Source: Streptomyces qinzhouensis
Lineage (GTDB): Bacteria; Actinomycetota; Actinomycetes; Streptomycetales; Streptomycetaceae
Direction: 5' to 3'
Assembly: GCF_007856155.1 (NCBI RefSeq)
Contig: NZ_CP042266.1
Location: 62,001-126,000, forward strand
Length of the DNA stretch: 64,000 bases
Below, one piece after another: positions 1 to 64,000 of the stretch (its first letter is position 1; the number at the start of each line of letters is the position of its first letter). The notes under the pieces are model-generated. The model did not search any database. It saw only the letters and a program-made list of their open reading frames with translations, and was not told where the DNA came from. A program made the translations under genes and the position numbers.

Positions 1-1
1 C

Positions 2-1198
2 GGCGCCGCGCCGAACTTCGAGGTCCTGGTCACCTCCCGGGCGGCTCAGGGGGCGTTTGCCGCGCTGCTCTCCCCGGCTTGTCTGGCGCTGATGGCCACC
101 ACCTTCACCGACCCGAAGGAGCGTGGCAAGGCCTTTGGTGCGCTCGGTGGGGTCATCGCCGCCGGCGGTGGTCTGGGGCTGCTGCTGGGCGGTGCGCTGA
201 CCTCGGCCTTCGACTGGCGCTGGTGCATGTACGTCAATCTGGTCTTCGCCGCCGTGGCGCTGGTGGGCGGTCTGGTCTGGCTGACCGGCCAGGCCACGGC
301 GCGCACTCCGATGGACATTCCCGGTGTGCTGCTGGCCTGCAGTGGCATGTTCTGTGTCGTGTACGGCTTCTCCAACGCCGAAGAGGGCTGGGGCAGGACG
401 GAGACCTGGAGCCTGCTGGCCGTCGGCGGGGTCCTTCTGGTCGCGTTCGCGGTCTGGCAGACCCGGGCCGCTCATCCGCTGCTGCCTCCGCGGGTCGTGA
501 TCGACCGCAATCGCGGCGGTGCCTATCTGACGGTTCTGTTCGTCGGGGCGGGCTTCTTCGGTCTGCTGCTGTTCCTGATCTACTACATGCAGACCGTTCT
601 GGACTACTCCCCGCTCGCGTCCGGTACCGCGATGCTGCCCACCGTCGTCTCCACTCTCTTCACCACCGTCATCTGCGGCACCAAGCTGTTTCCCAAGCTC
701 GGTCCGCGTCCCATGATTCCCAGCGGGCTTCTGGTGACCGCGGCCGGTCTGGTCTGGCTCACCCGGCTCGAAGTCGACTCCACCTATGCGGCCAGCCTCC
801 TCGGCCCCCTGATGGCCATCGGTATCGGCATGGGCCTGGTCTACGCGGCCGCGCTCAACACGGGTACCTCGGGGGTCCGTGCCGAGGACTCCGGTATCGC
901 GTCGGCGACGTTCAGCGCCGGACAGCAGATCGGCGGCGCCGTCGGTACCGCGCTGCTCAACACGATCGCGGCCACCGCCGTCACCGACTGGCTCACCGAC
1001 AACACGGACGGCAGGCCCAGTCCGCTGGAGCTCCAGACCGCCGCGGTCCACAGCTACACCACGGTCTTCTGGTGGTCCGCCGCGATTCTCGCCGGTGGTG
1101 CCGTCATCGCGGCTCTCCTGCTGCGCAGCGGCCCGCTGCCAGCCCCCGAGGAGGCCGTGGAGGAGCCCGCGCCGAGTCCCGAGGCGCAGCCCGCCTGA
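2..1198 (+). CDS. MFS drug/metabolite efflux transporter (DHA2, EmrB/QacA type), 5' truncated
   Basis: The reading frame is open from base 2, so the gene begins before the window; 398 residues are visible. The first residues carry the conserved R-x-x-Q-G-A-x-A-A-L-L-x-P stretch of DHA2 transporters (RAAQGAFAALLSPA), followed by the E-R-G-K-A-F-G cytoplasmic loop and alternating hydrophobic segments to about residue 380. The C-terminus is a short charged, proline-rich tail. DHA2 pumps are proton antiporters with 14 membrane segments; roughly the last eight to ten are seen here. As the first gene of a biosynthetic region it probably exports a product or gives self-resistance; the substrate is inferred only from context. 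A strong hairpin follows the stop. An internal ATG at 92 is not the true start because the family signature lies upstream of it. Confidence 0.9.
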   Translation, partial: GAAPNFEVLVTSRAAQGAFAALLSPACLALMATTFTDPKERGKAFGALGGVIAAGGGLGLLLGGALTSAFDWRWCMYVNLVFAAVALVGGLVWLTGQATARTPMDIPGVLLACSGMFCVVYGFSNAEEGWGRTETWSLLAVGGVLLVAFAVWQTRAAHPLLPPRVVIDRNRGGAYLTVLFVGAGFFGLLLFLIYYMQTVLDYSPLASGTAMLPTVVSTLFTTVICGTKLFPKLGPRPMIPSGLLVTAAGLVWLTRLEVDSTYAASLLGPLMAIGIGMGLVYAAALNTGTSGVRAEDSGIASATFSAGQQIGGAVGTALLNTIAATAVTDWLTDNTDGRPSPLELQTAAVHSYTTVFWWSAAILAGGAVIAALLLRSGPLPAPEEAVEEPAPSPEAQPA

Positions 1199-1216
1199 CC
1201 CCGCCCCGGCTTCGTG

Positions 1217-1254
1217 CGAGGACGGCCCCGGTCTCCGGGGGCCGTCCTCGTTTT
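1217..1254 (+). terminator. Rho-independent terminator after the MFS gene
   Basis: A perfect 13-bp stem (1217-1229 with 1238-1250) encloses an 8-nt loop and is followed by TTTT. It lies 19 bases after the MFS stop. Downstream is a short run of imperfect 10-bp repeats of the type GCTCGGTGT up to about 1290. Confidence 0.75.
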
Positions 1255-1363
1255 CGGTGTGCTCGGTGTGCTCGGTGTTATCGGTGTGCGTACGGGGGGC
1301 GGGGCTCGTCGGTCTCCGCCGGGGCTCCAGCGCTGATCAAGCAGGTCACGCGGATAATGTGAC

Positions 1364-1747
1364 ATGAGCCAATACAAGGACATCATCACGCAGTACCTCG
1401 ACGGGGTTCACCGCGGCGACCACGAGCTGGTCCTGTCCCTGGTGACCGACGGAGTCCTGTTGGAGAAGAAGGGGCAGCCCGCGTTCCGCGGCAAGGAGGT
1501 CCTGCGTGCCGCCATCGACAACAAGGACGGCATCGTCCACAAGGACGCGGGCTCGCTGCGCCCGGTTCACAAGGTCGAGCGCATGATCGAGGAGGGCGAG
1601 ACGGTGGCCGTGGACGGCACCGTCGTGGTGCCGCTGCCGAACGGTGGGCAGCTGGAGTTGCTCTTCTCCGACTATTTCACCTTCAGTGACGGTCTGATCA
1701 GTGGGGTGGAGAGCTACATGATCACTCCCGCGCCGCCGCAGAGCTGA
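1364..1747 (+). CDS. SnoaL-like / NTF2-fold small protein
   Basis: This 127-residue protein has the size and pattern of the SnoaL/NTF2-like superfamily. An N-terminal helix (SQYKDIITQYLDGVHRGD) leads into the typical V-T-D-G-V-L strand and an F-R-G-K-E turn, then a curved sheet ending near S-G-V-E-S-Y. Members include polyketide cyclases, epoxide hydrolases and non-catalytic binding proteins, so the exact activity cannot be read from sequence. The ATG at 1364 has only a weak upstream GGT-rich ribosome site. It lies between an exporter and the CreD/CreE-like pair and converges with creD, so it may act on a product of the cluster to the left. I cannot assign a substrate. Confidence 0.7.
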   Translation: MSQYKDIITQYLDGVHRGDHELVLSLVTDGVLLEKKGQPAFRGKEVLRAAIDNKDGIVHKDAGSLRPVHKVERMIEEGETVAVDGTVVVPLPNGGQLELLFSDYFTFSDGLISGVESYMITPAPPQS

Positions 1748-1778
1748 CACCGCGGGCGCCCTCGGGGCGTTCCGTGGC

Positions 1779-1818
1779 CGGGGCAGGCCCGTCCGCGGTC
1801 CGGACGTGGTCTGCCCCG
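1779..1818. terminator. Bidirectional hairpin between convergent genes
   Basis: CGGGGCAG (1779-1786) pairs with CTGCCCCG (1811-1818), and inside it CGTCCG (1790-1795) pairs with CGGACG (1801-1806). The hairpin lies between the convergent SnoaL-like and creD-like genes and probably ends transcription from both sides. There is no T tract. Confidence 0.45.
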
Positions 1819-1890
1819 CCTGCCGGGTGTCGCGGGCGCCGGGTGTGTTCCCTCCGGCCGGAGGGGCCCGGCGCCGCGTCCTTGCAGGGG

Positions 1891-1912
1891 GGCGGTGGGG
1901 GTTCGTACGGAG
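1891..1912. repeat. 22-bp direct repeat flanking the creD-like gene (second copy 3311-3332)
   Basis: The 22-bp stretch beginning GGCGGTGGGGGTTC at 1891 recurs at 3311-3332 with a single base difference. The right copy encodes residues 3-10 of the lyase (the S-P-Y-E-P-P-P-P region). The left copy lies 5 bp beyond its stop codon, so the gene is bracketed by two copies of its own 5' end. Confidence 0.7.
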
Positions 1913-1917
1913 CCGGT

Positions 1918-3339
1918 CTACGGCTTCGGGGTGTGCGGGCGGTGCGGGGTGGTGAGGGCGCGGTCCACCAGGGGGCCCGCGGCGCCGGTGTAGGCGGCCG
2001 GGTCGAGCAGGGCGAGTGCGTCGGCGCGGGTCAGTACGCCGTCGAGCTGCGGGAGTTCGGCCAGGACGTCGGCCAGTGGCCGGCCGGTCGTGCCGGCGAG
2101 CAGCGTGGCGCGGGTGAGCAGTTGGCGCGCGGCGTCCTTGCCGATGCGCGGTGCCAGGACGGCCGAGACCCGCTCGGAGACGATTTGCCCGCCGGTCGCC
2201 TCCAGGTTGGCGCGCATCCGCTCGGGGTGAACGGTGAGTCCCCGGGCGAGTTCGGCGGCCGTGTGCGCCGCGCCGCCGGTCAGGCGCAGGGCTTCGCGCA
2301 GCGGCTGCCATTCGGCGTGCCACAGGCCGGCCGAGCGTTCGTCCTCGGTGGCCAGGCACTGGGTCAGGACGGCGGCCAGGGCGGGTACCTGTACGGAGGC
2401 CGAGCGGATGAGGGTGGCGAGGACCGGGTTGCGTTTGTGGGGCATCGCCGAGGAGGCGCCCCGGCCGGTGACGGCGGGTTCGGTCACTTCGCCGATCTCG
2501 GTGCGGGTCAGCACCAGCACATCGGCGGCGATCTTGCCGAGGGCGCCGGTCGTGCGGGCCAGGCCGGCGCCGAGGTCGGCTATGGGGGTACGCAGGGCGT
2601 GCCAGGGCAGTACGGGGACGGCCAGGCCCGTTTCGGCGGCGAAGGCGGCGGTGAGTTCGTCCGGTACGGCCGCGGGGTCGGCGTCCCGGCCCGCGTACTG
2701 CAGATAGCCGGCCAGGGTTCCGGCCGCGCCGCCCAGGGATACCGGGAGCCCGTGGAGGGTGTGTTCGAGACGCTCGGCGGCGTCCAGGACCAGCCGGTGC
2801 CAGCCGGCCGCTTTGAGGCCGAACGTGGTGGGGACGGCGTGCAGGGCGAGGGTACGTCCCGCCATGACGGTGTCGCGGTGGGCGGCGGCGAGTTCGGCGA
2901 GCGCGCCGGCCGTGGTGTGCAGGTCCGTGATGATCAGGCGGAGCGCGCGGGAGGCCACCAGCATGGCGCCGGTGTCGAAGATGTCCTGGCTGGTGGAGCC
3001 GCGGTGTACGTATTCGGCGGCCTGCGGGGAGTGTTCGGCGACCCGGGCGGTCAGGGCCTTGACCAGGCCCACGACGGGGTTGGCGGTCTCCCGGGCGGCG
3101 AGGGCCAGTTCGCGTAGGTCCGGCGGGTGGGCGCAGGCGGCGGTGATGGCCTCGGCGGCGTGTGCGGGCACGGTGCCGCAGCGGGCCTGGGCGCGGGCCA
3201 GGGCCGCCTCGGCGTCGAGCATGGCCCTCAGCCAGGCGCCGTCGCCGACGGCCGCCTCGGCCGGGGTGCCCGCGCGGACCGGGGAGAGGAGCCCGGCGTC
3301 CAGGTAGGCAGGCGGTGGGGGTTCATACGGAGAGGTCAT
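1918..3339 (-). CDS. creD: Fumarase/aspartase-superfamily lyase, CreD-like (probable nitrosuccinate lyase)
   Basis: This 473-residue protein has the three conserved blocks of the fumarase/aspartase superfamily: T-A-N-P-V-V-G-L-V-K-A-L near residue 85, G-S-T-S-Q-D-I-F-D-T near 115, and the signature loop GSSAMPHKRNP near 275. It is closest in style to the 3-carboxymuconate cycloisomerase/adenylosuccinate lyase branch. CreD of cremeomycin biosynthesis belongs to that branch; it cleaves nitrosuccinate to fumarate and nitrous acid. The assignment rests on the partner: the start codon lies 17 bp inside the end of the CreE-like flavoprotein gene, so the two are translationally coupled. No beta-ketoadipate or purine genes are nearby. 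A generic lyase on another substrate remains possible. The cytosolic nitrous acid would feed N-N bond or diazo formation. Confidence 0.65.
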   Translation of the reverse strand: MTSPYEPPPPAYLDAGLLSPVRAGTPAEAAVGDGAWLRAMLDAEAALARAQARCGTVPAHAAEAITAACAHPPDLRELALAARETANPVVGLVKALTARVAEHSPQAAEYVHRGSTSQDIFDTGAMLVASRALRLIITDLHTTAGALAELAAAHRDTVMAGRTLALHAVPTTFGLKAAGWHRLVLDAAERLEHTLHGLPVSLGGAAGTLAGYLQYAGRDADPAAVPDELTAAFAAETGLAVPVLPWHALRTPIADLGAGLARTTGALGKIAADVLVLTRTEIGEVTEPAVTGRGASSAMPHKRNPVLATLIRSASVQVPALAAVLTQCLATEDERSAGLWHAEWQPLREALRLTGGAAHTAAELARGLTVHPERMRANLEATGGQIVSERVSAVLAPRIGKDAARQLLTRATLLAGTTGRPLADVLAELPQLDGVLTRADALALLDPAAYTGAAGPLVDRALTTPHRPHTPKP

Positions 3340-5542
3340 GTGCCTGGCCTCGGGTGGTGGACGGTGACCGGTCGTGGCGGGGGGCGGGGGGTGGGCAGGG
3401 CGGCAGGGCGAGGACGGCCGCGGCGATGGCGTCGGAGTCTTCGAGGGTGACCGAGCCGACGCCGGGTCTGATGCCCGCGGCGGTCACCCAGTGCACCGAC
3501 TCGGTGGGGACCCCGTAGGCGAAGCGGCGGGGGTGCGGTACGCCGTGGGCGTCGATCAGGTGGTAGGGGCGCTCGGAGACGGCGAGGCCGCCGGTCTCGT
3601 AGTCCGCGCCGCCGGGGGTGCCGGTGCTGTCGGGGTGGGTGTCCGGCCGGCCGTGGGGGATGCGGTAGGGGCGGCACTGTCCGGTGCGCAGCAGGTGGCC
3701 CAGGAGTGGGTCGGTGGTGCGCCGCAGGTCGATGTCGGGCAGGCGGGCCTCGATGAGGACGCCGGCCCGTACCCGTTGGCCGGTCTCGCTGGACGTACCG
3801 ATGAAGCAGGGGTCGTGCGGGTCGGTGGCGACGTGGAGTCCGGGGCCGGTCACGTCGAGGACGCCGGCGTCCATGAGTGCGGCCATCTCCTCGATGCGGG
3901 AGGCGGGCGGGCCGATGGACAGATAGGTGTTGAGGGGGGTGTACCAGCGTTCGAGGTCGTCGCGGTGGGAGGCGGCGGTCAGGCCCGCGTGGTCGACGGC
4001 GAGCCGTAGTTCGTTGCGCAGGTCCCGCAGGACGTCGAGGGCGGCCTTGACCGGTCCGTTGATGTTGCCCTGGCGGGCCAGCCGGACGTCCTCGTCGAGG
4101 TGGTCGCGCAGCCAGCGGCGGAAGGCGGCCGGGCCGGCGGTGTCGCGGGGGCCGTAGGGGCGGGCGATGCGGTGCCAGTCCCAGCGTTCGGCCGGGCCGA
4201 TTCCGGCCTCGTCCAGGATCCGGTCCTCGGCCGGTCCGGGTTCGGCGCGCAGATACCGCTCGGTGAACTCCTCGGTGGCCGGGGCGGGTTCGCCGCGGGC
4301 CGTGAGCAGGCCCGTGTAGTAGACGCCGCATACCTCTTTGGAGATCAGCGGCCACAGCTCGGCGGTGAAGTCGACGGCCGTGCCGCGGGTGTTCTTGCGG
4401 CGGCGCAGCGCGGCGATGTACTCGGTGGTCAGGAGCCGGGGGAAGTAGCGGCCGTGGGCGCCTTTCTCGTTCTCGCCGCGGGCCTGGTAGGGCACACCGC
4501 GGCGGGAGCCGGCGTACAGGCGCGGTTCGCGGCCCGAGGGCCGGTAGACCAGGCGGCCGCCGGTGCGGGTGTAGGTGCCGCCGCGGCCCTGGGTGAACAG
4601 GGTCAGGTAGTCGAAGAAGTTGAGTCCCAGTCCGCGCAGCAGGACGCTCTGTCCGGGCGGGATGTGGGAGAGGTCGACGTCGGCGGGGTTGGCGGGGGCG
4701 AGGTAGGTCAGCCCGTTACGGGCGGCGAATGCGGCCAGTCGGTGTTCGGTGTCGGTGGGGCGGGCCGGGAGGTGGCCCTGGGCGAGGACGACGGCGGACA
4801 GTCCGGTCAGCCGGGTGCCGTCTTCCAGGGTGACGGTCTGGGTCGGCGGGACAGCGGTCCGGGCCCCGGTGCCGTTGCCGTTGCCGTGGTCCGGGCGGGG
4901 GGCGGTGTCCTCCAGGGCGACGGCCCGCAGGGGGTGGACGAGTACCGTCAGGTGGCCGGGGGCGTTCGCGACGGTCTGCTGGAACGCCCAGCGCAGATAG
5001 GAGCCGTAGAGCGCGCGGGTGGGGTAGGTGTCGGGGCCCAGCCGGCGTGCCTCGGCGATGAGGTGTTGGTCGTGGGTGGTGTCCCGGCCTGTTTCGAGTG
5101 GGCCGGATTCCAGGGTTTTGGCCCACTGGTACAGGCTGGGGCCCTCCTCGACCGGGCCGTCGATGCGGACGCTGGCGTCGGTGTAGAGCGTCACCTGGCA
5201 GGCGACGGTGTTCATGAGCAGGTGGCGGGACTGGGTCGGGCGCCATACCCGGCCGGCGCCCGCCGGGTCGGGGTCGGCGACATGCACGGTGACGGCGGGC
5301 CAGCGGGGTGATTTCCGTTCCTGCGCACAGAGTCTTTCCAGTACGGACAGGCCGCGGGGCCCGGCGCCGACGAGGCATATCTCCAGATGGGCCGGGTCCG
5401 CGGGGGGCGGGGCGGGGGCCCGGGGCTCCCGGGGTCCGGGGGGAGGCGGCTCTCCCGGGGGAAACCGGGCGGCCGCCGTCACGGGCGGTCCTGCGGGGAG
5501 TCCGACGCCTGCCGTGCCTTCTTCTCCGTGCGTACGGTCCAC
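3323..5542 (-). CDS. creE: FAD/NAD(P)-binding monooxygenase, CreE-like (probable aspartate N-oxygenase)
   Basis: The protein opens with a Pro-rich tail and then a Rossmann dinucleotide fold, C-L-V-G-A-G-P-R-G-L-S-V-L-E-R-L, at about residues 55-72. The motif Q-S-R-H-L-L-M-N-T-V follows some 45 residues later. Both are typical of the NAD_binding_9 FAD proteins that include CreE and FzmM, which oxidise the amino group of aspartate to a nitro group. Further GxG loops (S-V-L-L-R-G-L-G-L-N-F-F-D near residue 300) fit a two-dinucleotide monooxygenase. I place the start at the GTG at 5542 because AAGGAGG lies 4 bases upstream; an in-frame TTG at 5581 has no such site. The length is then 739 residues, long for the family because of the N-terminal tail. 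It overlaps the downstream lyase gene by 17 bp. Confidence 0.65.
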   Translation of the reverse strand: MDRTHGEEGTAGVGLPAGPPVTAAARFPPGEPPPPGPREPRAPAPPPADPAHLEICLVGAGPRGLSVLERLCAQERKSPRWPAVTVHVADPDPAGAGRVWRPTQSRHLLMNTVACQVTLYTDASVRIDGPVEEGPSLYQWAKTLESGPLETGRDTTHDQHLIAEARRLGPDTYPTRALYGSYLRWAFQQTVANAPGHLTVLVHPLRAVALEDTAPRPDHGNGNGTGARTAVPPTQTVTLEDGTRLTGLSAVVLAQGHLPARPTDTEHRLAAFAARNGLTYLAPANPADVDLSHIPPGQSVLLRGLGLNFFDYLTLFTQGRGGTYTRTGGRLVYRPSGREPRLYAGSRRGVPYQARGENEKGAHGRYFPRLLTTEYIAALRRRKNTRGTAVDFTAELWPLISKEVCGVYYTGLLTARGEPAPATEEFTERYLRAEPGPAEDRILDEAGIGPAERWDWHRIARPYGPRDTAGPAAFRRWLRDHLDEDVRLARQGNINGPVKAALDVLRDLRNELRLAVDHAGLTAASHRDDLERWYTPLNTYLSIGPPASRIEEMAALMDAGVLDVTGPGLHVATDPHDPCFIGTSSETGQRVRAGVLIEARLPDIDLRRTTDPLLGHLLRTGQCRPYRIPHGRPDTHPDSTGTPGGADYETGGLAVSERPYHLIDAHGVPHPRRFAYGVPTESVHWVTAAGIRPGVGSVTLEDSDAIAAAVLALPPCPPPAPRHDRSPSTTRGQAHDLSV

Positions 5543-5871
5543 AGTTCCTCCTTCTGGGCCACCGTCGGGGCAGGCGCTCAATCAGGGATCGGTTCCGGCT
5601 GGAAGCCGACTCGAAGCGGTGGGGAGCGGCGGGGAGCGGAACGGTTCCCGGCGGTGGTGACGGCCCGGCGGTGGTGACGGCCGGACGGTGCGCGGGGGCC
5701 CGGTCCACCAGCAGGCCCCGAACGCGGCTTTATCGGGACTCGAGTCGCCGGCCGGCTAATGGGACTGCTCGCGGGGCGTGACCTCAGCCGGATCCGGCAC
5801 CGAACGGAATGCGGAGATCCGTTCGATGTGCGGCGGTTGCCGGGGGCGGTCCGCCTCATGAAGGAGCTTCG
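5543..5871. promoter_or_regulatory. Divergent intergenic promoter region, creE-like / zinc-ribbon gene
   Basis: These 329 bases separate two divergent units and contain no convincing gene. Two tandem copies of GCGGTGGTGACGGCC (about 5651-5665 and 5668-5682) could be a regulator site. A slightly AT-richer patch around 5730-5760 (TTTATC, GGCTAAT) may hold the rightward promoter. AAGGAGC at 5861-5867 is the ribosome site of the next gene. Confidence 0.4.
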
Positions 5872-6495
5872 ATGACGTTTCCCCTCTGCCCCAGAGGCCA
5901 TGTCCGGGACAGTGAATCCGCTGCCGGGTCCGTGCTGTGCGGTCCGTGCCTGGAGCGGGTGGAAGGCCGGCTGCGGGCACTTCCCGCTCTGTACCGGGAA
6001 TGTCTGTACCTGGCCGCGCCGGCGGTGCGGCGGACGAACCCGACGAAGGTTTCGGCGAGCCGTAATCGGGATCATCTCGATATCGCGGTCCTCGATACCC
6101 GTCATCGCGTCCGGACGCTTCTGGAGTCGTGGTCGGGGATGGTCGTGGAGAAGCTGGTGACCGCTCCCCCGCCGCGTACGGTGCCTCATCTGGCGCGGTT
6201 TCTCGGCCGGCATCTGGGGTGGCTCGCCGCGCAGCCGTCGGCTGTTGATTTCGCGGACGAGATCGAGGGGCTGGTCGCCGAGTTGCGGCGGACCATCGAT
6301 CCGGAGCCGGCCGATCCGCGCGCCCTCATCAGGAGGTGTGTGGTGGACGGCTGTGCCGGGACGATCAGTGCACCGCCCCGGGGCGTTGCGGGTGCCGGGC
6401 GTATCGCCTGCTCCGCGGGGCATTCCTGGGAATTGGTCGACTGGCTCGGTCTCAGGAAACTCATGGAACGGCAGCGAGAGGACGTCGAGGGATGA
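5872..6495 (+). CDS. Zinc-ribbon protein of unknown function
   Basis: This 207-residue protein has two metal-binding-looking clusters. One is N-terminal (C6, H10, C23 and C26 in C-P-R-G-H and C-G-P-C). The other is C-terminal (C-V-V-D-G-C then C-S-A-G-H-S-W). Between them lies a helical region with no recognisable motif. The start is the ATG at 5872, placed 5 bases after AAGGAGC; a longer in-frame start at 5809 has no ribosome site. The stop overlaps the ATG of the next gene (ATGA), so it is made together with a small HTH protein. Such pairs suggest a DNA-binding regulatory unit, but I do not recognise a characterised member. It lies directly upstream of the mevalonate operon on the same strand. 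Confidence 0.65.
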   Translation: MTFPLCPRGHVRDSESAAGSVLCGPCLERVEGRLRALPALYRECLYLAAPAVRRTNPTKVSASRNRDHLDIAVLDTRHRVRTLLESWSGMVVEKLVTAPPPRTVPHLARFLGRHLGWLAAQPSAVDFADEIEGLVAELRRTIDPEPADPRALIRRCVVDGCAGTISAPPRGVAGAGRIACSAGHSWELVDWLGLRKLMERQREDVEG

Positions 6496-6677
6496 CCAGG
6501 CCGCCGAGTCACCGGCTCGTCCCCACCAAAGTGGCCGCGCTGGCCGTGGGGGTGTCCGAGGCGACGATTCGCCAGTGGGTGTGCCGCGGGAAGATCACCC
6601 GCTACGGTGCGCCGCGCCGTCGTTCGCAGTTCGACATCGAGGAACTGACCGAAATAGCCCTGCGGCGCAGGAGCTGA
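6492..6677 (+). CDS. Small MerR/excisionase-type helix-turn-helix protein
   Basis: This 61-residue protein is almost entirely one winged helix-turn-helix of the MerR/excisionase kind. The features are V-P-T-K-V-A-A-L-A-V-G-V-S-E-A-T-I-R-Q-W, then a basic R-G-K-I-T-R-Y-G and a wing ending F-D-I-E-E-L-T-E-I-A. The ATG overlaps the stop of the zinc-ribbon gene by four bases, so expression is coupled. It has no effector domain and would act as an accessory DNA-binding factor, perhaps with its partner on the mevalonate promoter in the 184-bp gap that follows. That gap (6678-6861) shows nothing else I can support. Confidence 0.65.
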   Translation: MTRPPSHRLVPTKVAALAVGVSEATIRQWVCRGKITRYGAPRRRSQFDIEELTEIALRRRS

Positions 6678-6861
6678 CCCGTGGCGATTCGATATGCGGT
6701 GCGGTGTGTTTCCGGTATCCGGCCGGGCGTCGTTTCCCGCGGCGTACGGCGGTCGGCGATCCGTGCCGTCGCGAAGAGCGGTGTACGTGTGTGACGTCCC
6801 GTGCTTCCTTGCGTGCTCGGAACGTTGGGCGAAGTGATTTCCGTGATCAGGCGATCTCTCC

Positions 6862-7935
6862 ATGAGGAAAGACCGGGGAAAGACCGAGGAAAGACAGAGG
6901 GAGCTGAGTGCGTTGACCCTTCCGACCTCGTCCGACGGGGTATCGGAGAGCCGGGTGCCGAAACGTCACCGGGCCCGCTCGGTCGGTATCGGCCGCGCCC
7001 ATGCCAAGGCCATTCTGCTGGGAGAGCACGCGGTCGTCCACGGGGCGCCGGCGCTGGCGATCCCGGTGCCGCAGCTGACGGTGACGGCGAGCGCCGGATG
7101 GTCCTCCCGCGCCGGTGACGGCCGGGGGGAGGTGTCCGTCACGATGACCGGTTCCGCGTCGCGGGCGCTGGTGACACGGGCTTTCGACGGGCTGCGCCGG
7201 CTGACCGAGGAATTCTTCGTGCGCACGGGTGCGGCGGGCGGGCCGCCCCTGGAGGTGGTGGTGGACGGTGGGATCCCGCACGGCCGGGGGCTGGGTTCCA
7301 GTGCGGCCGTCTCCCGTGCGGTGGTCTTCGCGCTCGCCGATCTGCTGGGCCGTGAACTGACCGAGGACCTGGCGTTCGATCTGGTGCAGACGGCCGAGAA
7401 CCTGGCGCACGGGCGGGCCAGCGGGGTGGATGCGACGGCGGTGGGCGCGGAGCGGCCGCTGCTGTTCCGGGCGGGCCGGGCGGAGGAACTGCCCATCGGC
7501 TGCGACGGGTTGTTCATCATCGCCGACAGTGGTGTCCCGGGCAGTACCAAGGAAGCGGCCGAGCTGCTGCGGGCGGGATTCGGGCGCCGCGCCGGGGCGG
7601 CGGAGAGGTTCGTCGGCCGGGCGTCGGAATTGGCCGAGGCGGGCCGGCGGGCGCTGGCCGACGGCGATGCCGAGGGACTCGGCTCGCGGCTCACCGACTA
7701 CCACGAGCTGCTCCGCGCGGCCGGTCTGAGCACGGAGCGGATCGATGCGCTGGTCGAGGCGGCGCTGAAGGCGGGCAGCCTCGGAGCCAAGATCACCGGT
7801 GGTGGTCTGGGCGGCTGCGCGATCGCACAGACCCGGCCCGAACAGGCCCGGGAGGTCACCCGGCAGCTCCACGAGGCCGGGGCCGTACAGACCTGGGCCG
7901 TACCGCTGAAGGGGTTCGACAGCCATGCGCAGTGA
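6862..7935 (+). CDS. mvaK1: Mevalonate kinase
   Basis: Phosphorylates mevalonate to 5-phosphomevalonate with ATP. The 357-residue protein has all GHMP-kinase motifs: A-H-A-K-A-I-L-L-G-E-H-A-V-V-H-G near the N-terminus, P-H-G-R-G-L-G-S-S-A-A (the ATP loop) near residue 140, and K-I-T-G-G-G-L-G-G-C near 310. It reads as a close homologue of the Streptomyces CL190 enzyme, including its R-Q-R-E-L-S-A-L-T-L-P-T-S N-terminus. The ATG at 6862 has little ribosome site, and a TTG at 6913 preceded by GAGGGAG is an alternative start. It is the first gene of the seven-gene mevalonate operon, and its end overlaps the decarboxylase start by 11 bp. Confidence 0.95.
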   Translation: MRKDRGKTEERQRELSALTLPTSSDGVSESRVPKRHRARSVGIGRAHAKAILLGEHAVVHGAPALAIPVPQLTVTASAGWSSRAGDGRGEVSVTMTGSASRALVTRAFDGLRRLTEEFFVRTGAAGGPPLEVVVDGGIPHGRGLGSSAAVSRAVVFALADLLGRELTEDLAFDLVQTAENLAHGRASGVDATAVGAERPLLFRAGRAEELPIGCDGLFIIADSGVPGSTKEAAELLRAGFGRRAGAAERFVGRASELAEAGRRALADGDAEGLGSRLTDYHELLRAAGLSTERIDALVEAALKAGSLGAKITGGGLGGCAIAQTRPEQAREVTRQLHEAGAVQTWAVPLKGFDSHAQ

Positions 7936-8983
7936 ACACTCGGCCGCCGCACCGTCACCGGGCCCGCCGGAGCGGGGCGCCGCGGGCAGCGCCACCGCCG
8001 TCGCGCACCCGAACATCGCGCTGATCAAGTACTGGGGCAAGCGGGACGAGGGTCTGGTGCTGCCCTGGACGTCGAGTCTGTCGATGACGCTGGACGTCTT
8101 CCCGACGACCACCCGGGTCCGGCTGGAGTCCGGGTCGGGGCACGACACGGTGGCGCTGAACGGTGTGCCCGCGACGGGCGAGACCCTGCGCCGGGTCACC
8201 GCCTTCCTTCAGCTGGTGCGGGAGAGGGCCGGAAGCGGCCGGCGGGCCGTCGTGGAGACGCACAACACCGTTCCCACCGGGGCGGGTCTGGCGTCGTCCG
8301 CCAGTGGGTTCGCCGCCCTCGCCGTCGCCGCCGCCGCCGTGTACGGGCTCGGTCTCGACGCCGGCGGGCTGTCCCGGCTGGCGCGGCGGGGGTCCGGGTC
8401 GGCTTCGCGGTCGGTGTTCGGCGGGTTCGCCGTCTGGCATGCCGGGGCGGACACCGGGACGGCCGCGGAGGCGGACCTCGGCTCGTACGCCGAGCCGGTA
8501 CCCGCCGCCGATCTCGACCCGGCGCTGGTCGTCGCCGTCGTCGACGCCGGCCCCAAGACGGTGTCCAGCCGGGAGGCCATGCGCCGCACGGTCGACACCT
8601 CGCCGCTGTTCGGGCCGTGGGCCGTCTCCGGCAAGGACGATCTGGCCGAGATGCGGGCGGCGCTGCGGCGGGGCGACATCGACGCGGTGGGCGAGATCGC
8701 GGAGCGCAACGCGCTCGGCATGCACGCGACCATGCTGGCGGCCCGGCCGGCGGTCCGGTATCTGTCGCCGGCCACGGTCACCGTGCTCGACAGTGTGCTG
8801 CGGCTGCGGCGGGACGGCATCGCGGCCTACGCGACGATGGACGCCGGGCCGAACGTGAAGGTGCTGTGCCGCCGGGCGGACGCGGAGCGGGTGGCCGGGG
8901 CCGTACGCGATGCCGTCCCGGGCGGCACGGTCCTGGTCGCCGGGCCGGGCCCCGGTGCCCGTCTGCTGGGTGAGGGCGCATGA
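7925..8983 (+). CDS. mvaD: Diphosphomevalonate decarboxylase
   Basis: Converts mevalonate diphosphate to isopentenyl diphosphate with ATP, releasing CO2. The 352-residue GHMP-family protein has the diagnostic A-V-A-H-P-N-I-A-L-I-K-Y-W-G-K-R near residue 25, the S-L-S-M-T-L substrate strand, the ATP loop T-G-A-G-L-A-S-S-A-S-G near 115, and D-A-G-P-N-V-K-V-L near the end (catalytic Asp region). It starts inside the 3' end of the mevalonate kinase gene and ends in an ATGA overlap with the next gene, so translation is coupled throughout. It closely resembles the CL190 orthologue in sequence and gene order. Confidence 0.95.
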   Translation: MRSEHSAAAPSPGPPERGAAGSATAVAHPNIALIKYWGKRDEGLVLPWTSSLSMTLDVFPTTTRVRLESGSGHDTVALNGVPATGETLRRVTAFLQLVRERAGSGRRAVVETHNTVPTGAGLASSASGFAALAVAAAAVYGLGLDAGGLSRLARRGSGSASRSVFGGFAVWHAGADTGTAAEADLGSYAEPVPAADLDPALVVAVVDAGPKTVSSREAMRRTVDTSPLFGPWAVSGKDDLAEMRAALRRGDIDAVGEIAERNALGMHATMLAARPAVRYLSPATVTVLDSVLRLRRDGIAAYATMDAGPNVKVLCRRADAERVAGAVRDAVPGGTVLVAGPGPGARLLGEGA

Positions 8984-10113
8984 CGGCACCGCGGCGCACC
9001 GTCGTACGGCACGCGCCGGGCAAGCTGTTCGTGGCGGGCGAGTACGCGGTGGTGGAGCCGGGGAATCCGGCGATCCTGGTGGCGCTCGACCGGCATGTCA
9101 CCGTGACCGTGACCGGCACCGGCACCGGTGGGGGTGGGGGGGCCGGTGTTGTGATCTCCTCCGACCTCGGGCGGCGCGCGGTGGGCCGGCGCGGGCCGCA
9201 CGGCCGGCTCGTCTTCGACGGCGAGGGCGAGGGGCGGCGGGCGCGCAGTGCTCTGGCGCATGTCGTGTCGGCGATCGAGACCGTGGACCGGCTGCTGGCC
9301 GAACGCGGTCTGCCGGTGCCCGTGCTGGAGGTTTCGGTCAGCAGCCGGCTGCACGAGGACGGCAGAAAGTTCGGTCTGGGTTCCAGCGGTGCGGTGACCG
9401 TGGCCACCGTCGCGGCCGTCGCGGCCTTCTGCGGGCTGGAGCTGACCCTCGGGGACCGGTTCCGGCTGGCGCTGCTCGCCACCGCGGAGCTCGACCCCAA
9501 CGGGTCCGGCGGTGATCTCGCCGCCAGTACCTGGGGCGGCTGGATCGAGTACCGGGCGCCCGACCGGGTCTTCGTGCTCGACCTGGCCCGGCGGCTGGGG
9601 GTGGACCGGGCCGTGCACACGCCCTGGCCGGGTCATACGGTGCGCCGGCTGCCGCCGCCGGACGGTCTGTCCCTGGAGGTCGGCTGGACCGGGAACCCCG
9701 CCTCCACCGCCTCCCTGGTGTCCGCTCTGCACCGCCGGACCTGGCGGGGCACCGTCTCCCACCGCAGGTTCGTGGAGACCACGGCCGACTGTGTGCGGGC
9801 CGCGGCCGTCGCGCTGCACGCGGGCGACGGGCGGGGTCTGCTGCACCAGGTCCGGCGGAGCCGGCGGGAGCTGGCCCGCCTGGACGACGAGGTCGGTCTG
9901 GGCATCTTCACGCCCGGGCTGACGGCGCTGTGCGACGCCGCCGAGGCCCTGGGCGGTGCGGCGAAACCCTCCGGGGCGGGGGGCGGGGACTGCGGCATCG
10001 CCCTGCTGGACGCCGGTGCGACGCGGGACATCACACACCTACGGCAGCGGTGGGAGACGGCCGGGGTGCTGCCCCTGCCCATCCGTCCCGCCCTGGAAGG
10101 GATCGAGGAATGA
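8980..10113 (+). CDS. mvaK2: Phosphomevalonate kinase
   Basis: Phosphorylates 5-phosphomevalonate to the diphosphate. The 377-residue protein opens with A-P-G-K-L-F-V-A-G-E-Y-A-V-V-E-P, the family's signature for the GHMP N-terminal fold. It then shows G-L-G-S-S-G-A-V-T-V at about residue 130 and K-P-S-G-A-G-G-G-D-C-G-I-A near 330, which is the phosphomevalonate-kinase form of the third GHMP motif. The glycine-threonine run T-G-T-G-T-G-G-G-G-G near residue 50 is a low-complexity loop that is longer than usual. ATGA overlaps on both sides place it in the middle of the operon. Confidence 0.94.
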   Translation: MTAPRRTVVRHAPGKLFVAGEYAVVEPGNPAILVALDRHVTVTVTGTGTGGGGGAGVVISSDLGRRAVGRRGPHGRLVFDGEGEGRRARSALAHVVSAIETVDRLLAERGLPVPVLEVSVSSRLHEDGRKFGLGSSGAVTVATVAAVAAFCGLELTLGDRFRLALLATAELDPNGSGGDLAASTWGGWIEYRAPDRVFVLDLARRLGVDRAVHTPWPGHTVRRLPPPDGLSLEVGWTGNPASTASLVSALHRRTWRGTVSHRRFVETTADCVRAAAVALHAGDGRGLLHQVRRSRRELARLDDEVGLGIFTPGLTALCDAAEALGGAAKPSGAGGGDCGIALLDAGATRDITHLRQRWETAGVLPLPIRPALEGIEE

Positions 10114-11261
10114 GCGGTCAACGCAAGGACGACCATGTCCGGCTCGCCATCGAGCAGCATCACGCGCACAGCGGGCACAACCAGTTCGACGAGGTGTCGT
10201 TCGTCCATCACGCCCTGGCTGGTATCGACCGGCGGGACGTGTCCTTGGCCACGTCCTTCGCCGGTATCGACTGGCGGGTGCCGATCTACATCAACGCGAT
10301 GACCGGCGGCAGCGTCAAGACCGGTGTCATCAACCGGGATCTGGCCGTCGCCGCCCGGGAGACCGGGGTGCCCATCGCGTCCGGATCCATGAACGCCTAC
10401 CTCAAGGACCCGTCGTGCGCGGGCACGTTCAGCGTCCTGCGCGAGGAGAACCCGGACGGGTTCGTCATGGCGAACATCAACGCGACGACCTCGGTCGACA
10501 ATGCGCGGCGTGCGGTCGGTCTGCTGGCGGCGGACTGTCTGCAGATCCACATCAACACGGCGCAGGAGACGCCGATGCCGGAGGGCGACCGGTCGTTCGC
10601 GTCCTGGGGGCCGCAGATCGGGAAGATCGCCGCGGCGGTCGGCGTCCCGGTGATCGTCAAGGAGGTCGGCAACGGGCTGAGCCGGCAGACCCTGCTGAGG
10701 CTGCAGGAGCTGGGGGTGCGGGCCGCGGACGTGTCCGGGCGCGGCGGAACGGACTTCGCCCGGATCGAGAACGGCCGCCGGGAAGTCGCCGACTACGCGT
10801 TCCTGCGCGGCTGGGGACAGTCCACCGCCGCCTGTCTCCTGGACGCGCAGGGGGTGGCCGTCCCCGTACTGGCGTCCGGCGGGGTCCGTCACCCGCTCGA
10901 TGTGCTGCGGGCGCTGGCGCTCGGTGCCCGCGCGGTCGGATCGTCGGCGGGTTTCCTGCGCACGCTGCTCGACGGCGGTGTGACGGCGCTGGTCGCGCAG
11001 ATCACGGCATGGCTGGACCAGCTGGCGGCGTTGCAGACCATGCTCGGGGCGCGGACCCCCGCCGATCTCGTCCGCTGCGATCTGCTGGTCCACGGCGAGC
11101 TGCGGGACTTCTGCGCCGACCGGGGCATCGACACCCGGCGGCTCGCCCGGCGCTCCACGCCCGCGTCCTCGCCCGGTCCTGCCCACCACTCCGGCCCCGC
11201 CGGCGATTTCGGCCCGGGCCCCGGGGGGACCCGCGGCGCACTGAAAGGGAGTACACGATGA
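10110..11261 (+). CDS. fni: Type 2 isopentenyl-diphosphate delta-isomerase (FMN-dependent)
   Basis: Interconverts IPP and DMAPP using reduced FMN and a divalent metal. Recognisable stretches are R-K-D-D-H-V at the start, the Y-I-N-A-M-T-G-G-S FMN-binding loop near residue 55, Q-I-H-I-N-T-A-Q-E near 150 (substrate/metal), V-I-V-K-E-V-G-N-G near 185, D-V-S-G-R-G-G-T-D-F near 215 and A-S-G-G-V-R near 255. The length is 383 residues, about 20 longer than usual because of a Pro/Gly-rich tail after residue 345. The ATG at 10110 overlaps the kinase stop (ATGA); an in-frame ORF starting at 9930 is antisense-like noise and not used. This isomerase gives the operon both C5 units. Confidence 0.94.
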   Translation: MSGQRKDDHVRLAIEQHHAHSGHNQFDEVSFVHHALAGIDRRDVSLATSFAGIDWRVPIYINAMTGGSVKTGVINRDLAVAARETGVPIASGSMNAYLKDPSCAGTFSVLREENPDGFVMANINATTSVDNARRAVGLLAADCLQIHINTAQETPMPEGDRSFASWGPQIGKIAAAVGVPVIVKEVGNGLSRQTLLRLQELGVRAADVSGRGGTDFARIENGRREVADYAFLRGWGQSTAACLLDAQGVAVPVLASGGVRHPLDVLRALALGARAVGSSAGFLRTLLDGGVTALVAQITAWLDQLAALQTMLGARTPADLVRCDLLVHGELRDFCADRGIDTRRLARRSTPASSPGPAHHSGPAGDFGPGPGGTRGALKGSTR

Positions 11262-12319
11262 CCGACGCACACGCCATAGCCGGGGTCCCGATGCGCTGGG
11301 TGGGGCCCCTTCGTGTTTCGGGGAATGTCGCCGTCACCGAGACGCAGGTGCCGCTCGCCACCTACGAGTCGCCGCTGTGGCCTTCGGTGGGCCGCGGGGC
11401 GAAGGTGTCCATGCTGGTGGAGAAGGGCATCGTCGCCACGCTCGTCGACGAGCGGATGACCCGTTCGGTGCTGGTCGAGGCGGTCGACGCGCAGACCGCG
11501 CTCAGGGCCGCCCGGACCATCGACGAGCGGACCGAGGAACTGCGGGACCTGGTGCGCGGTTCCAGCAGGTTCGCCCGGCTGATCGGGGTACGGCACGAGA
11601 TCAACGCCAACCTGCTGTTCGTACGGTTCGAGTTCGCCACCGGGGACGCCTCCGGGCACAACATGGCGACGCTGGCCTCCGACATCCTGCTGAAGCATCT
11701 GCTGGAGACCGTTCCCGGCATCTCCTACGGGTCGATCTCGGGGAACTACTGCACGGACAAGAAGGCGACCGCGGTCAACGGGATCCTCGGCCGCGGCAAG
11801 AACGTGGTCACCGAACTCCTGGTGCCGCGGGCGGTGGTGACCGATGTGCTGCATACAACGGCCGCCCGGATCGTCGAGCTGAACATCCGCAAGAACCTCC
11901 TGGGCACCCTGCTCGCCGGCGGTATCCGCTCGGCGAACGCCCACTTCGCGAACATGCTCCTCGGGTTCTACCTGGCGACCGGGCAGGACGCGGCCAACAT
12001 CGTCGAGGGGTCGCAGGGCGTCACCATGGCCGAGGACCGGGACGGTGACCTCTACTTCGCCTGCACGCTGCCGAATCTGATCGTGGGCACCGTCGGCAAC
12101 GGCAAGGGTCTCGGCTTCGTCGAGACGAACCTGACCCGGCTCGGCTGCCGGGAGGACCGTCCGGCGGGAGACAACGCGCGCCGGCTGGCGGTCATCGCGG
12201 CGGCGACGGTGCTGTGCGGTGAGCTCTCCCTCCTGGCGGCGCAGACCAATCCCGGTGAGCTCATGCGCGCGCACGTTCAGCTGGAACGCGACAACACGAC
12301 CGCGAAGGTTGGTGCCTAG
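11258..12319 (+). CDS. mvaA: HMG-CoA reductase
   Basis: Reduces HMG-CoA to mevalonate with NADPH, the committed step. The 353-residue soluble protein lacks membrane segments. It carries the class-I-type active site G-N-Y-C-T-D-K-K-A-T near residue 160, D-A-S-G-H-N-M near 130, and a C-terminal catalytic histidine in E-L-M-R-A-H-V-Q-L-E-R. The length equals the CL190 enzyme. The start is the ATG at 11258, preceded by AAAGGGAG and overlapping the isomerase stop. Confidence 0.95.
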   Translation: MTDAHAIAGVPMRWVGPLRVSGNVAVTETQVPLATYESPLWPSVGRGAKVSMLVEKGIVATLVDERMTRSVLVEAVDAQTALRAARTIDERTEELRDLVRGSSRFARLIGVRHEINANLLFVRFEFATGDASGHNMATLASDILLKHLLETVPGISYGSISGNYCTDKKATAVNGILGRGKNVVTELLVPRAVVTDVLHTTAARIVELNIRKNLLGTLLAGGIRSANAHFANMLLGFYLATGQDAANIVEGSQGVTMAEDRDGDLYFACTLPNLIVGTVGNGKGLGFVETNLTRLGCREDRPAGDNARRLAVIAAATVLCGELSLLAAQTNPGELMRAHVQLERDNTTAKVGA

Positions 12320-12322
12320 GCC

Positions 12323-13492
12323 ATGCCCGTCTCCATCGGAATTCATGATCTGTCGTTCGCGACGGCCGAGTTCGTCCTGTCGCACGCGGCCCTGGCCGAG
12401 CACAACGGGACCGACATCGGCAAGTACCACGTGGGCATCGGCCAGGAGTCCATGAGCGTGCCGGCCGCCGACGAGGACATCGTGACCATGGCCGCGGCCG
12501 CGGCGGCACCGCTCGTCGCACGGCACGGCACGAGCCGGATCCGTACCGTCGTGTTCGCGACGGAGTCCTCCATCGACCAGGCGAAAGCGGCCGGGGTGTA
12601 TGTGCATTCCCTGCTCGGGCTGGAGTCGGCCTGCCGGGTCGTGGAGCTGAAGCAGGCCTGTTACGGGGCGACGGCGGCGCTCCAGTTCGCCATCGGACTG
12701 GTGCGGCGCGACCCCGCCCAGCAGGTCCTCGTGATCGCGAGTGACATCTCCAAGTACGAACTGGACAGTCCGGGTGAGGCGACACAGGGCGCCGCCGCGG
12801 TGGCCATGCTGGTCGGCGCGGACCCCGCCCTGCTGCGGATCGAGGATCCGTCGGGCCTGTTCACCGCCGACGTCATGGACTTCTGGCGGCCCAACTACCG
12901 GGAGACCGCGCTGGTGGACGGGCAGGAGTCCATCAACGCCTACCTCCAGGCCGTCGAGGGCGCCTGGAAGGACTACGCGCAGCAGGACGGCCGCCCGCTC
13001 GGGGAGTTCGCCGCGTTCGTCTACCACCAGCCGTTCACGAAGATGGCCTACAAGGCCCACCGTCATCTGCTGAACTTCTGCGGGCACGCCACCGATGAGG
13101 ACGCGGTCGCCCGGGCCCTGGGGCGGACCACGGCGTACAACACCGTCATCGGCAACAGCTACACCGCGTCGGTGTATCTCGGTCTGGCTGCGCTGCTCGA
13201 CCAGGCGGACGATCTGACCGGCCGGGCCGTCGGTTTTCTGAGCTACGGGTCGGGCAGTGTGGCCGAGCTGTTCGCCGGGACGGTCGTCGCCGGGTACCGC
13301 GAGCGGCTGCGGACCGGGGCGAACCGGGAGGCAATCGACCGGCGCAGGCCCGTCGACTACGCCGGTTATCGCGAACTGCACGAGCGGTCCCTGCCGGCCG
13401 ACGGCGGCGACCACTCCACCCCGGTGCAGACCACCGGGCCTTTCCGGCTGGCCGGGATCAGCGGCCACAAACGCCTCTACGAGGCGCGCTGA
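12323..13492 (+). CDS. mvaS: HMG-CoA synthase
   Basis: Condenses acetyl-CoA with acetoacetyl-CoA to HMG-CoA. The 389-residue thiolase-fold protein has the catalytic cysteine in E-L-K-Q-A-C-Y-G-A-T near residue 113, a catalytic histidine in F-V-Y-H-Q-P-F-T-K near 235, and the G-N-S-Y-T-A-S-V-Y-L helix near 275 typical of bacterial HMG-CoA synthases. It begins 3 bases after the reductase stop. A perfect GC-rich hairpin lies in the following 154-bp gap before nphT7, so the last gene may be expressed at a different level. Confidence 0.95.
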   Translation: MPVSIGIHDLSFATAEFVLSHAALAEHNGTDIGKYHVGIGQESMSVPAADEDIVTMAAAAAAPLVARHGTSRIRTVVFATESSIDQAKAAGVYVHSLLGLESACRVVELKQACYGATAALQFAIGLVRRDPAQQVLVIASDISKYELDSPGEATQGAAAVAMLVGADPALLRIEDPSGLFTADVMDFWRPNYRETALVDGQESINAYLQAVEGAWKDYAQQDGRPLGEFAAFVYHQPFTKMAYKAHRHLLNFCGHATDEDAVARALGRTTAYNTVIGNSYTASVYLGLAALLDQADDLTGRAVGFLSYGSGSVAELFAGTVVAGYRERLRTGANREAIDRRRPVDYAGYRELHERSLPADGGDHSTPVQTTGPFRLAGISGHKRLYEAR

Positions 13493-13562
13493 CGGTGTCC
13501 GGGCCCGGATCCGTGAGTACGCGGGCTGCCGGTGCGCGGGTACGGCCGTCGTCCCGGTGCGC

Positions 13563-13591
13563 GGTGCGCCGCCGTGCGGTGGCGGCGCACC
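13563..13591. promoter_or_regulatory. Perfect GC hairpin between HMG-CoA synthase and nphT7
   Basis: GGTGCGCCGCC (13563-13573) pairs with GGCGGCGCACC (13581-13591) across a 7-nt loop. There is no T tract. It could be a partial terminator, an RNA-processing site or an mRNA stabiliser setting nphT7 expression; the sequence does not decide between them. Confidence 0.4.
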
Positions 13592-13646
13592 GTGTGCCGG
13601 GTCCTCGTACGCCCATTCCACGACCATTTGAGGGGAGGGCAGCCGC

Positions 13647-14630
13647 ATGACCGAGGTCTCCATCCGTGTTCTCGGTACGGGTGCCTATGTACCGGAGCGG
13701 ATCGTCTCCAACGACGAGGTCGGTGCGCCGGCCGGGGTCGACGACGCATGGATCACCGGTAAGACCGGGATCCGGCAGCGGCGCTGGGCCGCCGCCGGGC
13801 AGGCCACCTCGGACCTGGCCACGGCGGCGGGGCGGGCCGCGCTGGAGTCCGCCGGTGTCTCGCCCGAGCAGCTGACCGTGATCGCGGTCGCCACCTCCAC
13901 ACCGGACCAGCCGCAGCCGCCGACCGCGGCCTACGTCCAGCACCATCTGGGTGCGGCCGGCACGGCGGCGTTCGATGTCAACGCGGTCTGCTCCGGGACG
14001 GTGTTCGCGCTGTCGTCGGTGGCGGGCACGCTGGTGCACCGGGGCGGTTACGCGCTGGTCATCGGTGCGGACGTCTACTCGCGCATCCTCGACCCGGCCG
14101 ACCGGCGGACGGTCGTGCTGTTCGGGGACGGGGCCGGCGCGATGGTCCTGGGCCCGACCGGCAGGGGTCCGGTCGTGCGGCGGGTCGCGCTGCACACCTT
14201 CGGTGATCTGACCGGTCTGATCGGGGTGCAGGGGGGCGGCAGCCGGCGCCCTCTCGACGAGGCCGCTCTCGGTGCCGGGCTGCAGTACTTCGCGATGGAC
14301 GGGCGGGCGGTGCGCCGCTTCGTGGTGGAGCAGCTGCCGCAACTGGCGAAGGGGTTCCTCCACGAGGCCGGTGTCGAAGCCGCCGACATCAGTCATTTCG
14401 TCCCGCACCAGGCCAACGGTGTCATGCTCGATGCCGTGTTCGAGGAGCTGCATCTGCCGCGGGCCACCATGCACCGGACGGTCGAGAGGTACGGGAACAC
14501 CGGGGCGGCGTCGATTCCGATCACGATGGACGCGGCGGTGCGGGCGGGGTCCTTCCGGCCGGGCGAGCTGGTCCTGCTGGCCGGCTTCGGCGGGGGGATG
14601 GCCGCGAGTTTCGCCCTGATCGAGTGGTGA
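13647..14630 (+). CDS. nphT7: Acetoacetyl-CoA synthase NphT7 (KAS III-like)
   Basis: Makes acetoacetyl-CoA irreversibly by decarboxylative condensation of malonyl-CoA with acetyl-CoA, priming HMG-CoA synthase. The 327-residue thiolase-fold protein starts with G-T-G-A-Y-V-P-E-R-I-V-S-N-D-E-V and has the catalytic cysteine in N-A-V-C-S-G-T near residue 115. H-Q-A-N near 256 and Y-G-N-T-G-A-A-S near 286 complete the Cys-His-Asn triad. It is clearly of the NphT7 type rather than a fatty-acid FabH. AGGGGAGGG lies upstream of the ATG. Its presence means the operon does not rely on a thiolase and draws on malonyl-CoA. Confidence 0.95.
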   Translation: MTEVSIRVLGTGAYVPERIVSNDEVGAPAGVDDAWITGKTGIRQRRWAAAGQATSDLATAAGRAALESAGVSPEQLTVIAVATSTPDQPQPPTAAYVQHHLGAAGTAAFDVNAVCSGTVFALSSVAGTLVHRGGYALVIGADVYSRILDPADRRTVVLFGDGAGAMVLGPTGRGPVVRRVALHTFGDLTGLIGVQGGGSRRPLDEAALGAGLQYFAMDGRAVRRFVVEQLPQLAKGFLHEAGVEAADISHFVPHQANGVMLDAVFEELHLPRATMHRTVERYGNTGAASIPITMDAAVRAGSFRPGELVLLAGFGGGMAASFALIEW

Positions 14631-14655
14631 CCGTCCGCGGCCGGCCGGCGGCGCC

Positions 14656-14697
14656 GGCCGGTGTTCAGCGGCCGGTGTTCAGCGGCCGGTGTTCAGC
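14656..14697. repeat. Three tandem 14-bp repeats at the convergent junction
   Basis: GGCCGGTGTTCAGC occurs three times without gaps, followed by a partial fourth copy ending GGTGAAC. Each copy carries a TGA on the minus strand. Because 14 is not a multiple of three, the copies close all three reading frames at the end of the condensation-domain gene. Confidence 0.75.
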
Positions 14698-17600
14698 GGC
14701 CGGTGAACGGATCCGTCGGTGTGAAGGGTGCCGGCGGGCCGGCGTCCCGGAGGGCCCGGGCCAGATCGCGGGCCCGTTCCTGCTCGTCCGATGCCGTGTC
14801 GGCGAGTACCACGCGCGGTGGGCGGCCGCCGTCCTCCGCGATGCGGCGGGCGAGGTCACAGGCGAGCGCGCCGGCCCCGGAGAAGCCGCCGAGCAGCAGG
14901 GGGCCGTCGGCTCCGTGCGCGGCCAGGGCGTCCCGCGCGTCGTCGGCGCCGGCGCCGGCGTCGAGCACCAGCAGTTCCTGGGGGCCGGAGTAGAGGTCGG
15001 ACAGCGGGCCGTAGCAGGTCGTGGGCGCGTCGGGCGGCGGGATCAGACAGATGGTGCCCGCCCGGTTGTGCCGGGCGGCCCGCAGGGTGAGCAGGAGGCC
15101 CTCCCGCCGGGCCGGGGAGTCCTGGGCCGGGCGCGGTACGGCTCGGTCCCCCAGGAGTTCCAGGACTTCGCCGACGGTGGTGTCCTCGTCCGCCGACGCG
15201 GAGATGGTGCGCAGCAGCATGACGCTCTGGGCGAGGAGTTGGGCGACCGTGTCCGCGTCGAACAGGGCCCGGTCGTAGACCCCGGTCAGGATCAGGCCGC
15301 CCGCGCTGTCGTGGTGGGCGAGCAGCCCGACCGGCGGCGCGCAGCGGGCGGGGACGGTGACCGGGAACTCGGCCTTGATGCCGTGGGCGGCGAGTTCGGC
15401 CTCCAGTCCGTCCACCGGGTGCGGTGAGTCCTCGAAGACGACGACGGTGTCCATGGATCCGGTGGAGCGCGATCCCCGCCCGTCCCAGGCGTGGATCCAG
15501 TCCTCGGGGACCCATTCGTAGGCGGCCATGTCCAGGGCGCGGTCGCGTAGTTGCCGCAGCAGGTTCGGTACGGTGTCCGCCGGGTCCACCTCGACGTGCA
15601 TCGGCAGCGGGTTGCGCAGCGGCCCCGGCATGAGGGCGGCGCCGTCGAACAGGACGCCACGCCCCGATACGGTCACCGTGAAGCGGACCGGGGCCGCTTC
15701 GGCGGCGCCGGAGCCCCAGTGGATGAGCAGGGCCCAGACGGCCTGGAGGGCGCTGCTCTCGGTGGTGCCCCAGGTGGCCGTCCAGTGGGCGAGGCGGGTG
15801 GTTTCGGCGGGGTCCAGGCGCAGTCGGGCGTGGCCGGTGCCGCTCAGGCCGGTGGCTCCCGGGGAGCGGCCGGGCCAGGAGGCGGCGCCGGGGGGCGGTA
15901 CGGTGCCGGACCAGAGGTCGCGGGCGGGTTCGGCGTCCTGGGCGGCGGCCCAGGTCGTGTAGTCGCGCAGGTCGGGGCGGCGTTCGCCGCCGGGCAGGGT
16001 GCCGTCCGCGAGGTAGGCGCGGTAGAACTCGCGCAGCAGGATGTTCGCGCTGCGGGTGTCGAGCAGGGCCCGGTGGTAGGTGACCAGGATCCAGGTGGGG
16101 TCCTGGGGGCGGGCGGGTTCCCGCTCCAGCAGGGTGACGCGCAGTGCTCCGGGGCGGTGCAGCCGGAAGCCGCGCAGCCGGTCGCGTTCCAGGAGGGTGG
16201 ACCAGTCGCCGTCGTGGAAGGTCTGGCGGGTGATGTCGGGGGTGACCTTTTCGTGGACGACGAGCAGGGGTTCGCCGTCTGCGGTGAAGGCGGTGCGCAG
16301 GACGGTCTCGCAGTCCTGGACGGACTGCCAGGAGGCGGTGAAGCGGGTGGTGTCGAGGGGGCCGTGCCAGACCCAGACGAGTTGTTCGACATGGCGTCCG
16401 GTGCCGGGCCGGGCGTCGCCGCCCGTGTAGAGCGCGGTCTGCTGGGGGGTGGCCCGGAAGGCGGGCAGGATCGGGGCGGCGGGTGTGTCGGCGAGTTCTT
16501 TCAGTACGTCTCGCAGGTGTCCGGCGAGAGTGCGGACGGAGGTGTCGGTGATGTGGTCGGCGGGGTCGGCCGTGCGGTGGACGGTGATGGACAGCCGGCC
16601 GTCGCGGATGTGTGGCCGTACGTCGATCGGGTGGGTGGGTTGGGCGGGGCCGGGCGGGGGTCCGCCGGGGCCGGTGAGGTCGGTGAGGCCGGTGAGGAGG
16701 AGGCAGGTCTGTGCGGGGGGTACGTCGCGCAGGGCGCGGCGGGTCGCCGGGTCGGGGCTCCATTCGCGGCAGGCTCCGAAGCCCGCGCCGGCGTCGGCCC
16801 GGCCGGCGGACGCGGCCAGGGATTCGGTCAGGGCGGTGAGCTGGCCGAGGGGGTCGAGGCCGGGGTCGAGGGTGAGCTGGACCGGGTACGGCTCGGTGAG
16901 CCGGCCGATGTACCGCCGCAGGTTCGGGCGGTCGGCGCGCGGGTCGTCGTGTACGTCGAATCCGACGGTACTGGTTGTCTGCCAGCGGGCGAGGGCCAGG
17001 GCGAAGGCACCGGTGAGTATCTGTCCGGTGGTCAGTGCGAGCTGCCGGGTCAGACAGTGGACGATGCGTTCGGTGGGCTCCTGTGCCAGGACGAACTCCG
17101 TGCCGCACCGCGCTCGGCGGGCCGTGCCGTGCGGAGCGGGTACCGGTTCGGACCGGGGTGCGGCCGGGGGTGCGGGGGTTGGGGGTCGGTGTGCGGCGAC
17201 GAGGGTCCAGTGCCGGGCCTCGGCGGTGTCGCGGGCCAGTGCCCGCAGTTCGGCGACCCAGTCGGCCAGTCCGGCCGGATGCGGGGGCGGGGCCGCCGGG
17301 CCGCCGGGTGTGGTGAGGGCGGTGGTCAGGTCGGCGAGGAGGAGGTGCCGGGACGGGGTGTCCAGGGCGAGTTCGTCGACGATGACGGCGAGGCGGTCGG
17401 GGCGCGGGCCGTCGGTGCCGCGGTCCCGGGCGAGCAGGGCCCGTATCCGGGTGCCGGTGTGTGCGTCGAGTGTGCGGCCGACCGATTCCAGCAGTGCGGT
17501 GAAGCCGGTTTCGCCGGTGAACTCCGCCTCCACGAGCACATCCCGCCGGCTCGTGGTGCCTTCCGGGGCGGCGTGGCGGGAGCGTAGTTGGGGGTGGGCG

Positions 17601-18028
17601 GTGACGAGGGTCAGCAGAGCCTCGCGCAGTGCGCCCGGGTCCGGTATGACCGCCGGTTCGATCAGCAGGACTTCGTAGCCGGGCCGGCCGGGGCGGGCGA
17701 GGGCCGCGCACTGGGCGGGGGTCAGCGGGTGGCCGGCGACCGGGGCCGGCCGGGTGAGGCGGTCGGCGACGCGTCCGGCGATGAGGGCGGCGGGTGCTCC
17801 CTGGGGCTCGGAGAACCGCAGGGTGTGATGGTCCGGGCCGTGCCGCAGCAGCCGGTGCCGCCAGGTGGGCCGGTCCTCGTCTTCGGCGGTCAGCTCGCGC
17901 AGGACCTGTTCCAGCGCGGCGGTGTCGAGCGGGCCGTGCAGTTCGACGTCCCAGGGGGCGAGGTAGGGGGGGTGCCCGGGGTCGACGACCACGGAGATCG
18001 GCAGATGCGGGAAGCGGTGAGGATTCAT
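14693..18028 (-). CDS. Standalone protein with two condensation-like domains and a thioesterase-like C-terminus
   Basis: This 1111-residue protein has two NRPS-condensation-like domains (roughly residues 1-480 and 510-960). A short alpha/beta-hydrolase-like end follows, with G-G-F-S-G-A-G near residue 1060 as a possible nucleophile elbow. No adenylation or carrier domain is present. Both HHxxxDG motifs are degenerate: V-D-E-L-A-L-D-T in the first and Y-H-R-A-L-L-D-T in the second, the latter keeping one histidine and the aspartate. Possible roles are acyl transfer between discrete carrier proteins, ester or amide formation, or a structural role. The ATG at 18028 overlaps the stop of a small upstream ORF (ATGA) and has little ribosome site of its own; an in-frame start at 18238 is less likely. 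SARP-type repeats lie upstream. I do not recognise a characterised homologue. Confidence 0.7.
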   Translation of the reverse strand: MNPHRFPHLPISVVVDPGHPPYLAPWDVELHGPLDTAALEQVLRELTAEDEDRPTWRHRLLRHGPDHHTLRFSEPQGAPAALIAGRVADRLTRPAPVAGHPLTPAQCAALARPGRPGYEVLLIEPAVIPDPGALREALLTLVTAHPQLRSRHAAPEGTTSRRDVLVEAEFTGETGFTALLESVGRTLDAHTGTRIRALLARDRGTDGPRPDRLAVIVDELALDTPSRHLLLADLTTALTTPGGPAAPPPHPAGLADWVAELRALARDTAEARHWTLVAAHRPPTPAPPAAPRSEPVPAPHGTARRARCGTEFVLAQEPTERIVHCLTRQLALTTGQILTGAFALALARWQTTSTVGFDVHDDPRADRPNLRRYIGRLTEPYPVQLTLDPGLDPLGQLTALTESLAASAGRADAGAGFGACREWSPDPATRRALRDVPPAQTCLLLTGLTDLTGPGGPPPGPAQPTHPIDVRPHIRDGRLSITVHRTADPADHITDTSVRTLAGHLRDVLKELADTPAAPILPAFRATPQQTALYTGGDARPGTGRHVEQLVWVWHGPLDTTRFTASWQSVQDCETVLRTAFTADGEPLLVVHEKVTPDITRQTFHDGDWSTLLERDRLRGFRLHRPGALRVTLLEREPARPQDPTWILVTYHRALLDTRSANILLREFYRAYLADGTLPGGERRPDLRDYTTWAAAQDAEPARDLWSGTVPPPGAASWPGRSPGATGLSGTGHARLRLDPAETTRLAHWTATWGTTESSALQAVWALLIHWGSGAAEAAPVRFTVTVSGRGVLFDGAALMPGPLRNPLPMHVEVDPADTVPNLLRQLRDRALDMAAYEWVPEDWIHAWDGRGSRSTGSMDTVVVFEDSPHPVDGLEAELAAHGIKAEFPVTVPARCAPPVGLLAHHDSAGGLILTGVYDRALFDADTVAQLLAQSVMLLRTISASADEDTTVGEVLELLGDRAVPRPAQDSPARREGLLLTLRAARHNRAGTICLIPPPDAPTTCYGPLSDLYSGPQELLVLDAGAGADDARDALAAHGADGPLLLGGFSGAGALACDLARRIAEDGGRPPRVVLADTASDEQERARDLARALRDAGPPAPFTPTDPFTGR

Positions 18029-18210
18029 GGCGTCCGGGGGGTGCGGTCCACTGCGGGTGGCCGAGTATCGCCGCTCGCTCCGGTGGGGGGAAGATGGGCG
18101 CGCGGGAACGTGGACGGCCCGGCCTGTTCGGTTCCGCCGTGCCCGCGCGGGTCCGGTGGAGCTGTGGAGTCCGGGTGGTCCCGGCGCGTCCCCGGCGGTC
18201 TCTCTCCCAT
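18025..18210 (-). CDS. Possible 61-aa leader ORF coupled to the condensation-domain gene
   Basis: An ATG at 18210 is preceded by AGGAG with six bases of spacing, far better than any ribosome site of the large gene downstream. The frame runs 61 codons and ends in a TGA sharing bases with the ATG at 18028. The peptide is Pro/Arg/Thr-rich with no recognisable domain, so it may simply carry ribosomes to the next start. The stop-start overlap and ribosome site are seen directly; that it is translated is inference. The low-complexity composition is a warning sign in GC-rich DNA. Confidence 0.4.
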   Translation of the reverse strand: MGERPPGTRRDHPDSTAPPDPRGHGGTEQAGPSTFPRAHLPPTGASGDTRPPAVDRTPRTP

Positions 18211-18304
18211 GACGTTCTCCTGCCGTGCCGGCGTCCATTGACGTTCGGCGAGCGTCGTGTTACGGGCCGTGTGCGGGTGGGGTTCGTCGGCCCGAGTGGG
18301 GCTG

Positions 18305-18359
18305 GAGCCGGTCCCGAGTGAGACCTGAGCGATGTCCGAGCGATGTCCGAGTGCGGCAG
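18305..18359 (-). promoter_or_regulatory. Candidate SARP-binding direct repeats (11-bp period)
   Basis: Five consecutive 11-bp units each begin with GAG. The third and fourth (18327-18337, 18338-18348) are identical, GAGCGATGTCC. SARP activators bind short direct repeats spaced one helical turn (11 bp), and TCCGAGCG resembles the DnrI-type heptamer. The block lies about 95-150 bp upstream of the leader ORF for the condensation-domain gene, and a TAACAC-like -10 element sits near 18257-18262 on the minus strand. The target regulator is presumably one of the two SARPs just beyond. Confidence 0.5.
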
Positions 18360-18823
18360 GCCCCGGGTATCCGCGGGCGTGGGCACGGCATCGCGGGGGC
18401 GGGCCGTCCGGGGGCGTGAACGGGGTCCGGGCGGCGGGGAGGGGCGAGGGTTGGTGACGGGCGGCGGGCGAGGGCGGTGAGGGGCGCCCCGGGGCCGGGG
18501 TCGGCCCACGGGTTGCGTCCCGGGCCGACCCTCGGACGATACGGCAGGCCCGGCCCGGCGGTTGGGGCGGTGCGCCGCTCCCGGGTGCGGGCGGGCGGTG
18601 CCCGGGGACGCTCCGCCACCGGACGCATCGCTGTGGCGTGCGCGGGCCGTCCGCCGGGCCGGGCCCGAGCGCCGCGGCCCGGCCTTGAAGGCGGCGACGC
18701 CCCTGGGGGGTGCGCAGCGGGGCGGCCGCACCGGCCGGCCGGTGTCCCCGCGTTCCGTATCCGCTCTTCGACGGTCGCCGTACCGTCCGGTGCGGCGCCG
18801 GCGAGGTGATCCGGACGGAAGAC
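18360..18823. other. Gene-free GC-rich spacer downstream of SARP 1
   Basis: I see no convincing gene here on either strand; open frames are low-complexity Arg/Pro/Gly translations without ribosome sites. The stretch separates the end of the first SARP gene from the repeat block at 18305-18359. Confidence 0.5.
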
Positions 18824-19645
18824 CTAGGCGGCGTACCGGTCGAAGGTGGAGCCGCGGCGCAGACCGGCCACCACGTCGAGTTCCGGATCGACCGAGAGCA
18901 CGGCCTGGTGCAGGCGCTGCAGCGGCGGTGAGGGTTCCACGCCGAGTTCCTCTATGAGGCCCTCCCGCAGCCTTCGGTACACGTTCAGGGCGGCGGCCTG
19001 CCGTCCGGACCGGTACAGGGCCACTATCGCCTGTGCGTGGAGGCCTTCGTGCTGGGGGTGGCGGGCGATCAGGTCGGCGAGTTCGGCGACGAGTTCCGCG
19101 TGCCGGCCGAGCCGCAGATCGGCGTCGATACGCCGTTCCGTGGTCATCAGCCGGGACTCCTCCAGCCGTGTGACCTCTATGTCCAGGACCGGGCCGAGCC
19201 GTACGTCGACCAGGGCGGGCCCCTGCCACAGGGCGAGGGCCTGCCGGAAGCAGCGGGCGGCCCGGCGGTCGTCGCCTTCCTCGAAGGCCGTCTGGCCCTC
19301 GGCGACCAGGTTCTCGTAGGTGTACACGTCCACGGACTCCGGCGGGATGCGCAGCAGATAGCCGCCGTGCCGGGTGGCCAGAACGTTCTTCGCCCCGCCG
19401 GGGGCGTCGGGCCCCATCGCGCTGCCGAGGCAGCGGCGCAGTTGCATGATGTACGTCTGCAGTGTGGTCATCGCGCTCTGCGGAAGCTCCGTCCCCCAGA
19501 TCTCCTCCATCAGCGTCGACACCGGTATGACGCGGCTGGGGTAAAGCGCCAGCAGGGCCAGCACCTGTCGTGGTTTCCCGGCGGTCGGAACGATCGAGTC
19601 CCCGTTCTCCGCGGCGGAAAGCGGACCCAGTACCTGAATCTCCAT
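18824..19645 (-). CDS. SARP-family transcriptional activator (first of two)
   Basis: This 273-residue protein is a small SARP. A winged-helix OmpR-like DNA-binding domain covers residues 1-95 (M-E-I-Q-V-L-G-P-L-S-A, then G-K-P-R-Q-V-L-A-L-L-A-L, then T-L-Q-T-Y-I-M-Q-L-R-R). A bacterial transcriptional activation (BTAD) domain follows to about residue 255, with H-P-Q-H-E-G-L-H-A-Q and G-V-E-P-S-P-P-L. The ATG at 19645 follows GGGGAG; a longer in-frame start has no ribosome site. Unlike its neighbour it has no TTA codon that I can find. SARPs activate biosynthetic genes by binding direct repeats near -35; the likely target is the repeat block at 18305-18359. Confidence 0.92.
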   Translation of the reverse strand: MEIQVLGPLSAAENGDSIVPTAGKPRQVLALLALYPSRVIPVSTLMEEIWGTELPQSAMTTLQTYIMQLRRCLGSAMGPDAPGGAKNVLATRHGGYLLRIPPESVDVYTYENLVAEGQTAFEEGDDRRAARCFRQALALWQGPALVDVRLGPVLDIEVTRLEESRLMTTERRIDADLRLGRHAELVAELADLIARHPQHEGLHAQAIVALYRSGRQAAALNVYRRLREGLIEELGVEPSPPLQRLHQAVLSVDPELDVVAGLRRGSTFDRYAA

Positions 19646-20258
19646 AGTTCTCCCCGTTCGTCTTCGGGCACTCCCGATGGCGGAAAGTCCTCGGCGAATC
19701 AGCACGCTAACCCCACCCGCACCGGAGGCATCAATTCCTTCAGCGGCACTTGAGCGATCCTCCAAGACCGGCCGGACGGGGGCGTGGTGCACGAAGGCGA
19801 AGGGAAACCCGTGGACGGGCCGGGCACTCCCCCGCGGGGGGTCTCACCGTCGGATTCCTCCGCGCTCCGGTGCGCGGGGCCCTGTTCAAAGGCCCCGCGC
19901 GGCCGTCCCGGCGGCCGGCTCCGGCCCGGTCGTGTCCGGGCCGCGGGGGCACGCGGGGTCGCGGATCGCGGGGCTGCGGGGCTGCGGGGTGTTGTGCCCG
20001 GGGTGGGGCGCGGGGCGGTGTGCCTTACCCGGCGGGGCGGTGGACCGCTCGGGCGGTTTCCTGTCCGGGACGGGCCGGGTACGTCGCGGTCCGCCGGGGC
20101 GGGGGGCGGTGTGCCGCGGCGGACGCGGATCGTGGAGGCGCGAGCGGGCGGGGGCGGGCCGGGGTTTCACGGGGTCTCCCCCGCGGGGCGGTGGGGCGCT
20201 CCGCGGGGGCGGGGAGGGAGGCGGGCCGTGGTCCGGGCCGGCGGGGGGTAGTCCTGGG
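19646..20258. other. Intergenic region between the two SARP genes with a hairpin
   Basis: The first 110 bases are comparatively AT-rich and should hold the promoter of the first SARP gene. From about 19760 the DNA is extremely GC-rich and I see no gene. A perfect 9-bp hairpin (19871-19879 with 19889-19897, loop CTGTTCAAA) may end transcription coming from the second SARP gene. Confidence 0.5.
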
Positions 20259-21122
20259 TCAGTTGACGCGTAAGCGGCCCGTGCTTCCCGTGCGGGCCGC
20301 GACGAGGGTCCGCTGCTCCGGGAGCGGGGTCTCGGCGGCGGCCGTCAGGATCGACTGCTGGAGCCTGCGCAGCCGCGGCGAGGGCTCCAGGCCCAGGTCC
20401 CGCACCAGGGTGCCGCGCAGCCGGTGGTAGACGTCCAGGGCCTCGCCGCGGCGGCCCGAGCGGTGCAGTGCCAGCATGAACTGGGCGTGCAGATTCTCGT
20501 GGGCGCTGTAACGGCTGGTCAGCACGGTGAGTTCGGCCAGCAGTTCGCGATGGCGGTCGAGCCTGAGGTCGGCCTCGATGCGCTGGTCGAGGGCGCACAG
20601 CCGGCTCTCCTCCAGCCGCCTGGCCTCCATCTCCAGCTGCGCGCCGGTCTGTACGTCGGCGAAGGCGGAGCCGGTCCACAGGGCCAGGGCCTCCCGCAGC
20701 AGCCGTGAGGCGCCCCGGTAGTCGCCCTGGTCCATCGCGCGGTAGCCCGTACCCGAGAGCCGTTCGAACTCCCGGACGTCGCTGCTGCCCTCCCCCAGGA
20801 CGAGCATGTATCCGCCGGGCGAGGTGACCAGGACGTCCTTGGCCCTGCGCCGCGAGGGCGAGTCCGAGCCGGCGCCGGGCTCCTGCCGGTCCAGCGCGAG
20901 CGCGATGAGGTCGCGCAGTTGCAGGACGTAGGTCTGGAGTGTGGTGCGGGCGCTGCGCGGTGGCCTGCCCGCCCACAGCTCGTCGATGAGTGCGGAGACC
21001 GGCACCACCCGGTCGGCATGGAGCGCCAGCAGGGCGAGTACCTGCCGGGGTTTCGGAGCTGTGGGGGCGATGGACGCCCCGTTTTCCCTGACGTCCAATA
21101 CGCCCAATACGTCGATCTGCAC
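20259..21122 (-). CDS. SARP-family transcriptional activator (second), TTA-containing
   Basis: This 287-residue SARP has an N-terminal winged-helix domain (V-L-G-V-L-D-V-R-E-N, K-P-R-Q-V-L-A-L-L-A-L-H, T-T-L-Q-T-Y-V-L-Q-L-R) and a BTAD domain from about residue 105 to 265 ending L-G-L-E-P-S-P-R-L. The start is the GTG at 21122. A leucine four codons from the end is TTA (20273-20271), so full synthesis needs the bldA tRNA. A consensus-like TTGACA promoter lies 70 bases upstream. The two SARPs are similar in layout and probably arose by duplication. It likely controls the middle block. Confidence 0.92.
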   Translation of the reverse strand: MQIDVLGVLDVRENGASIAPTAPKPRQVLALLALHADRVVPVSALIDELWAGRPPRSARTTLQTYVLQLRDLIALALDRQEPGAGSDSPSRRRAKDVLVTSPGGYMLVLGEGSSDVREFERLSGTGYRAMDQGDYRGASRLLREALALWTGSAFADVQTGAQLEMEARRLEESRLCALDQRIEADLRLDRHRELLAELTVLTSRYSAHENLHAQFMLALHRSGRRGEALDVYHRLRGTLVRDLGLEPSPRLRRLQQSILTAAAETPLPEQRTLVAARTGSTGRLRVN

Positions 21123-21129
21123 GCCGTCG

Positions 21130-21137
21130 CCCCCTAG
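21130..21137 (-). promoter_or_regulatory. CTAGGGGG motif at the SARP 2 start (candidate LAL operator)
   Basis: The minus strand reads CTAGGGGG about 8 bases upstream of the GTG of the second SARP gene. It is one of five copies of the CTAGGGG core in the 21-43 kb zone. Here it lies downstream of the predicted promoter, in the leader, where a bound protein would block rather than activate; this may also be a chance match. Confidence 0.35.
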
Positions 21138-21164
21138 TTGTATGTGCTGCCGTCCGGCACCTCA

Positions 21165-21195
21165 CGAGTACAAAAAAGGACAGACCGTTTGTCAA
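21165..21195 (-). promoter_or_regulatory. Sigma-70-like promoter of SARP 2
   Basis: On the minus strand TTGACA (21195-21190) is followed after 19 bases by TACTCG (21170-21165), inside an unusually AT-rich stretch (about 21130-21300). The -35 box is perfect, the spacing a little long and the -10 box weak. Confidence 0.5.
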
Positions 21196-21782
21196 CAGCA
21201 ATCCGGTCTCACTGTTTTGATGCCCCATACAGCAGATATCTGGTCCAACTTTCCTTATACCGCTCTGACTTGGGATGCCCTTCGGTCCGCGATCTTCGCC
21301 CCGTCGAAAAGCGCCGGGATATCACTCGGATCCGGTGAACGGGCGGCCGGGCGAACCGACCGCTGTTTTCGGACAGGAAGGGCGGACCGGCCGTTGCGGC
21401 GGCCGGTCGGGCGATCATCAATAGGCTGTTACCGAGGTGGTTTTCCGTGCTCGTGGGACCGGCGGGCGGGGCCGGGACCGGTGGACCTGTGGTCCGTGAC
21501 GGTGCGGCCGGACCGGGCCGGGCCGGTGGGCGGTCGGTTGCCGGGCGGCCCGGCGAGCGGCGGATCGCCCGGCCCTGCCGCGGCCGGCACGCGGGAATCC
21601 GTCGCCGCCGTCCCCGGTTCCTTCCCGGGGACCGGGCGGGGGGCTCGAGCCCGCTCCCGACCCCGGGGAACATCGTCGGATCGCCGGTACGGCCGTGATT
21701 CCCGCCGCGCACGACGCCGCGGCCGCCGGCGACGGCGCGAGCGGCAGCGCGGACGGCACCCCGGGCGGCAGCGGCGGCAGGC

Positions 21783-21971
21783 TCAGCGCCAGCTGCCGGG
21801 CGCCGCGTAGTCCCCCGGCCGCTCCCACCATTTCCACCCCGGTGACACCCCGCGCACGGGCCCCGCCCGGCCACGGCCCCTCAGAGCGAGCAGCACCACC
21901 GCGACGGCTGCCAGCTCCTCCTCGCAGGCCCGGCCGCGTTCCAGGCGGAGCACCGCCGGTGCACCCTCCAT
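21783..21971 (-). CDS. accE: Acyl-CoA carboxylase epsilon-subunit-like protein (orphan)
   Basis: This 62-residue ORF matches the pattern of actinomycete acyl-CoA carboxylase epsilon subunits. It has a start with L-R-L-E-R-G-R-A, an acidic E-E-E-L-A-A-V-A-V-V-L-L-A-L helix, a basic linker, and the closing W-W-E-R-P-G-D-Y-A-A-P-G-S-W. Epsilon subunits stabilise the alpha-beta complexes that make malonyl- and methylmalonyl-CoA. The ATG at 21971 sits 8 bases after GGGAGG; a GTG eight codons earlier overlaps that ribosome site. The usual partner, the beta (carboxyltransferase) subunit, is absent from the window. It may boost extender-unit supply for the nearby polyketide synthase. Short length keeps the confidence moderate. 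Confidence 0.6.
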   Translation of the reverse strand: MEGAPAVLRLERGRACEEELAAVAVVLLALRGRGRAGPVRGVSPGWKWWERPGDYAAPGSWR

Positions 21972-22362
21972 CCGGCCCACCTCCCTTCTTCTCACGGCCC
22001 GGCCATGGTCTATCGGGACACTGGAGAAGCGCCAAGGGATCGCTGGAGGCCTGCCGCTCGCCGTGCTGCGGCGAGCGGCCCGGGGAGCGGGGGCGGCCGT
22101 GTGCCGGGGGGTGCTCGCGGCGGTGCGGGGGCCGCCGGAGCCGGGCGCGGGCCGGTGCGGCGGTAAGGGAGGGCGGCCTGATGAGGAGGGGTCGCCGGGC
22201 CGTGCTGTAGGGGTTCGCGGGCCGCCGGGCCGGCCGGAGCGGGCGCCCTGATGGGGAGGGGTGGCCGGGCCGTGCCGGATGTGCCTGGTGGAGGGCCGGT
22301 TGGCGGTGTCGCCGGGTATGGCGGGGATATGCCGGGGAGCCCCTATCCGCTAAGGGTCGAAA

Positions 22363-22373
22363 CCCCTAGGGGG
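22363..22373 (+). promoter_or_regulatory. CCCCTAGGGGG motif upstream of the LAL regulator
   Basis: CCCCTAGGGGG is a perfect palindrome extended by one G. It lies 255 bases before the start of the LAL gene, with the related half CTAAGGG at 22350-22356 just upstream. It shares the CTAGGGG core with sites before the aminomutase, the adenylase/acyltransferase and the ACP/adenylase genes, suggesting autoregulation. Confidence 0.45.
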
Positions 22374-22627
22374 CTCTGTGCCGGGTGGCGGTGCGGCCCT
22401 TGCTCCATTGCACTCTTGCCGGAGCCTTGGTCAAATCATGGTTGCCAATCGGCTTTCCGGGACTAATGGGGGTGTGCGTGTGCTGCGGTCCCGTGCGGAG
22501 TCATTCCGTCTCCACGTGAGTTCGGCGATGCGCCGCGGACTCCCCCTCCGTAAGCGGTCCCGTCCCGTGCCGGCCGTCACCGGCGACGGGGCAGGCTGCA
22601 TGGTGTACGTACCGACAGGGGGAAACA

Positions 22628-25480
22628 GTGCTGGTGGAGCGTTCGGAGATTCTCGAAGAACTCGGTGACCTGCTGGCCCGGTCCGCGCGGGGCAGGGGTG
22701 CCATCGCCTCGATCAGCGGCTCGACCGCCATGGGAAAGACCGCTGTTCTGAACGTCCTGGCGGACCAGGCGTCTTCGGCGGGCAGCACTGTTCTCGGTGT
22801 GGTGAGCACACCGGACGAGCGTGAGCATGCGTTCAGCGGGCTGGCCCAGCTGTTCCAGGCGGTGCACGCGCACGCTCCGGAGGCCGCGGGCGGCGGCGTC
22901 GATCTCCCCGGCGGGGTCCGCCTCGGCGGGCCGGCCGGGGTGGCCGTCCCGCCGGCTTCGGGGGTGGCCCAGGACGAGCTGGTGGCGGTCGCCCGGCAGA
23001 CGCACCGGGTCGTCGCCGCTCTGGCGGCCCGGGGACATGTGCTGATCACGGTGGACGATATTCAGCACACCGACGCGGCCACGCTCTTCTGTATCCGTTA
23101 TCTGGCGCAGCGGCTGCCGCAGCTGCCCGTCACGCTGGTGCTGACACGAGGCACCCTGCTCGTCGACGAGCAGTCGCCTCGTGTTCTGGACGATCTCGTC
23201 TACAAGACGAGCGTACGGCGTTTCCATCTGGGGCCGCTCTCCCGCGAGGGGGTGCGGGAGCTGGCGGCGAGTCTGGTCCCGTTCGCTCCGCCGGACGATT
23301 TCGTGGCGGAGCTGCACCGGCTGAGCATGGGCAATCCGCTGCTCGTCCAGGCCGTGGTGGAGGACGGATTACGCGCGGCGTCGGAGTCGGCGGCGGCCCG
23401 GGTGCTGTCGGGGGCCGATGATCACGGCGGCCGGCCCGATCCCGGGGACCGGCTGTCGGCCGGGCACGTCTTCCAGCAGGTGGTTCTCACCTGTCTGCAC
23501 CGGCTGGGTCCGCACGCGGAGCGGGTGGCCCGCTGTGTGGCGCTGCTGGACCGGGCGGCCACGACGCTGTTGCTGAGCCGGTTGAGCGGTATCGAGGCGG
23601 AGCTGGTGCGGCGCTGTCTGCGGCTGCTCACGGGGATCGGTGTGCTGGACGGTACCCGGTTGCGGCATCCGGGTATGCGGCAGGCGCTGCTGCGTGAGAT
23701 GTCCCCCGACGAGGCGACGGAGCTGCGGCATCGCGCGGCCCGGCTGCTGTACGACGACGGGGCGCCGCCGCAGGCCGTTGCCGTGCATCTGCTCGGGTCG
23801 GGTCCGCTGCGCGAGGGGTGGGTGGTTCCGGTGCTTCAGGAGGCCGCCCGGCAGGCGCTGGCGGACGGTGAGGTGGCGCAGGGGCTGAGGTGTCTGGAGC
23901 TGGCCCGGGACTGCTGCTCGGAGGAGGCGGAGCGGCTGTCGGTGATGTCGCAGTACGCCTATGGCCAGTGGCAGCTGCGGCCCGCCCACTCGGCTCAGCA
24001 CTTTCTGGCGCTGAAGAATCCGATCACGGCGGGGAAGCTGGCGTGCGGTGATGCGCTGCGGGTGGCGGAGGGCATGATGTTCTACCTCCACTTCGACGAG
24101 GCGATGAAGGTCGTGGACCATCAGAACGGCGACGAGGGTGCGGTGACGGCGCTGCACGGTACGCGGCTGCTGATGGCCTCGGAGTTTTTGGGGCTGCTCG
24201 ACCGGCCGGCCCGGCCGCTGCCGAAGGTGCAGTTGTCGGCGACGTCGACGTCGGAGGTGCGGGCCCGGCACGCTCTGGTGCGGGCGCTGGGGCGGGGGGC
24301 GGACGAGGACGCGATCGCGCTGGCCGAGCAGGTGCTTCAGGGCAGTCACTCCCCCGAACCGTGGAAGCTGGACGGTTTTCAGGCCGCGCTGCTGACGCTC
24401 TGTTATACGGATCGGCTGGATGCGGCCCGTAAGTGGTACGAGGTCCTCGCGGCCGACTCGGGGCGGTACGAGGCGCCGGGGTGGCGGGGGCTGCTGGAGA
24501 GCACCGGCGCGCTGATCTCGCTGCGGCGTGGCCAGTTGGCGGATGCGGTGCGCCAGGCGGAGACGGCGCGGGCCCGGTTGTCGGGGCGGAGCTGGAATGT
24601 CGGCAGTGCGTCGGCGCTGGCGGTGCTGATCGAGGCGCTGACCGCGATGGGTGACCATGAGGCCGTGGTGAAGCTGCTGGCCGTGGAGCCTCCGCAGGCG
24701 TTGTTCCAGACGCGGGCCGGGCTGCATTACCTGTATGCGCGGGGCCGGCACCATGTGGCGACGGGCAAGCTGAACATGGCGCTGACCGATTTCCTGGGCT
24801 GCGGCACGCTGATGCAGCGCTGGAATGTGGACACGCCGGCCCTGGCGCCGTGGCGGCTGGGGGCGGCGGAGGTGTGGATGCGGCTGGGTGACCGGGAGCG
24901 GGCGGCGCGGCTGGTGGAGAAGCAGTTCGCGGCGACGGAGGCGGGGCTGACGCGGTCCCGGGGGATGGTGCTGCACAGTCTGGCGCTGCTGCAGCCGGCG
25001 GCGAAGCAGCCGCCGATTCTGCTGGACGCGTTCGACCGGCTGGACAACAGCGGTGCGTGGTACGAGGCGGCGAGTGTCCTGGTCGATCTGAGCCGTGCCT
25101 ACCAGCAGTTGGGTGAGACGGCGGTGGCGCGGCAGACGGCGCGGCGGGCCTGGCGGCTGGCCAGGAGCTGCCGGGCGGAGTCGTTGTGCCAGTCGCTGCT
25201 GCCGACGAAGACGCCCCGGGTCGCCGAGGCGAAGAAGCCGGCGAGCCCGGGCGGCGGCCACGGCGGGGACCAGTTCAGCTTCGACAGGCTGAGCGAGTCG
25301 GAGCGGCGGGTCGCGATTCTCGCCACGCAGGGGTACGCCAACCGGGAGATCGCCGACCGGCTGTACATCACGGTCAGCACGGTGGAGCAGCATCTGACCC
25401 GGGTCTACCGGAAGTTGGGCATCAGGAACCGGGAGCAGCTCCTGGACGGGGATCACGCCGTGCCCTGTCAGGCGGTCTGA
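22628..25480 (+). CDS. LAL-family LuxR regulator, TTA-containing
   Basis: This 950-residue protein has the layout of large ATP-binding LuxR regulators. A P-loop, G-S-T-A-M-G-K-T, lies near residue 35, and a Walker-B-like L-I-T-V-D-D-I-Q near 140. A long helical/TPR-like middle follows, then a C-terminal LuxR helix-turn-helix (L-S-E-S-E-R-R-V-A-I-L-A to S-T-V-E-Q-H-L-T-R-V-Y-R-K-L-G) at about residues 880-940. The GTG start at 22628 follows AGGGGG. Codon 248 is TTA (23369-23371), so it depends on bldA. LAL proteins usually activate polyketide clusters. The CTAGGGG motif found before this gene and before the starter-unit genes is its probable site. Confidence 0.93.
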   Translation: MLVERSEILEELGDLLARSARGRGAIASISGSTAMGKTAVLNVLADQASSAGSTVLGVVSTPDEREHAFSGLAQLFQAVHAHAPEAAGGGVDLPGGVRLGGPAGVAVPPASGVAQDELVAVARQTHRVVAALAARGHVLITVDDIQHTDAATLFCIRYLAQRLPQLPVTLVLTRGTLLVDEQSPRVLDDLVYKTSVRRFHLGPLSREGVRELAASLVPFAPPDDFVAELHRLSMGNPLLVQAVVEDGLRAASESAAARVLSGADDHGGRPDPGDRLSAGHVFQQVVLTCLHRLGPHAERVARCVALLDRAATTLLLSRLSGIEAELVRRCLRLLTGIGVLDGTRLRHPGMRQALLREMSPDEATELRHRAARLLYDDGAPPQAVAVHLLGSGPLREGWVVPVLQEAARQALADGEVAQGLRCLELARDCCSEEAERLSVMSQYAYGQWQLRPAHSAQHFLALKNPITAGKLACGDALRVAEGMMFYLHFDEAMKVVDHQNGDEGAVTALHGTRLLMASEFLGLLDRPARPLPKVQLSATSTSEVRARHALVRALGRGADEDAIALAEQVLQGSHSPEPWKLDGFQAALLTLCYTDRLDAARKWYEVLAADSGRYEAPGWRGLLESTGALISLRRGQLADAVRQAETARARLSGRSWNVGSASALAVLIEALTAMGDHEAVVKLLAVEPPQALFQTRAGLHYLYARGRHHVATGKLNMALTDFLGCGTLMQRWNVDTPALAPWRLGAAEVWMRLGDRERAARLVEKQFAATEAGLTRSRGMVLHSLALLQPAAKQPPILLDAFDRLDNSGAWYEAASVLVDLSRAYQQLGETAVARQTARRAWRLARSCRAESLCQSLLPTKTPRVAEAKKPASPGGGHGGDQFSFDRLSESERRVAILATQGYANREIADRLYITVSTVEQHLTRVYRKLGIRNREQLLDGDHAVPCQAV

Positions 25481-25548
25481 CCCAGGTCGTGTCCGGGCCG
25501 GTGTCCGGGCAGGCGGGAGGTGCCCCCGCCCGCCCGGTCCCCGTGTTC

Positions 25549-25571
25549 GGGGGACGTGCGGCATGTCCCCC
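25549..25571. terminator. Hairpin downstream of the LAL gene
   Basis: GGGGGAC (25549-25555) pairs with GTCCCCC (25565-25571) over a 9-nt loop, about 70 bases after the LAL stop. An overlapping alternative hairpin (GTCCCC with GGGGGAC) shares one arm. No T tract. Confidence 0.4.
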
Positions 25572-25679
25572 GCGCCCCCGGCCCCTGGCCCCCGGCCCGC
25601 GTGTCCCGGGGGCCGTTCCCGTGCCCGGGGGGTGGGGGTGTATCCCGTTCGCCGGTTGCGGCCGGTTGCGAAAGAAGGA

Positions 25680-25689
25680 CCCTAGGGGG
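25680..25689 (+). promoter_or_regulatory. CCCTAGGGGG motif upstream of the aminomutase operon
   Basis: CCCTAGGGGG followed by TTC shares the CTAGGGG core with the other four sites between 21 and 43 kb. It precedes the beta-amino-acid-forming operon and a possible -10 box, so it is placed where an activator could work. Confidence 0.45.
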
Positions 25690-26030
25690 TTCTACGGGTG
25701 GCTGGCGGCGGGTGGTGAGGCCGACGATCAAATCCGTAGATACCAGCCGGCCGCCCACGGCGCTCCTGGAGCGCGTGACGAGGAAGCACTCGCCACCATG
25801 CCGCGTAGTCGTGTTCGCCGTACCGAGGCCTTCGCCGTTGCCGGGCCGGGCCGTGGTGGGCCGGGTTTCCCGGCGGGCCGGGCGGGTCCGGTGCGGTGCG
25901 GTGTGCCGGTTTCGGTGTCGTTACGGTCACCGGCCGAGGCGGCCTCCGGCGTCCCGGCACGGGGCGCCGGCAGGGCGTCCGCCCCGTCTTGTCCTCCCCT
26001 GTCGACGAAGCCTCACGGAAGAGATCCGCA

Positions 26031-27365
26031 ATGATGCCGCCGCTGGGCCCCACCCCTGTCCGGAGCCAGCGTTTTCGCGCGCTCGGTGTCCGGCAGGTCG
26101 ACGCCATCGCCGCGCGTTTTCCGCTCACCGGGGAGCAGGTGGCGACGGTCCGGCTGATTTCCCAGGTCCTGCCGTTCCGGGTCAACGAGTACACGCTGTC
26201 CGAACTCATCGACTGGGACCGGGTGCCCGACGACCCGATGTTCCGGATGGTGTTTCCCCAGCGCGGCATGTTGTCGCCGGGGGACGAGCGGTTGCTGACG
26301 GCGGCGACCGGGACCGGTGACCGGCAGGCGGTCGCGGCGGCGGTCAAGGAGATCCGGGGGCGTCTGAACCCGCACCCCTCCGGCCAGCAGGAGCTGAATG
26401 TGCCCCGGATCGGCGGCTCGCCCGCGCCGGGGCTGCAGCACAAGTACCGGGAGACGGTGCTCTACTTCCCCAGCCAGGGGCAGTCCTGCCATTCGTACTG
26501 CACCTACTGCTTCCGCTGGGCGCAGTTCGTGGGGGACGCCGATCTGCGGTTCGCGGCGCCGGGCCCGGAGGTTCTGGTCCGGTATCTGGGTGAGCATCCC
26601 GAGGTGCACGATGTGCTCGTCACGGGCGGCGATCCGATGATCATGGGTACGGACCGGCTGGTGGATCATCTGGAGCCGCTGCTGGGGGTGGAGTCGGTCC
26701 GGACGATCCGGATCGGCACCAAGTCGCTGGCGTACTGGCCGCAGCGTTTCGTCACCGACCAGGACGCGGACGATGTGCTGCGTTTCTTCGAGCGGGTGAC
26801 GGCCGGCGGGCGGACGCTGGCGGTGATGGCGCATTTCACCCATCCCCGGGAGCTGGGGACCGAGCTGGTGGCCAGGGCGCTGTCCCGGATCCGGGCGACC
26901 GGCGCGGTGGTGTACTGCCAGGCGCCGCTGATCGGGCGGATCAACGACTCCGCCGCGACGTGGAGTGCGCTGTGGCGGGCCGAGCTGGCCGCGGGGGCCG
27001 TGCCGTACTACATGTTCGTGGAGCGCGACACCGGGCCGTACGACTATTTCAAGGTGCCGCTGGCGAAGGCCGCCGAGGTGTTCGCCTCGGCCTACCGGAC
27101 GCTGCCGGGGCTGGCTCGGACGGTGCGCGGGCCGGTGATGTCCGCGACCCCGGGGAAGGTCGTGGTGGACGGCGTCGAGGAGAGTGCCGGGGGGCGGTTC
27201 TTCCAGCTGCGGATGCTCCAGGCGCGGGATCCCGCGCTGGTGGGCCGTCCTTTCCGAGCGTGTTACTCCCCCACCGCGGCCTGGCTGGACGAGTTGGAGC
27301 CGGCCGGTGACACACCGCACGATATCGCCGCCGCGGTCTGGGGCGGTGCCCCCGGCACGGCCTGA
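26031..27365 (+). CDS. Radical SAM, PLP-dependent 2,3-aminomutase (KamA family; probably glutamate- rather than lysine-specific)
   Basis: Moves an alpha-amino group to the beta carbon using SAM, a 4Fe-4S cluster and PLP. The 444-residue protein has the radical SAM motif C-H-S-Y-C-T-Y-C (C-x3-C-x2-C) near residue 150, and V-T-G-G-D-P for the SAM-binding glycines. Aligned by eye with lysine 2,3-aminomutase, the two aspartates that bind the lysine side chain are Arg (in Y-M-F-V-E-R-D) and Ser (in V-M-S-A-T-P-G). That argues against lysine and for an acidic substrate, as in glutamate 2,3-aminomutases such as IdnL4 of incednine biosynthesis. The ATG at 26031 follows GGAAGAG. A PLP enzyme gene starts 16 bases after its stop, so both probably supply a beta-amino acid polyketide starter. 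Confidence 0.85.
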   Translation: MMPPLGPTPVRSQRFRALGVRQVDAIAARFPLTGEQVATVRLISQVLPFRVNEYTLSELIDWDRVPDDPMFRMVFPQRGMLSPGDERLLTAATGTGDRQAVAAAVKEIRGRLNPHPSGQQELNVPRIGGSPAPGLQHKYRETVLYFPSQGQSCHSYCTYCFRWAQFVGDADLRFAAPGPEVLVRYLGEHPEVHDVLVTGGDPMIMGTDRLVDHLEPLLGVESVRTIRIGTKSLAYWPQRFVTDQDADDVLRFFERVTAGGRTLAVMAHFTHPRELGTELVARALSRIRATGAVVYCQAPLIGRINDSAATWSALWRAELAAGAVPYYMFVERDTGPYDYFKVPLAKAAEVFASAYRTLPGLARTVRGPVMSATPGKVVVDGVEESAGGRFFQLRMLQARDPALVGRPFRACYSPTAAWLDELEPAGDTPHDIAAAVWGGAPGTA

Positions 27366-27381
27366 CGGAAGGAAGTCTGCC

Positions 27382-28695
27382 GTGACCACCACGGTGAACC
27401 CGCTACTCACCGGGCCGGGGCTCCGGCCCGGGCCGGAGCCCGCGGTCCGGCCGATGTCGCCGAACCTGGCGCTCAACCAGCAGGTCGCCGAGCGCAGGGC
27501 GGCGGGCGAGGACATCGTCCATCTGGGCTTCGGCGAGTCCCGGCTGCCGGCCTTCGAGCCGCTGGTGGCGGCTCTGGTCGCCGGGGCGCGGCGCAACGCG
27601 TACGGCCCCGTTCAGGGTGATGCCGGGGTGCGGGCGGCGGTGGCCGGCTATTTCAGCCGCCGCCGGCTGCCGACGGACCCCGGCCAGGTGGTGGTCGCCC
27701 CGGGCAGCAAGCCGCTGCTGATGGCGCTCAACCTGGTGCTGCCGGGCGATGTGCTGATTCCCCGGCCGGCGTGGAACACGTACGCGCCGCAAGCGGCCCT
27801 GGCCGGGAGGCGTGCCGTCGCGGTGGCGATCCCCGCCGAGGCGGGCGGGGTACCCGATCCGGCCGAGCTGTGCCGGACCGTCGCCGCCGAGCGGCGCGCG
27901 GGCCGTGACCCGCGGACCGTGATCCTGACCCTTCCCGACAATCCCACCGGCACCCTGGCCCCGCCCGCCCTGATCCGGGAGATCTGCGCCGTCGCCGAGC
28001 GGGAGGACCTCACCGTCGTCTCCGACGAGATCTACCGGGACGTGGTCCACGATCCGGCCGTCCCCTTCCTCAGCCCGTGCGAGGTGGTCCCCCACCGGAC
28101 CGTGGTGACCAGCGGGCTGTCCAAGAGTCTGGCGCTCGGCGGCTGGCGTATCGGGGTGGCCCGTTTCCCCGCCGACGGGCCGGGGCGGATGCTGCGGGAC
28201 CAGGTCCTCTCGGTCGCCAGCGAGGTGTGGTCGACCCTGGCCGCGCCCATGCAGGAGGTCGCCGCCTACGCGTTCGCCGAACCGCCGGAGCTGCGGGCCC
28301 ATCTCGCCGCCGGGGCCCGCCTCCACGGGGCCGTGGCCCGGGCGGTGCACGCCGTCTTCACCGGGGCCGGAGCGGTCTGCCGGCCCCCGGCCGGGGGGTT
28401 CTACGTCTACCCCGACTTCGAGCCGCTGCGGCCGGTGCTCGCCGCCAAGGGGGTCGTCGACTCGCCGTCGCTGGCTCGCTGTCTGCTGGACCGCGGTGGT
28501 CTGGCCGTCCTGGCCGGGCATCTTCTGGGCGACGACGTCGGCGCGCTGCGTTTCAAGGCCGCCACCAGCATGCTGTACGGCGATACGCCCGCGCTGCAGT
28601 GGCAGGCGCTGCGCTCCGACACGCCCCTGACGCTGCCTCATGTCGCGGCGGGGCTGCGCAGGATCGAGGACGGGGTGCGCCGCCTGGTGTCCTGA
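27382..28695 (+). CDS. Fold-type I PLP aminotransferase-like enzyme (candidate beta-glutamate decarboxylase or transaminase)
   Basis: This 437-residue class I aminotransferase-fold protein has L-P-D-N-P-T-G near residue 193, V-S-D-E-I-Y-R near 213, and the PLP lysine in S-G-L-S-K-S-L-A-L-G-G-W-R near 247. Its GTG start follows GGAAGGAAG by about 8 bases. It is in an operon with the 2,3-aminomutase. In incednine biosynthesis a PLP enzyme (IdnL3) removes the beta-carboxylate of beta-glutamate to give 3-aminobutyrate. A partner role of that kind is a reasonable inference, but ordinary transamination or decarboxylation of another amino acid cannot be excluded by sequence. It converges with the PKS gene across a GC repeat tract. 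Confidence 0.85.
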   Translation: MTTTVNPLLTGPGLRPGPEPAVRPMSPNLALNQQVAERRAAGEDIVHLGFGESRLPAFEPLVAALVAGARRNAYGPVQGDAGVRAAVAGYFSRRRLPTDPGQVVVAPGSKPLLMALNLVLPGDVLIPRPAWNTYAPQAALAGRRAVAVAIPAEAGGVPDPAELCRTVAAERRAGRDPRTVILTLPDNPTGTLAPPALIREICAVAEREDLTVVSDEIYRDVVHDPAVPFLSPCEVVPHRTVVTSGLSKSLALGGWRIGVARFPADGPGRMLRDQVLSVASEVWSTLAAPMQEVAAYAFAEPPELRAHLAAGARLHGAVARAVHAVFTGAGAVCRPPAGGFYVYPDFEPLRPVLAAKGVVDSPSLARCLLDRGGLAVLAGHLLGDDVGALRFKAATSMLYGDTPALQWQALRSDTPLTLPHVAAGLRRIEDGVRRLVS

Positions 28696-28698
28696 CAG

Positions 28699-28732
28699 CC
28701 CCGGCCCCGGCCCCGGCCCCGGCCCCGGCCCG
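28699..28732. repeat. Tandem CCCCGG hexamer tract
   Basis: Five to six copies of CCCCGG follow directly on the aminotransferase stop, in the 149-bp convergent gap with the PKS gene. It may form strong secondary structure and act as a terminator. No spacer structure resembling CRISPR. Confidence 0.7.
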
Positions 28733-28844
28733 GCTTCGGCTTCGGGCGGGGCCGGGTTTCGGCTTCGGGCGGTGGGGGCGCGGTCACCCGCGCGTCGCCG
28801 CCCGGTGTCCCCGAGGGGCCCGGGCGGCGGCGGGTGGTGGGGGG

Positions 28845-39482
<10,638 letters not shown>

Positions 39483-39500
39483 GGGCGTACTCCCTCGGTC

Positions 39501-39699
39501 GTGTCTGACAAATAGCGTCGTCCGCCCGGAGGGCGGGGCCTGCGGCGGTCGGTGCGTGCAATCGCAAGGCGGAGGTTTCCCTCGTACTGGACGTACTTGG
39601 GAAATCCCGACAACGCTGGGGGCACCTCCCGTGCCCGAAGGGCACAGGGGGAGAGTGTGCGTGCCGGGCGTCGCGGGCCAGACGGGATTTGTCAGACAC
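39501..39699. mobile_element. MITE-like element with 13-bp terminal inverted repeats
   Basis: GTGTCTGACAAAT at 39501-39513 is exactly inverted at 39687-39699, bounding 199 bp with no coding capacity. Inside are nested inverted repeats, including TTTCCC--GTAC against GTAC--GGGAAA and a CCGCCC/GGGCGG hairpin. The size, perfect ends and internal palindromes are those of a non-autonomous mobile element; similar repeats are, to my recollection, common in Streptomyces intergenic regions. It begins 18 bp upstream of the PKS start and separates the PKS from the adenylating-enzyme gene on the same strand. No clear target duplication is visible. Confidence 0.65.
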
Positions 39700-39731
39700 G
39701 GCCTGGCGAGGGCGAGCGGTGTGGGCGGGGG

Positions 39732-41339
39732 TCAAGGCCGGGGCGGCAGGAGGGCGCCGAGCGCCGCGCGGTCGACCTTGCCGTTGGGGGTCAGCGGGAA
39801 CGTGTCCACCACGTGCAGGTGGTGCGGGACCATGTAGGCGGGCAGTACGGTGCGGACGAAGGCGGCGACGTCCTTGGGGTCCGGTGCCGAGGCCCGGGTG
39901 CTGTGGGTGACGAAGGCGTGCAGCCGCGGCTCGTCGTCGTCGTGGGCGAGGACCGCGGCGACCGCGCCGGTGATGCCGGGGAATGCGGCGACCCGTCCTT
40001 CCACCTCGCCGAGTTCTACCCGGTTGCCGCGGATCTGTACCTGGGAGTCGGCGCGGCCGTGGAAGTAGAGGTCTCCGTCCGGGCCCAGGGACGCGAGGTC
40101 GCCGGTTTTCAGCACCAGCCGTCCCGATGCGGGGTCGAGCGGGTCGGGAACGAGGGTGGTGCGGGTGGTTTCGGGGTCGTTCCAGTAGCCGCTGAACAGC
40201 GAGGTGCTGCGCAGATGGATTTCGCCGACCGGCCCGGGTTCGTCCACGATCCGGCCGTCGGCGGCGATCAGTGTCATTTCGGCGCCCGGGACGGCGGAGC
40301 CGATCGACAGGCGTACCGCGTCGGGCGGCAGCGGGTTCGGCAGCCGGGTGAGGGAGATGGCCATCACCTCGGTGGGGCCGTACAGGTTGAGGAATTGCGC
40401 GGTGGGCAGCAGTTCCTGGAGGCGGCGCAGTTCGTCGGGGGGGAAGGCCTCTCCGGAGAAGAGGACGCCGCGTACGGTTTCGCTCCGTCCCAGTTCGGCC
40501 AGCATGCCGGGCTCGTGGCGCAGGACCGGCCGCCACAGCGAGGGCACGGCGTTGATCCGGGTCGCTCCGGTTTCGCGCAGGAATGCCAGGAAGCGGCGCG
40601 GCCAGGAGAGCCGGTCGTGCGGTACGGGTATCAGTGCCGCGCCGTGGCTGAGGGCGAATCCGATGTCGAAGAGCGCGAAGTCGAACTGGAGTGGTGCGGT
40701 GCCGGCGACCCGGTCGTCGGGGGTGAGGATGGAGTAGGTCCGCACGCCCCGCAGGAACGAGACGACGCCGCGGTGGCTCATGGCGACGCCTTTGGGCCGG
40801 CCGGTGGTGCCGGAGGTGAAGATGATGTAGGCGGTGTCGACGGGTGTGACGGTACGGCGGCGGCGTGGGCCGCGCGGTGCGGGCGGGCGCTCGATCGTGA
40901 GGCCGGCGGGGCCGATGCGGCCGGTGCCGACCGGTGCCGGGATGCCGGTGCGCCGGCCGCCTTCGGCCTGGAGGTGGAGGGCGGGCTCGGCGCCGTCGAT
41001 GATCGCCCGCAGGCGTTCGTCGGGCAGCTGGGGGGTGACGGGGACGAAGGGCAGTCCCAGGGTCGCGCAGGCCAGGAGCGCCGCTATGGCGTCGGCGCTG
41101 GTGTCGGACTCGATGAGGACCCGGTCGCCGACGTCGAGCCCGAGGGCGCCGAGGGTTTCGGCGCAGGCGTCGGTGCGCTCGGCGAGTTCGCCGTAGGTGA
41201 GGGTTTCCAGGCCGCCGCCGGGTGCGGCCTGGATCACGGCGGGCCGGTGGGGTGCCGTGGCCGCTCCGGCGAGGAGGTAGGTCCGGAGGTTGTCCACGGA
41301 GGCGTGCGCGCGGGGCGGACGCGGTCCGAACGGGTTCAT
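39732..41339 (-). CDS. Discrete AMP-forming acyl/aminoacyl ligase (adenylation enzyme; macrolactam starter set)
   Basis: This 535-residue ANL-superfamily enzyme has the A3 motif F-T-S-G-T-T-G-R-P-K-G near residue 165, an A4 region with the substrate-binding aspartate (F-D-F-A-L-F-D), A5 L-Y-G-P-T-E, A8-like V-Q-I-R-G-N-R-V-E-L-G and the catalytic lysine in P-N-G-K-V-D-R-A. No carrier domain is attached. Vicenistatin-type macrolactam pathways use two discrete adenylating enzymes: one loads the beta-amino acid on a small ACP, and one caps its amine with an amino acid. This could be either; sequence alone does not tell which. The ATG at 41339 is chosen over a start 22 codons upstream. It is probably co-transcribed with the PKS from a promoter near the CCCTAGGGG site at 41441. 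Confidence 0.88.
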   Translation of the reverse strand: MNPFGPRPPRAHASVDNLRTYLLAGAATAPHRPAVIQAAPGGGLETLTYGELAERTDACAETLGALGLDVGDRVLIESDTSADAIAALLACATLGLPFVPVTPQLPDERLRAIIDGAEPALHLQAEGGRRTGIPAPVGTGRIGPAGLTIERPPAPRGPRRRRTVTPVDTAYIIFTSGTTGRPKGVAMSHRGVVSFLRGVRTYSILTPDDRVAGTAPLQFDFALFDIGFALSHGAALIPVPHDRLSWPRRFLAFLRETGATRINAVPSLWRPVLRHEPGMLAELGRSETVRGVLFSGEAFPPDELRRLQELLPTAQFLNLYGPTEVMAISLTRLPNPLPPDAVRLSIGSAVPGAEMTLIAADGRIVDEPGPVGEIHLRSTSLFSGYWNDPETTRTTLVPDPLDPASGRLVLKTGDLASLGPDGDLYFHGRADSQVQIRGNRVELGEVEGRVAAFPGITGAVAAVLAHDDDEPRLHAFVTHSTRASAPDPKDVAAFVRTVLPAYMVPHHLHVVDTFPLTPNGKVDRAALGALLPPRP

Positions 41340-41440
41340 GCGCCGCCCTTTCCGATTGCCGACGAAATAGCGGACTGTTTCTAACAGAGCGCATTTGGTC
41401 GCCACAAGAACTGCCGGTCACCCGGCGGCCGGTTAGGGGG

Positions 41441-41450
41441 CCCTAGGGGT
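41441..41450. promoter_or_regulatory. CCCTAGGGGT motif in a divergent promoter region
   Basis: The 230-bp gap between the divergent adenylase/PKS unit and the acyltransferase gene contains CCCTAGGGGT, with a second partial copy, TTAGGGGG, at 41433-41440. It is one of five CTAGGGG-core sites in the middle block and could serve promoters in both directions. Confidence 0.45.
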
Positions 41451-41569
41451 TATGCGGCGAGAGAGGTGCGCACAAGACTATCCGGAAATTGGTGCCGTAC
41501 GGAGCGGCCTGCCGTGCCGGGGCCCGCCGAATAGCGGTGCGGGAAATTCCGGCGAACCGGGGAGGAAGA

Positions 41570-42544
41570 ATGACGGAGGGAAAGTCGGCGATTGTCTTTC
41601 CCGGAATCGGTCCGGTCCGGCTGGCGGACTCGGCGCGTTTCCTCAGCGCTCATCCGGTGGCGCGCGGTTTCGTCGCCGAGGCGGAGGAGGTGCTGGGGTA
41701 CCGGCTGCTCGACCGGTACCGGGAGGCGGAGGCCGGCGGCGGGGCGGGGGCGTTTCCGGAGCCGGCGCGGATCGCGTTCCTGGTGGGCTGTCTGGCGCTG
41801 GCGGAGTGGGCGGTCGCCGAGCACGGTGTGCGGCCGGTTGCCTGTGCGGGCGCCAGTTTCGGCGGGACGGCCGCGGCGGTGCGGGCCGGGGCGCTGGGCT
41901 TCGCGGACGCGGTGTGGGTGACCGCCGAGTGGGGGCGCCGGGCGGATGCCTACTTCGCGCGGGAGCACCGTGATGTCGTCACTCAGTCGTTCGCCCGGGT
42001 GCCGGCGGACCGGCTGGCCGAGATCCGGGGGGAGCTGGACGCGCGCGGTGAGTGGAACGAGGTGGCCTGCCGGGTGGACCGTGATTTTCATCTGCTGTCG
42101 GTGCGCGAGGGTGTGCTGGACTGGCTCCAGGGCAGGCTGCGGGCGGCCGGTGGGCTGCCGTTGTATGTGATGCGGCCGCCGATGCACTCGCCGGCGTTCC
42201 GGGCGTTGCGGCAGGAGATGGCGGCCGAGGTGTTCGCGGGCGTGTCGTTCGGTGACCCGCAGGTGCCTGTGGTGTCCGATCACGACGGTTCGCTGGTGGA
42301 GACGGCGGCCGGGGTCGGGGAGCTGCTGCTGGATGCGGCGGTGCGGCCGGTGCGGTGGCCGGCGGTCGTCTCGGCGCTGGGGGCGCTGGGCGTCCGGCGG
42401 GCTTTTGTCACCGGTCAGGACGCGCTGTGGGGCCGGGTGGAGATCATGACCGAGGCGTTCGAGGTGGTCGCCGTGAAGCCGGCGACGGCGATGCGGCCGC
42501 GCCGGCGCTATGTGTTCGCCCAGGAGGGGTCAGCCGGCGGGTGA
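41570..42544 (+). CDS. Discrete acyltransferase (VinK-like), loads starter onto the PKS
   Basis: This 324-residue single-domain acyltransferase of the malonyl-transferase fold has the serine nucleophile in C-A-G-A-S-F-G-G near residue 97 and the partner histidine in P-P-M-H-S-P-A-F near 205. The N-terminal F-P-G-I-G-P replaces the usual F-P-G-Q-G-S. These departures fit VinK-type enzymes, which move an aminoacyl-beta-aminoacyl group between a small ACP and the PKS loading ACP rather than using malonyl-CoA. The ATG at 41570 follows GGAGGAAG. Its 3' end overlaps the convergent ACP gene by 15 bp, and the PKS in this cluster has exactly the acceptor it would need. Confidence 0.85.
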   Translation: MTEGKSAIVFPGIGPVRLADSARFLSAHPVARGFVAEAEEVLGYRLLDRYREAEAGGGAGAFPEPARIAFLVGCLALAEWAVAEHGVRPVACAGASFGGTAAAVRAGALGFADAVWVTAEWGRRADAYFAREHRDVVTQSFARVPADRLAEIRGELDARGEWNEVACRVDRDFHLLSVREGVLDWLQGRLRAAGGLPLYVMRPPMHSPAFRALRQEMAAEVFAGVSFGDPQVPVVSDHDGSLVETAAGVGELLLDAAVRPVRWPAVVSALGALGVRRAFVTGQDALWGRVEIMTEAFEVVAVKPATAMRPRRRYVFAQEGSAGG

Positions 42545-42778
42545 GCGCATGGCCGCGAGCGTGTCCCACAGGACGCCGGGGGTGGCGAAGTTGTCGAGGT
42601 GCAGGGCGTCGTCGACGAAGCGCACGCCGTAGGTCTGTTCCAGCGAGGACAGCAGTTCGACGACCCCGAGGGAATCGAGGCCGAAGTCCCGCAGGCTGGT
42701 TTCGGCGGTGATGACATCGCCGTCCTCCAGCAGGGAAAGGTGCTTGCGGAGCAATTGCTCGAACGGTTCGTCCCACAT
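42530..42778 (-). CDS. Discrete acyl carrier protein (starter-unit carrier)
   Basis: An 82-residue carrier protein with the phosphopantetheine serine in F-G-L-D-S-L-G-V-V-E-L-L near residue 36 and the expected four-helix pattern. AGAGGAG lies upstream of the ATG. It is divergent from the adenylation enzyme at 42914 and convergent with the acyltransferase. It is therefore the likely carrier on which the beta-amino acid is loaded and capped before transfer to the PKS, like VinL or IdnL6. The PPTase encoded at 47690-48364 could activate it. Confidence 0.92.
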   Translation of the reverse strand: MWDEPFEQLLRKHLSLLEDGDVITAETSLRDFGLDSLGVVELLSSLEQTYGVRFVDDALHLDNFATPGVLWDTLAAMRSPAG

Positions 42779-42876
42779 ATCGGCTCCTCTTTGTCCCGGT
42801 TTTCTGTTTGTTCTGTCGGGATTTTCCGAACGGTCGGCTTCGCGGTCAACGTAATCCTCCCCCGGGCCGGCCGGGC

Positions 42877-42884
42877 ACCCCTAG
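42877..42884. promoter_or_regulatory. CCCCTAGC motif between the divergent ACP and adenylation genes
   Basis: ACCCCTAG on the plus strand (CTAGGGGT on the minus strand) lies about 100 bases from the ACP start and 30 bases from the adenylation-enzyme start. It matches the CTAGGGG core found at four other intergenic sites of the middle block but lacks the full palindrome. Confidence 0.4.
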
Positions 42885-42913
42885 CCACCCCATTCTTTTC
42901 GCGGAGACGGGAA

Positions 42914-44416
42914 ATGACCGAGACACCTACGGCCGGAAACGGTCTGCACGAGCGGTTTCTGCGGGGCCTGGCGCTGTCGCCGGGCGGGACCGCGGTGTGC
43001 GTGGACGGCACCAGCGTGACCTACGAGGAACTGCACGGGCTGGCGCTGCGCCGGGCGGGGGCGCTGGCCGCCCTGGCCGGTGCGGGGCCGCAGCGGGTCG
43101 CCGTGCTGGCGGACAAGGGGGTGAGCGCGTACGCCGGGATTCTGGCGGCGCTGTACGCGGGGGCGGCGGTCGTGCCGCTGAGTCCCCGGTTCCCCGCCGG
43201 GCGGACCCGTTCCATGCTGGAGGCCGCCGGGGTGGGGGCGGTCGTCGCCGACGGGGCGGGGCGGGCCGCGCTGGCGGCGGCCGGGCTGGACCTGCCGGTG
43301 CTGGACGAGGGCGCTTCGGCGCCCGCGCTCACCGCGCCGGTGGCCGTACGGCCGTCCGATGTGGCCTATGTGCTGTTCACTTCGGGTTCGACCGGCCGCC
43401 CGAAGGGGGTGCCGGTGACCCACGGCGCCAACCTGCACTACTTCCGTCTCCTGGACGAGCGGTACGACTTCGGGCCCGGTGATGTGTTCTCCCAGTATTT
43501 CGGCCTCAACTTCGACTGTGCGATGTTCGAGCTGTTCGGTGCCTGGGGACATGGGGCGGTGCTGCAGGCCGTTCCGCCGGCGGCGCACCGGGATCTGCCG
43601 GCGTTCGTCACCGAGCGGGGGATGACGGTGTGGTTCTCCGTGCCCGGCGCCATCGCGTTCACCCGGCGGATGGGCGGTCTGGCGCCGGGGGCGATGCCGA
43701 CGCTGCGGTGGAGCCTGTTCGCCGGGGAGGCGCTGCTGTGCCCGGACGCGGCGGACTGGCAGGCCGCCGCGCCCCGGTCGAGGGTCGAGAACCTGTACGG
43801 GCCGACGGAGCTGACGATCACCGTCGCCGGGCACCGCTGGTCGCCAAAGGCCTCGGCGCGGCGGGCGGTGAACGGTGTGGTCCCGATCGGCCGGCTCCAC
43901 GCCGGTCATGAACTGCTGCTGCTGGACGGGGAGGAGGAGTCCGCGGTCGAGGGTGATCTGTGTGTTTCGGGGCCGCAGTCGACGTCCGGCTATCTCGATG
44001 CCGGGGACGACGCGGGCCGTTTCTTCGAGCGTCACGGCCGGCGCTGGTACCGGACGGGTGACCGGGTGCGGCTTCTGGACGACGGCGAGCTGGTGTATCT
44101 GGGCCGGATGGACGCCCAGGTGCAGATTCAGGGCTTCCGGGTCGAGCCGGCCGAGGTCGACCACGCGGTGCGGCAGTGCGCCGGGGTGCAGAACGCGGCC
44201 GCGGTGACCCGGCCGGCCCCGGGCGGCGGTCTGGAGCTGGTCGTCTACTACACCGGCGAGCGGGTCCCCGCGGCGGCGCTGCGCCGTGAGCTGGCGGCGC
44301 GGCTGCCGGAGGCGATCGTGCCCAAGGTGTTCCGGCATGTGGCGGAGTTTCCGCTGAACGCCAACCGCAAGATCGACCGCAGGCGGCTGGCGGCCGAGGC
44401 GGCACGGCCCGACTGA
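42914..44416 (+). CDS. Discrete adenylation enzyme (probable beta-amino acid or capping amino acid activation)
   Basis: This 500-residue stand-alone NRPS-type adenylation enzyme shows A3 F-T-S-G-S-T-G-R-P-K-G near residue 155, A4 with a conserved aspartate (L-N-F-D-C-A-M-F-E-L-F), A5 L-Y-G-P-T-E, A7 Y-R-T-G-D, A8 V-Q-I-Q-G-F-R-V-E and the catalytic lysine in N-R-K-I-D-R-R. It resembles DltA-type small amino acid ligases and the VinN/IdnL1 group. Placed divergently from the small ACP, it most likely loads the beta-amino acid, or the protecting amino acid, onto that carrier. GGAGACGGGAA precedes the ATG at 42914. Confidence 0.9.
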   Translation: MTETPTAGNGLHERFLRGLALSPGGTAVCVDGTSVTYEELHGLALRRAGALAALAGAGPQRVAVLADKGVSAYAGILAALYAGAAVVPLSPRFPAGRTRSMLEAAGVGAVVADGAGRAALAAAGLDLPVLDEGASAPALTAPVAVRPSDVAYVLFTSGSTGRPKGVPVTHGANLHYFRLLDERYDFGPGDVFSQYFGLNFDCAMFELFGAWGHGAVLQAVPPAAHRDLPAFVTERGMTVWFSVPGAIAFTRRMGGLAPGAMPTLRWSLFAGEALLCPDAADWQAAAPRSRVENLYGPTELTITVAGHRWSPKASARRAVNGVVPIGRLHAGHELLLLDGEEESAVEGDLCVSGPQSTSGYLDAGDDAGRFFERHGRRWYRTGDRVRLLDDGELVYLGRMDAQVQIQGFRVEPAEVDHAVRQCAGVQNAAAVTRPAPGGGLELVVYYTGERVPAAALRRELAARLPEAIVPKVFRHVAEFPLNANRKIDRRRLAAEAARPD

Positions 44417-44607
44417 GGCCCCGGCCCCGCCACCCGGATGCCCGGGGCGCCCCGGAGGCCGGGGCGGGGTGTCCGGTGCCCGGCGGTTCGCGGGCTGTGC
44501 GGGCCGGCCGGCGGCGGGGGGTCGTACCGCGATCAACCGATCGGCTGATTCCCCTTCTGGCGCGATGGGCGATGTGGCGGGGGCCGCCGGCGCGCGAAGC
44601 TCTGCGC

Positions 44608-45537
44608 ATGACCACAACGCACCTGCCGGGGACGGGCCGAGGGCCCATCGTCGAAGTCAGTGACCTCCGCAAGGCCTACGGCGGCAGGACCGTCGTCGAC
44701 GGCATCTCCTTCACCGTCGAGGAGGGCGAGATCTTCGGGATTCTCGGCCTGAACGGCGCCGGGAAGACCACCTCGGTCGAGTGCATCGAGGGCCTGCGGG
44801 TCCCCGACTCCGGCCGTATCCGGGTCGCGGGGCTCGACCCGATCGCCGACCATGCCGAGGTCACCAAGGTCCTCGGGGCCCAGCTCCAGGAGAGCGCCCT
44901 GCAGGCCAAGCTCACCGTGCGCGAGGCGCTGCAGCTGTACTCGGCCTTCTATCCGCGCCCGCTCGACTGGCGGCCGCTGGCCGAACGGCTGGGCCTGACC
45001 GCCAAGCTCAGCACCCGCTTCGGCATGCTGTCCGGCGGGCAGAAGCAGCGGCTGTTCATCGCACTGGCCCTGATCGGCTCCCCCCGGGTCGTGGTCCTGG
45101 ACGAGCTGACCACGGGTCTGGACCCGCGGGCCCGCCGCGAGACGTGGTCGCTGATCGAAGACGTCCGCGACAGCGGTGTCACCGTCATCCTCGTCACGCA
45201 CTTCATGGAGGAGGCGCAGCGTCTGTGCGACCGGATCGCTCTGATCAACAAGGGGCGTATCGGGGCGCTGGACACGCCCGAGGGGCTGATCGGCCGTTCG
45301 GCGGGGTCCACGGTCATCTCCTTCACGCCGTCGCAGCCGATCAACCACGAGATCCTGGCCGCGCTGCCCGGGCAGGCGACCGTCGAGAGCAAGGACGGGC
45401 GGGTCACGCTCAGCGGAACGGACGAGACCGTCAACGCGGTGATGTCGCTGCTGGCCCAGAGTCATATCTGGGCGCACCAGCTGCGGGTCACCGACGCCAC
45501 GCTGGACGACGCCTTCCTTGATCTGACGAGGGCCTGA
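44608..45537 (+). CDS. ABC transporter ATPase (DrrA-like)
   Basis: This 309-residue nucleotide-binding protein has Walker A G-L-N-G-A-G-K-T-T near residue 50, signature L-S-G-G-Q-K-Q-R near 145, Walker B V-V-V-L-D-E-L-T near 165 and switch histidine V-T-H-F near 200. The C-terminal 90 residues resemble the regulatory tail of drug-export ATPases of the DrrA group. The ATG at 44608 has no clear ribosome site, so the message may be leaderless or start at an upstream ATG (44572). It is followed after 47 bases by its membrane partner. It likely exports the macrolactam or another product. Confidence 0.93.
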   Translation: MTTTHLPGTGRGPIVEVSDLRKAYGGRTVVDGISFTVEEGEIFGILGLNGAGKTTSVECIEGLRVPDSGRIRVAGLDPIADHAEVTKVLGAQLQESALQAKLTVREALQLYSAFYPRPLDWRPLAERLGLTAKLSTRFGMLSGGQKQRLFIALALIGSPRVVVLDELTTGLDPRARRETWSLIEDVRDSGVTVILVTHFMEEAQRLCDRIALINKGRIGALDTPEGLIGRSAGSTVISFTPSQPINHEILAALPGQATVESKDGRVTLSGTDETVNAVMSLLAQSHIWAHQLRVTDATLDDAFLDLTRA

Positions 45538-45584
45538 CCGGCAGTGCCCCGCCGACCGAACCACCCCCCGACAGGAGCAGCGAC

Positions 45585-46367
45585 ATGACCGCACCGGCAC
45601 CGACCATGGTCCCGACGACCACCGGCGGCCCTTCTGCCCGCGCCGCCGTGCTGCGTGCCGAGATCAGGCTCTACCGGCGTGATCTCTCCAACATCATCTC
45701 CATTGTGTTTCCGCCCGCGCTGTTGCTGGTCCTCGGTCTGGTGCCGATGTTCCGGGAGGTCAACGAGGATCTCGACGGGCTGCGGGTCATCGACCTCTAT
45801 GTGCCGGTGGTCGTGCTGATCTCGCTGATCACGGCGGCTCTGCAGATCTTTCCGCCGATTCTGACCAGCTATCGCGAACTGGGCATTCTGCGGCGTATGT
45901 CGACGACGCCGGTGCGTCCGTCGACGCTGTTGTCCACGCAGATGTGGCTGAACGGTGTGACGGCGCTGGTGTCGGCGCTGCTGTGTCTGGTCGCCGGGCG
46001 GGTCGTCTACGATGTGGCGTTCCCGCGGGAGGTGGGGGGGTACGCGCTGGCGCTGCTGCTCGCCGCCTGGGCCAGTCTGGCGATGGGTGCGCTGGTGGCG
46101 GCGCTGGCCAAGACGGCCAAGCATGCGACGGGTATCGGTACCGCGGTGTATTTTCCGGCGCTGTTCTGCACGGGGCTGTGGATTCCGGTGCGGTCGATGC
46201 CGGACGCGCTGGCGAACATTGTCGAGTTCACTCCGTTCGGGGCGGCGGCCAGTGCCCTGGACCAGGCCGCGGCCGGTGACTGGCCGGGGGTGTCGCATCT
46301 GATCGTGCTCACCGTGTGGGCCGCGGTCACCTCGGCCGCGGCCGTCCGTTTCTTCCGGTGGGAGTAG
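45585..46367 (+). CDS. ABC-2 type membrane permease (DrrB-like)
   Basis: This 260-residue protein has six hydrophobic segments in the ABC-2 layout, preceded by an R-A-E-I-R-L-Y-R-R-D amphipathic N-terminus. The family loop before the fourth segment is present (L-R-R-M-S-T-T-P-V-R-P-S), as is the late F-C-T-G-L-W-I-P-V near residue 200. AGGAGC precedes the ATG. It partners the ATPase just upstream, and the histidine kinase gene starts 7 bases after its stop, so the three are one operon. Confidence 0.93.
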   Translation: MTAPAPTMVPTTTGGPSARAAVLRAEIRLYRRDLSNIISIVFPPALLLVLGLVPMFREVNEDLDGLRVIDLYVPVVVLISLITAALQIFPPILTSYRELGILRRMSTTPVRPSTLLSTQMWLNGVTALVSALLCLVAGRVVYDVAFPREVGGYALALLLAAWASLAMGALVAALAKTAKHATGIGTAVYFPALFCTGLWIPVRSMPDALANIVEFTPFGAAASALDQAAAGDWPGVSHLIVLTVWAAVTSAAAVRFFRWE

Positions 46368-46374
46368 GGGCGGC

Positions 46375-47640
46375 GTGCAGACTGGGGCCATGACGACGGC
46401 GGACACCGATCTCGACCGGCACTGGGCGACGTTCCTGAGGTGGCATCCGTACTGGCTGCTCGCCACCGGCACGCTGTTGTCGGTGGCGAGGCCGGAGCTG
46501 ACGCCGACCTCGGGTGAGCGGATCGCCACGGTCACGCTGATCGTCGCGGCTCTCGTGCTGCAGTTGTGGTGGGGAAGGGCCCGTCGGGTGCGGACGGGCC
46601 CCGACTCCGCCTCGGCGCTGTATTTCGCGCTGCGCTGGGCGATCAGTGTGGTGCTGACCTGGCTGAATCCGTTTTTCGCGTTCTATGCGGCAACGGGCTA
46701 CATCGACAACAACGATCTGATCTCCGGCCGGCGGTGGCGCAGGGCCGGGGCTTTCGCGTCGTCCCTTCCGCTGGCGGCGGCCCAGGCCGGCGGGGTGCCT
46801 TTCCCGCGGGCCGAGCAGTGGGCCCTGTTCGCGGGGCTGCTGCTGGTCAACAATGCGCTGCTGACGCTGATCGGCTATTTCGTCCAGCACGAGGAGGAGC
46901 GGTCCGCGGCCAGGGCGGCCACCATTGCCGAGCTGGAGCGGACCAATACCGCCCTGCAGCGGGCGCTCGACGAGAACGCGGCCCTTCAGGCGCAGCTTCT
47001 GCTGCAGGCGCGGGAGGCGGGGATCGTGGAGGAACGCAGGCGGCTGGCGGCGGAGATCCACGACACCATCGCCCAGGGCCTGGCGGGCATCATCACCCAG
47101 CTGCAGGTGGTGTTGAGTACGTCCGATCCGGTGGCGGCGCGCGAGCGGGTGGGCCGGGCCGCGGATCTGGCCCGGCACAGTCTGGGCGAGGCGCGTCGCT
47201 CGGTGCAGAATCTGGCTCCGGTGGGGCTGGCCCATGACACGCTCCCCCAGGCGTTGCGGGTGTCGGTCGCCCGGTGGTCCGAACAGACCAGGATCCGGGC
47301 CGAGTTCACGCTGGCGGGTGAGGCGCTGGAGCTGCACGGTGAGCTGTCCGCCACGCTGTTGCGTATCACCCAGGAGGCGCTGGCGAACGCGGCCAAGCAT
47401 GCGGGGGCTTCCCGGGTCGGGGTCACCCTGAGCTATATGGACAGTGAAGTCACGCTGGATGTGCGGGACAACGGCCGGGGTTTCGATCCGCGGCGGCCGG
47501 CGAAGCGCACGGGGACGGGTGGTTTCGGTCTGGAGGGGATGCGGTCCCGTGCGGAGCGGGTCGCCGGTTTCCTCACGGTCGAGTCCGAGCCCGGGTACGG
47601 TACGGCGGTCTCGGCCCGGCTGCCCCTGGTCCGCCCCTAA
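46375..47640 (+). CDS. NarL/DesK-type sensor histidine kinase (orphan)
   Basis: This 421-residue protein has an N-terminal region with about five to six membrane segments (residues 20-175) and a short coiled coil. The HisKA_3 phosphoacceptor is R-R-L-A-A-E-I-H-D-T-I-A-Q-G near residue 225. The ATPase part has N-A-A-K-H-A near 340 and D-N-G-R-G-F near 365. The GTG at 46375 follows GGAGTAGGGG; an ATG five codons later is the alternative. In similar exporter operons a NarL-type response regulator follows the kinase, but here the next gene is a convergent PPTase, so the partner must be elsewhere. It may sense envelope stress or the exported product. Confidence 0.9.
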   Translation: MQTGAMTTADTDLDRHWATFLRWHPYWLLATGTLLSVARPELTPTSGERIATVTLIVAALVLQLWWGRARRVRTGPDSASALYFALRWAISVVLTWLNPFFAFYAATGYIDNNDLISGRRWRRAGAFASSLPLAAAQAGGVPFPRAEQWALFAGLLLVNNALLTLIGYFVQHEEERSAARAATIAELERTNTALQRALDENAALQAQLLLQAREAGIVEERRRLAAEIHDTIAQGLAGIITQLQVVLSTSDPVAARERVGRAADLARHSLGEARRSVQNLAPVGLAHDTLPQALRVSVARWSEQTRIRAEFTLAGEALELHGELSATLLRITQEALANAAKHAGASRVGVTLSYMDSEVTLDVRDNGRGFDPRRPAKRTGTGGFGLEGMRSRAERVAGFLTVESEPGYGTAVSARLPLVRP

Positions 47641-47689
47641 CCCCCGTGCGGTGCGGTGTCGGGCCGGGGGTGTGGTGGGTGGTCCGGGG

Positions 47690-48364
47690 TCAGCGGGGGC
47701 CGTCCGGCCCGGGTCGGGCCAGGCATACCGCCATGCGGAAGCCGGGTGGCGGGGGTGGTGCCCAGCAGTCCCACCGGCCGGGGTCGCGGACGGTGGCGGT
47801 CGGCTGGAGCACGATGCCCCGGCGGTGGTCGGGGCGGAAGGCGATCTGGTCGAACGGCAGCCGCAGACCGAGTCCCACGGCCTTGGCGTAGGCCTCTTTC
47901 AGGGTCCACAGCTGGATCACGGCGTCTCGTTGTTCCCGGCCGGTGAGCGTGTCCACGCGGGTGCGTTCCGCCGGTGCGAGGCATTTCCCGGCCAGGCGTG
48001 CGACGCGTTGCGGGCTGCTCAGGGCTTCGCAGGTCTGGATGTCGACGCCGACCGGCCGGCCGTGGGCGAGGCCGATCAGGCACAGGCCGCCGGAGTGCGA
48101 CAGGCTGAACTGCACGTCCGATCCGAAGCGGGGGTGGATCGCGGGTTTGCCGTGGGGTGTTGCGACGAATTCCCAGTCCTGTGGTGCGACGGGGGCGAGC
48201 CGGGAGAGCCCGGTGCGCAGCAGCCAGCGGGTGTACTGGAACTGGTGGCGGTCCGTATCGAGGCGGAAGGCGTCGGCCCTTCGGTGTTCGGCGGGTGACA
48301 TGACGGTCCGCCAGGTGTCCTCGGCGGGTGTGCCGGTGCCGTCTGCCGGGTGGGCCCGGCCCAT
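47690..48364 (-). CDS. Sfp-type 4'-phosphopantetheinyl transferase
   Basis: Transfers phosphopantetheine from CoA to carrier-protein serines. The protein of about 224 residues has the two key motifs G-V-D-I-Q near residue 125 and L-W-T-L-K-E-A-Y-A-K-A near 175, plus the H-G-K-P and F-S-L-S-H-S-G-G stretches of Sfp-type enzymes. The start is uncertain: I use the ATG at 48364, but the first beta strand (G-L-I-T-L) seems to extend upstream and a GTG at about 48449 is possible; the ATG at 48301 would be too short. It could activate the PKS, the two discrete carriers and the loading ACP. Confidence 0.92.
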   Translation of the reverse strand: MGRAHPADGTGTPAEDTWRTVMSPAEHRRADAFRLDTDRHQFQYTRWLLRTGLSRLAPVAPQDWEFVATPHGKPAIHPRFGSDVQFSLSHSGGLCLIGLAHGRPVGVDIQTCEALSSPQRVARLAGKCLAPAERTRVDTLTGREQRDAVIQLWTLKEAYAKAVGLGLRLPFDQIAFRPDHRRGIVLQPTATVRDPGRWDCWAPPPPPGFRMAVCLARPGPDGPR

Positions 48365-48465
48365 CAGGGTGATCAGTCCGGGGATGCGGGGAGCGGGGAG
48401 CCGGTGTCCGTGGTGGGGAGCCTGCGGTGTTCGGGGCGGCGGGTCCACGGTCGGGCGGGCCCGGG

Positions 48466-49023
48466 TCAGACGGTGAGGGAGGTGGGGGCGGCGGGCCGTG
48501 CCGAGGCGTCGGTGTTCCCGTCGTCGTCGCGGTGGGCGCCGTACACGACCAGGGCCCACAGCAGGCAGGCGAAGGCGGCGGTGTGCAGGAGGGCGCGGAC
48601 GATGTTCCAGGCCACCCACTTGCTTTCGAAGTCGGCGCGGACGGCGTCGAGGTGGGTGGCCCGGTCGGGGTCGCCGACGTCGTCGAGCTGGATGTTCAGG
48701 GGGACGTGGACGCTGCCGGTGACGACGAGGGCGGCCAGGTAGAGGGCGAGTGCGGCGATCAGCCAGGGCAGTACGGGCCGGCCCTGTCCCCGCCAGGCCA
48801 GGAAGACGGCGAGGCCGAGGAGGGGGAGGGAGCCCACGAAGGGGAGGAGGAAGAAGGGGTTGAGGATGGCGATGTTGATGCCCTGCATGGTTTCGACGAG
48901 GGTGCGGTCGGAGGAGCGGGCCAGGCCGGGCATGACCGCGTAGGCGACGGCGGCGAACAGCCCGGCCATCAGTCCGGTGGAGAGGGTGGCGGCGAGCAGC
49001 ATGCCGGTCTGCAGGTTTCTCAT
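48466..49023 (-). CDS. DUF1772 (anthrone-oxygenase family) membrane protein
   Basis: This 185-residue protein has four hydrophobic segments (residues 5-30, 55-80, 84-105, 145-165). It shows the DUF1772 pattern: Y-A-V-M-P-G-L after the first segment, N-P-F-F-L-L-P-F in the second, and V-P-L-N followed by D-P-D-R-A in the loop between the third and fourth. AAAGGAACG precedes the ATG. The family includes cofactor-free anthrone oxygenases, but many members are uncharacterised membrane proteins. An oxidative tailoring role is possible; I have no substrate to propose. Confidence 0.82.
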   Translation of the reverse strand: MRNLQTGMLLAATLSTGLMAGLFAAVAYAVMPGLARSSDRTLVETMQGINIAILNPFFLLPFVGSLPLLGLAVFLAWRGQGRPVLPWLIAALALYLAALVVTGSVHVPLNIQLDDVGDPDRATHLDAVRADFESKWVAWNIVRALLHTAAFACLLWALVVYGAHRDDDGNTDASARPAAPTSLTV

Positions 49024-49209
49024 GCTGCGTTCCTTTCGTGCCGGACGACGGGGGCGGCGGGGGCTGCGGTGTCGTGGGCGTAGGTGGTGGGCGGGGGCGG
49101 CCGGACGGGCCGGCCGCCCTTCGAGGATGACAGCGGGGGCGGGGATGTGTACGGGATATGTGCGGAAAGCCTGGGGGTCGTGATGTTCGCCGGGGTACGG
49201 CGGGGGTGG

Positions 49210-49707
49210 TCACGCCGCCGGGCCGGTCCCGGTGCCGGTTGAGGTGTCGGTGCCGGTTGAGGTGTCGGGGCCGGTTGAGGTGTCGGGGCCGAGGAGGGCG
49301 GGATTTTTGGCCAGTTGGCGCAGGGTGGTGCGGGGGTCGGGAAGGAGGCGGCGGGTGGTCAGGTCGAGGAGTCCGATGGTGCCTTCGACCCGGGCGACGG
49401 GGAGCCCGCCGGGGGTGAGGAAGGGCTGGGTGAGTTCGATGAGTTTGCCCCGCCCCCCGCTGATGGCGCAGCCCACGTCGACCTCGTCACCGGCGCGTAG
49501 TTCGCGCTGGAAGCGGATGCCGGCTTTCAGGAGGACCGGGCCGATTCCGGCCTCGCCCAGGACGTCGGGGGTGAGGCCGGCGGCTTGCAGGAACTGCCAG
49601 CGGGCGTGTTCGGCGTATTGCAGGTAGACGGCTTGGTTGAGGTGGCCCTGTCGGTCGACTTCGTAGGCCCGGGTGCGGATGCGGACGCTGAAGGGTGAGG
49701 TCTCCAT
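49210..49707 (-). CDS. Hotdog-fold acyl-CoA/acyl-carrier thioesterase (4HBT family)
   Basis: This 165-residue protein carries the 4-hydroxybenzoyl-CoA thioesterase signature Y-E-V-D-R-Q-G-H-L-N-Q-A-V-Y near residue 15, followed by Q-Y-A-E-H-A-R-W. About 140 residues make one hotdog unit. The tail is three near-identical six-residue repeats (D-T-S-T-G-x) encoded by an 18-bp tandem repeat. It starts 17 bases after the stop of the SnoaL-like gene. Such discrete thioesterases release aromatic or polyketide acyl groups from carriers, so it could act on the carrier-bound intermediates of the operon at 53.8-60.7 kb or edit the PKS. Confidence 0.85.
   Translation of the reverse strand: METSPFSVRIRTRAYEVDRQGHLNQAVYLQYAEHARWQFLQAAGLTPDVLGEAGIGPVLLKAGIRFQRELRAGDEVDVGCAISGGRGKLIELTQPFLTPGGLPVARVEGTIGLLDLTTRRLLPDPRTTLRQLAKNPALLGPDTSTGPDTSTGTDTSTGTGTGPAA
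49231..49284. repeat. 18-bp tandem repeat, three copies, in the thioesterase 3' end
   Basis: GGTGCCGGTTGAGGTGTC occurs at 49231 and 49249, and with one changed base at 49267. It keeps the reading frame and encodes the D-T-S-T-G-x repeats at the thioesterase C-terminus. It is a minisatellite prone to length change. Confidence 0.8.
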
Positions 49708-49724
49708 GCCGGCGGCCCGGGTCT

Positions 49725-50099
49725 TCAGGCCCCGACCGGATCGTCGAAGACGATCCGCCAGGTGCCGTCCGGCTGTCTGCGGGAGACGACGGTGCCCTTG
49801 CCTTTCAGGTCGATCGGCTTGCCGGTTTCGTCGGTTCCCTTGAGGTGCCAGTCGGCGTGGGTCATGGCGAGGTCGCCGGAGCGCAGGGCGCTGGTCATGG
49901 TGATGGCGGCGGTCGTGATGGCGGCGAACATGGGCTTGAGGGCCTCGGCGACGGCCGCCAGGCCCTTCTCCTGGGCGCCGTCGGGGGGTGTGACGAGGAT
50001 GCCGTCCGGTTCGTACAGGTCGAGCATGGCCTGGGGGTCGTTGGTGTTGAAGGCCTCGGCGATGAGGCCGGGGATGTCCTGCGGGCGCTGGGCCGGCAT
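49725..50099 (-). CDS. SnoaL-like / SgcJ-type NTF2-fold protein
   Basis: This 124-residue protein is of the SnoaL/DUF4440 type: A-E-A-F-N-T-N-D-P-Q-A-M-L-D-L-Y near residue 15, D-G-I-L-V-T-P-P near 32, and a closing D-G-T-W-R-I-V-F-D-D-P near 115. This pattern is that of ketosteroid-isomerase-like proteins with a W-R-I/W-K-I end. GGAAGGAGAG precedes the ATG. It lies between the flavoprotein and thioesterase genes on the same strand and is probably co-transcribed with them. The catalytic role is unknown. Confidence 0.78.
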   Translation of the reverse strand: MPAQRPQDIPGLIAEAFNTNDPQAMLDLYEPDGILVTPPDGAQEKGLAAVAEALKPMFAAITTAAITMTSALRSGDLAMTHADWHLKGTDETGKPIDLKGKGTVVSRRQPDGTWRIVFDDPVGA

Positions 50100-50150
50100 G
50101 GCGGGTCTCTCCTTCCTGCAAAAAAAGGGGGGCGGGGGTACGGGTGCGGG

Positions 50151-51644
50151 TCAGCCGAAGATGCCCTGGCCCGGGGTGAGGATCGCGGCGGGGTCGTACC
50201 AGCGCTTGAGGGCGCTGAGGGTGATCCAGCGTGCCCCGTAGTGGGTCCGCCAGTCGGCGCGGGTCATCGAGGGCACCGCGCCGACGAGGTAGCGCTTGGC
50301 TCCGAGGGCGACGGCCCGGTCGTAGAAGCGGCGGTTCTGTGCCAGCAGGCCGGGGACGTCGGGGTGGTTGGGGGCGGGGATGCGGATGAGGCTGACTTCG
50401 AAGAACTCGTTCGTCCGGGACTGGGGCAGGACGAAGTTGGGCCGGGTGAGGGAGCGGGTGTCCATCGGGGAGATCCGGACCGGGCCGGGGCCCATCTGGG
50501 TGGGGGTGAGTTCGCCGAGGACGGTGTCGAGGTAGGCCGGGGTCTGTTCGGTGCCGACGAACATCATGAGCCAGGGCTTCTTGCTGCCCCAGAACCCGGC
50601 GGCCTTCAAAGCCGCCCAGTTGGGGTCGAAGCGCAGCAGCCAGTCGCGGAAGGGGAGGTCGGCGGCGGGGCCGGCGGTCGCCTGGGGGGAGAGTACGGCC
50701 TGCAGGGCGGCGACGTCGGGTCCGGCGGGTGCCGAGTAGAAGATGCCGAGGGCCAGCCGGTAGGTCCAGCCGCCGCCGGGCTTGGGCTCGGCGTAGCCGT
50801 TCTGGTCGCTGACGACACCGGCCCGCATGACGGCCAGGGAGTCGCGCAGGAAGGCCGCCCGGTCGGTGTAGGTGTATTCCAGGGAGCGGGTGGTGGTGTG
50901 GGCCGGGATCAGTTTGACGCCGGCGCGCACGATGACGGCGTACTGTCCGGCGCCGATGAGGACGGCTTCGAACAGTGCGCGGTGGCTGGTGCGGGAGCAG
51001 GTGATCTTCTCGCCGGTGCCGGTGACGACCTGGAGCCATTCGACGTTGTCGGCCTGGGAGCCGTGGCGCTGGCTGGTGCCGCCGAGGCCGCCGACGCTGA
51101 GGGTGCCGCCGATCGACAGATGGGCGAAGTCGTTGTAGACGGGCAGGGTCTGGCCGGTTTCGAGGGCTCGCAGGGCCAGTGCCGACCAGGTGACGCCGGC
51201 GTCGACGTCGGCGATGCCGGCCGTGATGCTGTGGATGGTGCCGAGCGGTTTGGGGTCGATGGCTATGCCGCCCTCGACCAGGGCCTGTCCGTAGTGCGAG
51301 TGGGACTCGCGGTCGTCGGCGCCGGTTCCGCTCTGGCCGTTGACGGCCACGGGGATGGCGTTGTTGCGGGCGTAGCGGAGGACTTTCTGGATGTCGTTGA
51401 CCGACCCGGGGGTCAGGACGGCCCGGGGCCGGCGGGTGAAGAGGTGGCCGAAGTCCTCGGTGAACGCCGACGGGTCGGCGGGGAGGAGGAGGGTGCCGTC
51501 GAGGGCGGGGACCTGGCGGATGCCGGGTGTCGAACCGGGGGCGGTGGCCCACGCTCGGGCGTGGGGATCCCATCCCAGGACCGCCGTACCCGCTCCGACA
51601 GCCAGCCCGGACAGGATCTTCCGGCGTGTGGGCTCGGTATGCAT
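50151..51644 (-). CDS. Tat-exported FAD oxidase, cytokinin-dehydrogenase-like (PCMH fold)
   Basis: This 497-residue protein has a twin-arginine signal (P-T-R-R-K-I-L-S-G-L-A-V-G) at residues 4-16 and then a PCMH-type FAD domain. H-S-H-Y-G-Q near residue 115 corresponds to the H-S-x-x-G-Q of cytokinin dehydrogenases, where the histidine carries covalent FAD. S-I-G-G-T-L-S-V-G-G-L-G-G and H-G-S-Q-A-D-N-V also fit that family. The end I-L-T-P-G-Q-G-I-F matches the family C-terminus. The ATG at 51644 is chosen because the Tat motif follows at once. It probably oxidises an amine or alcohol outside the cytoplasm, perhaps finishing a product. The substrate cannot be deduced. Confidence 0.85.
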   Translation of the reverse strand: MHTEPTRRKILSGLAVGAGTAVLGWDPHARAWATAPGSTPGIRQVPALDGTLLLPADPSAFTEDFGHLFTRRPRAVLTPGSVNDIQKVLRYARNNAIPVAVNGQSGTGADDRESHSHYGQALVEGGIAIDPKPLGTIHSITAGIADVDAGVTWSALALRALETGQTLPVYNDFAHLSIGGTLSVGGLGGTSQRHGSQADNVEWLQVVTGTGEKITCSRTSHRALFEAVLIGAGQYAVIVRAGVKLIPAHTTTRSLEYTYTDRAAFLRDSLAVMRAGVVSDQNGYAEPKPGGGWTYRLALGIFYSAPAGPDVAALQAVLSPQATAGPAADLPFRDWLLRFDPNWAALKAAGFWGSKKPWLMMFVGTEQTPAYLDTVLGELTPTQMGPGPVRISPMDTRSLTRPNFVLPQSRTNEFFEVSLIRIPAPNHPDVPGLLAQNRRFYDRAVALGAKRYLVGAVPSMTRADWRTHYGARWITLSALKRWYDPAAILTPGQGIFG

Positions 51645-51857
51645 GTGCCTTTGGTACGCCCGCGGGTGCAAGAAAAGCGCAAACCCGCCCCGCCCCGGGG
51701 GCCCCGGGGGCGGGCAGGTGCCATGACCCCCGGGGCGGGGGTGGTGGGGTGGTGGGGTGGTGGGGTGCCGCCGCCCCCGGGCCGCGGACTGTGCCCCGGG
51801 GGCGGCGGTGTTCCCTTGGTACCGGCCGACCGGCCGACTCGGCGGGGGTGGGGGTGT

Positions 51858-52799
51858 TCAGTGTGTCAGGGCGCCGGTGCGGTGCTCCTGGGGGCTGATG
51901 CCGTAGACCCGTTTGAAGGCCGAGCTGAGGGCGAATCCGCTGCCGTAGCCGACTTGGCGGGCGACGGTGTTCAAGGTGGCGTCGGACTGGCGCAGCAGGT
52001 CCGCGGCCAGGGCCAGGCGCCATTCGGTCAGGTAGGTCATCGCCGGTGTGCCGACCGCGCTGCGGAAGCTGCCGGCGAGGGTGGCCCGGGATACGCCGAT
52101 CTCGGCGGCGACCCGTTCCAGGGTCCAGTCGTTCGCCGGGTCTTCGTGGAACAGGCGCAGGGCCTCGCCCGCCACCGGGTGGGTCTGGGCCCGGTACCAG
52201 GCGGGGGCTTCGGTGTCGGGCCGGTCGAACCATTCCCGCAGGACCGAGATGAGGAGCAGGTCGAGGAGGCGGTCCAGGACGACGCCCTGGGCGGGGCCCT
52301 GTTTGGTGATCTCACCGGCGAGTACCGGGATGAGGGTGGAGTCCCAGGTGTCGTCGGAGACGACCAGCAGCGGGGGCAGTACGTCGAGCAGGCGCTGGCC
52401 GACGGCGCCGACCTCCTCGTACACGCCGAGGAGCATCTGTACCGGCCCGTCGGGGTTGCTGCCCCAGGTGCGTACGCCCAGGGCCATCCGTTCGCGCAGT
52501 TCGACGCCTTCGGGGGTGAGGCACTGCTGGCCGGGGTGGACGATGACCTGCGGCGGGGTCGCGGGCTGGTCGCTCATGACGTAGGGGTCGGGGCCGCGGA
52601 CGATGGCGACGTCGCCGGGGTGGAGCCGTACCGGGTCGCCGTGGTCGGGTTCGACGTAGGCGTCGCCGCTGAGCATGACGGCGAGGCATAGGGGTGATCC
52701 GTCCTGGACCCGGATGGACCAGGGGGGATCGAGCACGATACGGAGGAGGAAAGCGCCGCTGGCCCGCGGCCCCTCGAGTAATCCTGCGAGTGCGTCCAT
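51858..52799 (-). CDS. AraC-family transcriptional regulator with cupin-like sensor, TTA-containing
   Basis: This 313-residue protein has an N-terminal cupin-type half of the AraC-binding kind (residues 15-190, with L-H-P-G-D-V-A-I-V). The C-terminal AraC domain has two helix-turn-helices: L-E-R-V-A-A-E-I-G-V-S-R-A-T-L near 225, and V-A-R-Q-V-G-Y-G-S-G-F-A near 275. Codon 7 is TTA (52781-52779), so it needs the bldA tRNA. It diverges from an NmrA-like gene across 82 bases, which should hold the operator. AraC proteins of this layout often control the divergent oxidoreductase; control of the downstream minus-strand flavoprotein is also possible. Confidence 0.92.
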   Translation of the reverse strand: MDALAGLLEGPRASGAFLLRIVLDPPWSIRVQDGSPLCLAVMLSGDAYVEPDHGDPVRLHPGDVAIVRGPDPYVMSDQPATPPQVIVHPGQQCLTPEGVELRERMALGVRTWGSNPDGPVQMLLGVYEEVGAVGQRLLDVLPPLLVVSDDTWDSTLIPVLAGEITKQGPAQGVVLDRLLDLLLISVLREWFDRPDTEAPAWYRAQTHPVAGEALRLFHEDPANDWTLERVAAEIGVSRATLAGSFRSAVGTPAMTYLTEWRLALAADLLRQSDATLNTVARQVGYGSGFALSSAFKRVYGISPQEHRTGALTH

Positions 52800-52881
52800 C
52801 CACCAAAGCTTAGACGACGGGACATGCATCCCGGCATCTCGACCATGGACCGTCCAGATCCGTTCCCTTCAGACTGCTGGC

Positions 52882-53721
52882 ATGACGACAAACGAGCACA
52901 CGACACTGGTTCTCGGCGGTACCGGCCGGGTCGGCCGCCGCGTGGTGAAGGGCCTGACCGCCCGGGGCGTGAACGTCCGGGTCGGCTCCCGTACCGGCAC
53001 GCCCCCGTTCGACTGGGAGGACCCCTCGACCTGGGCCGGCGCTTTCGTCGGCGTCCGGTCGGCGTATCTGATGTACTACCCCGAGGTCGAGTGGCCCGGT
53101 GCGGGCGACGCGATCGGCGCGGTGGCCAAGCTGGCCGTCGACGCGGGCGTTCGGCGGCTGGTTCTGCTCTCCGCCCGTAACCAGGAAGAGGCGGTGCGGT
53201 GCGAGGAGGCCGTGACCGGTCTCCCGGTCGAGTGGACCATCGTCGCCCCGGCGTCGTTCAACCAGAACTTCGACGAGGGGGTGTTCCTCGAGCCGCTGCG
53301 CCAGGGTGTGCTGGCGCTGCCGGCCGGCAACAACTCCGACCCGTTCGTCGACGCCGACGACATCGCGGACGTCGCGGTGGCGGCTTTGACCGAGGACGGG
53401 CATGTGGGTGAGCGGTACGAGCTGACGGGCCCTCGGCTGTGGACGTTCGCCGAAGGCGTCGAGGAGATCGCCCGGGCGACGGGCCGTTCCCTGCGCTACG
53501 AGCCGATCACCCGGGACCAGTTCGCCGCCGCCATCGTCGAGGACGGTGCCCCGCGTGATTTCGCCGAGCCGCTGGCCACGCTCATCTCCGAGTTCTTCGA
53601 CGGCCGCAACAGTTCGCTGGCGGACGGGGTGGAGCGGGCGCTGAAGCGCAAGCCCCGGGACTTCGCGGACTGGGTGGCCGAGATCGCCCCCACCGGGGTG
53701 TGGGACGCCGCCGGCGAGTGA
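52882..53721 (+). CDS. NmrA-like NAD(P)-binding protein
   Basis: This 279-residue Rossmann-fold protein of the atypical SDR/NmrA group has V-L-G-G-T-G-R-V-G-R-R-V near residue 10, V-R-V-G-S-R near 32, L-L-S-A-R-N near 95 in place of the classical tyrosine-lysine pair, and A-P-A-S-F-N-Q-N-F near 128. It is divergent from the AraC gene. Such proteins are either NAD(P)-sensing regulators or quinone/flavin-linked reductases. The missing Y-x-x-x-K suggests it is not a standard dehydrogenase. Confidence 0.88.
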   Translation: MTTNEHTTLVLGGTGRVGRRVVKGLTARGVNVRVGSRTGTPPFDWEDPSTWAGAFVGVRSAYLMYYPEVEWPGAGDAIGAVAKLAVDAGVRRLVLLSARNQEEAVRCEEAVTGLPVEWTIVAPASFNQNFDEGVFLEPLRQGVLALPAGNNSDPFVDADDIADVAVAALTEDGHVGERYELTGPRLWTFAEGVEEIARATGRSLRYEPITRDQFAAAIVEDGAPRDFAEPLATLISEFFDGRNSSLADGVERALKRKPRDFADWVAEIAPTGVWDAAGE

Positions 53722-53784
53722 TCCCGGTGACGCCACGGGCCGCAAGACGGGCGGCGGGGGCGGGCTTTGCGCTGATGTTGCGGG

Positions 53785-53807
53785 ATCCCCCGCACGATGC
53801 GGGGGAT
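53785..53807 (+). promoter_or_regulatory. Hairpin over the start codon of the adenylation enzyme
   Basis: ATCCCCCGCA (53785-53794) is perfectly complementary to TGCGGGGGAT (53798-53807) with only three bases between. The first ATG (53797) sits in the loop and the second ATG (53806) in the 3' arm. In mRNA this would bury both possible starts and the GGGGG next to them, so it may limit or regulate translation of the operon's first gene. Confidence 0.5.
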
Positions 53808-55356
53808 GAAACTCACCCAGCTCTGGACCTCGTTCGCCCGGCAGGCCGATGCCCGCCCCGGCGCCACGGCTCTCGTGGCGGGCAGCCGGCACGTCTCCTA
53901 CGGCGAGCTCGCCGGCCTGGTGGCCGACGCGTCGGTGCGCCTTGACCGGCTCGACACCGCCGGCGGCGAACCGGTCGGCGTACCCGCCACCAAGACGCCC
54001 GAGACGATCGCCCTGGTGCTGGCCCTCCTGCGGGCGGGCCTGCCGGTGGTGCTCCCCTCGGCCACGCTGCCCGGCGCCACCCTGCAACGCCTCCTGGCCC
54101 GGGCCGGGTGCCGTCACCTCGTCCCCGCCGACGATGCCGGCCCCGCCCGGGCCGGCGCCGTACCCGCCCCGGCCCCGGCCCCGGCTCCGGCTCCGGCTCC
54201 GGCCGCGCCGCATGCCCCCGGCTCCGTCGCCTTCGTCCTGACCACCTCCGGGTCGACGGGCGTGCCGAAACTGGTGCCGCTCACCGCGGGCGCCGTCGAG
54301 CGCTTCGCCGACTGGGCGGCGGCACGGTTCGAGCTGGGACCCGGGGCTGCGGTCCTCAACTACGCCCCGCTCAACTTCGATCTCTGCTTCCTCGACGTCT
54401 GGGCCACCCTCCACCACGGCGGCCGGGTCGTCCTGGTCGATCCGGCCGCCGCCACCGACGGGCGCCGGCTGCTCGATACGATCGACGACAACGCCGTCAC
54501 CGTCGTGCAGGCCGTGCCGATGGCCCACCAGCTGCTGGCCGACGCCGCGGACGGTACGGGCCGCCGGCTCACCTCGGTCCGCCACACCCTGTTCACCGGC
54601 GACCATATGCCCGCCCGCTGCCTGGCCCGGCTGCCCGAGGTGCTCCCCCACAGCCGCCTCTACAACCTCTACGGCTGCACCGAGACCAACGACAGCTTCC
54701 TGTACGAGGTGGACCCGGGCGCGCTGCCGGGCGGGCCGGTCCCGCTCGGCACCCCGCTGCCCGGTGTCGAGGCGGTCGTCCTCGGTGAGGACGGCGGTGT
54801 GGTCACCGGGCCCGGACGGGGCGAGCTGATCGTGGCCACACCGTTCCAGTCGGCCGGCTACCTCGGCGCCGACCCGGCGGCGGACGGCCCGTTCACCGGC
54901 GCTCCCGCCGGTCTCCCGGCCGGGTCCCCGGGCCGCTTCTACCGCACCGGCGACATCGTGCGCCGCGACCAGGACGGTGTCCTCCACCTCGAGGGGCGCA
55001 ACGACTTCCAGGTCAAAGTCCGCGGGACCCGGGTGAACACCGCGGCCGTCGAACAGGTGCTCCTCGACCACGACGATGTCACCGAGGCCGCGGTCCTCGC
55101 CGTCCCCGACCCCGTCGCCGGTCATCTGCTGCACGCGGTGGTGCGGCGGGGGCCGGGAGCCGTCACGGGAACCCTCGGCCTGCGCCGCCACTGCGCCCTG
55201 TATCTGCCCACGGCGGCCATCCCCGCCGTCTTCCGCCTGTCCGAGGCCCCCTTGCCCCGAACGTCCACCGGCAAGGTCGACCGCCAGAGCCTCGGCGAAA
55301 CCCTCAGGTCCCCTCGCCCCGAGGCGAGGGCTGTCAGAAAGGAACCGGCACGATGA
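53797..55356 (+). CDS. Discrete adenylation enzyme (RedM/PltF-like, possibly proline-specific)
   Basis: Activates an amino acid as its adenylate and loads the carrier protein encoded next. The 519-residue enzyme has A3 T-T-S-G-S-T-G-V-P-K near residue 155, A4 L-N-F-D-L-C-F-L-D, A5 N-L-Y-G-C-T-E-T-N-D-S-F, A7 Y-R-T-G-D and the catalytic lysine T-G-K-V-D-R. Read by eye, the first specificity positions are Asp-Leu-Leu, as in stand-alone proline enzymes of pyrrole biosynthesis; later positions are less clear, so proline is a hypothesis. A Pro/Ala repeat lies near residue 130. Starts at 53797 and 53806 are both within a hairpin. The carrier gene overlaps its stop by four bases. Confidence 0.88.
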   Translation: MRGMKLTQLWTSFARQADARPGATALVAGSRHVSYGELAGLVADASVRLDRLDTAGGEPVGVPATKTPETIALVLALLRAGLPVVLPSATLPGATLQRLLARAGCRHLVPADDAGPARAGAVPAPAPAPAPAPAPAAPHAPGSVAFVLTTSGSTGVPKLVPLTAGAVERFADWAAARFELGPGAAVLNYAPLNFDLCFLDVWATLHHGGRVVLVDPAAATDGRRLLDTIDDNAVTVVQAVPMAHQLLADAADGTGRRLTSVRHTLFTGDHMPARCLARLPEVLPHSRLYNLYGCTETNDSFLYEVDPGALPGGPVPLGTPLPGVEAVVLGEDGGVVTGPGRGELIVATPFQSAGYLGADPAADGPFTGAPAGLPAGSPGRFYRTGDIVRRDQDGVLHLEGRNDFQVKVRGTRVNTAAVEQVLLDHDDVTEAAVLAVPDPVAGHLLHAVVRRGPGAVTGTLGLRRHCALYLPTAAIPAVFRLSEAPLPRTSTGKVDRQSLGETLRSPRPEARAVRKEPAR

Positions 55357-55649
55357 ACACCGAAACGATGAACACCGAAACGTTGAACCACGAGACCCTC
55401 ATCAAGAACTTCCTGATCGAGGAGTTCCTGCCCGATGTGGCCGCCTCCGAGCTCGCGGACGACTACGACCTGCTCACCAACGGGGTCGTCGACAGTCTCG
55501 GGCTGCTCAAGCTCATCGCCTGGGTCGAAACCGAGTTCGGTGTCACCGTCGACGACGCGGCCCTGGACCCGGACAACTTCCGCACCGTCCGGGCCATCGA
55601 CGGCTTCGTAGCACGGGCGTCGGCCCCGGCCGCGGTCACGGCGAGCTGA
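55353..55649 (+). CDS. Discrete peptidyl carrier protein (RedO/PltL-like)
   Basis: A 98-residue carrier protein with the phosphopantetheine serine in G-V-V-D-S-L-G-L-L-K-L-I near residue 48. The opening M-N-T-E-T-M-N-T-E-T-L-N is a repeated hexamer tail, so the true start may be a later methionine. The ATG overlaps the stop of the adenylation gene (ATGA). The fold, with a long helix starting L-I-K-N-F-L-I-E-E-F, resembles the carriers on which prolyl groups are oxidised to pyrrole-2-carboxyl. It would tether the substrate for the dehydrogenase at 58132-59301. Confidence 0.9.
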   Translation: MNTETMNTETLNHETLIKNFLIEEFLPDVAASELADDYDLLTNGVVDSLGLLKLIAWVETEFGVTVDDAALDPDNFRTVRAIDGFVARASAPAAVTAS

Positions 55650-55652
55650 CCC

Positions 55653-56765
55653 GTGCACGACGCATCCGCCGCCCTGCGGGCCGGCCGGCCGGTCTCCACC
55701 GCGACGTGGTCGTCGTTCTGGGACGAACTGAGCGCCGGCACCCTGGCCCCCGGCGAGCCGGCATCGCTGATGGGGGCGCTCGACCCCGGCACGGTCGCCC
55801 CCGCAACGTTCACCAGCCTGGTGCGGTCGCTGCGCGAGCGCCGCACCGGGCCGGTGCCCCCCTTTCCCGGGGCGGTCAACGTGGTGGGCACCGGCGGCGG
55901 CATACCGACGTTCAACATCTCCACCGCCGCCGCCTTCACCGCCGCCGCGCTCGGCACACGTATCGTGAAAACCGGATCACGGGCCCACTCCAGCCGGTAC
56001 GGCTCGATCGACCTGCTGGACCGGCTCGGAATCACGCTCACCAAGTCCTACGGCGAGACCGCGGCGGCGCTGGACCGGCACCGCATCGCCTTCGCCGGCT
56101 ACTTCGTGTATCCGGTCGAGCTGACCGTGCTGGCCCGGCGCATCCTGCCGCTGCCGATGCGGACCTTCGGCCGGGTCCTCAACCTGCTGGGCCCCTTCCT
56201 CCCGGTGCTGCCGGGAACCCGTCAGCTCACGGGCCTGCCGGGCCCGGCGCTCCTGCCCCTGGCCCGCTGCCTGGCGGCGGCGGTGGAGGACCGTGAAGTG
56301 TGGCTGTCCACCAACGACATCGGGGCCGACGAACTCGTCGGCTTCGCGGACAACACCCTCCACCGCGCTGCCGGCGCCCCGCCGATCCGGCTGGGCCCCC
56401 GCGTGCTGGGCCTGGCCGCCGGGACCCCGCGGGACCTGGCACCGGTGACCGACCCGGCCCGGGTCGTCGAGCACTTCCTGAGCGTCGTGTCCGGGCGGGC
56501 CGGTGAGGTCGCCACCCAGACCGTCGCCCTCAACGCCGCCGCCCTGGTGATCGCCGCCGGGCAGCGGACCCCGTGGCGCTCGGCCGTGGCCTCGGCGGTG
56601 GCGGCGATGCGGGACGGCGCGGTACGCGACCTGGTCCACGCCGCGGGAACCACCACCACCACCGGCACCAGCACCAGCACCAGCGTCACCACCGGCATCA
56701 CCGCCGGGACTGCCGCCGGGACGGTCGGGACGGTCGGCGCCGGTGAGCGGGAGGGAGTTCGATGA
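55653..56765 (+). CDS. trpD: Anthranilate phosphoribosyltransferase-like protein (TrpD paralogue)
   Basis: The 370-residue protein follows TrpD through its length. It has G-T-G-G-G-I-P-T-F-N-I-S-T near residue 78 (PRPP loop; normally G-T-G-G-D), K-T-G-S-R-A-H-S-S near 106 (normally K-H-G-N-R-A-V-S-S), G-S-I-D-L-L-D-R-L-G, L-L-G-P-F-L near 185 and G-A-D-E-L-V-G (metal-binding D-E) near 227. The K-H-G-N change removes residues that contact anthranilate, so a different acceptor or changed activity is likely. The last 45 residues are a Thr/Gly repeat absent from TrpD. The GTG at 55653 follows the carrier gene by 3 bases; the stop overlaps the TrpA-like gene. TrpE is absent. Confidence 0.85.
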   Translation: MHDASAALRAGRPVSTATWSSFWDELSAGTLAPGEPASLMGALDPGTVAPATFTSLVRSLRERRTGPVPPFPGAVNVVGTGGGIPTFNISTAAAFTAAALGTRIVKTGSRAHSSRYGSIDLLDRLGITLTKSYGETAAALDRHRIAFAGYFVYPVELTVLARRILPLPMRTFGRVLNLLGPFLPVLPGTRQLTGLPGPALLPLARCLAAAVEDREVWLSTNDIGADELVGFADNTLHRAAGAPPIRLGPRVLGLAAGTPRDLAPVTDPARVVEHFLSVVSGRAGEVATQTVALNAAALVIAAGQRTPWRSAVASAVAAMRDGAVRDLVHAAGTTTTTGTSTSTSVTTGITAGTAAGTVGTVGAGEREGVR

Positions 56766-57568
56766 GCGGCTTCTTCCCCCGCCCGCCGGGCCTGGCCGTG
56801 TTCCTCAACGCCGGTGACCCGCCGTTCGACGTACTCGACGACATCGCCGACATGCTCGACGAACAGGAGGTCGACGTCCTGGAGCTGGGGGTGCCGTTCC
56901 CCGACTCCATCAGCGACGGGCCGGTGATCCGCCGCTCCGCCGACCGGGCCCTGGCGGCCGGAACCGGACTGGAGGACACCCTCGCCTTCGCCGCCCGCTC
57001 CCGCGGCCGGCACCGCCGGCTGCGGGTGGTCGTCCTGGCCGACTGGGCCCACACCGTACGCCCCCGTTCGACGGCACAGGTCGTCACGGCCGTCGCCGGA
57101 TCCGGGGCGGCCGGGATCCTCCTGCACGGCGCACCGCCCCGGGTCCGCCCGGAGTTCTACGACCTGGCCGGCGCCGCCGGGCTGCCCGTCGTCACCACCT
57201 GCTACGCGTCCTCGCCTCCCGCGGCCGTGGCCGAGGCAGGGGCCCACGCCTCGGCCTATGTGTATCTGGTGGCGCACTACGGCCGCAGCGGCGCCGGCCC
57301 GGCACCCGACCCGGCGGCTCTCCGGGCCCCCGTCCATGCCCTGCGGGCCCTGACCGGTGTACCGGTCGCCGCCGGTTTCGGGGTACGCACGGCGGCCGAT
57401 GTGGAGCGGGTGCACGCGGCCGGTGCGGATGCCGCCGTGATCGGCAGCGCCGTCGTCGCCCGGGCCGAGGCGTCCATGGCAAGCGGCGGTGACATCACCG
57501 CCGACCTCGCCGACCTGGTCACCGCCCTGCGCCCGCCGCGGCCTGTGCCCGTGGCGCGGCCCCGGTAA
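56762..57568 (+). CDS. trpA: Tryptophan synthase alpha-like protein (TrpA paralogue, no TrpB)
   Basis: This 268-residue TIM-barrel protein keeps both catalytic acids of TrpA: Glu in E-L-G-V-P-F-P-D near residue 43 and Asp in S-D-G-P-V-I near 54. G-F-G-V-R-T-A-A-D-V and V-I-G-S-A-V-V near the end bind the phosphate. The loop Y-G-R-S-G-A differs from the usual S-G-V-T-G-A. TrpA cleaves indole-3-glycerol phosphate to indole and glyceraldehyde phosphate, normally inside a complex with TrpB. With no trpB here it may act alone, like plant indole-releasing homologues, or on an analogue. The ATGA overlap with the TrpD-like gene shows coupling. 177 bases of repeat-rich DNA follow. Confidence 0.88.
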   Translation: MSGFFPRPPGLAVFLNAGDPPFDVLDDIADMLDEQEVDVLELGVPFPDSISDGPVIRRSADRALAAGTGLEDTLAFAARSRGRHRRLRVVVLADWAHTVRPRSTAQVVTAVAGSGAAGILLHGAPPRVRPEFYDLAGAAGLPVVTTCYASSPPAAVAEAGAHASAYVYLVAHYGRSGAGPAPDPAALRAPVHALRALTGVPVAAGFGVRTAADVERVHAAGADAAVIGSAVVARAEASMASGGDITADLADLVTALRPPRPVPVARPR

Positions 57569-57636
57569 CCGCCCCCCGGGGGCCCGGTCACCCCACCGGA
57601 CCCCACCACACTCCACCCCCGGCACTGGGGCCCCCC

Positions 57637-57662
57637 GCTGGGCCCCACTGCTGGGCCCCACT
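57637..57662. repeat. Two tandem 13-bp repeats upstream of the cupin gene
   Basis: GCTGGGCCCCACT occurs twice in tandem at 57637-57662 within a GC-rich, palindrome-prone stretch (about 57625-57690) in the only real gap of this operon. It may be an internal terminator or processing site; GAGAGGAGCG just before 57746 is the ribosome site of the next gene. Confidence 0.5.
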
Positions 57663-57745
57663 GCGGGGCCTCACCGCTGGGCCCTGCCACTCCCCCGGTC
57701 CCTTGGGACCGCATTTTTCCCCACCATCCCGAGAGGAGCGATCAC

Positions 57746-58120
57746 ATGATCGTGCGAAGCCTGGACAGCGTCACCACCGTCGACTGGGGCAACGGCCTCA
57801 GCCGCCGCTTCCTGCTGGAGGCCGACGGCCTCGGCTACTCGGTCACCGACACCACGGTGCGGGCCGGTACGAAGTCGCTCCTGGAGTACCGCCGCCATCT
57901 GGAGGCCTGCTACTGCATCGAGGGCTCCGGCGAGGTCGTCGCCCTGGACGGTACGACGCACCGCATCACCCCGGGCACGCTCTACGCCCTCGACCAGCAC
58001 GACGCCCACTACCTGATCGCCGACCCGGATACCGATCTGCGTCTGGTGTGCGTGTTCTCGCCCGCGCTGCGGGGCAACGAGCGGCACAGCCTCGACGCCG
58101 CCCACTGCTCCGCCTACTGA
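57746..58120 (+). CDS. ectC: Ectoine synthase-like cupin (EctC paralogue)
   Basis: This 124-residue protein is very like ectoine synthase: M-I-V-R-S-L-D at the start, S-R-R-F-L-L-E-A-D-G-L-G-Y-S near residue 20, D-T-T-V-R-A-G, H-L-E-A-C-Y-C-I-E-G-S-G-E-V near 50 (metal-binding Glu/Tyr region), P-G-T-L-Y-A-L-D-Q-H-D-A-H-Y near 75 and C-V-F-S-P-A-L. EctC closes a ring by dehydrating N-acetyl-diaminobutyrate; it can also cyclise glutamine to a pyrroline carboxylate. No ectA, ectB or ectD is present, so osmolyte synthesis is unlikely. A cyclodehydration in the operon's own pathway is more plausible. Confidence 0.88.
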   Translation: MIVRSLDSVTTVDWGNGLSRRFLLEADGLGYSVTDTTVRAGTKSLLEYRRHLEACYCIEGSGEVVALDGTTHRITPGTLYALDQHDAHYLIADPDTDLRLVCVFSPALRGNERHSLDAAHCSAY

Positions 58121-58131
58121 GGGCCACGGCC

Positions 58132-59301
58132 ATGCGTACCTGGACCGAGGAACAGCTCGCACTGCGCGACGGCATGGAGCAGTGGTGCCGCGATCTGGAC
58201 ACCACCGCCGGCGCGCCCGACACCCCCGACGCCCCTGGCGCCCCTGGCACCGATGAACAGGGGTTTCCGCACCACGCGTGGAAGCTGGTCCGCTCGTCGG
58301 GCATCACGGGCCTGCCGTTCGATCCCGCCCGGGGCGGGGCGGGTGCCTCTCTGCTCACCACCATGTTCGTCCTGGAGGCTCTGGGCCGGGGGTGCCGCGA
58401 CGGGGGGTTGAGTTTCTCCGTCGCCACCACCCTGTGCAGCACCGGGGTCCCGCTCGAGCACTTCGGGACCGAGGAGCTGAAAGACCGGTATCTGACCCGG
58501 ATGTGCTCGGGCGATCTGATCGGCGCCCACGCCATCAGTGAGCCCGACACCGGGTCGGACGCCCTGAGCATGCGTACCGGTGCGGTCCGCGACGGCGACA
58601 CTTATGTCCTCAACGGCAGCAAGAGCTTCGTCACCAACGGGCCGATCGCCGATGTGGTCGTCGTCTACGCCCGTACCCGGCCCGCCGGGGGGCCGCTCGG
58701 GATCACCGCCTTCCTGGTCGACACCGACACCCCCGGCTTCTCGTCCGGCCGCCCGGTCAAGAAGATGGGTCTTTCGTCCTCGCCCATGAGCGAGTTGTAC
58801 TTCGACGACTGCCGAGTGCCCGCCGACCGGGTCATCGGCGGGATCGGGCGGGGCTATCTGCTCCTGGAACACGTCATGAAATGGGAGATCCTCTGCTCCT
58901 TCATCATCAACGTCGGGGAGATGCAGCACCGGTTCGAACGCTGCCTGGAATACGCCCGCACCCGCACCCAGTTCGGCCGGCCGATCGGCTCGTACCAGGC
59001 GATCTCCCACAAGCTGGTCGACATGCGGATCCGTCTGGACACCGCCCGCCGCTGGCTCTACGACACCGGTGAGCGCCTGGCCGCCGGTGAGGACGTCACC
59101 ATGGACGTGGCCATCGGCAAGCTGCTGACCAGTGAGGCGAATGTGGCCTCGGGGCTGGCGGCGATCCAGATCTTCGGCGGCAACGGCTACATGTCGGAGT
59201 ACGGCCTGGACCGCGAGCTGGCCAACGCGGTGGGCAGCACCCTCTACTCGGGCACGACGGAGATCCAGTACAACCGGATCTCCTCGCTGCTGGGGTTGTG
59301 A
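58132..59301 (+). CDS. Acyl-CoA-dehydrogenase-like flavoprotein (RedW/PltE-like, probable carrier-bound prolyl oxidase)
   Basis: This 389-residue flavoprotein has the acyl-CoA dehydrogenase layout: A-I-S-E-P-D-T-G-S-D near residue 135 (FAD-binding), a middle sheet with L-N-G-S-K-S-F-V-T-N-G, and a C-terminal helical domain with R-T-Q-F-G-R-P, Q-I-F-G-G-N-G-Y near 350 and S-G-T-T-E-I-Q at the end. Together with a discrete adenylation enzyme and carrier it matches the trio that oxidises prolyl-carrier to pyrrole-2-carboxyl-carrier. An Ala/Pro/Asp-rich insert near residue 25 is unusual. The stop overlaps the GTG of the TrpF-like gene. Confidence 0.88.
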   Translation: MRTWTEEQLALRDGMEQWCRDLDTTAGAPDTPDAPGAPGTDEQGFPHHAWKLVRSSGITGLPFDPARGGAGASLLTTMFVLEALGRGCRDGGLSFSVATTLCSTGVPLEHFGTEELKDRYLTRMCSGDLIGAHAISEPDTGSDALSMRTGAVRDGDTYVLNGSKSFVTNGPIADVVVVYARTRPAGGPLGITAFLVDTDTPGFSSGRPVKKMGLSSSPMSELYFDDCRVPADRVIGGIGRGYLLLEHVMKWEILCSFIINVGEMQHRFERCLEYARTRTQFGRPIGSYQAISHKLVDMRIRLDTARRWLYDTGERLAAGEDVTMDVAIGKLLTSEANVASGLAAIQIFGGNGYMSEYGLDRELANAVGSTLYSGTTEIQYNRISSLLGL

Positions 59302-60008
59302 CCGTGCTGCTCAAGGTGTGCGGCGCCACCAGCCGCCGGGACATCGCCCTGCTGGGGGCCGCGGGAGCCGACCTGATCGGCCTGTGGCACGGGATACCCG
59401 GCGGGCCGGCCGATCTGACCACCGGCCGGCTCACCGCACTCGCCACGGCATGCCGCACTCCGGGGCCGGCCGCGGCCCGGCCGGCCCCGGAGCCGGTGCT
59501 GGTCACCTTCCTCCACCATCCGGCCGCCGTGCTGGATGCCGCCCGCACCGCCGGCGTGCGGTGGCTGCAGCTCCACGGCTACCAGCCGCCGGCCGTGGTC
59601 GCGGCACTCAAACGGGGCTGGCCCGAGGTCACCGTCGTCAAAGTCCTCCATGTCACCGGTGACACCTGTGCCGAGCGACCGCTGCTGGCCTCCTACGAGC
59701 GGGCGGGCACCGATGTGTTCCTGTTCGACGCCACGAGCGCCGAGGGGCGGATCGGGAGCACCGGGGTGTCCCTGGATCCCGGGGTGGTGCTGGATCTGGC
59801 CGAGGCGACGACGCGGCCGTTCCTCCTGGCCGGGGGGATCTCGGCCGCCGGCCGCCCCGCCTACGAGGAGGTGGCCGCCCATCCGCGTTTCTCCGGTGTC
59901 GACGTCGACACGGCGGCACGGGACGCGGCGGGCGGGTTCTGCGCCGGCCGGGTCGCCGCGATCCGCCGCACGTGGCGTGCCGTGCCCGAGGTGGAGGAGG
60001 TCGCCTGA
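59298..60008 (+). CDS. trpF: Phosphoribosylanthranilate isomerase-like protein (TrpF paralogue)
   Basis: The 236-residue TIM-barrel protein has the TrpF general base cysteine in L-K-V-C-G-A-T near residue 8, the W-L-Q-L-H-G-Y strand near 92, the catalytic aspartate in F-L-F-D-A-T near 142 and L-A-G-G-I-S near 175. The usual V-D-V-S-S-G-V-E phosphate loop reads V-D-V-D-T-A-A-R, so phosphate or ring binding is altered. TrpF performs the Amadori rearrangement of N-(phosphoribosyl)anthranilate. GTGA overlap with the preceding gene and TGATG overlap with the next place it firmly in the operon. Confidence 0.87.
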   Translation: MTVLLKVCGATSRRDIALLGAAGADLIGLWHGIPGGPADLTTGRLTALATACRTPGPAAARPAPEPVLVTFLHHPAAVLDAARTAGVRWLQLHGYQPPAVVAALKRGWPEVTVVKVLHVTGDTCAERPLLASYERAGTDVFLFDATSAEGRIGSTGVSLDPGVVLDLAEATTRPFLLAGGISAAGRPAYEEVAAHPRFSGVDVDTAARDAAGGFCAGRVAAIRRTWRAVPEVEEVA

Positions 60009-60724
60009 TGGGCTCGGTGTTCATCGACGCGCTGCTGGGCGCCGACCGGCCGGTCATCATGGAGCTCAAGCCCCGGTCGGCACAGGGCGAGGACCTGTTC
60101 CGCGGCCGGTCACCGGCCGAGATCGTGGCCCGCTACGAGGCCGCCGGCGCGCCCTGTCTCTCCGTCGTCACCGGCCGCTGGTTCGGGGGCGACACCGCGC
60201 TGCTGGCGGAGGTGGTGCGGCGTACCGGGCTGCCTGTTCTGCAGAAGGATTTCCTCACCAACTCCGGCCAGTTGCGGGCCGCGAGGGGGCTGGGGGCGTC
60301 TGCGGTGCTGCTGACGGCGGCGGTGCTGCCGAAGGCGGCGCTGGCGCGGCTGGCGCGGGAGGCGCTGCGGCTCGGTCTCACGCCTTTCATCGAGGTGGCT
60401 TCGGTGGCCGAGGTGGAGGCGCTGCCGTCGTGCGAGGGGTGTGTGGTGGCCGTCAACAACCGGGATATCCGCAATCGTGAGCGCGGGGACGCCGATACCG
60501 GCCGCAGTGGCCGGCTGCTGCCTGCGGTGCGGCGTACGGGGACCGGCTGCCCGGTCAGTGCCAGTGGTATCGACGATCCGCGGGTCGCGGCCGGGCTGCT
60601 CAGCGCCGGCTATGGCGGACTGCTGGTCGGGACGCACCTGTTGCGGGCAGAGGGCCTCGAGTCGTGGTGCGAGGAAGTGGACCGGCTGCGTGGCGTGCTG
60701 CCCGGGCCCGGTCGAGGGGGCTGA
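60008..60724 (+). CDS. trpC: Indole-3-glycerol-phosphate synthase-like protein (TrpC paralogue)
   Basis: The 238-residue TIM-barrel protein keeps most catalytic residues of indole-3-glycerol phosphate synthase: Glu and Lys in I-M-E-L-K-P near residue 19, the general acid lysine in L-Q-K-D-F near 80, Glu in F-I-E-V near 130 and Asn/Arg in N-N-R-D-I near 152. The K-x-x-S-P-S motif reads K-P-R-S-A-Q, and the late E-S-G-I is A-S-G-I, losing one conserved glutamate. The normal reaction closes the indole ring with loss of CO2. GGAGGAGG precedes the ATG at 60008. Its last 125 bases overlap the convergent regulator gene. Confidence 0.87.
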   Translation: MGSVFIDALLGADRPVIMELKPRSAQGEDLFRGRSPAEIVARYEAAGAPCLSVVTGRWFGGDTALLAEVVRRTGLPVLQKDFLTNSGQLRAARGLGASAVLLTAAVLPKAALARLAREALRLGLTPFIEVASVAEVEALPSCEGCVVAVNNRDIRNRERGDADTGRSGRLLPAVRRTGTGCPVSASGIDDPRVAAGLLSAGYGGLLVGTHLLRAEGLESWCEEVDRLRGVLPGPGRGG

Positions 60725-63656
60725 GGGAGAGTTCGTCCCATTCGACGGCGTAGGGGACGCCGAGGTCGTTGGCGGCGGCGATGACCCGGGCGGCGAGGTC
60801 GTTGGCCTCGAGGTAGCGCTTGGCCGCGACCAGGGCGCGGGCCACCCGCAGGGGCCGCTCCTGGTCGTAGGGGTCGAGGTCCATGGCCGATTCGAGGCGG
60901 TCGGTGGCCTCTTCCGTATCGCCTGCTTCCAGGGCGGCGGTCAGGACGACGTCGATGAGGCCGAGGACTCGCTGGCACAGGACCTCGCGGCGCTGGGCGA
61001 TGCGGTCGTCGTAGAGGTCGTCGGGCAGGAGCGGTCCGGTGAAGGCGGTGACGGCGGTGCGGGCGCGGTGGATGCGTTCGCCGTCCTGTGCGGCGGCGAC
61101 CGCGCGGGCGAGGTCTTCGAAGGCGTGGAGGTCGACGGTGCAGGAGGACAGGCACAGGAGTTGTCCCCGGCGGTTGACGAGGGGGCCGTAGGTGGCGCGG
61201 GCGCGGGTGAGGACGTTTTTGAGGCGGCGCTGGCCGACTCCTGACATTTCGTCGGGCCACAGCATTTCGACCATGGTCTCGACCCGGACGGAGCCGCCGG
61301 CGAGGACGAGGTGTTTCACGAGCTGGCTGGCGCGGCCGGTGCCGTGGAGCAGGGTGTGGCCGCGGCGGACTTCGAATCCGCTCAGGACGCGTATGTCGTA
61401 GGTGTCGCCGCCGGCCGGGAGGTCGTGGTCGGGGAGTGCCGGGGGGAGGCGGATCGCGGAGCGCAGGATGCCCGCGATGCGGTGTTCCCGGCGGTCCAGG
61501 AGGTCGGGGTGGCCGAGGCTGGCGGCCCGGTCGAGGGTGGTCTGCAGGCAGTGGGCGGCGGCGTCGATACGGCCGGCGGCGTGGCGGGCGTAGCCGGTGA
61601 GGAGTTCGGCTTTCCACCGCAGGCAGGGGGCGATCTCGCCGTTCTCGAGCATGGTTTGCAGGGTGTCGGCGGCTTCGGGTTCGCCGGCGCGGGCCTGGAT
61701 GAAGGCTTCGGTCAGGGCCAGGGTGCGGGGGTCTTCGACGCTGTGTTCGCGGGCGGCGGTCAGCAGGCGGGCGGCGGTCTGGCCGGCGCCGACCGTGGCG
61801 CAGGCGTCGGCGGCTTCGCACAGGAACAGCAGGCCGCTGCCGGCGTGGATCAGGATCTGGCCGAGGCCGGCTTCGGCCGCGGCCAGGTGTTCGAGGACGC
61901 CGGGCTGGTCGTGGTCGCCGGCGGCGACGATCAGGCGGGTCCAGGCGGCGTGGCCGGTGACCCAGTCGATGTGGAGGAGTTCGGCGAGGCGGATGGCGTC
62001 GTCGAGGAGGGTGAGGGGGCGTTCGGTCTCTCCGCCGAGGGCGAGGAGGCGGGCTTCCATGACCAGGCAGAGCATGCGGTCGAAGCGGGTGTCGCTGGTG
62101 GCGCCGATACGGCGCAGCAGAACGGCGCCTTCGCCGGTTTTGCCCATGGCGGACAGGACGTGGGTGGCGAGGGCGCGCTGGACGGCGGCGACGCGGGCGG
62201 GTTCGCCGAGTTCGCCCCAGGTGATGGCGGCCTGGCGCATGGCGTTCTCGGCGCGGCGCAGGCTGGGTCCGTCGGGGCGGTCGGCGAGGGCGATGCCGAG
62301 GGCTTCGAGGAGGCTGGCCTGGGCGCGGGTGCCTTCGGCGGTGTTTTCGAGGAGGTGTTCGGTGCGGGTGAGGGCGTTGGTGTCGTGGAGCAGGGCTCGT
62401 TGGATGAGCCATTCGCTTTCGATTTCGATGGCGAGGTCGTCGTCGGGGTGGTGTTCGCGGACGATGCGCAGGGCCCGGCCGATGACTTCGCGTTCCTCGG
62501 TGAGCTGGCCGAGGTTGCGGTGGGTGCGGGCGAGGTGGAGCAGGACCTGGGGGGCGGCTTCGGCGGCGGGTCCGAGGCGGTCCATGAGGTGGATGAACTC
62601 GACGGGGTCGAGTTGGTTGATGCGTGCGGTGGGGATGTCGGCGACGAGTCTGGCGGCCTGTTCGGGGGTGCCGCTGTCGACGAGGATGCCGGCGGCGGCG
62701 AGTTCGGCGCCCTGGGAGGTGAGGAGGGGGGCGGCTTGCCGGGCGATGGCCGGGTCCAGTGGGGCGAGGGCGGCCAGGGTCTGCCGGGATTCCACGCACA
62801 GGCGTGACCAGCCGTCGGCGCCGACGGCGAAGGGGATTCCGGCGCGGATGAGGCGCTGCAGGAGTCCGGGCTGGCCCAGGCCGGTGACGAGGATGTCGTT
62901 GACGAGGGGGAACGCGGCCAGTTGGATCAGCATGCGGCGGTCGGCGGGGTCGAGGTCGGCGGCGTAGTGGTCCATGAGCTGGCGGATGAGGCCGGGGTGG
63001 CGGAGCAGGACGGTGGCGGCGGCCATGCGGTCGGTGGTGCGGGCGAGGCGGCGCAGCATCACCAGGAGGAGGGCGGCCCAGCCGCCCGACAGGTCGTGCA
63101 GGGTGGTGGCGAGTCGTTCGCCGTCCGGGTCGCCGAGTTCGTTGCGGGCCAGGGCGGTGGCTTCTTCCTGGGTGAGGCGCAGGTCCTGGGTGTTGAAGCG
63201 CTCGGCGGTGCCGCTGAATTCCATGGCGGCGAGCGGGGCCGGTAAGAGGCGGCTGGCGACGAGGATCCGCAGGGGGGGCCGGGCGTCCTCCTGGGCGAGG
63301 TCGGCGAGCCAGGCGGCGGCGTCGTCGGTGAGGGCTTCGGCGTTGTCGACGACGAGGAGGCCGGGCACGCCGGGGCGGGCGAGGAGTTCGCCGATCCGCT
63401 CGGCGGCGGCCGTGGGGCGCGGCCGGCCGGTGGGCGGGTGGGGGGTGTCGTTGAGGATGGTGGAGGTGAGTTCGTCGACGGTGACGGGGTGGGTGCGGGG
63501 TAAGCGTACTTCGAGGCCGTTCGCGGTGCGGGCGCTGACCTGTTCGATGAGGACGCTTTTGCCGAATCCTCCGCCGGCTTCGATGAGGACGGAGTTTTGG
63601 GCGCCGAGGATTTCTTCCACCAGCCGGCGGCGTGGGACGAAAGGCACGCGTGCCAT
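60600..63656 (-). CDS. Large P-loop/TPR regulator with C-terminal SARP (BTAD) domain, TTA-containing
   Basis: This 1018-residue regulator has a P-loop E-A-G-G-G-F-G-K-S near residue 30, a Walker-B-like L-L-V-V-D-N-A near 100 and a long helical repeat region (about 330-730). The end is SARP-like: a winged-helix start D-I-R-V-L-S-G-F-E-V-R-R-G near 755, then R-R-L-K-N-V-L-T-R-A-R, and a BTAD domain to about 980. The order is the reverse of AfsR, whose SARP part is N-terminal. Codons 52 (63503-63501) and 138 (63245-63243) are TTA. AAGGGGAC precedes the ATG. It faces the trp-type operon and is its most likely regulator. Confidence 0.9.
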   Translation of the reverse strand: MARVPFVPRRRLVEEILGAQNSVLIEAGGGFGKSVLIEQVSARTANGLEVRLPRTHPVTVDELTSTILNDTPHPPTGRPRPTAAAERIGELLARPGVPGLLVVDNAEALTDDAAAWLADLAQEDARPPLRILVASRLLPAPLAAMEFSGTAERFNTQDLRLTQEEATALARNELGDPDGERLATTLHDLSGGWAALLLVMLRRLARTTDRMAAATVLLRHPGLIRQLMDHYAADLDPADRRMLIQLAAFPLVNDILVTGLGQPGLLQRLIRAGIPFAVGADGWSRLCVESRQTLAALAPLDPAIARQAAPLLTSQGAELAAAGILVDSGTPEQAARLVADIPTARINQLDPVEFIHLMDRLGPAAEAAPQVLLHLARTHRNLGQLTEEREVIGRALRIVREHHPDDDLAIEIESEWLIQRALLHDTNALTRTEHLLENTAEGTRAQASLLEALGIALADRPDGPSLRRAENAMRQAAITWGELGEPARVAAVQRALATHVLSAMGKTGEGAVLLRRIGATSDTRFDRMLCLVMEARLLALGGETERPLTLLDDAIRLAELLHIDWVTGHAAWTRLIVAAGDHDQPGVLEHLAAAEAGLGQILIHAGSGLLFLCEAADACATVGAGQTAARLLTAAREHSVEDPRTLALTEAFIQARAGEPEAADTLQTMLENGEIAPCLRWKAELLTGYARHAAGRIDAAAHCLQTTLDRAASLGHPDLLDRREHRIAGILRSAIRLPPALPDHDLPAGGDTYDIRVLSGFEVRRGHTLLHGTGRASQLVKHLVLAGGSVRVETMVEMLWPDEMSGVGQRRLKNVLTRARATYGPLVNRRGQLLCLSSCTVDLHAFEDLARAVAAAQDGERIHRARTAVTAFTGPLLPDDLYDDRIAQRREVLCQRVLGLIDVVLTAALEAGDTEEATDRLESAMDLDPYDQERPLRVARALVAAKRYLEANDLAARVIAAANDLGVPYAVEWDELSLSPLDRARAARHAAGPLPRTTTRGPLPATGASRPAVRHSRR

Positions 63657-63810
63657 ACGAGGCTGTCCCCTTCTTGTGCCAGCTGAACCGGCGGCCCCGG
63701 GTCTGCCGTCGTGCCCGGGTGATCGGGCTGCAACGTAACACGAACCGGTGACGATGAGAGCTCCTTTTCTCCCATTATTTTATCCCGTACGAGGACGGTG
63801 GCGGTGGTGG
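63657..63810 (-). promoter_or_regulatory. Promoter region of the P-loop/SARP regulator
   Basis: A run of A/T (about 63771-63784, ATAAAATAAT on the minus strand) stands out in otherwise GC-rich DNA between two minus-strand regulator genes. It probably carries the promoter of the downstream regulator; I cannot define -10 and -35 boxes with confidence. Confidence 0.4.
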
Positions 63811-63999
63811 TCACAGGGGTTCGGCGCCGGTGCGGGAGAGCTGGTGGGCGGTGTCGTTGCGGGTGGTGGGGAGGGGGGGTTGCAGGGAGGTGACGTGGCG
63901 GCGGCGGGCGGTGGTGATCTGTTCGTCGACGGCCTGGCGTACGACGTCGTGGCGGAAGGTGTAGAGGGCGGGCCGGTCGGGGTCGTTGGAGCCGGCGGC
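63811..63999 (-). CDS. C-terminal fragment of a probable ATP-binding regulator (cut by the window edge)
   Basis: An open frame enters from the right edge and ends at 63811. The 62 visible residues include Y-T-F-R-H-D-V-V-R-Q-A-V, which resembles the F-R-H-x-L-V-R-x-A element at the end of the AAA/STAND domain in LuxR- and AfsR-type regulators, followed by a short tail. The type is inferred from this one motif. It lies upstream of, and on the same strand as, the P-loop/SARP gene. Confidence 0.4.
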   Translation of the reverse strand, partial: AAGSNDPDRPALYTFRHDVVRQAVDEQITTARRRHVTSLQPPLPTTRNDTAHQLSRTGAEPL

Positions 64000-64000
64000 G

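Follow-up and report, generated by a model that had tools for sequence, protein, structure and literature searches.

Prodigiosin and undecylprodigiosin biosynthesis employs a trio of a free-standing adenylation (A) enzyme, a peptidyl carrier protein (PCP) and a PigA/RedW-type dehydrogenase with a catalytic Glu (PigI/PigG/PigA and RedM/RedO/RedW) that converts prolyl-PCP to pyrrole-2-carboxyl-PCP; the prolyl-PCP dehydrogenases remove four electrons. The tryptophan pathway proceeds through TrpD, TrpF, TrpC and TrpA, and maize BX1 is a TrpA-type lyase that releases indole from true indole-3-glycerol phosphate without TrpB. An eight-gene cassette of Streptomyces qinzhouensis, located in the 64,000-nucleotide stretch of DNA analysed here (the window), encodes a similar trio together with all four trp families and an ectoine-synthase-like (EctC-like) cupin. 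It differs from the prodigiosin-type trio in the non-prolyl pocket of its A enzyme and in the interleaving of the cupin and the four trp-type enzymes, and from the tryptophan pathway in that no TrpE/G is seen, the TrpD acceptor site and TrpC Glu210 are replaced, and carrier chemistry is interleaved. The 'Ectoine-like 1' cluster of Pseudomonas Ps663, with an AMP ligase, a hypothetical protein, a dehydrogenase, an ectoine synthase and an unassigned product (PMC8719888), resembles in its described gene content the minimal set of loci L085 and L086 discussed below, and the available part of that source names no trp genes. The eight-gene set is not described in the titles and abstract openings among the matches listed in the open-licence PMC literature, in agreement with the first-pass annotation, which knew of no such pathway.

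All eight ORFs annotated at 53797-60724 are present on the + strand, and each protein is assigned to a Pfam family above the cut-off (scores in bits):

53797..55356, +, free-standing A enzyme (Pfam AMP-binding, 194.5; NCBIfam)
55353..55649, +, PCP (Pfam PP-binding, 25.6)
55653..56765, +, TrpD-like phosphoribosyltransferase (Pfam Glycos_transf_3, 107; NCBIfam)
56762..57568, +, TrpA-like lyase (Pfam Trp_syntA, 137.4; NCBIfam)
57746..58120, +, EctC-like cupin (Pfam Ectoine_synth, 128.3; NCBIfam)
58132..59301, +, PigA/RedW-type acyl-PCP dehydrogenase, acyl-CoA-dehydrogenase-like (ACAD) (Pfam Acyl-CoA_dh_1, 111.9; NCBIfam)
59298..60008, +, TrpF-like Amadori isomerase (Pfam PRAI, 31.8; NCBIfam)
60008..60724, +, TrpC-like ring-closing enzyme (Pfam IGPS, 127.6; NCBIfam)

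The packing is tight overall, as annotated, except for a gap of 177 bp between trpA and ectC. The annotated absence of TrpE and TrpB holds for the window genes scanned with Pfam (a subset of the window ORFs); however, 7 of the 80 related loci include a TrpB-like gene among the cassette genes. The cassette is present twice on the chromosome, within the terminal inverted repeat (TIR).

Comparison of 80 named loci, collected via the TrpD-like protein, showed that all eight genes occur together in 66 loci and in an identical order in 50. The cassette spans Actinomycetota and Proteobacteria; 8 of the 11 proteobacterial loci are complete, and gene orders differing from that of the window occur in this phylum. 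The complete set is also found in 15 of 22 loci from genomes of the same genus (a sample overlapping the 80 loci), and sampling of 392 genomes within one genus gave 21 with a cassette of this class. The distance matrices of the eight proteins in the 66 complete loci are correlated (r = 0.74-0.96), to which shared species history contributes. TrpC-like proteins are present in 76/80 loci. The genome-wide check of incomplete loci, which covered those other than L121, L167 and L171 and, for L146 and L159, the proteins other than the A enzyme and the dehydrogenase, located a cassette-type TrpA elsewhere in the genomes of L151 and L164 and a cassette-type EctC elsewhere in those of L146 and L159. 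The latter two have TrpD, TrpF, TrpC and TrpB-like proteins and no cassette-type TrpA, and a cassette-type EctC was not found in the genome of L152 (best 42%), where TrpD, TrpA, TrpF, TrpC and TrpB-like proteins are present. Given the full sets and the correlated matrices, the genes are conserved as a unit more than by chance. Thus, it is well supported that the eight genes form one conserved unit, and the annotated view of one pathway rather than two neighbours is borne out.

The trp-type enzymes retain most catalytic residues of their families. The Cys and Asp of the TrpF-like protein (75/75) and Glu49 and Asp60 of the TrpA-like protein (73/73), which we take to be catalytic, are invariant. 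BX1 (1tjr) ranks third among the solved relatives of the TrpA-like protein, which may likewise work without TrpB. The TrpD-, TrpF- and TrpC-like proteins score below their NCBIfam equivalog cut-offs. The altered substrate loops noticed in the first-pass annotation are confirmed for TrpD and TrpC. In the TrpD-like proteins, His136 is replaced by Thr or Ser, Asn138 by Ser and GTGGD by GTGGG in 81/81 sequences, whereas the canonical TrpD of the same genome retains these presumed anthranilate-site features. A non-standard acceptor, as the annotation had proposed, is supported. Because of a three-residue insertion in the Arg193 region, with a Lys (45/81) or an Arg (36/81) nearby, the counterpart of Arg193 is not placeable. 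The TrpC-like proteins keep K53, K110 and E159 (Ss numbering; 77/77), and that of the window also keeps E51, but Glu210 is replaced by Ala in 76/77, including the window protein. Ala at this position abolishes the activity of Mycobacterium tuberculosis IGPS and Gln there raises it (PMC10591298), suggesting that the TrpC-like enzyme works differently or poorly. The intact TrpF and TrpA residues would also suit decaying or recruited trp paralogues that boost the tryptophan supply of a neighbouring cluster. However, no TrpE is seen in the cassette, the genes are tightly co-conserved across two phyla, the TrpD site is consistently of a non-anthranilate type and the primary IGPS and TrpD genes sit elsewhere in the same genome, making this explanation very improbable. 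The only PRAI-family matches in the genome are the TrpF-like protein and its duplicate from the second TIR arm.

The phosphopantetheine Ser of the PCP is conserved in 80/80 aligned sequences. The A-enzyme pocket in the window reads D-L-L-Q-L-T-L-D-S-K. Cassette A pockets are mostly D-L-L-Q-x-T-x-D-S, and in a comparison of 21 domains, 19 have D-L/V-L-Q-x-T-x-D-S-K, while L032 and L033 have no readable code. The first pocket residues resemble the prolyl code. However, alignment with the solved L-prolyl ligase 6o6e, which has Y, A, V and C at the corresponding places, showed that the prolyl Tyr/Val/Cys are missing from all 74 aligned cassette A domains: Y278 (0/74) is replaced by Q (69) or H (5), V330 by D (74), and C331 by S (67) or T (7). 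By contrast, 7 of 10 control A domains encoded beside other RedW-type dehydrogenases carry Y/A/V/C (DLLYLALVCK, DLFYLALVCK or DLFYVAWVCK); of the remaining three, one reads DLFFVCLVCK and two are unrelated. For L073-L075, whose dehydrogenases exceed the RedW cut-off, no A match was found in the stretch retrieved. NRPS A domains are the top PDB relatives of the A enzyme, with 6o6e seventh (fifth using the pocket fragment). Judged by these alignments, the A enzyme is related to, yet distinct from, prolyl ligases; its probable substrate is either ADPC, a cyclic amidine shaped like proline, or glutamine. An apparent 'glutamine code' in the A domain was due to misalignment, as shown by the 6o6e alignment and the control A domains.

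The dehydrogenase keeps its Glu, presumably the catalytic residue, in 75/75 aligned sequences. Its nearest NCBIfam models are PigA (376.3 bits, equivalog cut-off 500) and RedW (367 bits, cut-off 650), both scores being below the cut-offs. The top PDB match is 6cxt (285 bits, chain named butyryl-CoA dehydrogenase), followed by prolyl-PCP dehydrogenases at 281.5 bits.

The cupin scores above the cut-off of the NCBIfam ectoine synthase subfamily (140.9 vs. 128 bits). As in ectoine synthase, the Fe ligands Glu57, Tyr84 and His92 and the residues W21, S23, R25, T40, Y52 and F106 are kept in 77/77 sequences. Unlike ectoine synthase, the cassette cupins have a three-residue insertion after Trp21 and a replaced Asn38 (Thr in 74/77, Cys in 2, Ala in 1), and no EctA/EctB partners are encoded among the Pfam-scanned window genes around the cassette. 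N38 contacts the carboxylate in ectoine synthase, and the conversion of glutamine to ADPC is a recorded side reaction of one ectoine synthase (PMC6344544). The cupin is proposed as a putative cyclase converting free or carrier-bound glutamine to ADPC.

These data bear on a reading close to that of the first-pass annotation, in which proline gives plain pyrrole-2-carboxyl-PCP and a separate indole (or analogue), built from host anthranilate, is joined to it later. The proximity of the dehydrogenase to PigA and RedW, and the presence of prolyl-PCP dehydrogenases and prolyl ligases among the solved relatives, are consistent with this reading. However, the pockets of the A domains, the replaced TrpD anthranilate residues and the sub-cut-off TrpD, TrpF and TrpC scores speak against it, and it leaves the conserved cupin without a role; we consider it unlikely. 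Loci L085 and L086 contain A, PCP, EctC, ACAD and TGase genes, with trpD/F/C/A absent from the stretch examined. Any trp genes of L086 could lie outside it because this locus is a 7.8-kb contig, and the corresponding genomes (G003 and G008) gave no TrpD-like match at E <= 1e-30. Loci with only A-PCP-EctC-ACAD suggest that the trp enzymes take over what these four proteins make, the pyrrole itself being the acceptor. An aromatic acid with an ortho-amino group is less likely as the acceptor, and so is the annotated coupling of a pyrrole to an indole made separately.

From the gene set, its conservation, the residue changes and the minimal and extended versions, we infer all substrates, products and the order of steps of a carrier-borne imitation of the tryptophan pathway, in which a glutamine-derived aminopyrrole would replace anthranilate (probability roughly 0.5). 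The cupin would cyclise glutamine (free or as glutaminyl-S-PCP) to ADPC, the A enzyme would load ADPC (or glutamine) onto the PCP, and the dehydrogenase would perform a two-electron oxidation to 5-aminopyrrole-2-carboxyl-S-PCP. The TrpD-like enzyme would then use PRPP to phosphoribosylate the 5-amino group, and the TrpF-like enzyme would form the Amadori ketone. Ring closure by the TrpC-like enzyme would occur at the unsubstituted neighbouring C4 with loss of water and retention of CO2, and retro-aldol release of glyceraldehyde 3-phosphate by the TrpA-like enzyme would leave the indole isostere pyrrolo[2,3-b]pyrrole-carboxyl-S-PCP. A fused heterocycle, as suggested in the first-pass annotation, is supported. 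To our knowledge, the cassette has no known product, and no natural product is known to contain a pyrrolo[2,3-b]pyrrole bicycle. IGPS ring closure without the carboxylate is possible, although ~1000-fold slower (PMC7681013).

The gene functions would fit equally well if the starter ring had six members, with an amino acid resembling homoglutamine being converted via 6-aminopicolinyl-S-PCP to 7-azaindole (and to 7-azatryptophan in loci with the TrpB-like gene), and the natural product of ectoine synthase is itself a six-membered cyclic amidine. However, the first residues of the A pocket match those of prolyl ligases, whose substrate ring has five members, and glutamine is a common metabolite with a recorded cyclisation, so this variant is quite unlikely. 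The dehydrogenase would also have to remove four rather than two electrons, a weak objection because prolyl-PCP dehydrogenases do likewise. Alternatively, the trp enzymes may act after release on a free ortho-amino heteroaryl acid, with CO2 lost at the TrpC step and the carrier serving for oxidation only. The position of Arg182, which contacts the substrate carboxylate in IGPS, is Arg in the window protein, Lys in 69/77 and one or the other in 77/77, so that the carboxylate site may persist; a transglutaminase-like gene, present in 25/80 loci in co-occurrence counts uncorrected for kinship, could free the acid. However, in 34/80 loci an AOS/KS set is encoded while the stretch examined lacks a transglutaminase-like gene; there the carboxyl would be needed as a thioester. 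The set also has no obvious enzyme to install the ortho amino group, leaving this alternative doubtful.

In the carrier-bound route from glutamine, the bicycle would be passed on to fatty-acid/polyketide-type enzymes in many loci. In some others, it would be released, decarboxylated by UbiD and coupled to serine by the TrpB-like enzyme. UbiD is present in all seven loci with a TrpB-like gene, together pointing to a tryptophan isostere. We tentatively propose a second tryptophan-type pathway, in at least two phyla, that starts from glutamine rather than chorismate, makes the carrier-bound pyrrolo[2,3-b]pyrrole and, in some actinomycetes with UbiD and TrpB-like genes, yields an amino acid isosteric with tryptophan (expected formula C9H11N3O2).

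The cassette is flanked by the following genes:

48466-49023, -, DUF1772/anthrone-oxygenase-like (flank kept in L094)
49725-50099, -, SnoaL-like (flank kept in L094)
50151-51671, -, FAD oxidase (flank kept in L094)
51858-52829, -, AraC regulator (kept in L094 and L095)
52675..53721, +, NmrA-like SDR reductase (directly upstream of the cassette, conserved in L094 and L095; start codon uncertain)
60600..63656, -, STAND/BTAD (AfsR-like) regulator (adjacent to the cassette in the three nearest relatives as well)

The AfsR-like regulator gene overlaps the 3' end of the trpC-like gene by 125 bp. The reductase is a probable tailoring enzyme, and the upstream flank (48466..52829, -), common to the window and its closest relative L094, may comprise tailoring and regulatory genes. 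A type I PKS/VinK-like block (28845-44416) was considered as partner machinery. A VinK-like search of the genomes of L094, L095, L096, L098, L105 and L036 gave only weak matches in four of the six (best 22-44 bits), and the block is thus treated as a neighbour. The separate repeat search returned nothing notable.

If the proposal is true, the tryptophan toolkit of phosphoribosyl transfer, Amadori shift, ring closure, retro-aldol and serine coupling would be a general means of building a fused pyrrole onto heteroarenes that bear an amino group, and it could run on carrier-bound substrates without CO2 loss. This would provide a natural case of non-decarboxylating closure, which IGPS has so far shown as weak promiscuity (PMC7681013), and a second job for ectoine-synthase-like cupins. 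It would also open a gene-cluster class that is widespread in the genus sampled and supply enzymes ready for use in making indole isosteres and an analogue of tryptophan.

All eight open reading frames of the first-pass annotation were recovered at 53797-60724 by an ORF check, and the Pfam and NCBIfam assignments agree with the families it had named. The TrpD-, TrpF- and TrpC-like proteins score below their NCBIfam equivalog cut-offs (125.4 vs. 199.05, 51.8 vs. 216 and 124.7 vs. 284, respectively), as does the acyl-CoA-dehydrogenase-like protein for both PigA (376.3 vs. 500) and RedW (367 vs. 650). The TrpA-like protein exceeds its NCBIfam cut-off (119.8 vs. 102.35), and the EctC-like cupin exceeds that of the NCBIfam EctC subfamily (140.9 vs. 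128). The source genome is a single contig of 8.15 Mb, of which the window covers bases 62001-126000; the other end carries a second copy of the cassette with identical proteins. Within the stretch compared, the chromosome arms are identical to approximately contig base 132,197, past the cassette, which therefore lies within a terminal inverted repeat extending at least that far. The primary indole-glycerol-phosphate synthase (IGPS, TrpC family) and primary TrpD genes are located elsewhere in the genome. The only matches of the PRAI (TrpF) family in the genome are the two cassette copies, in line with an actinomycete that relies on PriA.

The cassette and its surroundings comprise the following features (window coordinates unless marked contig; strand where recorded).
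6862-13492: mevalonate pathway block on the same repeat arm (GHMP kinases, diphosphomevalonate decarboxylase, HMG-CoA reductase and synthase), suggesting a terpenoid cluster
28845-44416: two-module type I PKS with a terminal reductase-like domain, accompanied by a VinK-like acyltransferase and two AMP ligases; the cassette and this block are probably separate clusters
53797-60724: the cassette, encoding an adenylation enzyme (A), a peptidyl carrier protein (PCP), TrpD-, TrpA- and EctC-like proteins, the dehydrogenase, and TrpF- and TrpC-like proteins
60600-60724, minus strand: 125 bp overlap of a regulator gene with the 3' end of the TrpC-like gene
contig 129.4-133.0 kb, just past the window end: KSIII, FabG-like reductase and acyltransferase

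The last group makes a fatty-acid-type partner for the cassette plausible. The closest relatives (L094, L095 and L096) share 71-89% protein identity over the cassette, and all three have the downstream STAND/BTAD regulator in common with the window. Upstream, the window shares SDR and AraC regulator genes with L095, and these together with FAD oxidase, SnoaL-like and DUF1772 genes with L094.

TrpD-like relatives (E <= 1e-30) are present in 21 of 392 genomes of the genus, including the source genome. From 19 of the 20 other genomes 22 loci were taken, the contig of the remaining one (G050) being too short. All eight genes occur in the same order in 15 of these loci; L042 runs to the contig end, and L032, L033, L034, L043, L044 and L051 lack one to five cassette genes in the stretch fetched. 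An alignment of ten TrpD-like proteins was then used to query 84,980 species genomes. It found 84 relatives, of which 80 were kept; this sample overlaps with the first, several contigs being of equal length in both. The set is complete in 66 of the 80 loci and identically ordered in 50, and five incomplete loci (L105, L111, L135, L139 and L140) are truncated by the ends of their contigs. Among the hosts are Streptomyces, Micromonospora, Kibdelosporangium, Lentzea, Actinokineospora, Nocardiopsis, Arthrobacter and Rhodococcus rhodnii, and there are 11 proteobacterial loci (L108, L139, L143, L144 and L167-L173; eight complete) with rearranged gene orders. The distance matrices of the eight proteins have pairwise correlations of 0.74-0.96, to which shared species history contributes. 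Conservation of complete sets and these correlations support the earlier view of one pathway rather than two neighbours. In three records of a Streptomyces clavuligerus megaplasmid, a TrpD-like match covers 61% of the query at a place where no gene is listed, possibly a remnant.

For six incomplete loci, the remaining genome was searched with the EctC-like and TrpA-like proteins. A cassette-type TrpA was found elsewhere in the genomes of L151 and L164, and a cassette-type EctC in those of L146 and L159. The TrpA-like search of the latter two genomes returned no cassette-type TrpA, only a canonical-like TrpA at 32%, and the EctC-like search of the L152 genome returned no cassette-type EctC, only an EctC of 42% identity. 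In the L118 genome, a TrpA reported with one stop codon adjoins another EctC, and the pair is probably its second cassette, L113. Two further genomes carry two seemingly complementary cassettes each (L032/L044 in G174 and L033/L043 in G129): L032 and L033 have a ruined adenylation pocket and TrpC without TrpA and TrpF, and L044 and L043 have a normal pocket, TrpA and TrpF, with no TrpC in the stretch fetched.

Most cassettes have the adenylation pocket D-L-L-Q-x-T-x-D-S, and five remote proteobacterial ones have DLLHLAIDT. As controls, ten A domains adjoining other RedW-type dehydrogenases were compared; the three loci that do exceed the RedW cut-off (L073-L075) had no A match in the stretch fetched. 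Seven controls have DLLYLALVCK, DLFYLALVCK or DLFYVAWVCK, one (L082) has DLFFVCLVCK, and two (both L083) have unrelated codes. Because of this code and the same pocket residues in the aligned L-prolyl ligase structure 6o6e, the seven appear to be prolyl ligases. Judged from its residues, the cassette pocket is proline-like with added acid and polar groups: Asp330 is invariant, and the prolyl Tyr278 occurs in none of 74 aligned cassette A domains. This makes the proline-derived pyrrole of the first-pass annotation less likely. The separate indole proposed with it is likewise judged less likely than a carrier-bound aminopyrrole, the anthranilate-site residues of the TrpD-like protein (His136, Asn138 and the Asp of GTGGD) being lost in 81 of 81 sequences.

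The EctC-like cupins retain, in counts over the aligned cassettes, all iron ligands and substrate/product contacts listed in PMC6344544 except Asn38; therefore, cyclo-condensation chemistry should persist with altered carboxylate recognition. The same paper describes a side reaction of Halomonas elongata EctC from glutamine to the cyclic amidine ADPC, a proline-shaped molecule that would suit the cassette pocket. Catalytic residues of the TrpF- and TrpA-like proteins are invariant across the aligned cassettes. In 77 aligned TrpC-like proteins, Glu51, Lys53, Lys110 and Glu159 are all kept, Asn180 is kept in 75, Glu210 is replaced by Ala in 76, and Arg182 by Lys in 69. According to PMC7681013, the Arg182 counterpart in IGPS touches the substrate carboxylate, and ring closure on a carboxylate-free substrate proceeds ~1000-fold slower. 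For the Mycobacterium tuberculosis residue equivalent to Glu210 (Ss numbering), PMC10591298 reports no detectable activity for Glu219Ala and tenfold higher activity for Glu219Gln.

In the pathway we infer, the EctC-like cupin would convert glutamine to ADPC, which A, PCP and the dehydrogenase would load and oxidize by two electrons to 5-aminopyrrole-2-carboxyl-S-PCP. Phosphoribosylation at the amino group would be followed by an Amadori shift, ring closure at C4 in which nothing but water is lost, and liberation of glyceraldehyde 3-phosphate, yielding pyrrolo[2,3-b]pyrrole-carboxyl-S-PCP. A variant proceeding on the free acid is unlikely, and one with a six-membered ring slightly more so. Among the matches listed in open-licence literature, no paper on the eight-gene set or its chemistry was found; an earlier description, for example in subscription papers, is possible. 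The nearest mention, in PMC8719888, is an 'ectoine-like 1' cluster of Pseudomonas with its product unassigned there. On a Streptomyces xanthii plasmid, each gene of the cassette has its own annotation, among them AMP-binding protein, hypothetical protein, tryptophan synthase alpha and ectoine synthase, and the group as a whole carries no system name.

Extended versions carry a TrpB-like gene (7 of 80 loci: L119, L145, L146, L152, L158, L159 and L160, with L145 and L160 from Lentzea); the L145 protein scores 605 bits against the TrpB-like model. UbiD, confirmed with a genuine UbiD query, accompanies all seven and occurs in 18 of the 80 loci overall. A type 2 lanthipeptide synthetase (LanM) adjoins the TrpB-like/UbiD cassette in L119 (4892-7981, NCBIfam match) and, as a homologue by clustering, in L152. 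Several proteobacterial loci have ketosynthase, MMPL, LolA-like, amine-oxidase and hotdog proteins, a set that we take to resemble aryl-polyene clusters. In the remote loci L167 and L169-L173, the cassette stands with a ketosynthase, and MMPL export-type genes are present in four of six; two host names (Fertoeibacter niger and Gemmobacter caeruleus) hint at dark or blue colonies. A pigment from these cassettes is possible.

Two loci found through the dehydrogenase family (L085 and L086) encode A with the cassette code, PCP, the EctC-like protein, the dehydrogenase and a transglutaminase-like protein, and lack trpD, F, C and A in the stretch examined, the L086 contig being only 7.8 kb. Their genomes (G003 and G008) gave no TrpD-like match at E <= 1e-30. 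L085 has an extra TrpB-like gene with 67% identity to that of the Lentzea locus L145. The lack of the four trp genes splits the set into two modules, one that would make a carrier-bound unit and one, with the trp genes, that would act on it. In 34 of 80 loci the cassette is flanked by an oxoamine synthase of the BioF/Kbl type together with a FabF-like ketosynthase, and MaoC and KSIII are often present as well. The transglutaminase-like gene is found in none of these 34 and in 25 of the other 46, leaving 21 loci with neither (raw counts, related loci included). Most simply, the acyl group on the carrier would be handed to chain-building enzymes in the oxoamine synthase/ketosynthase loci and released in the transglutaminase loci.
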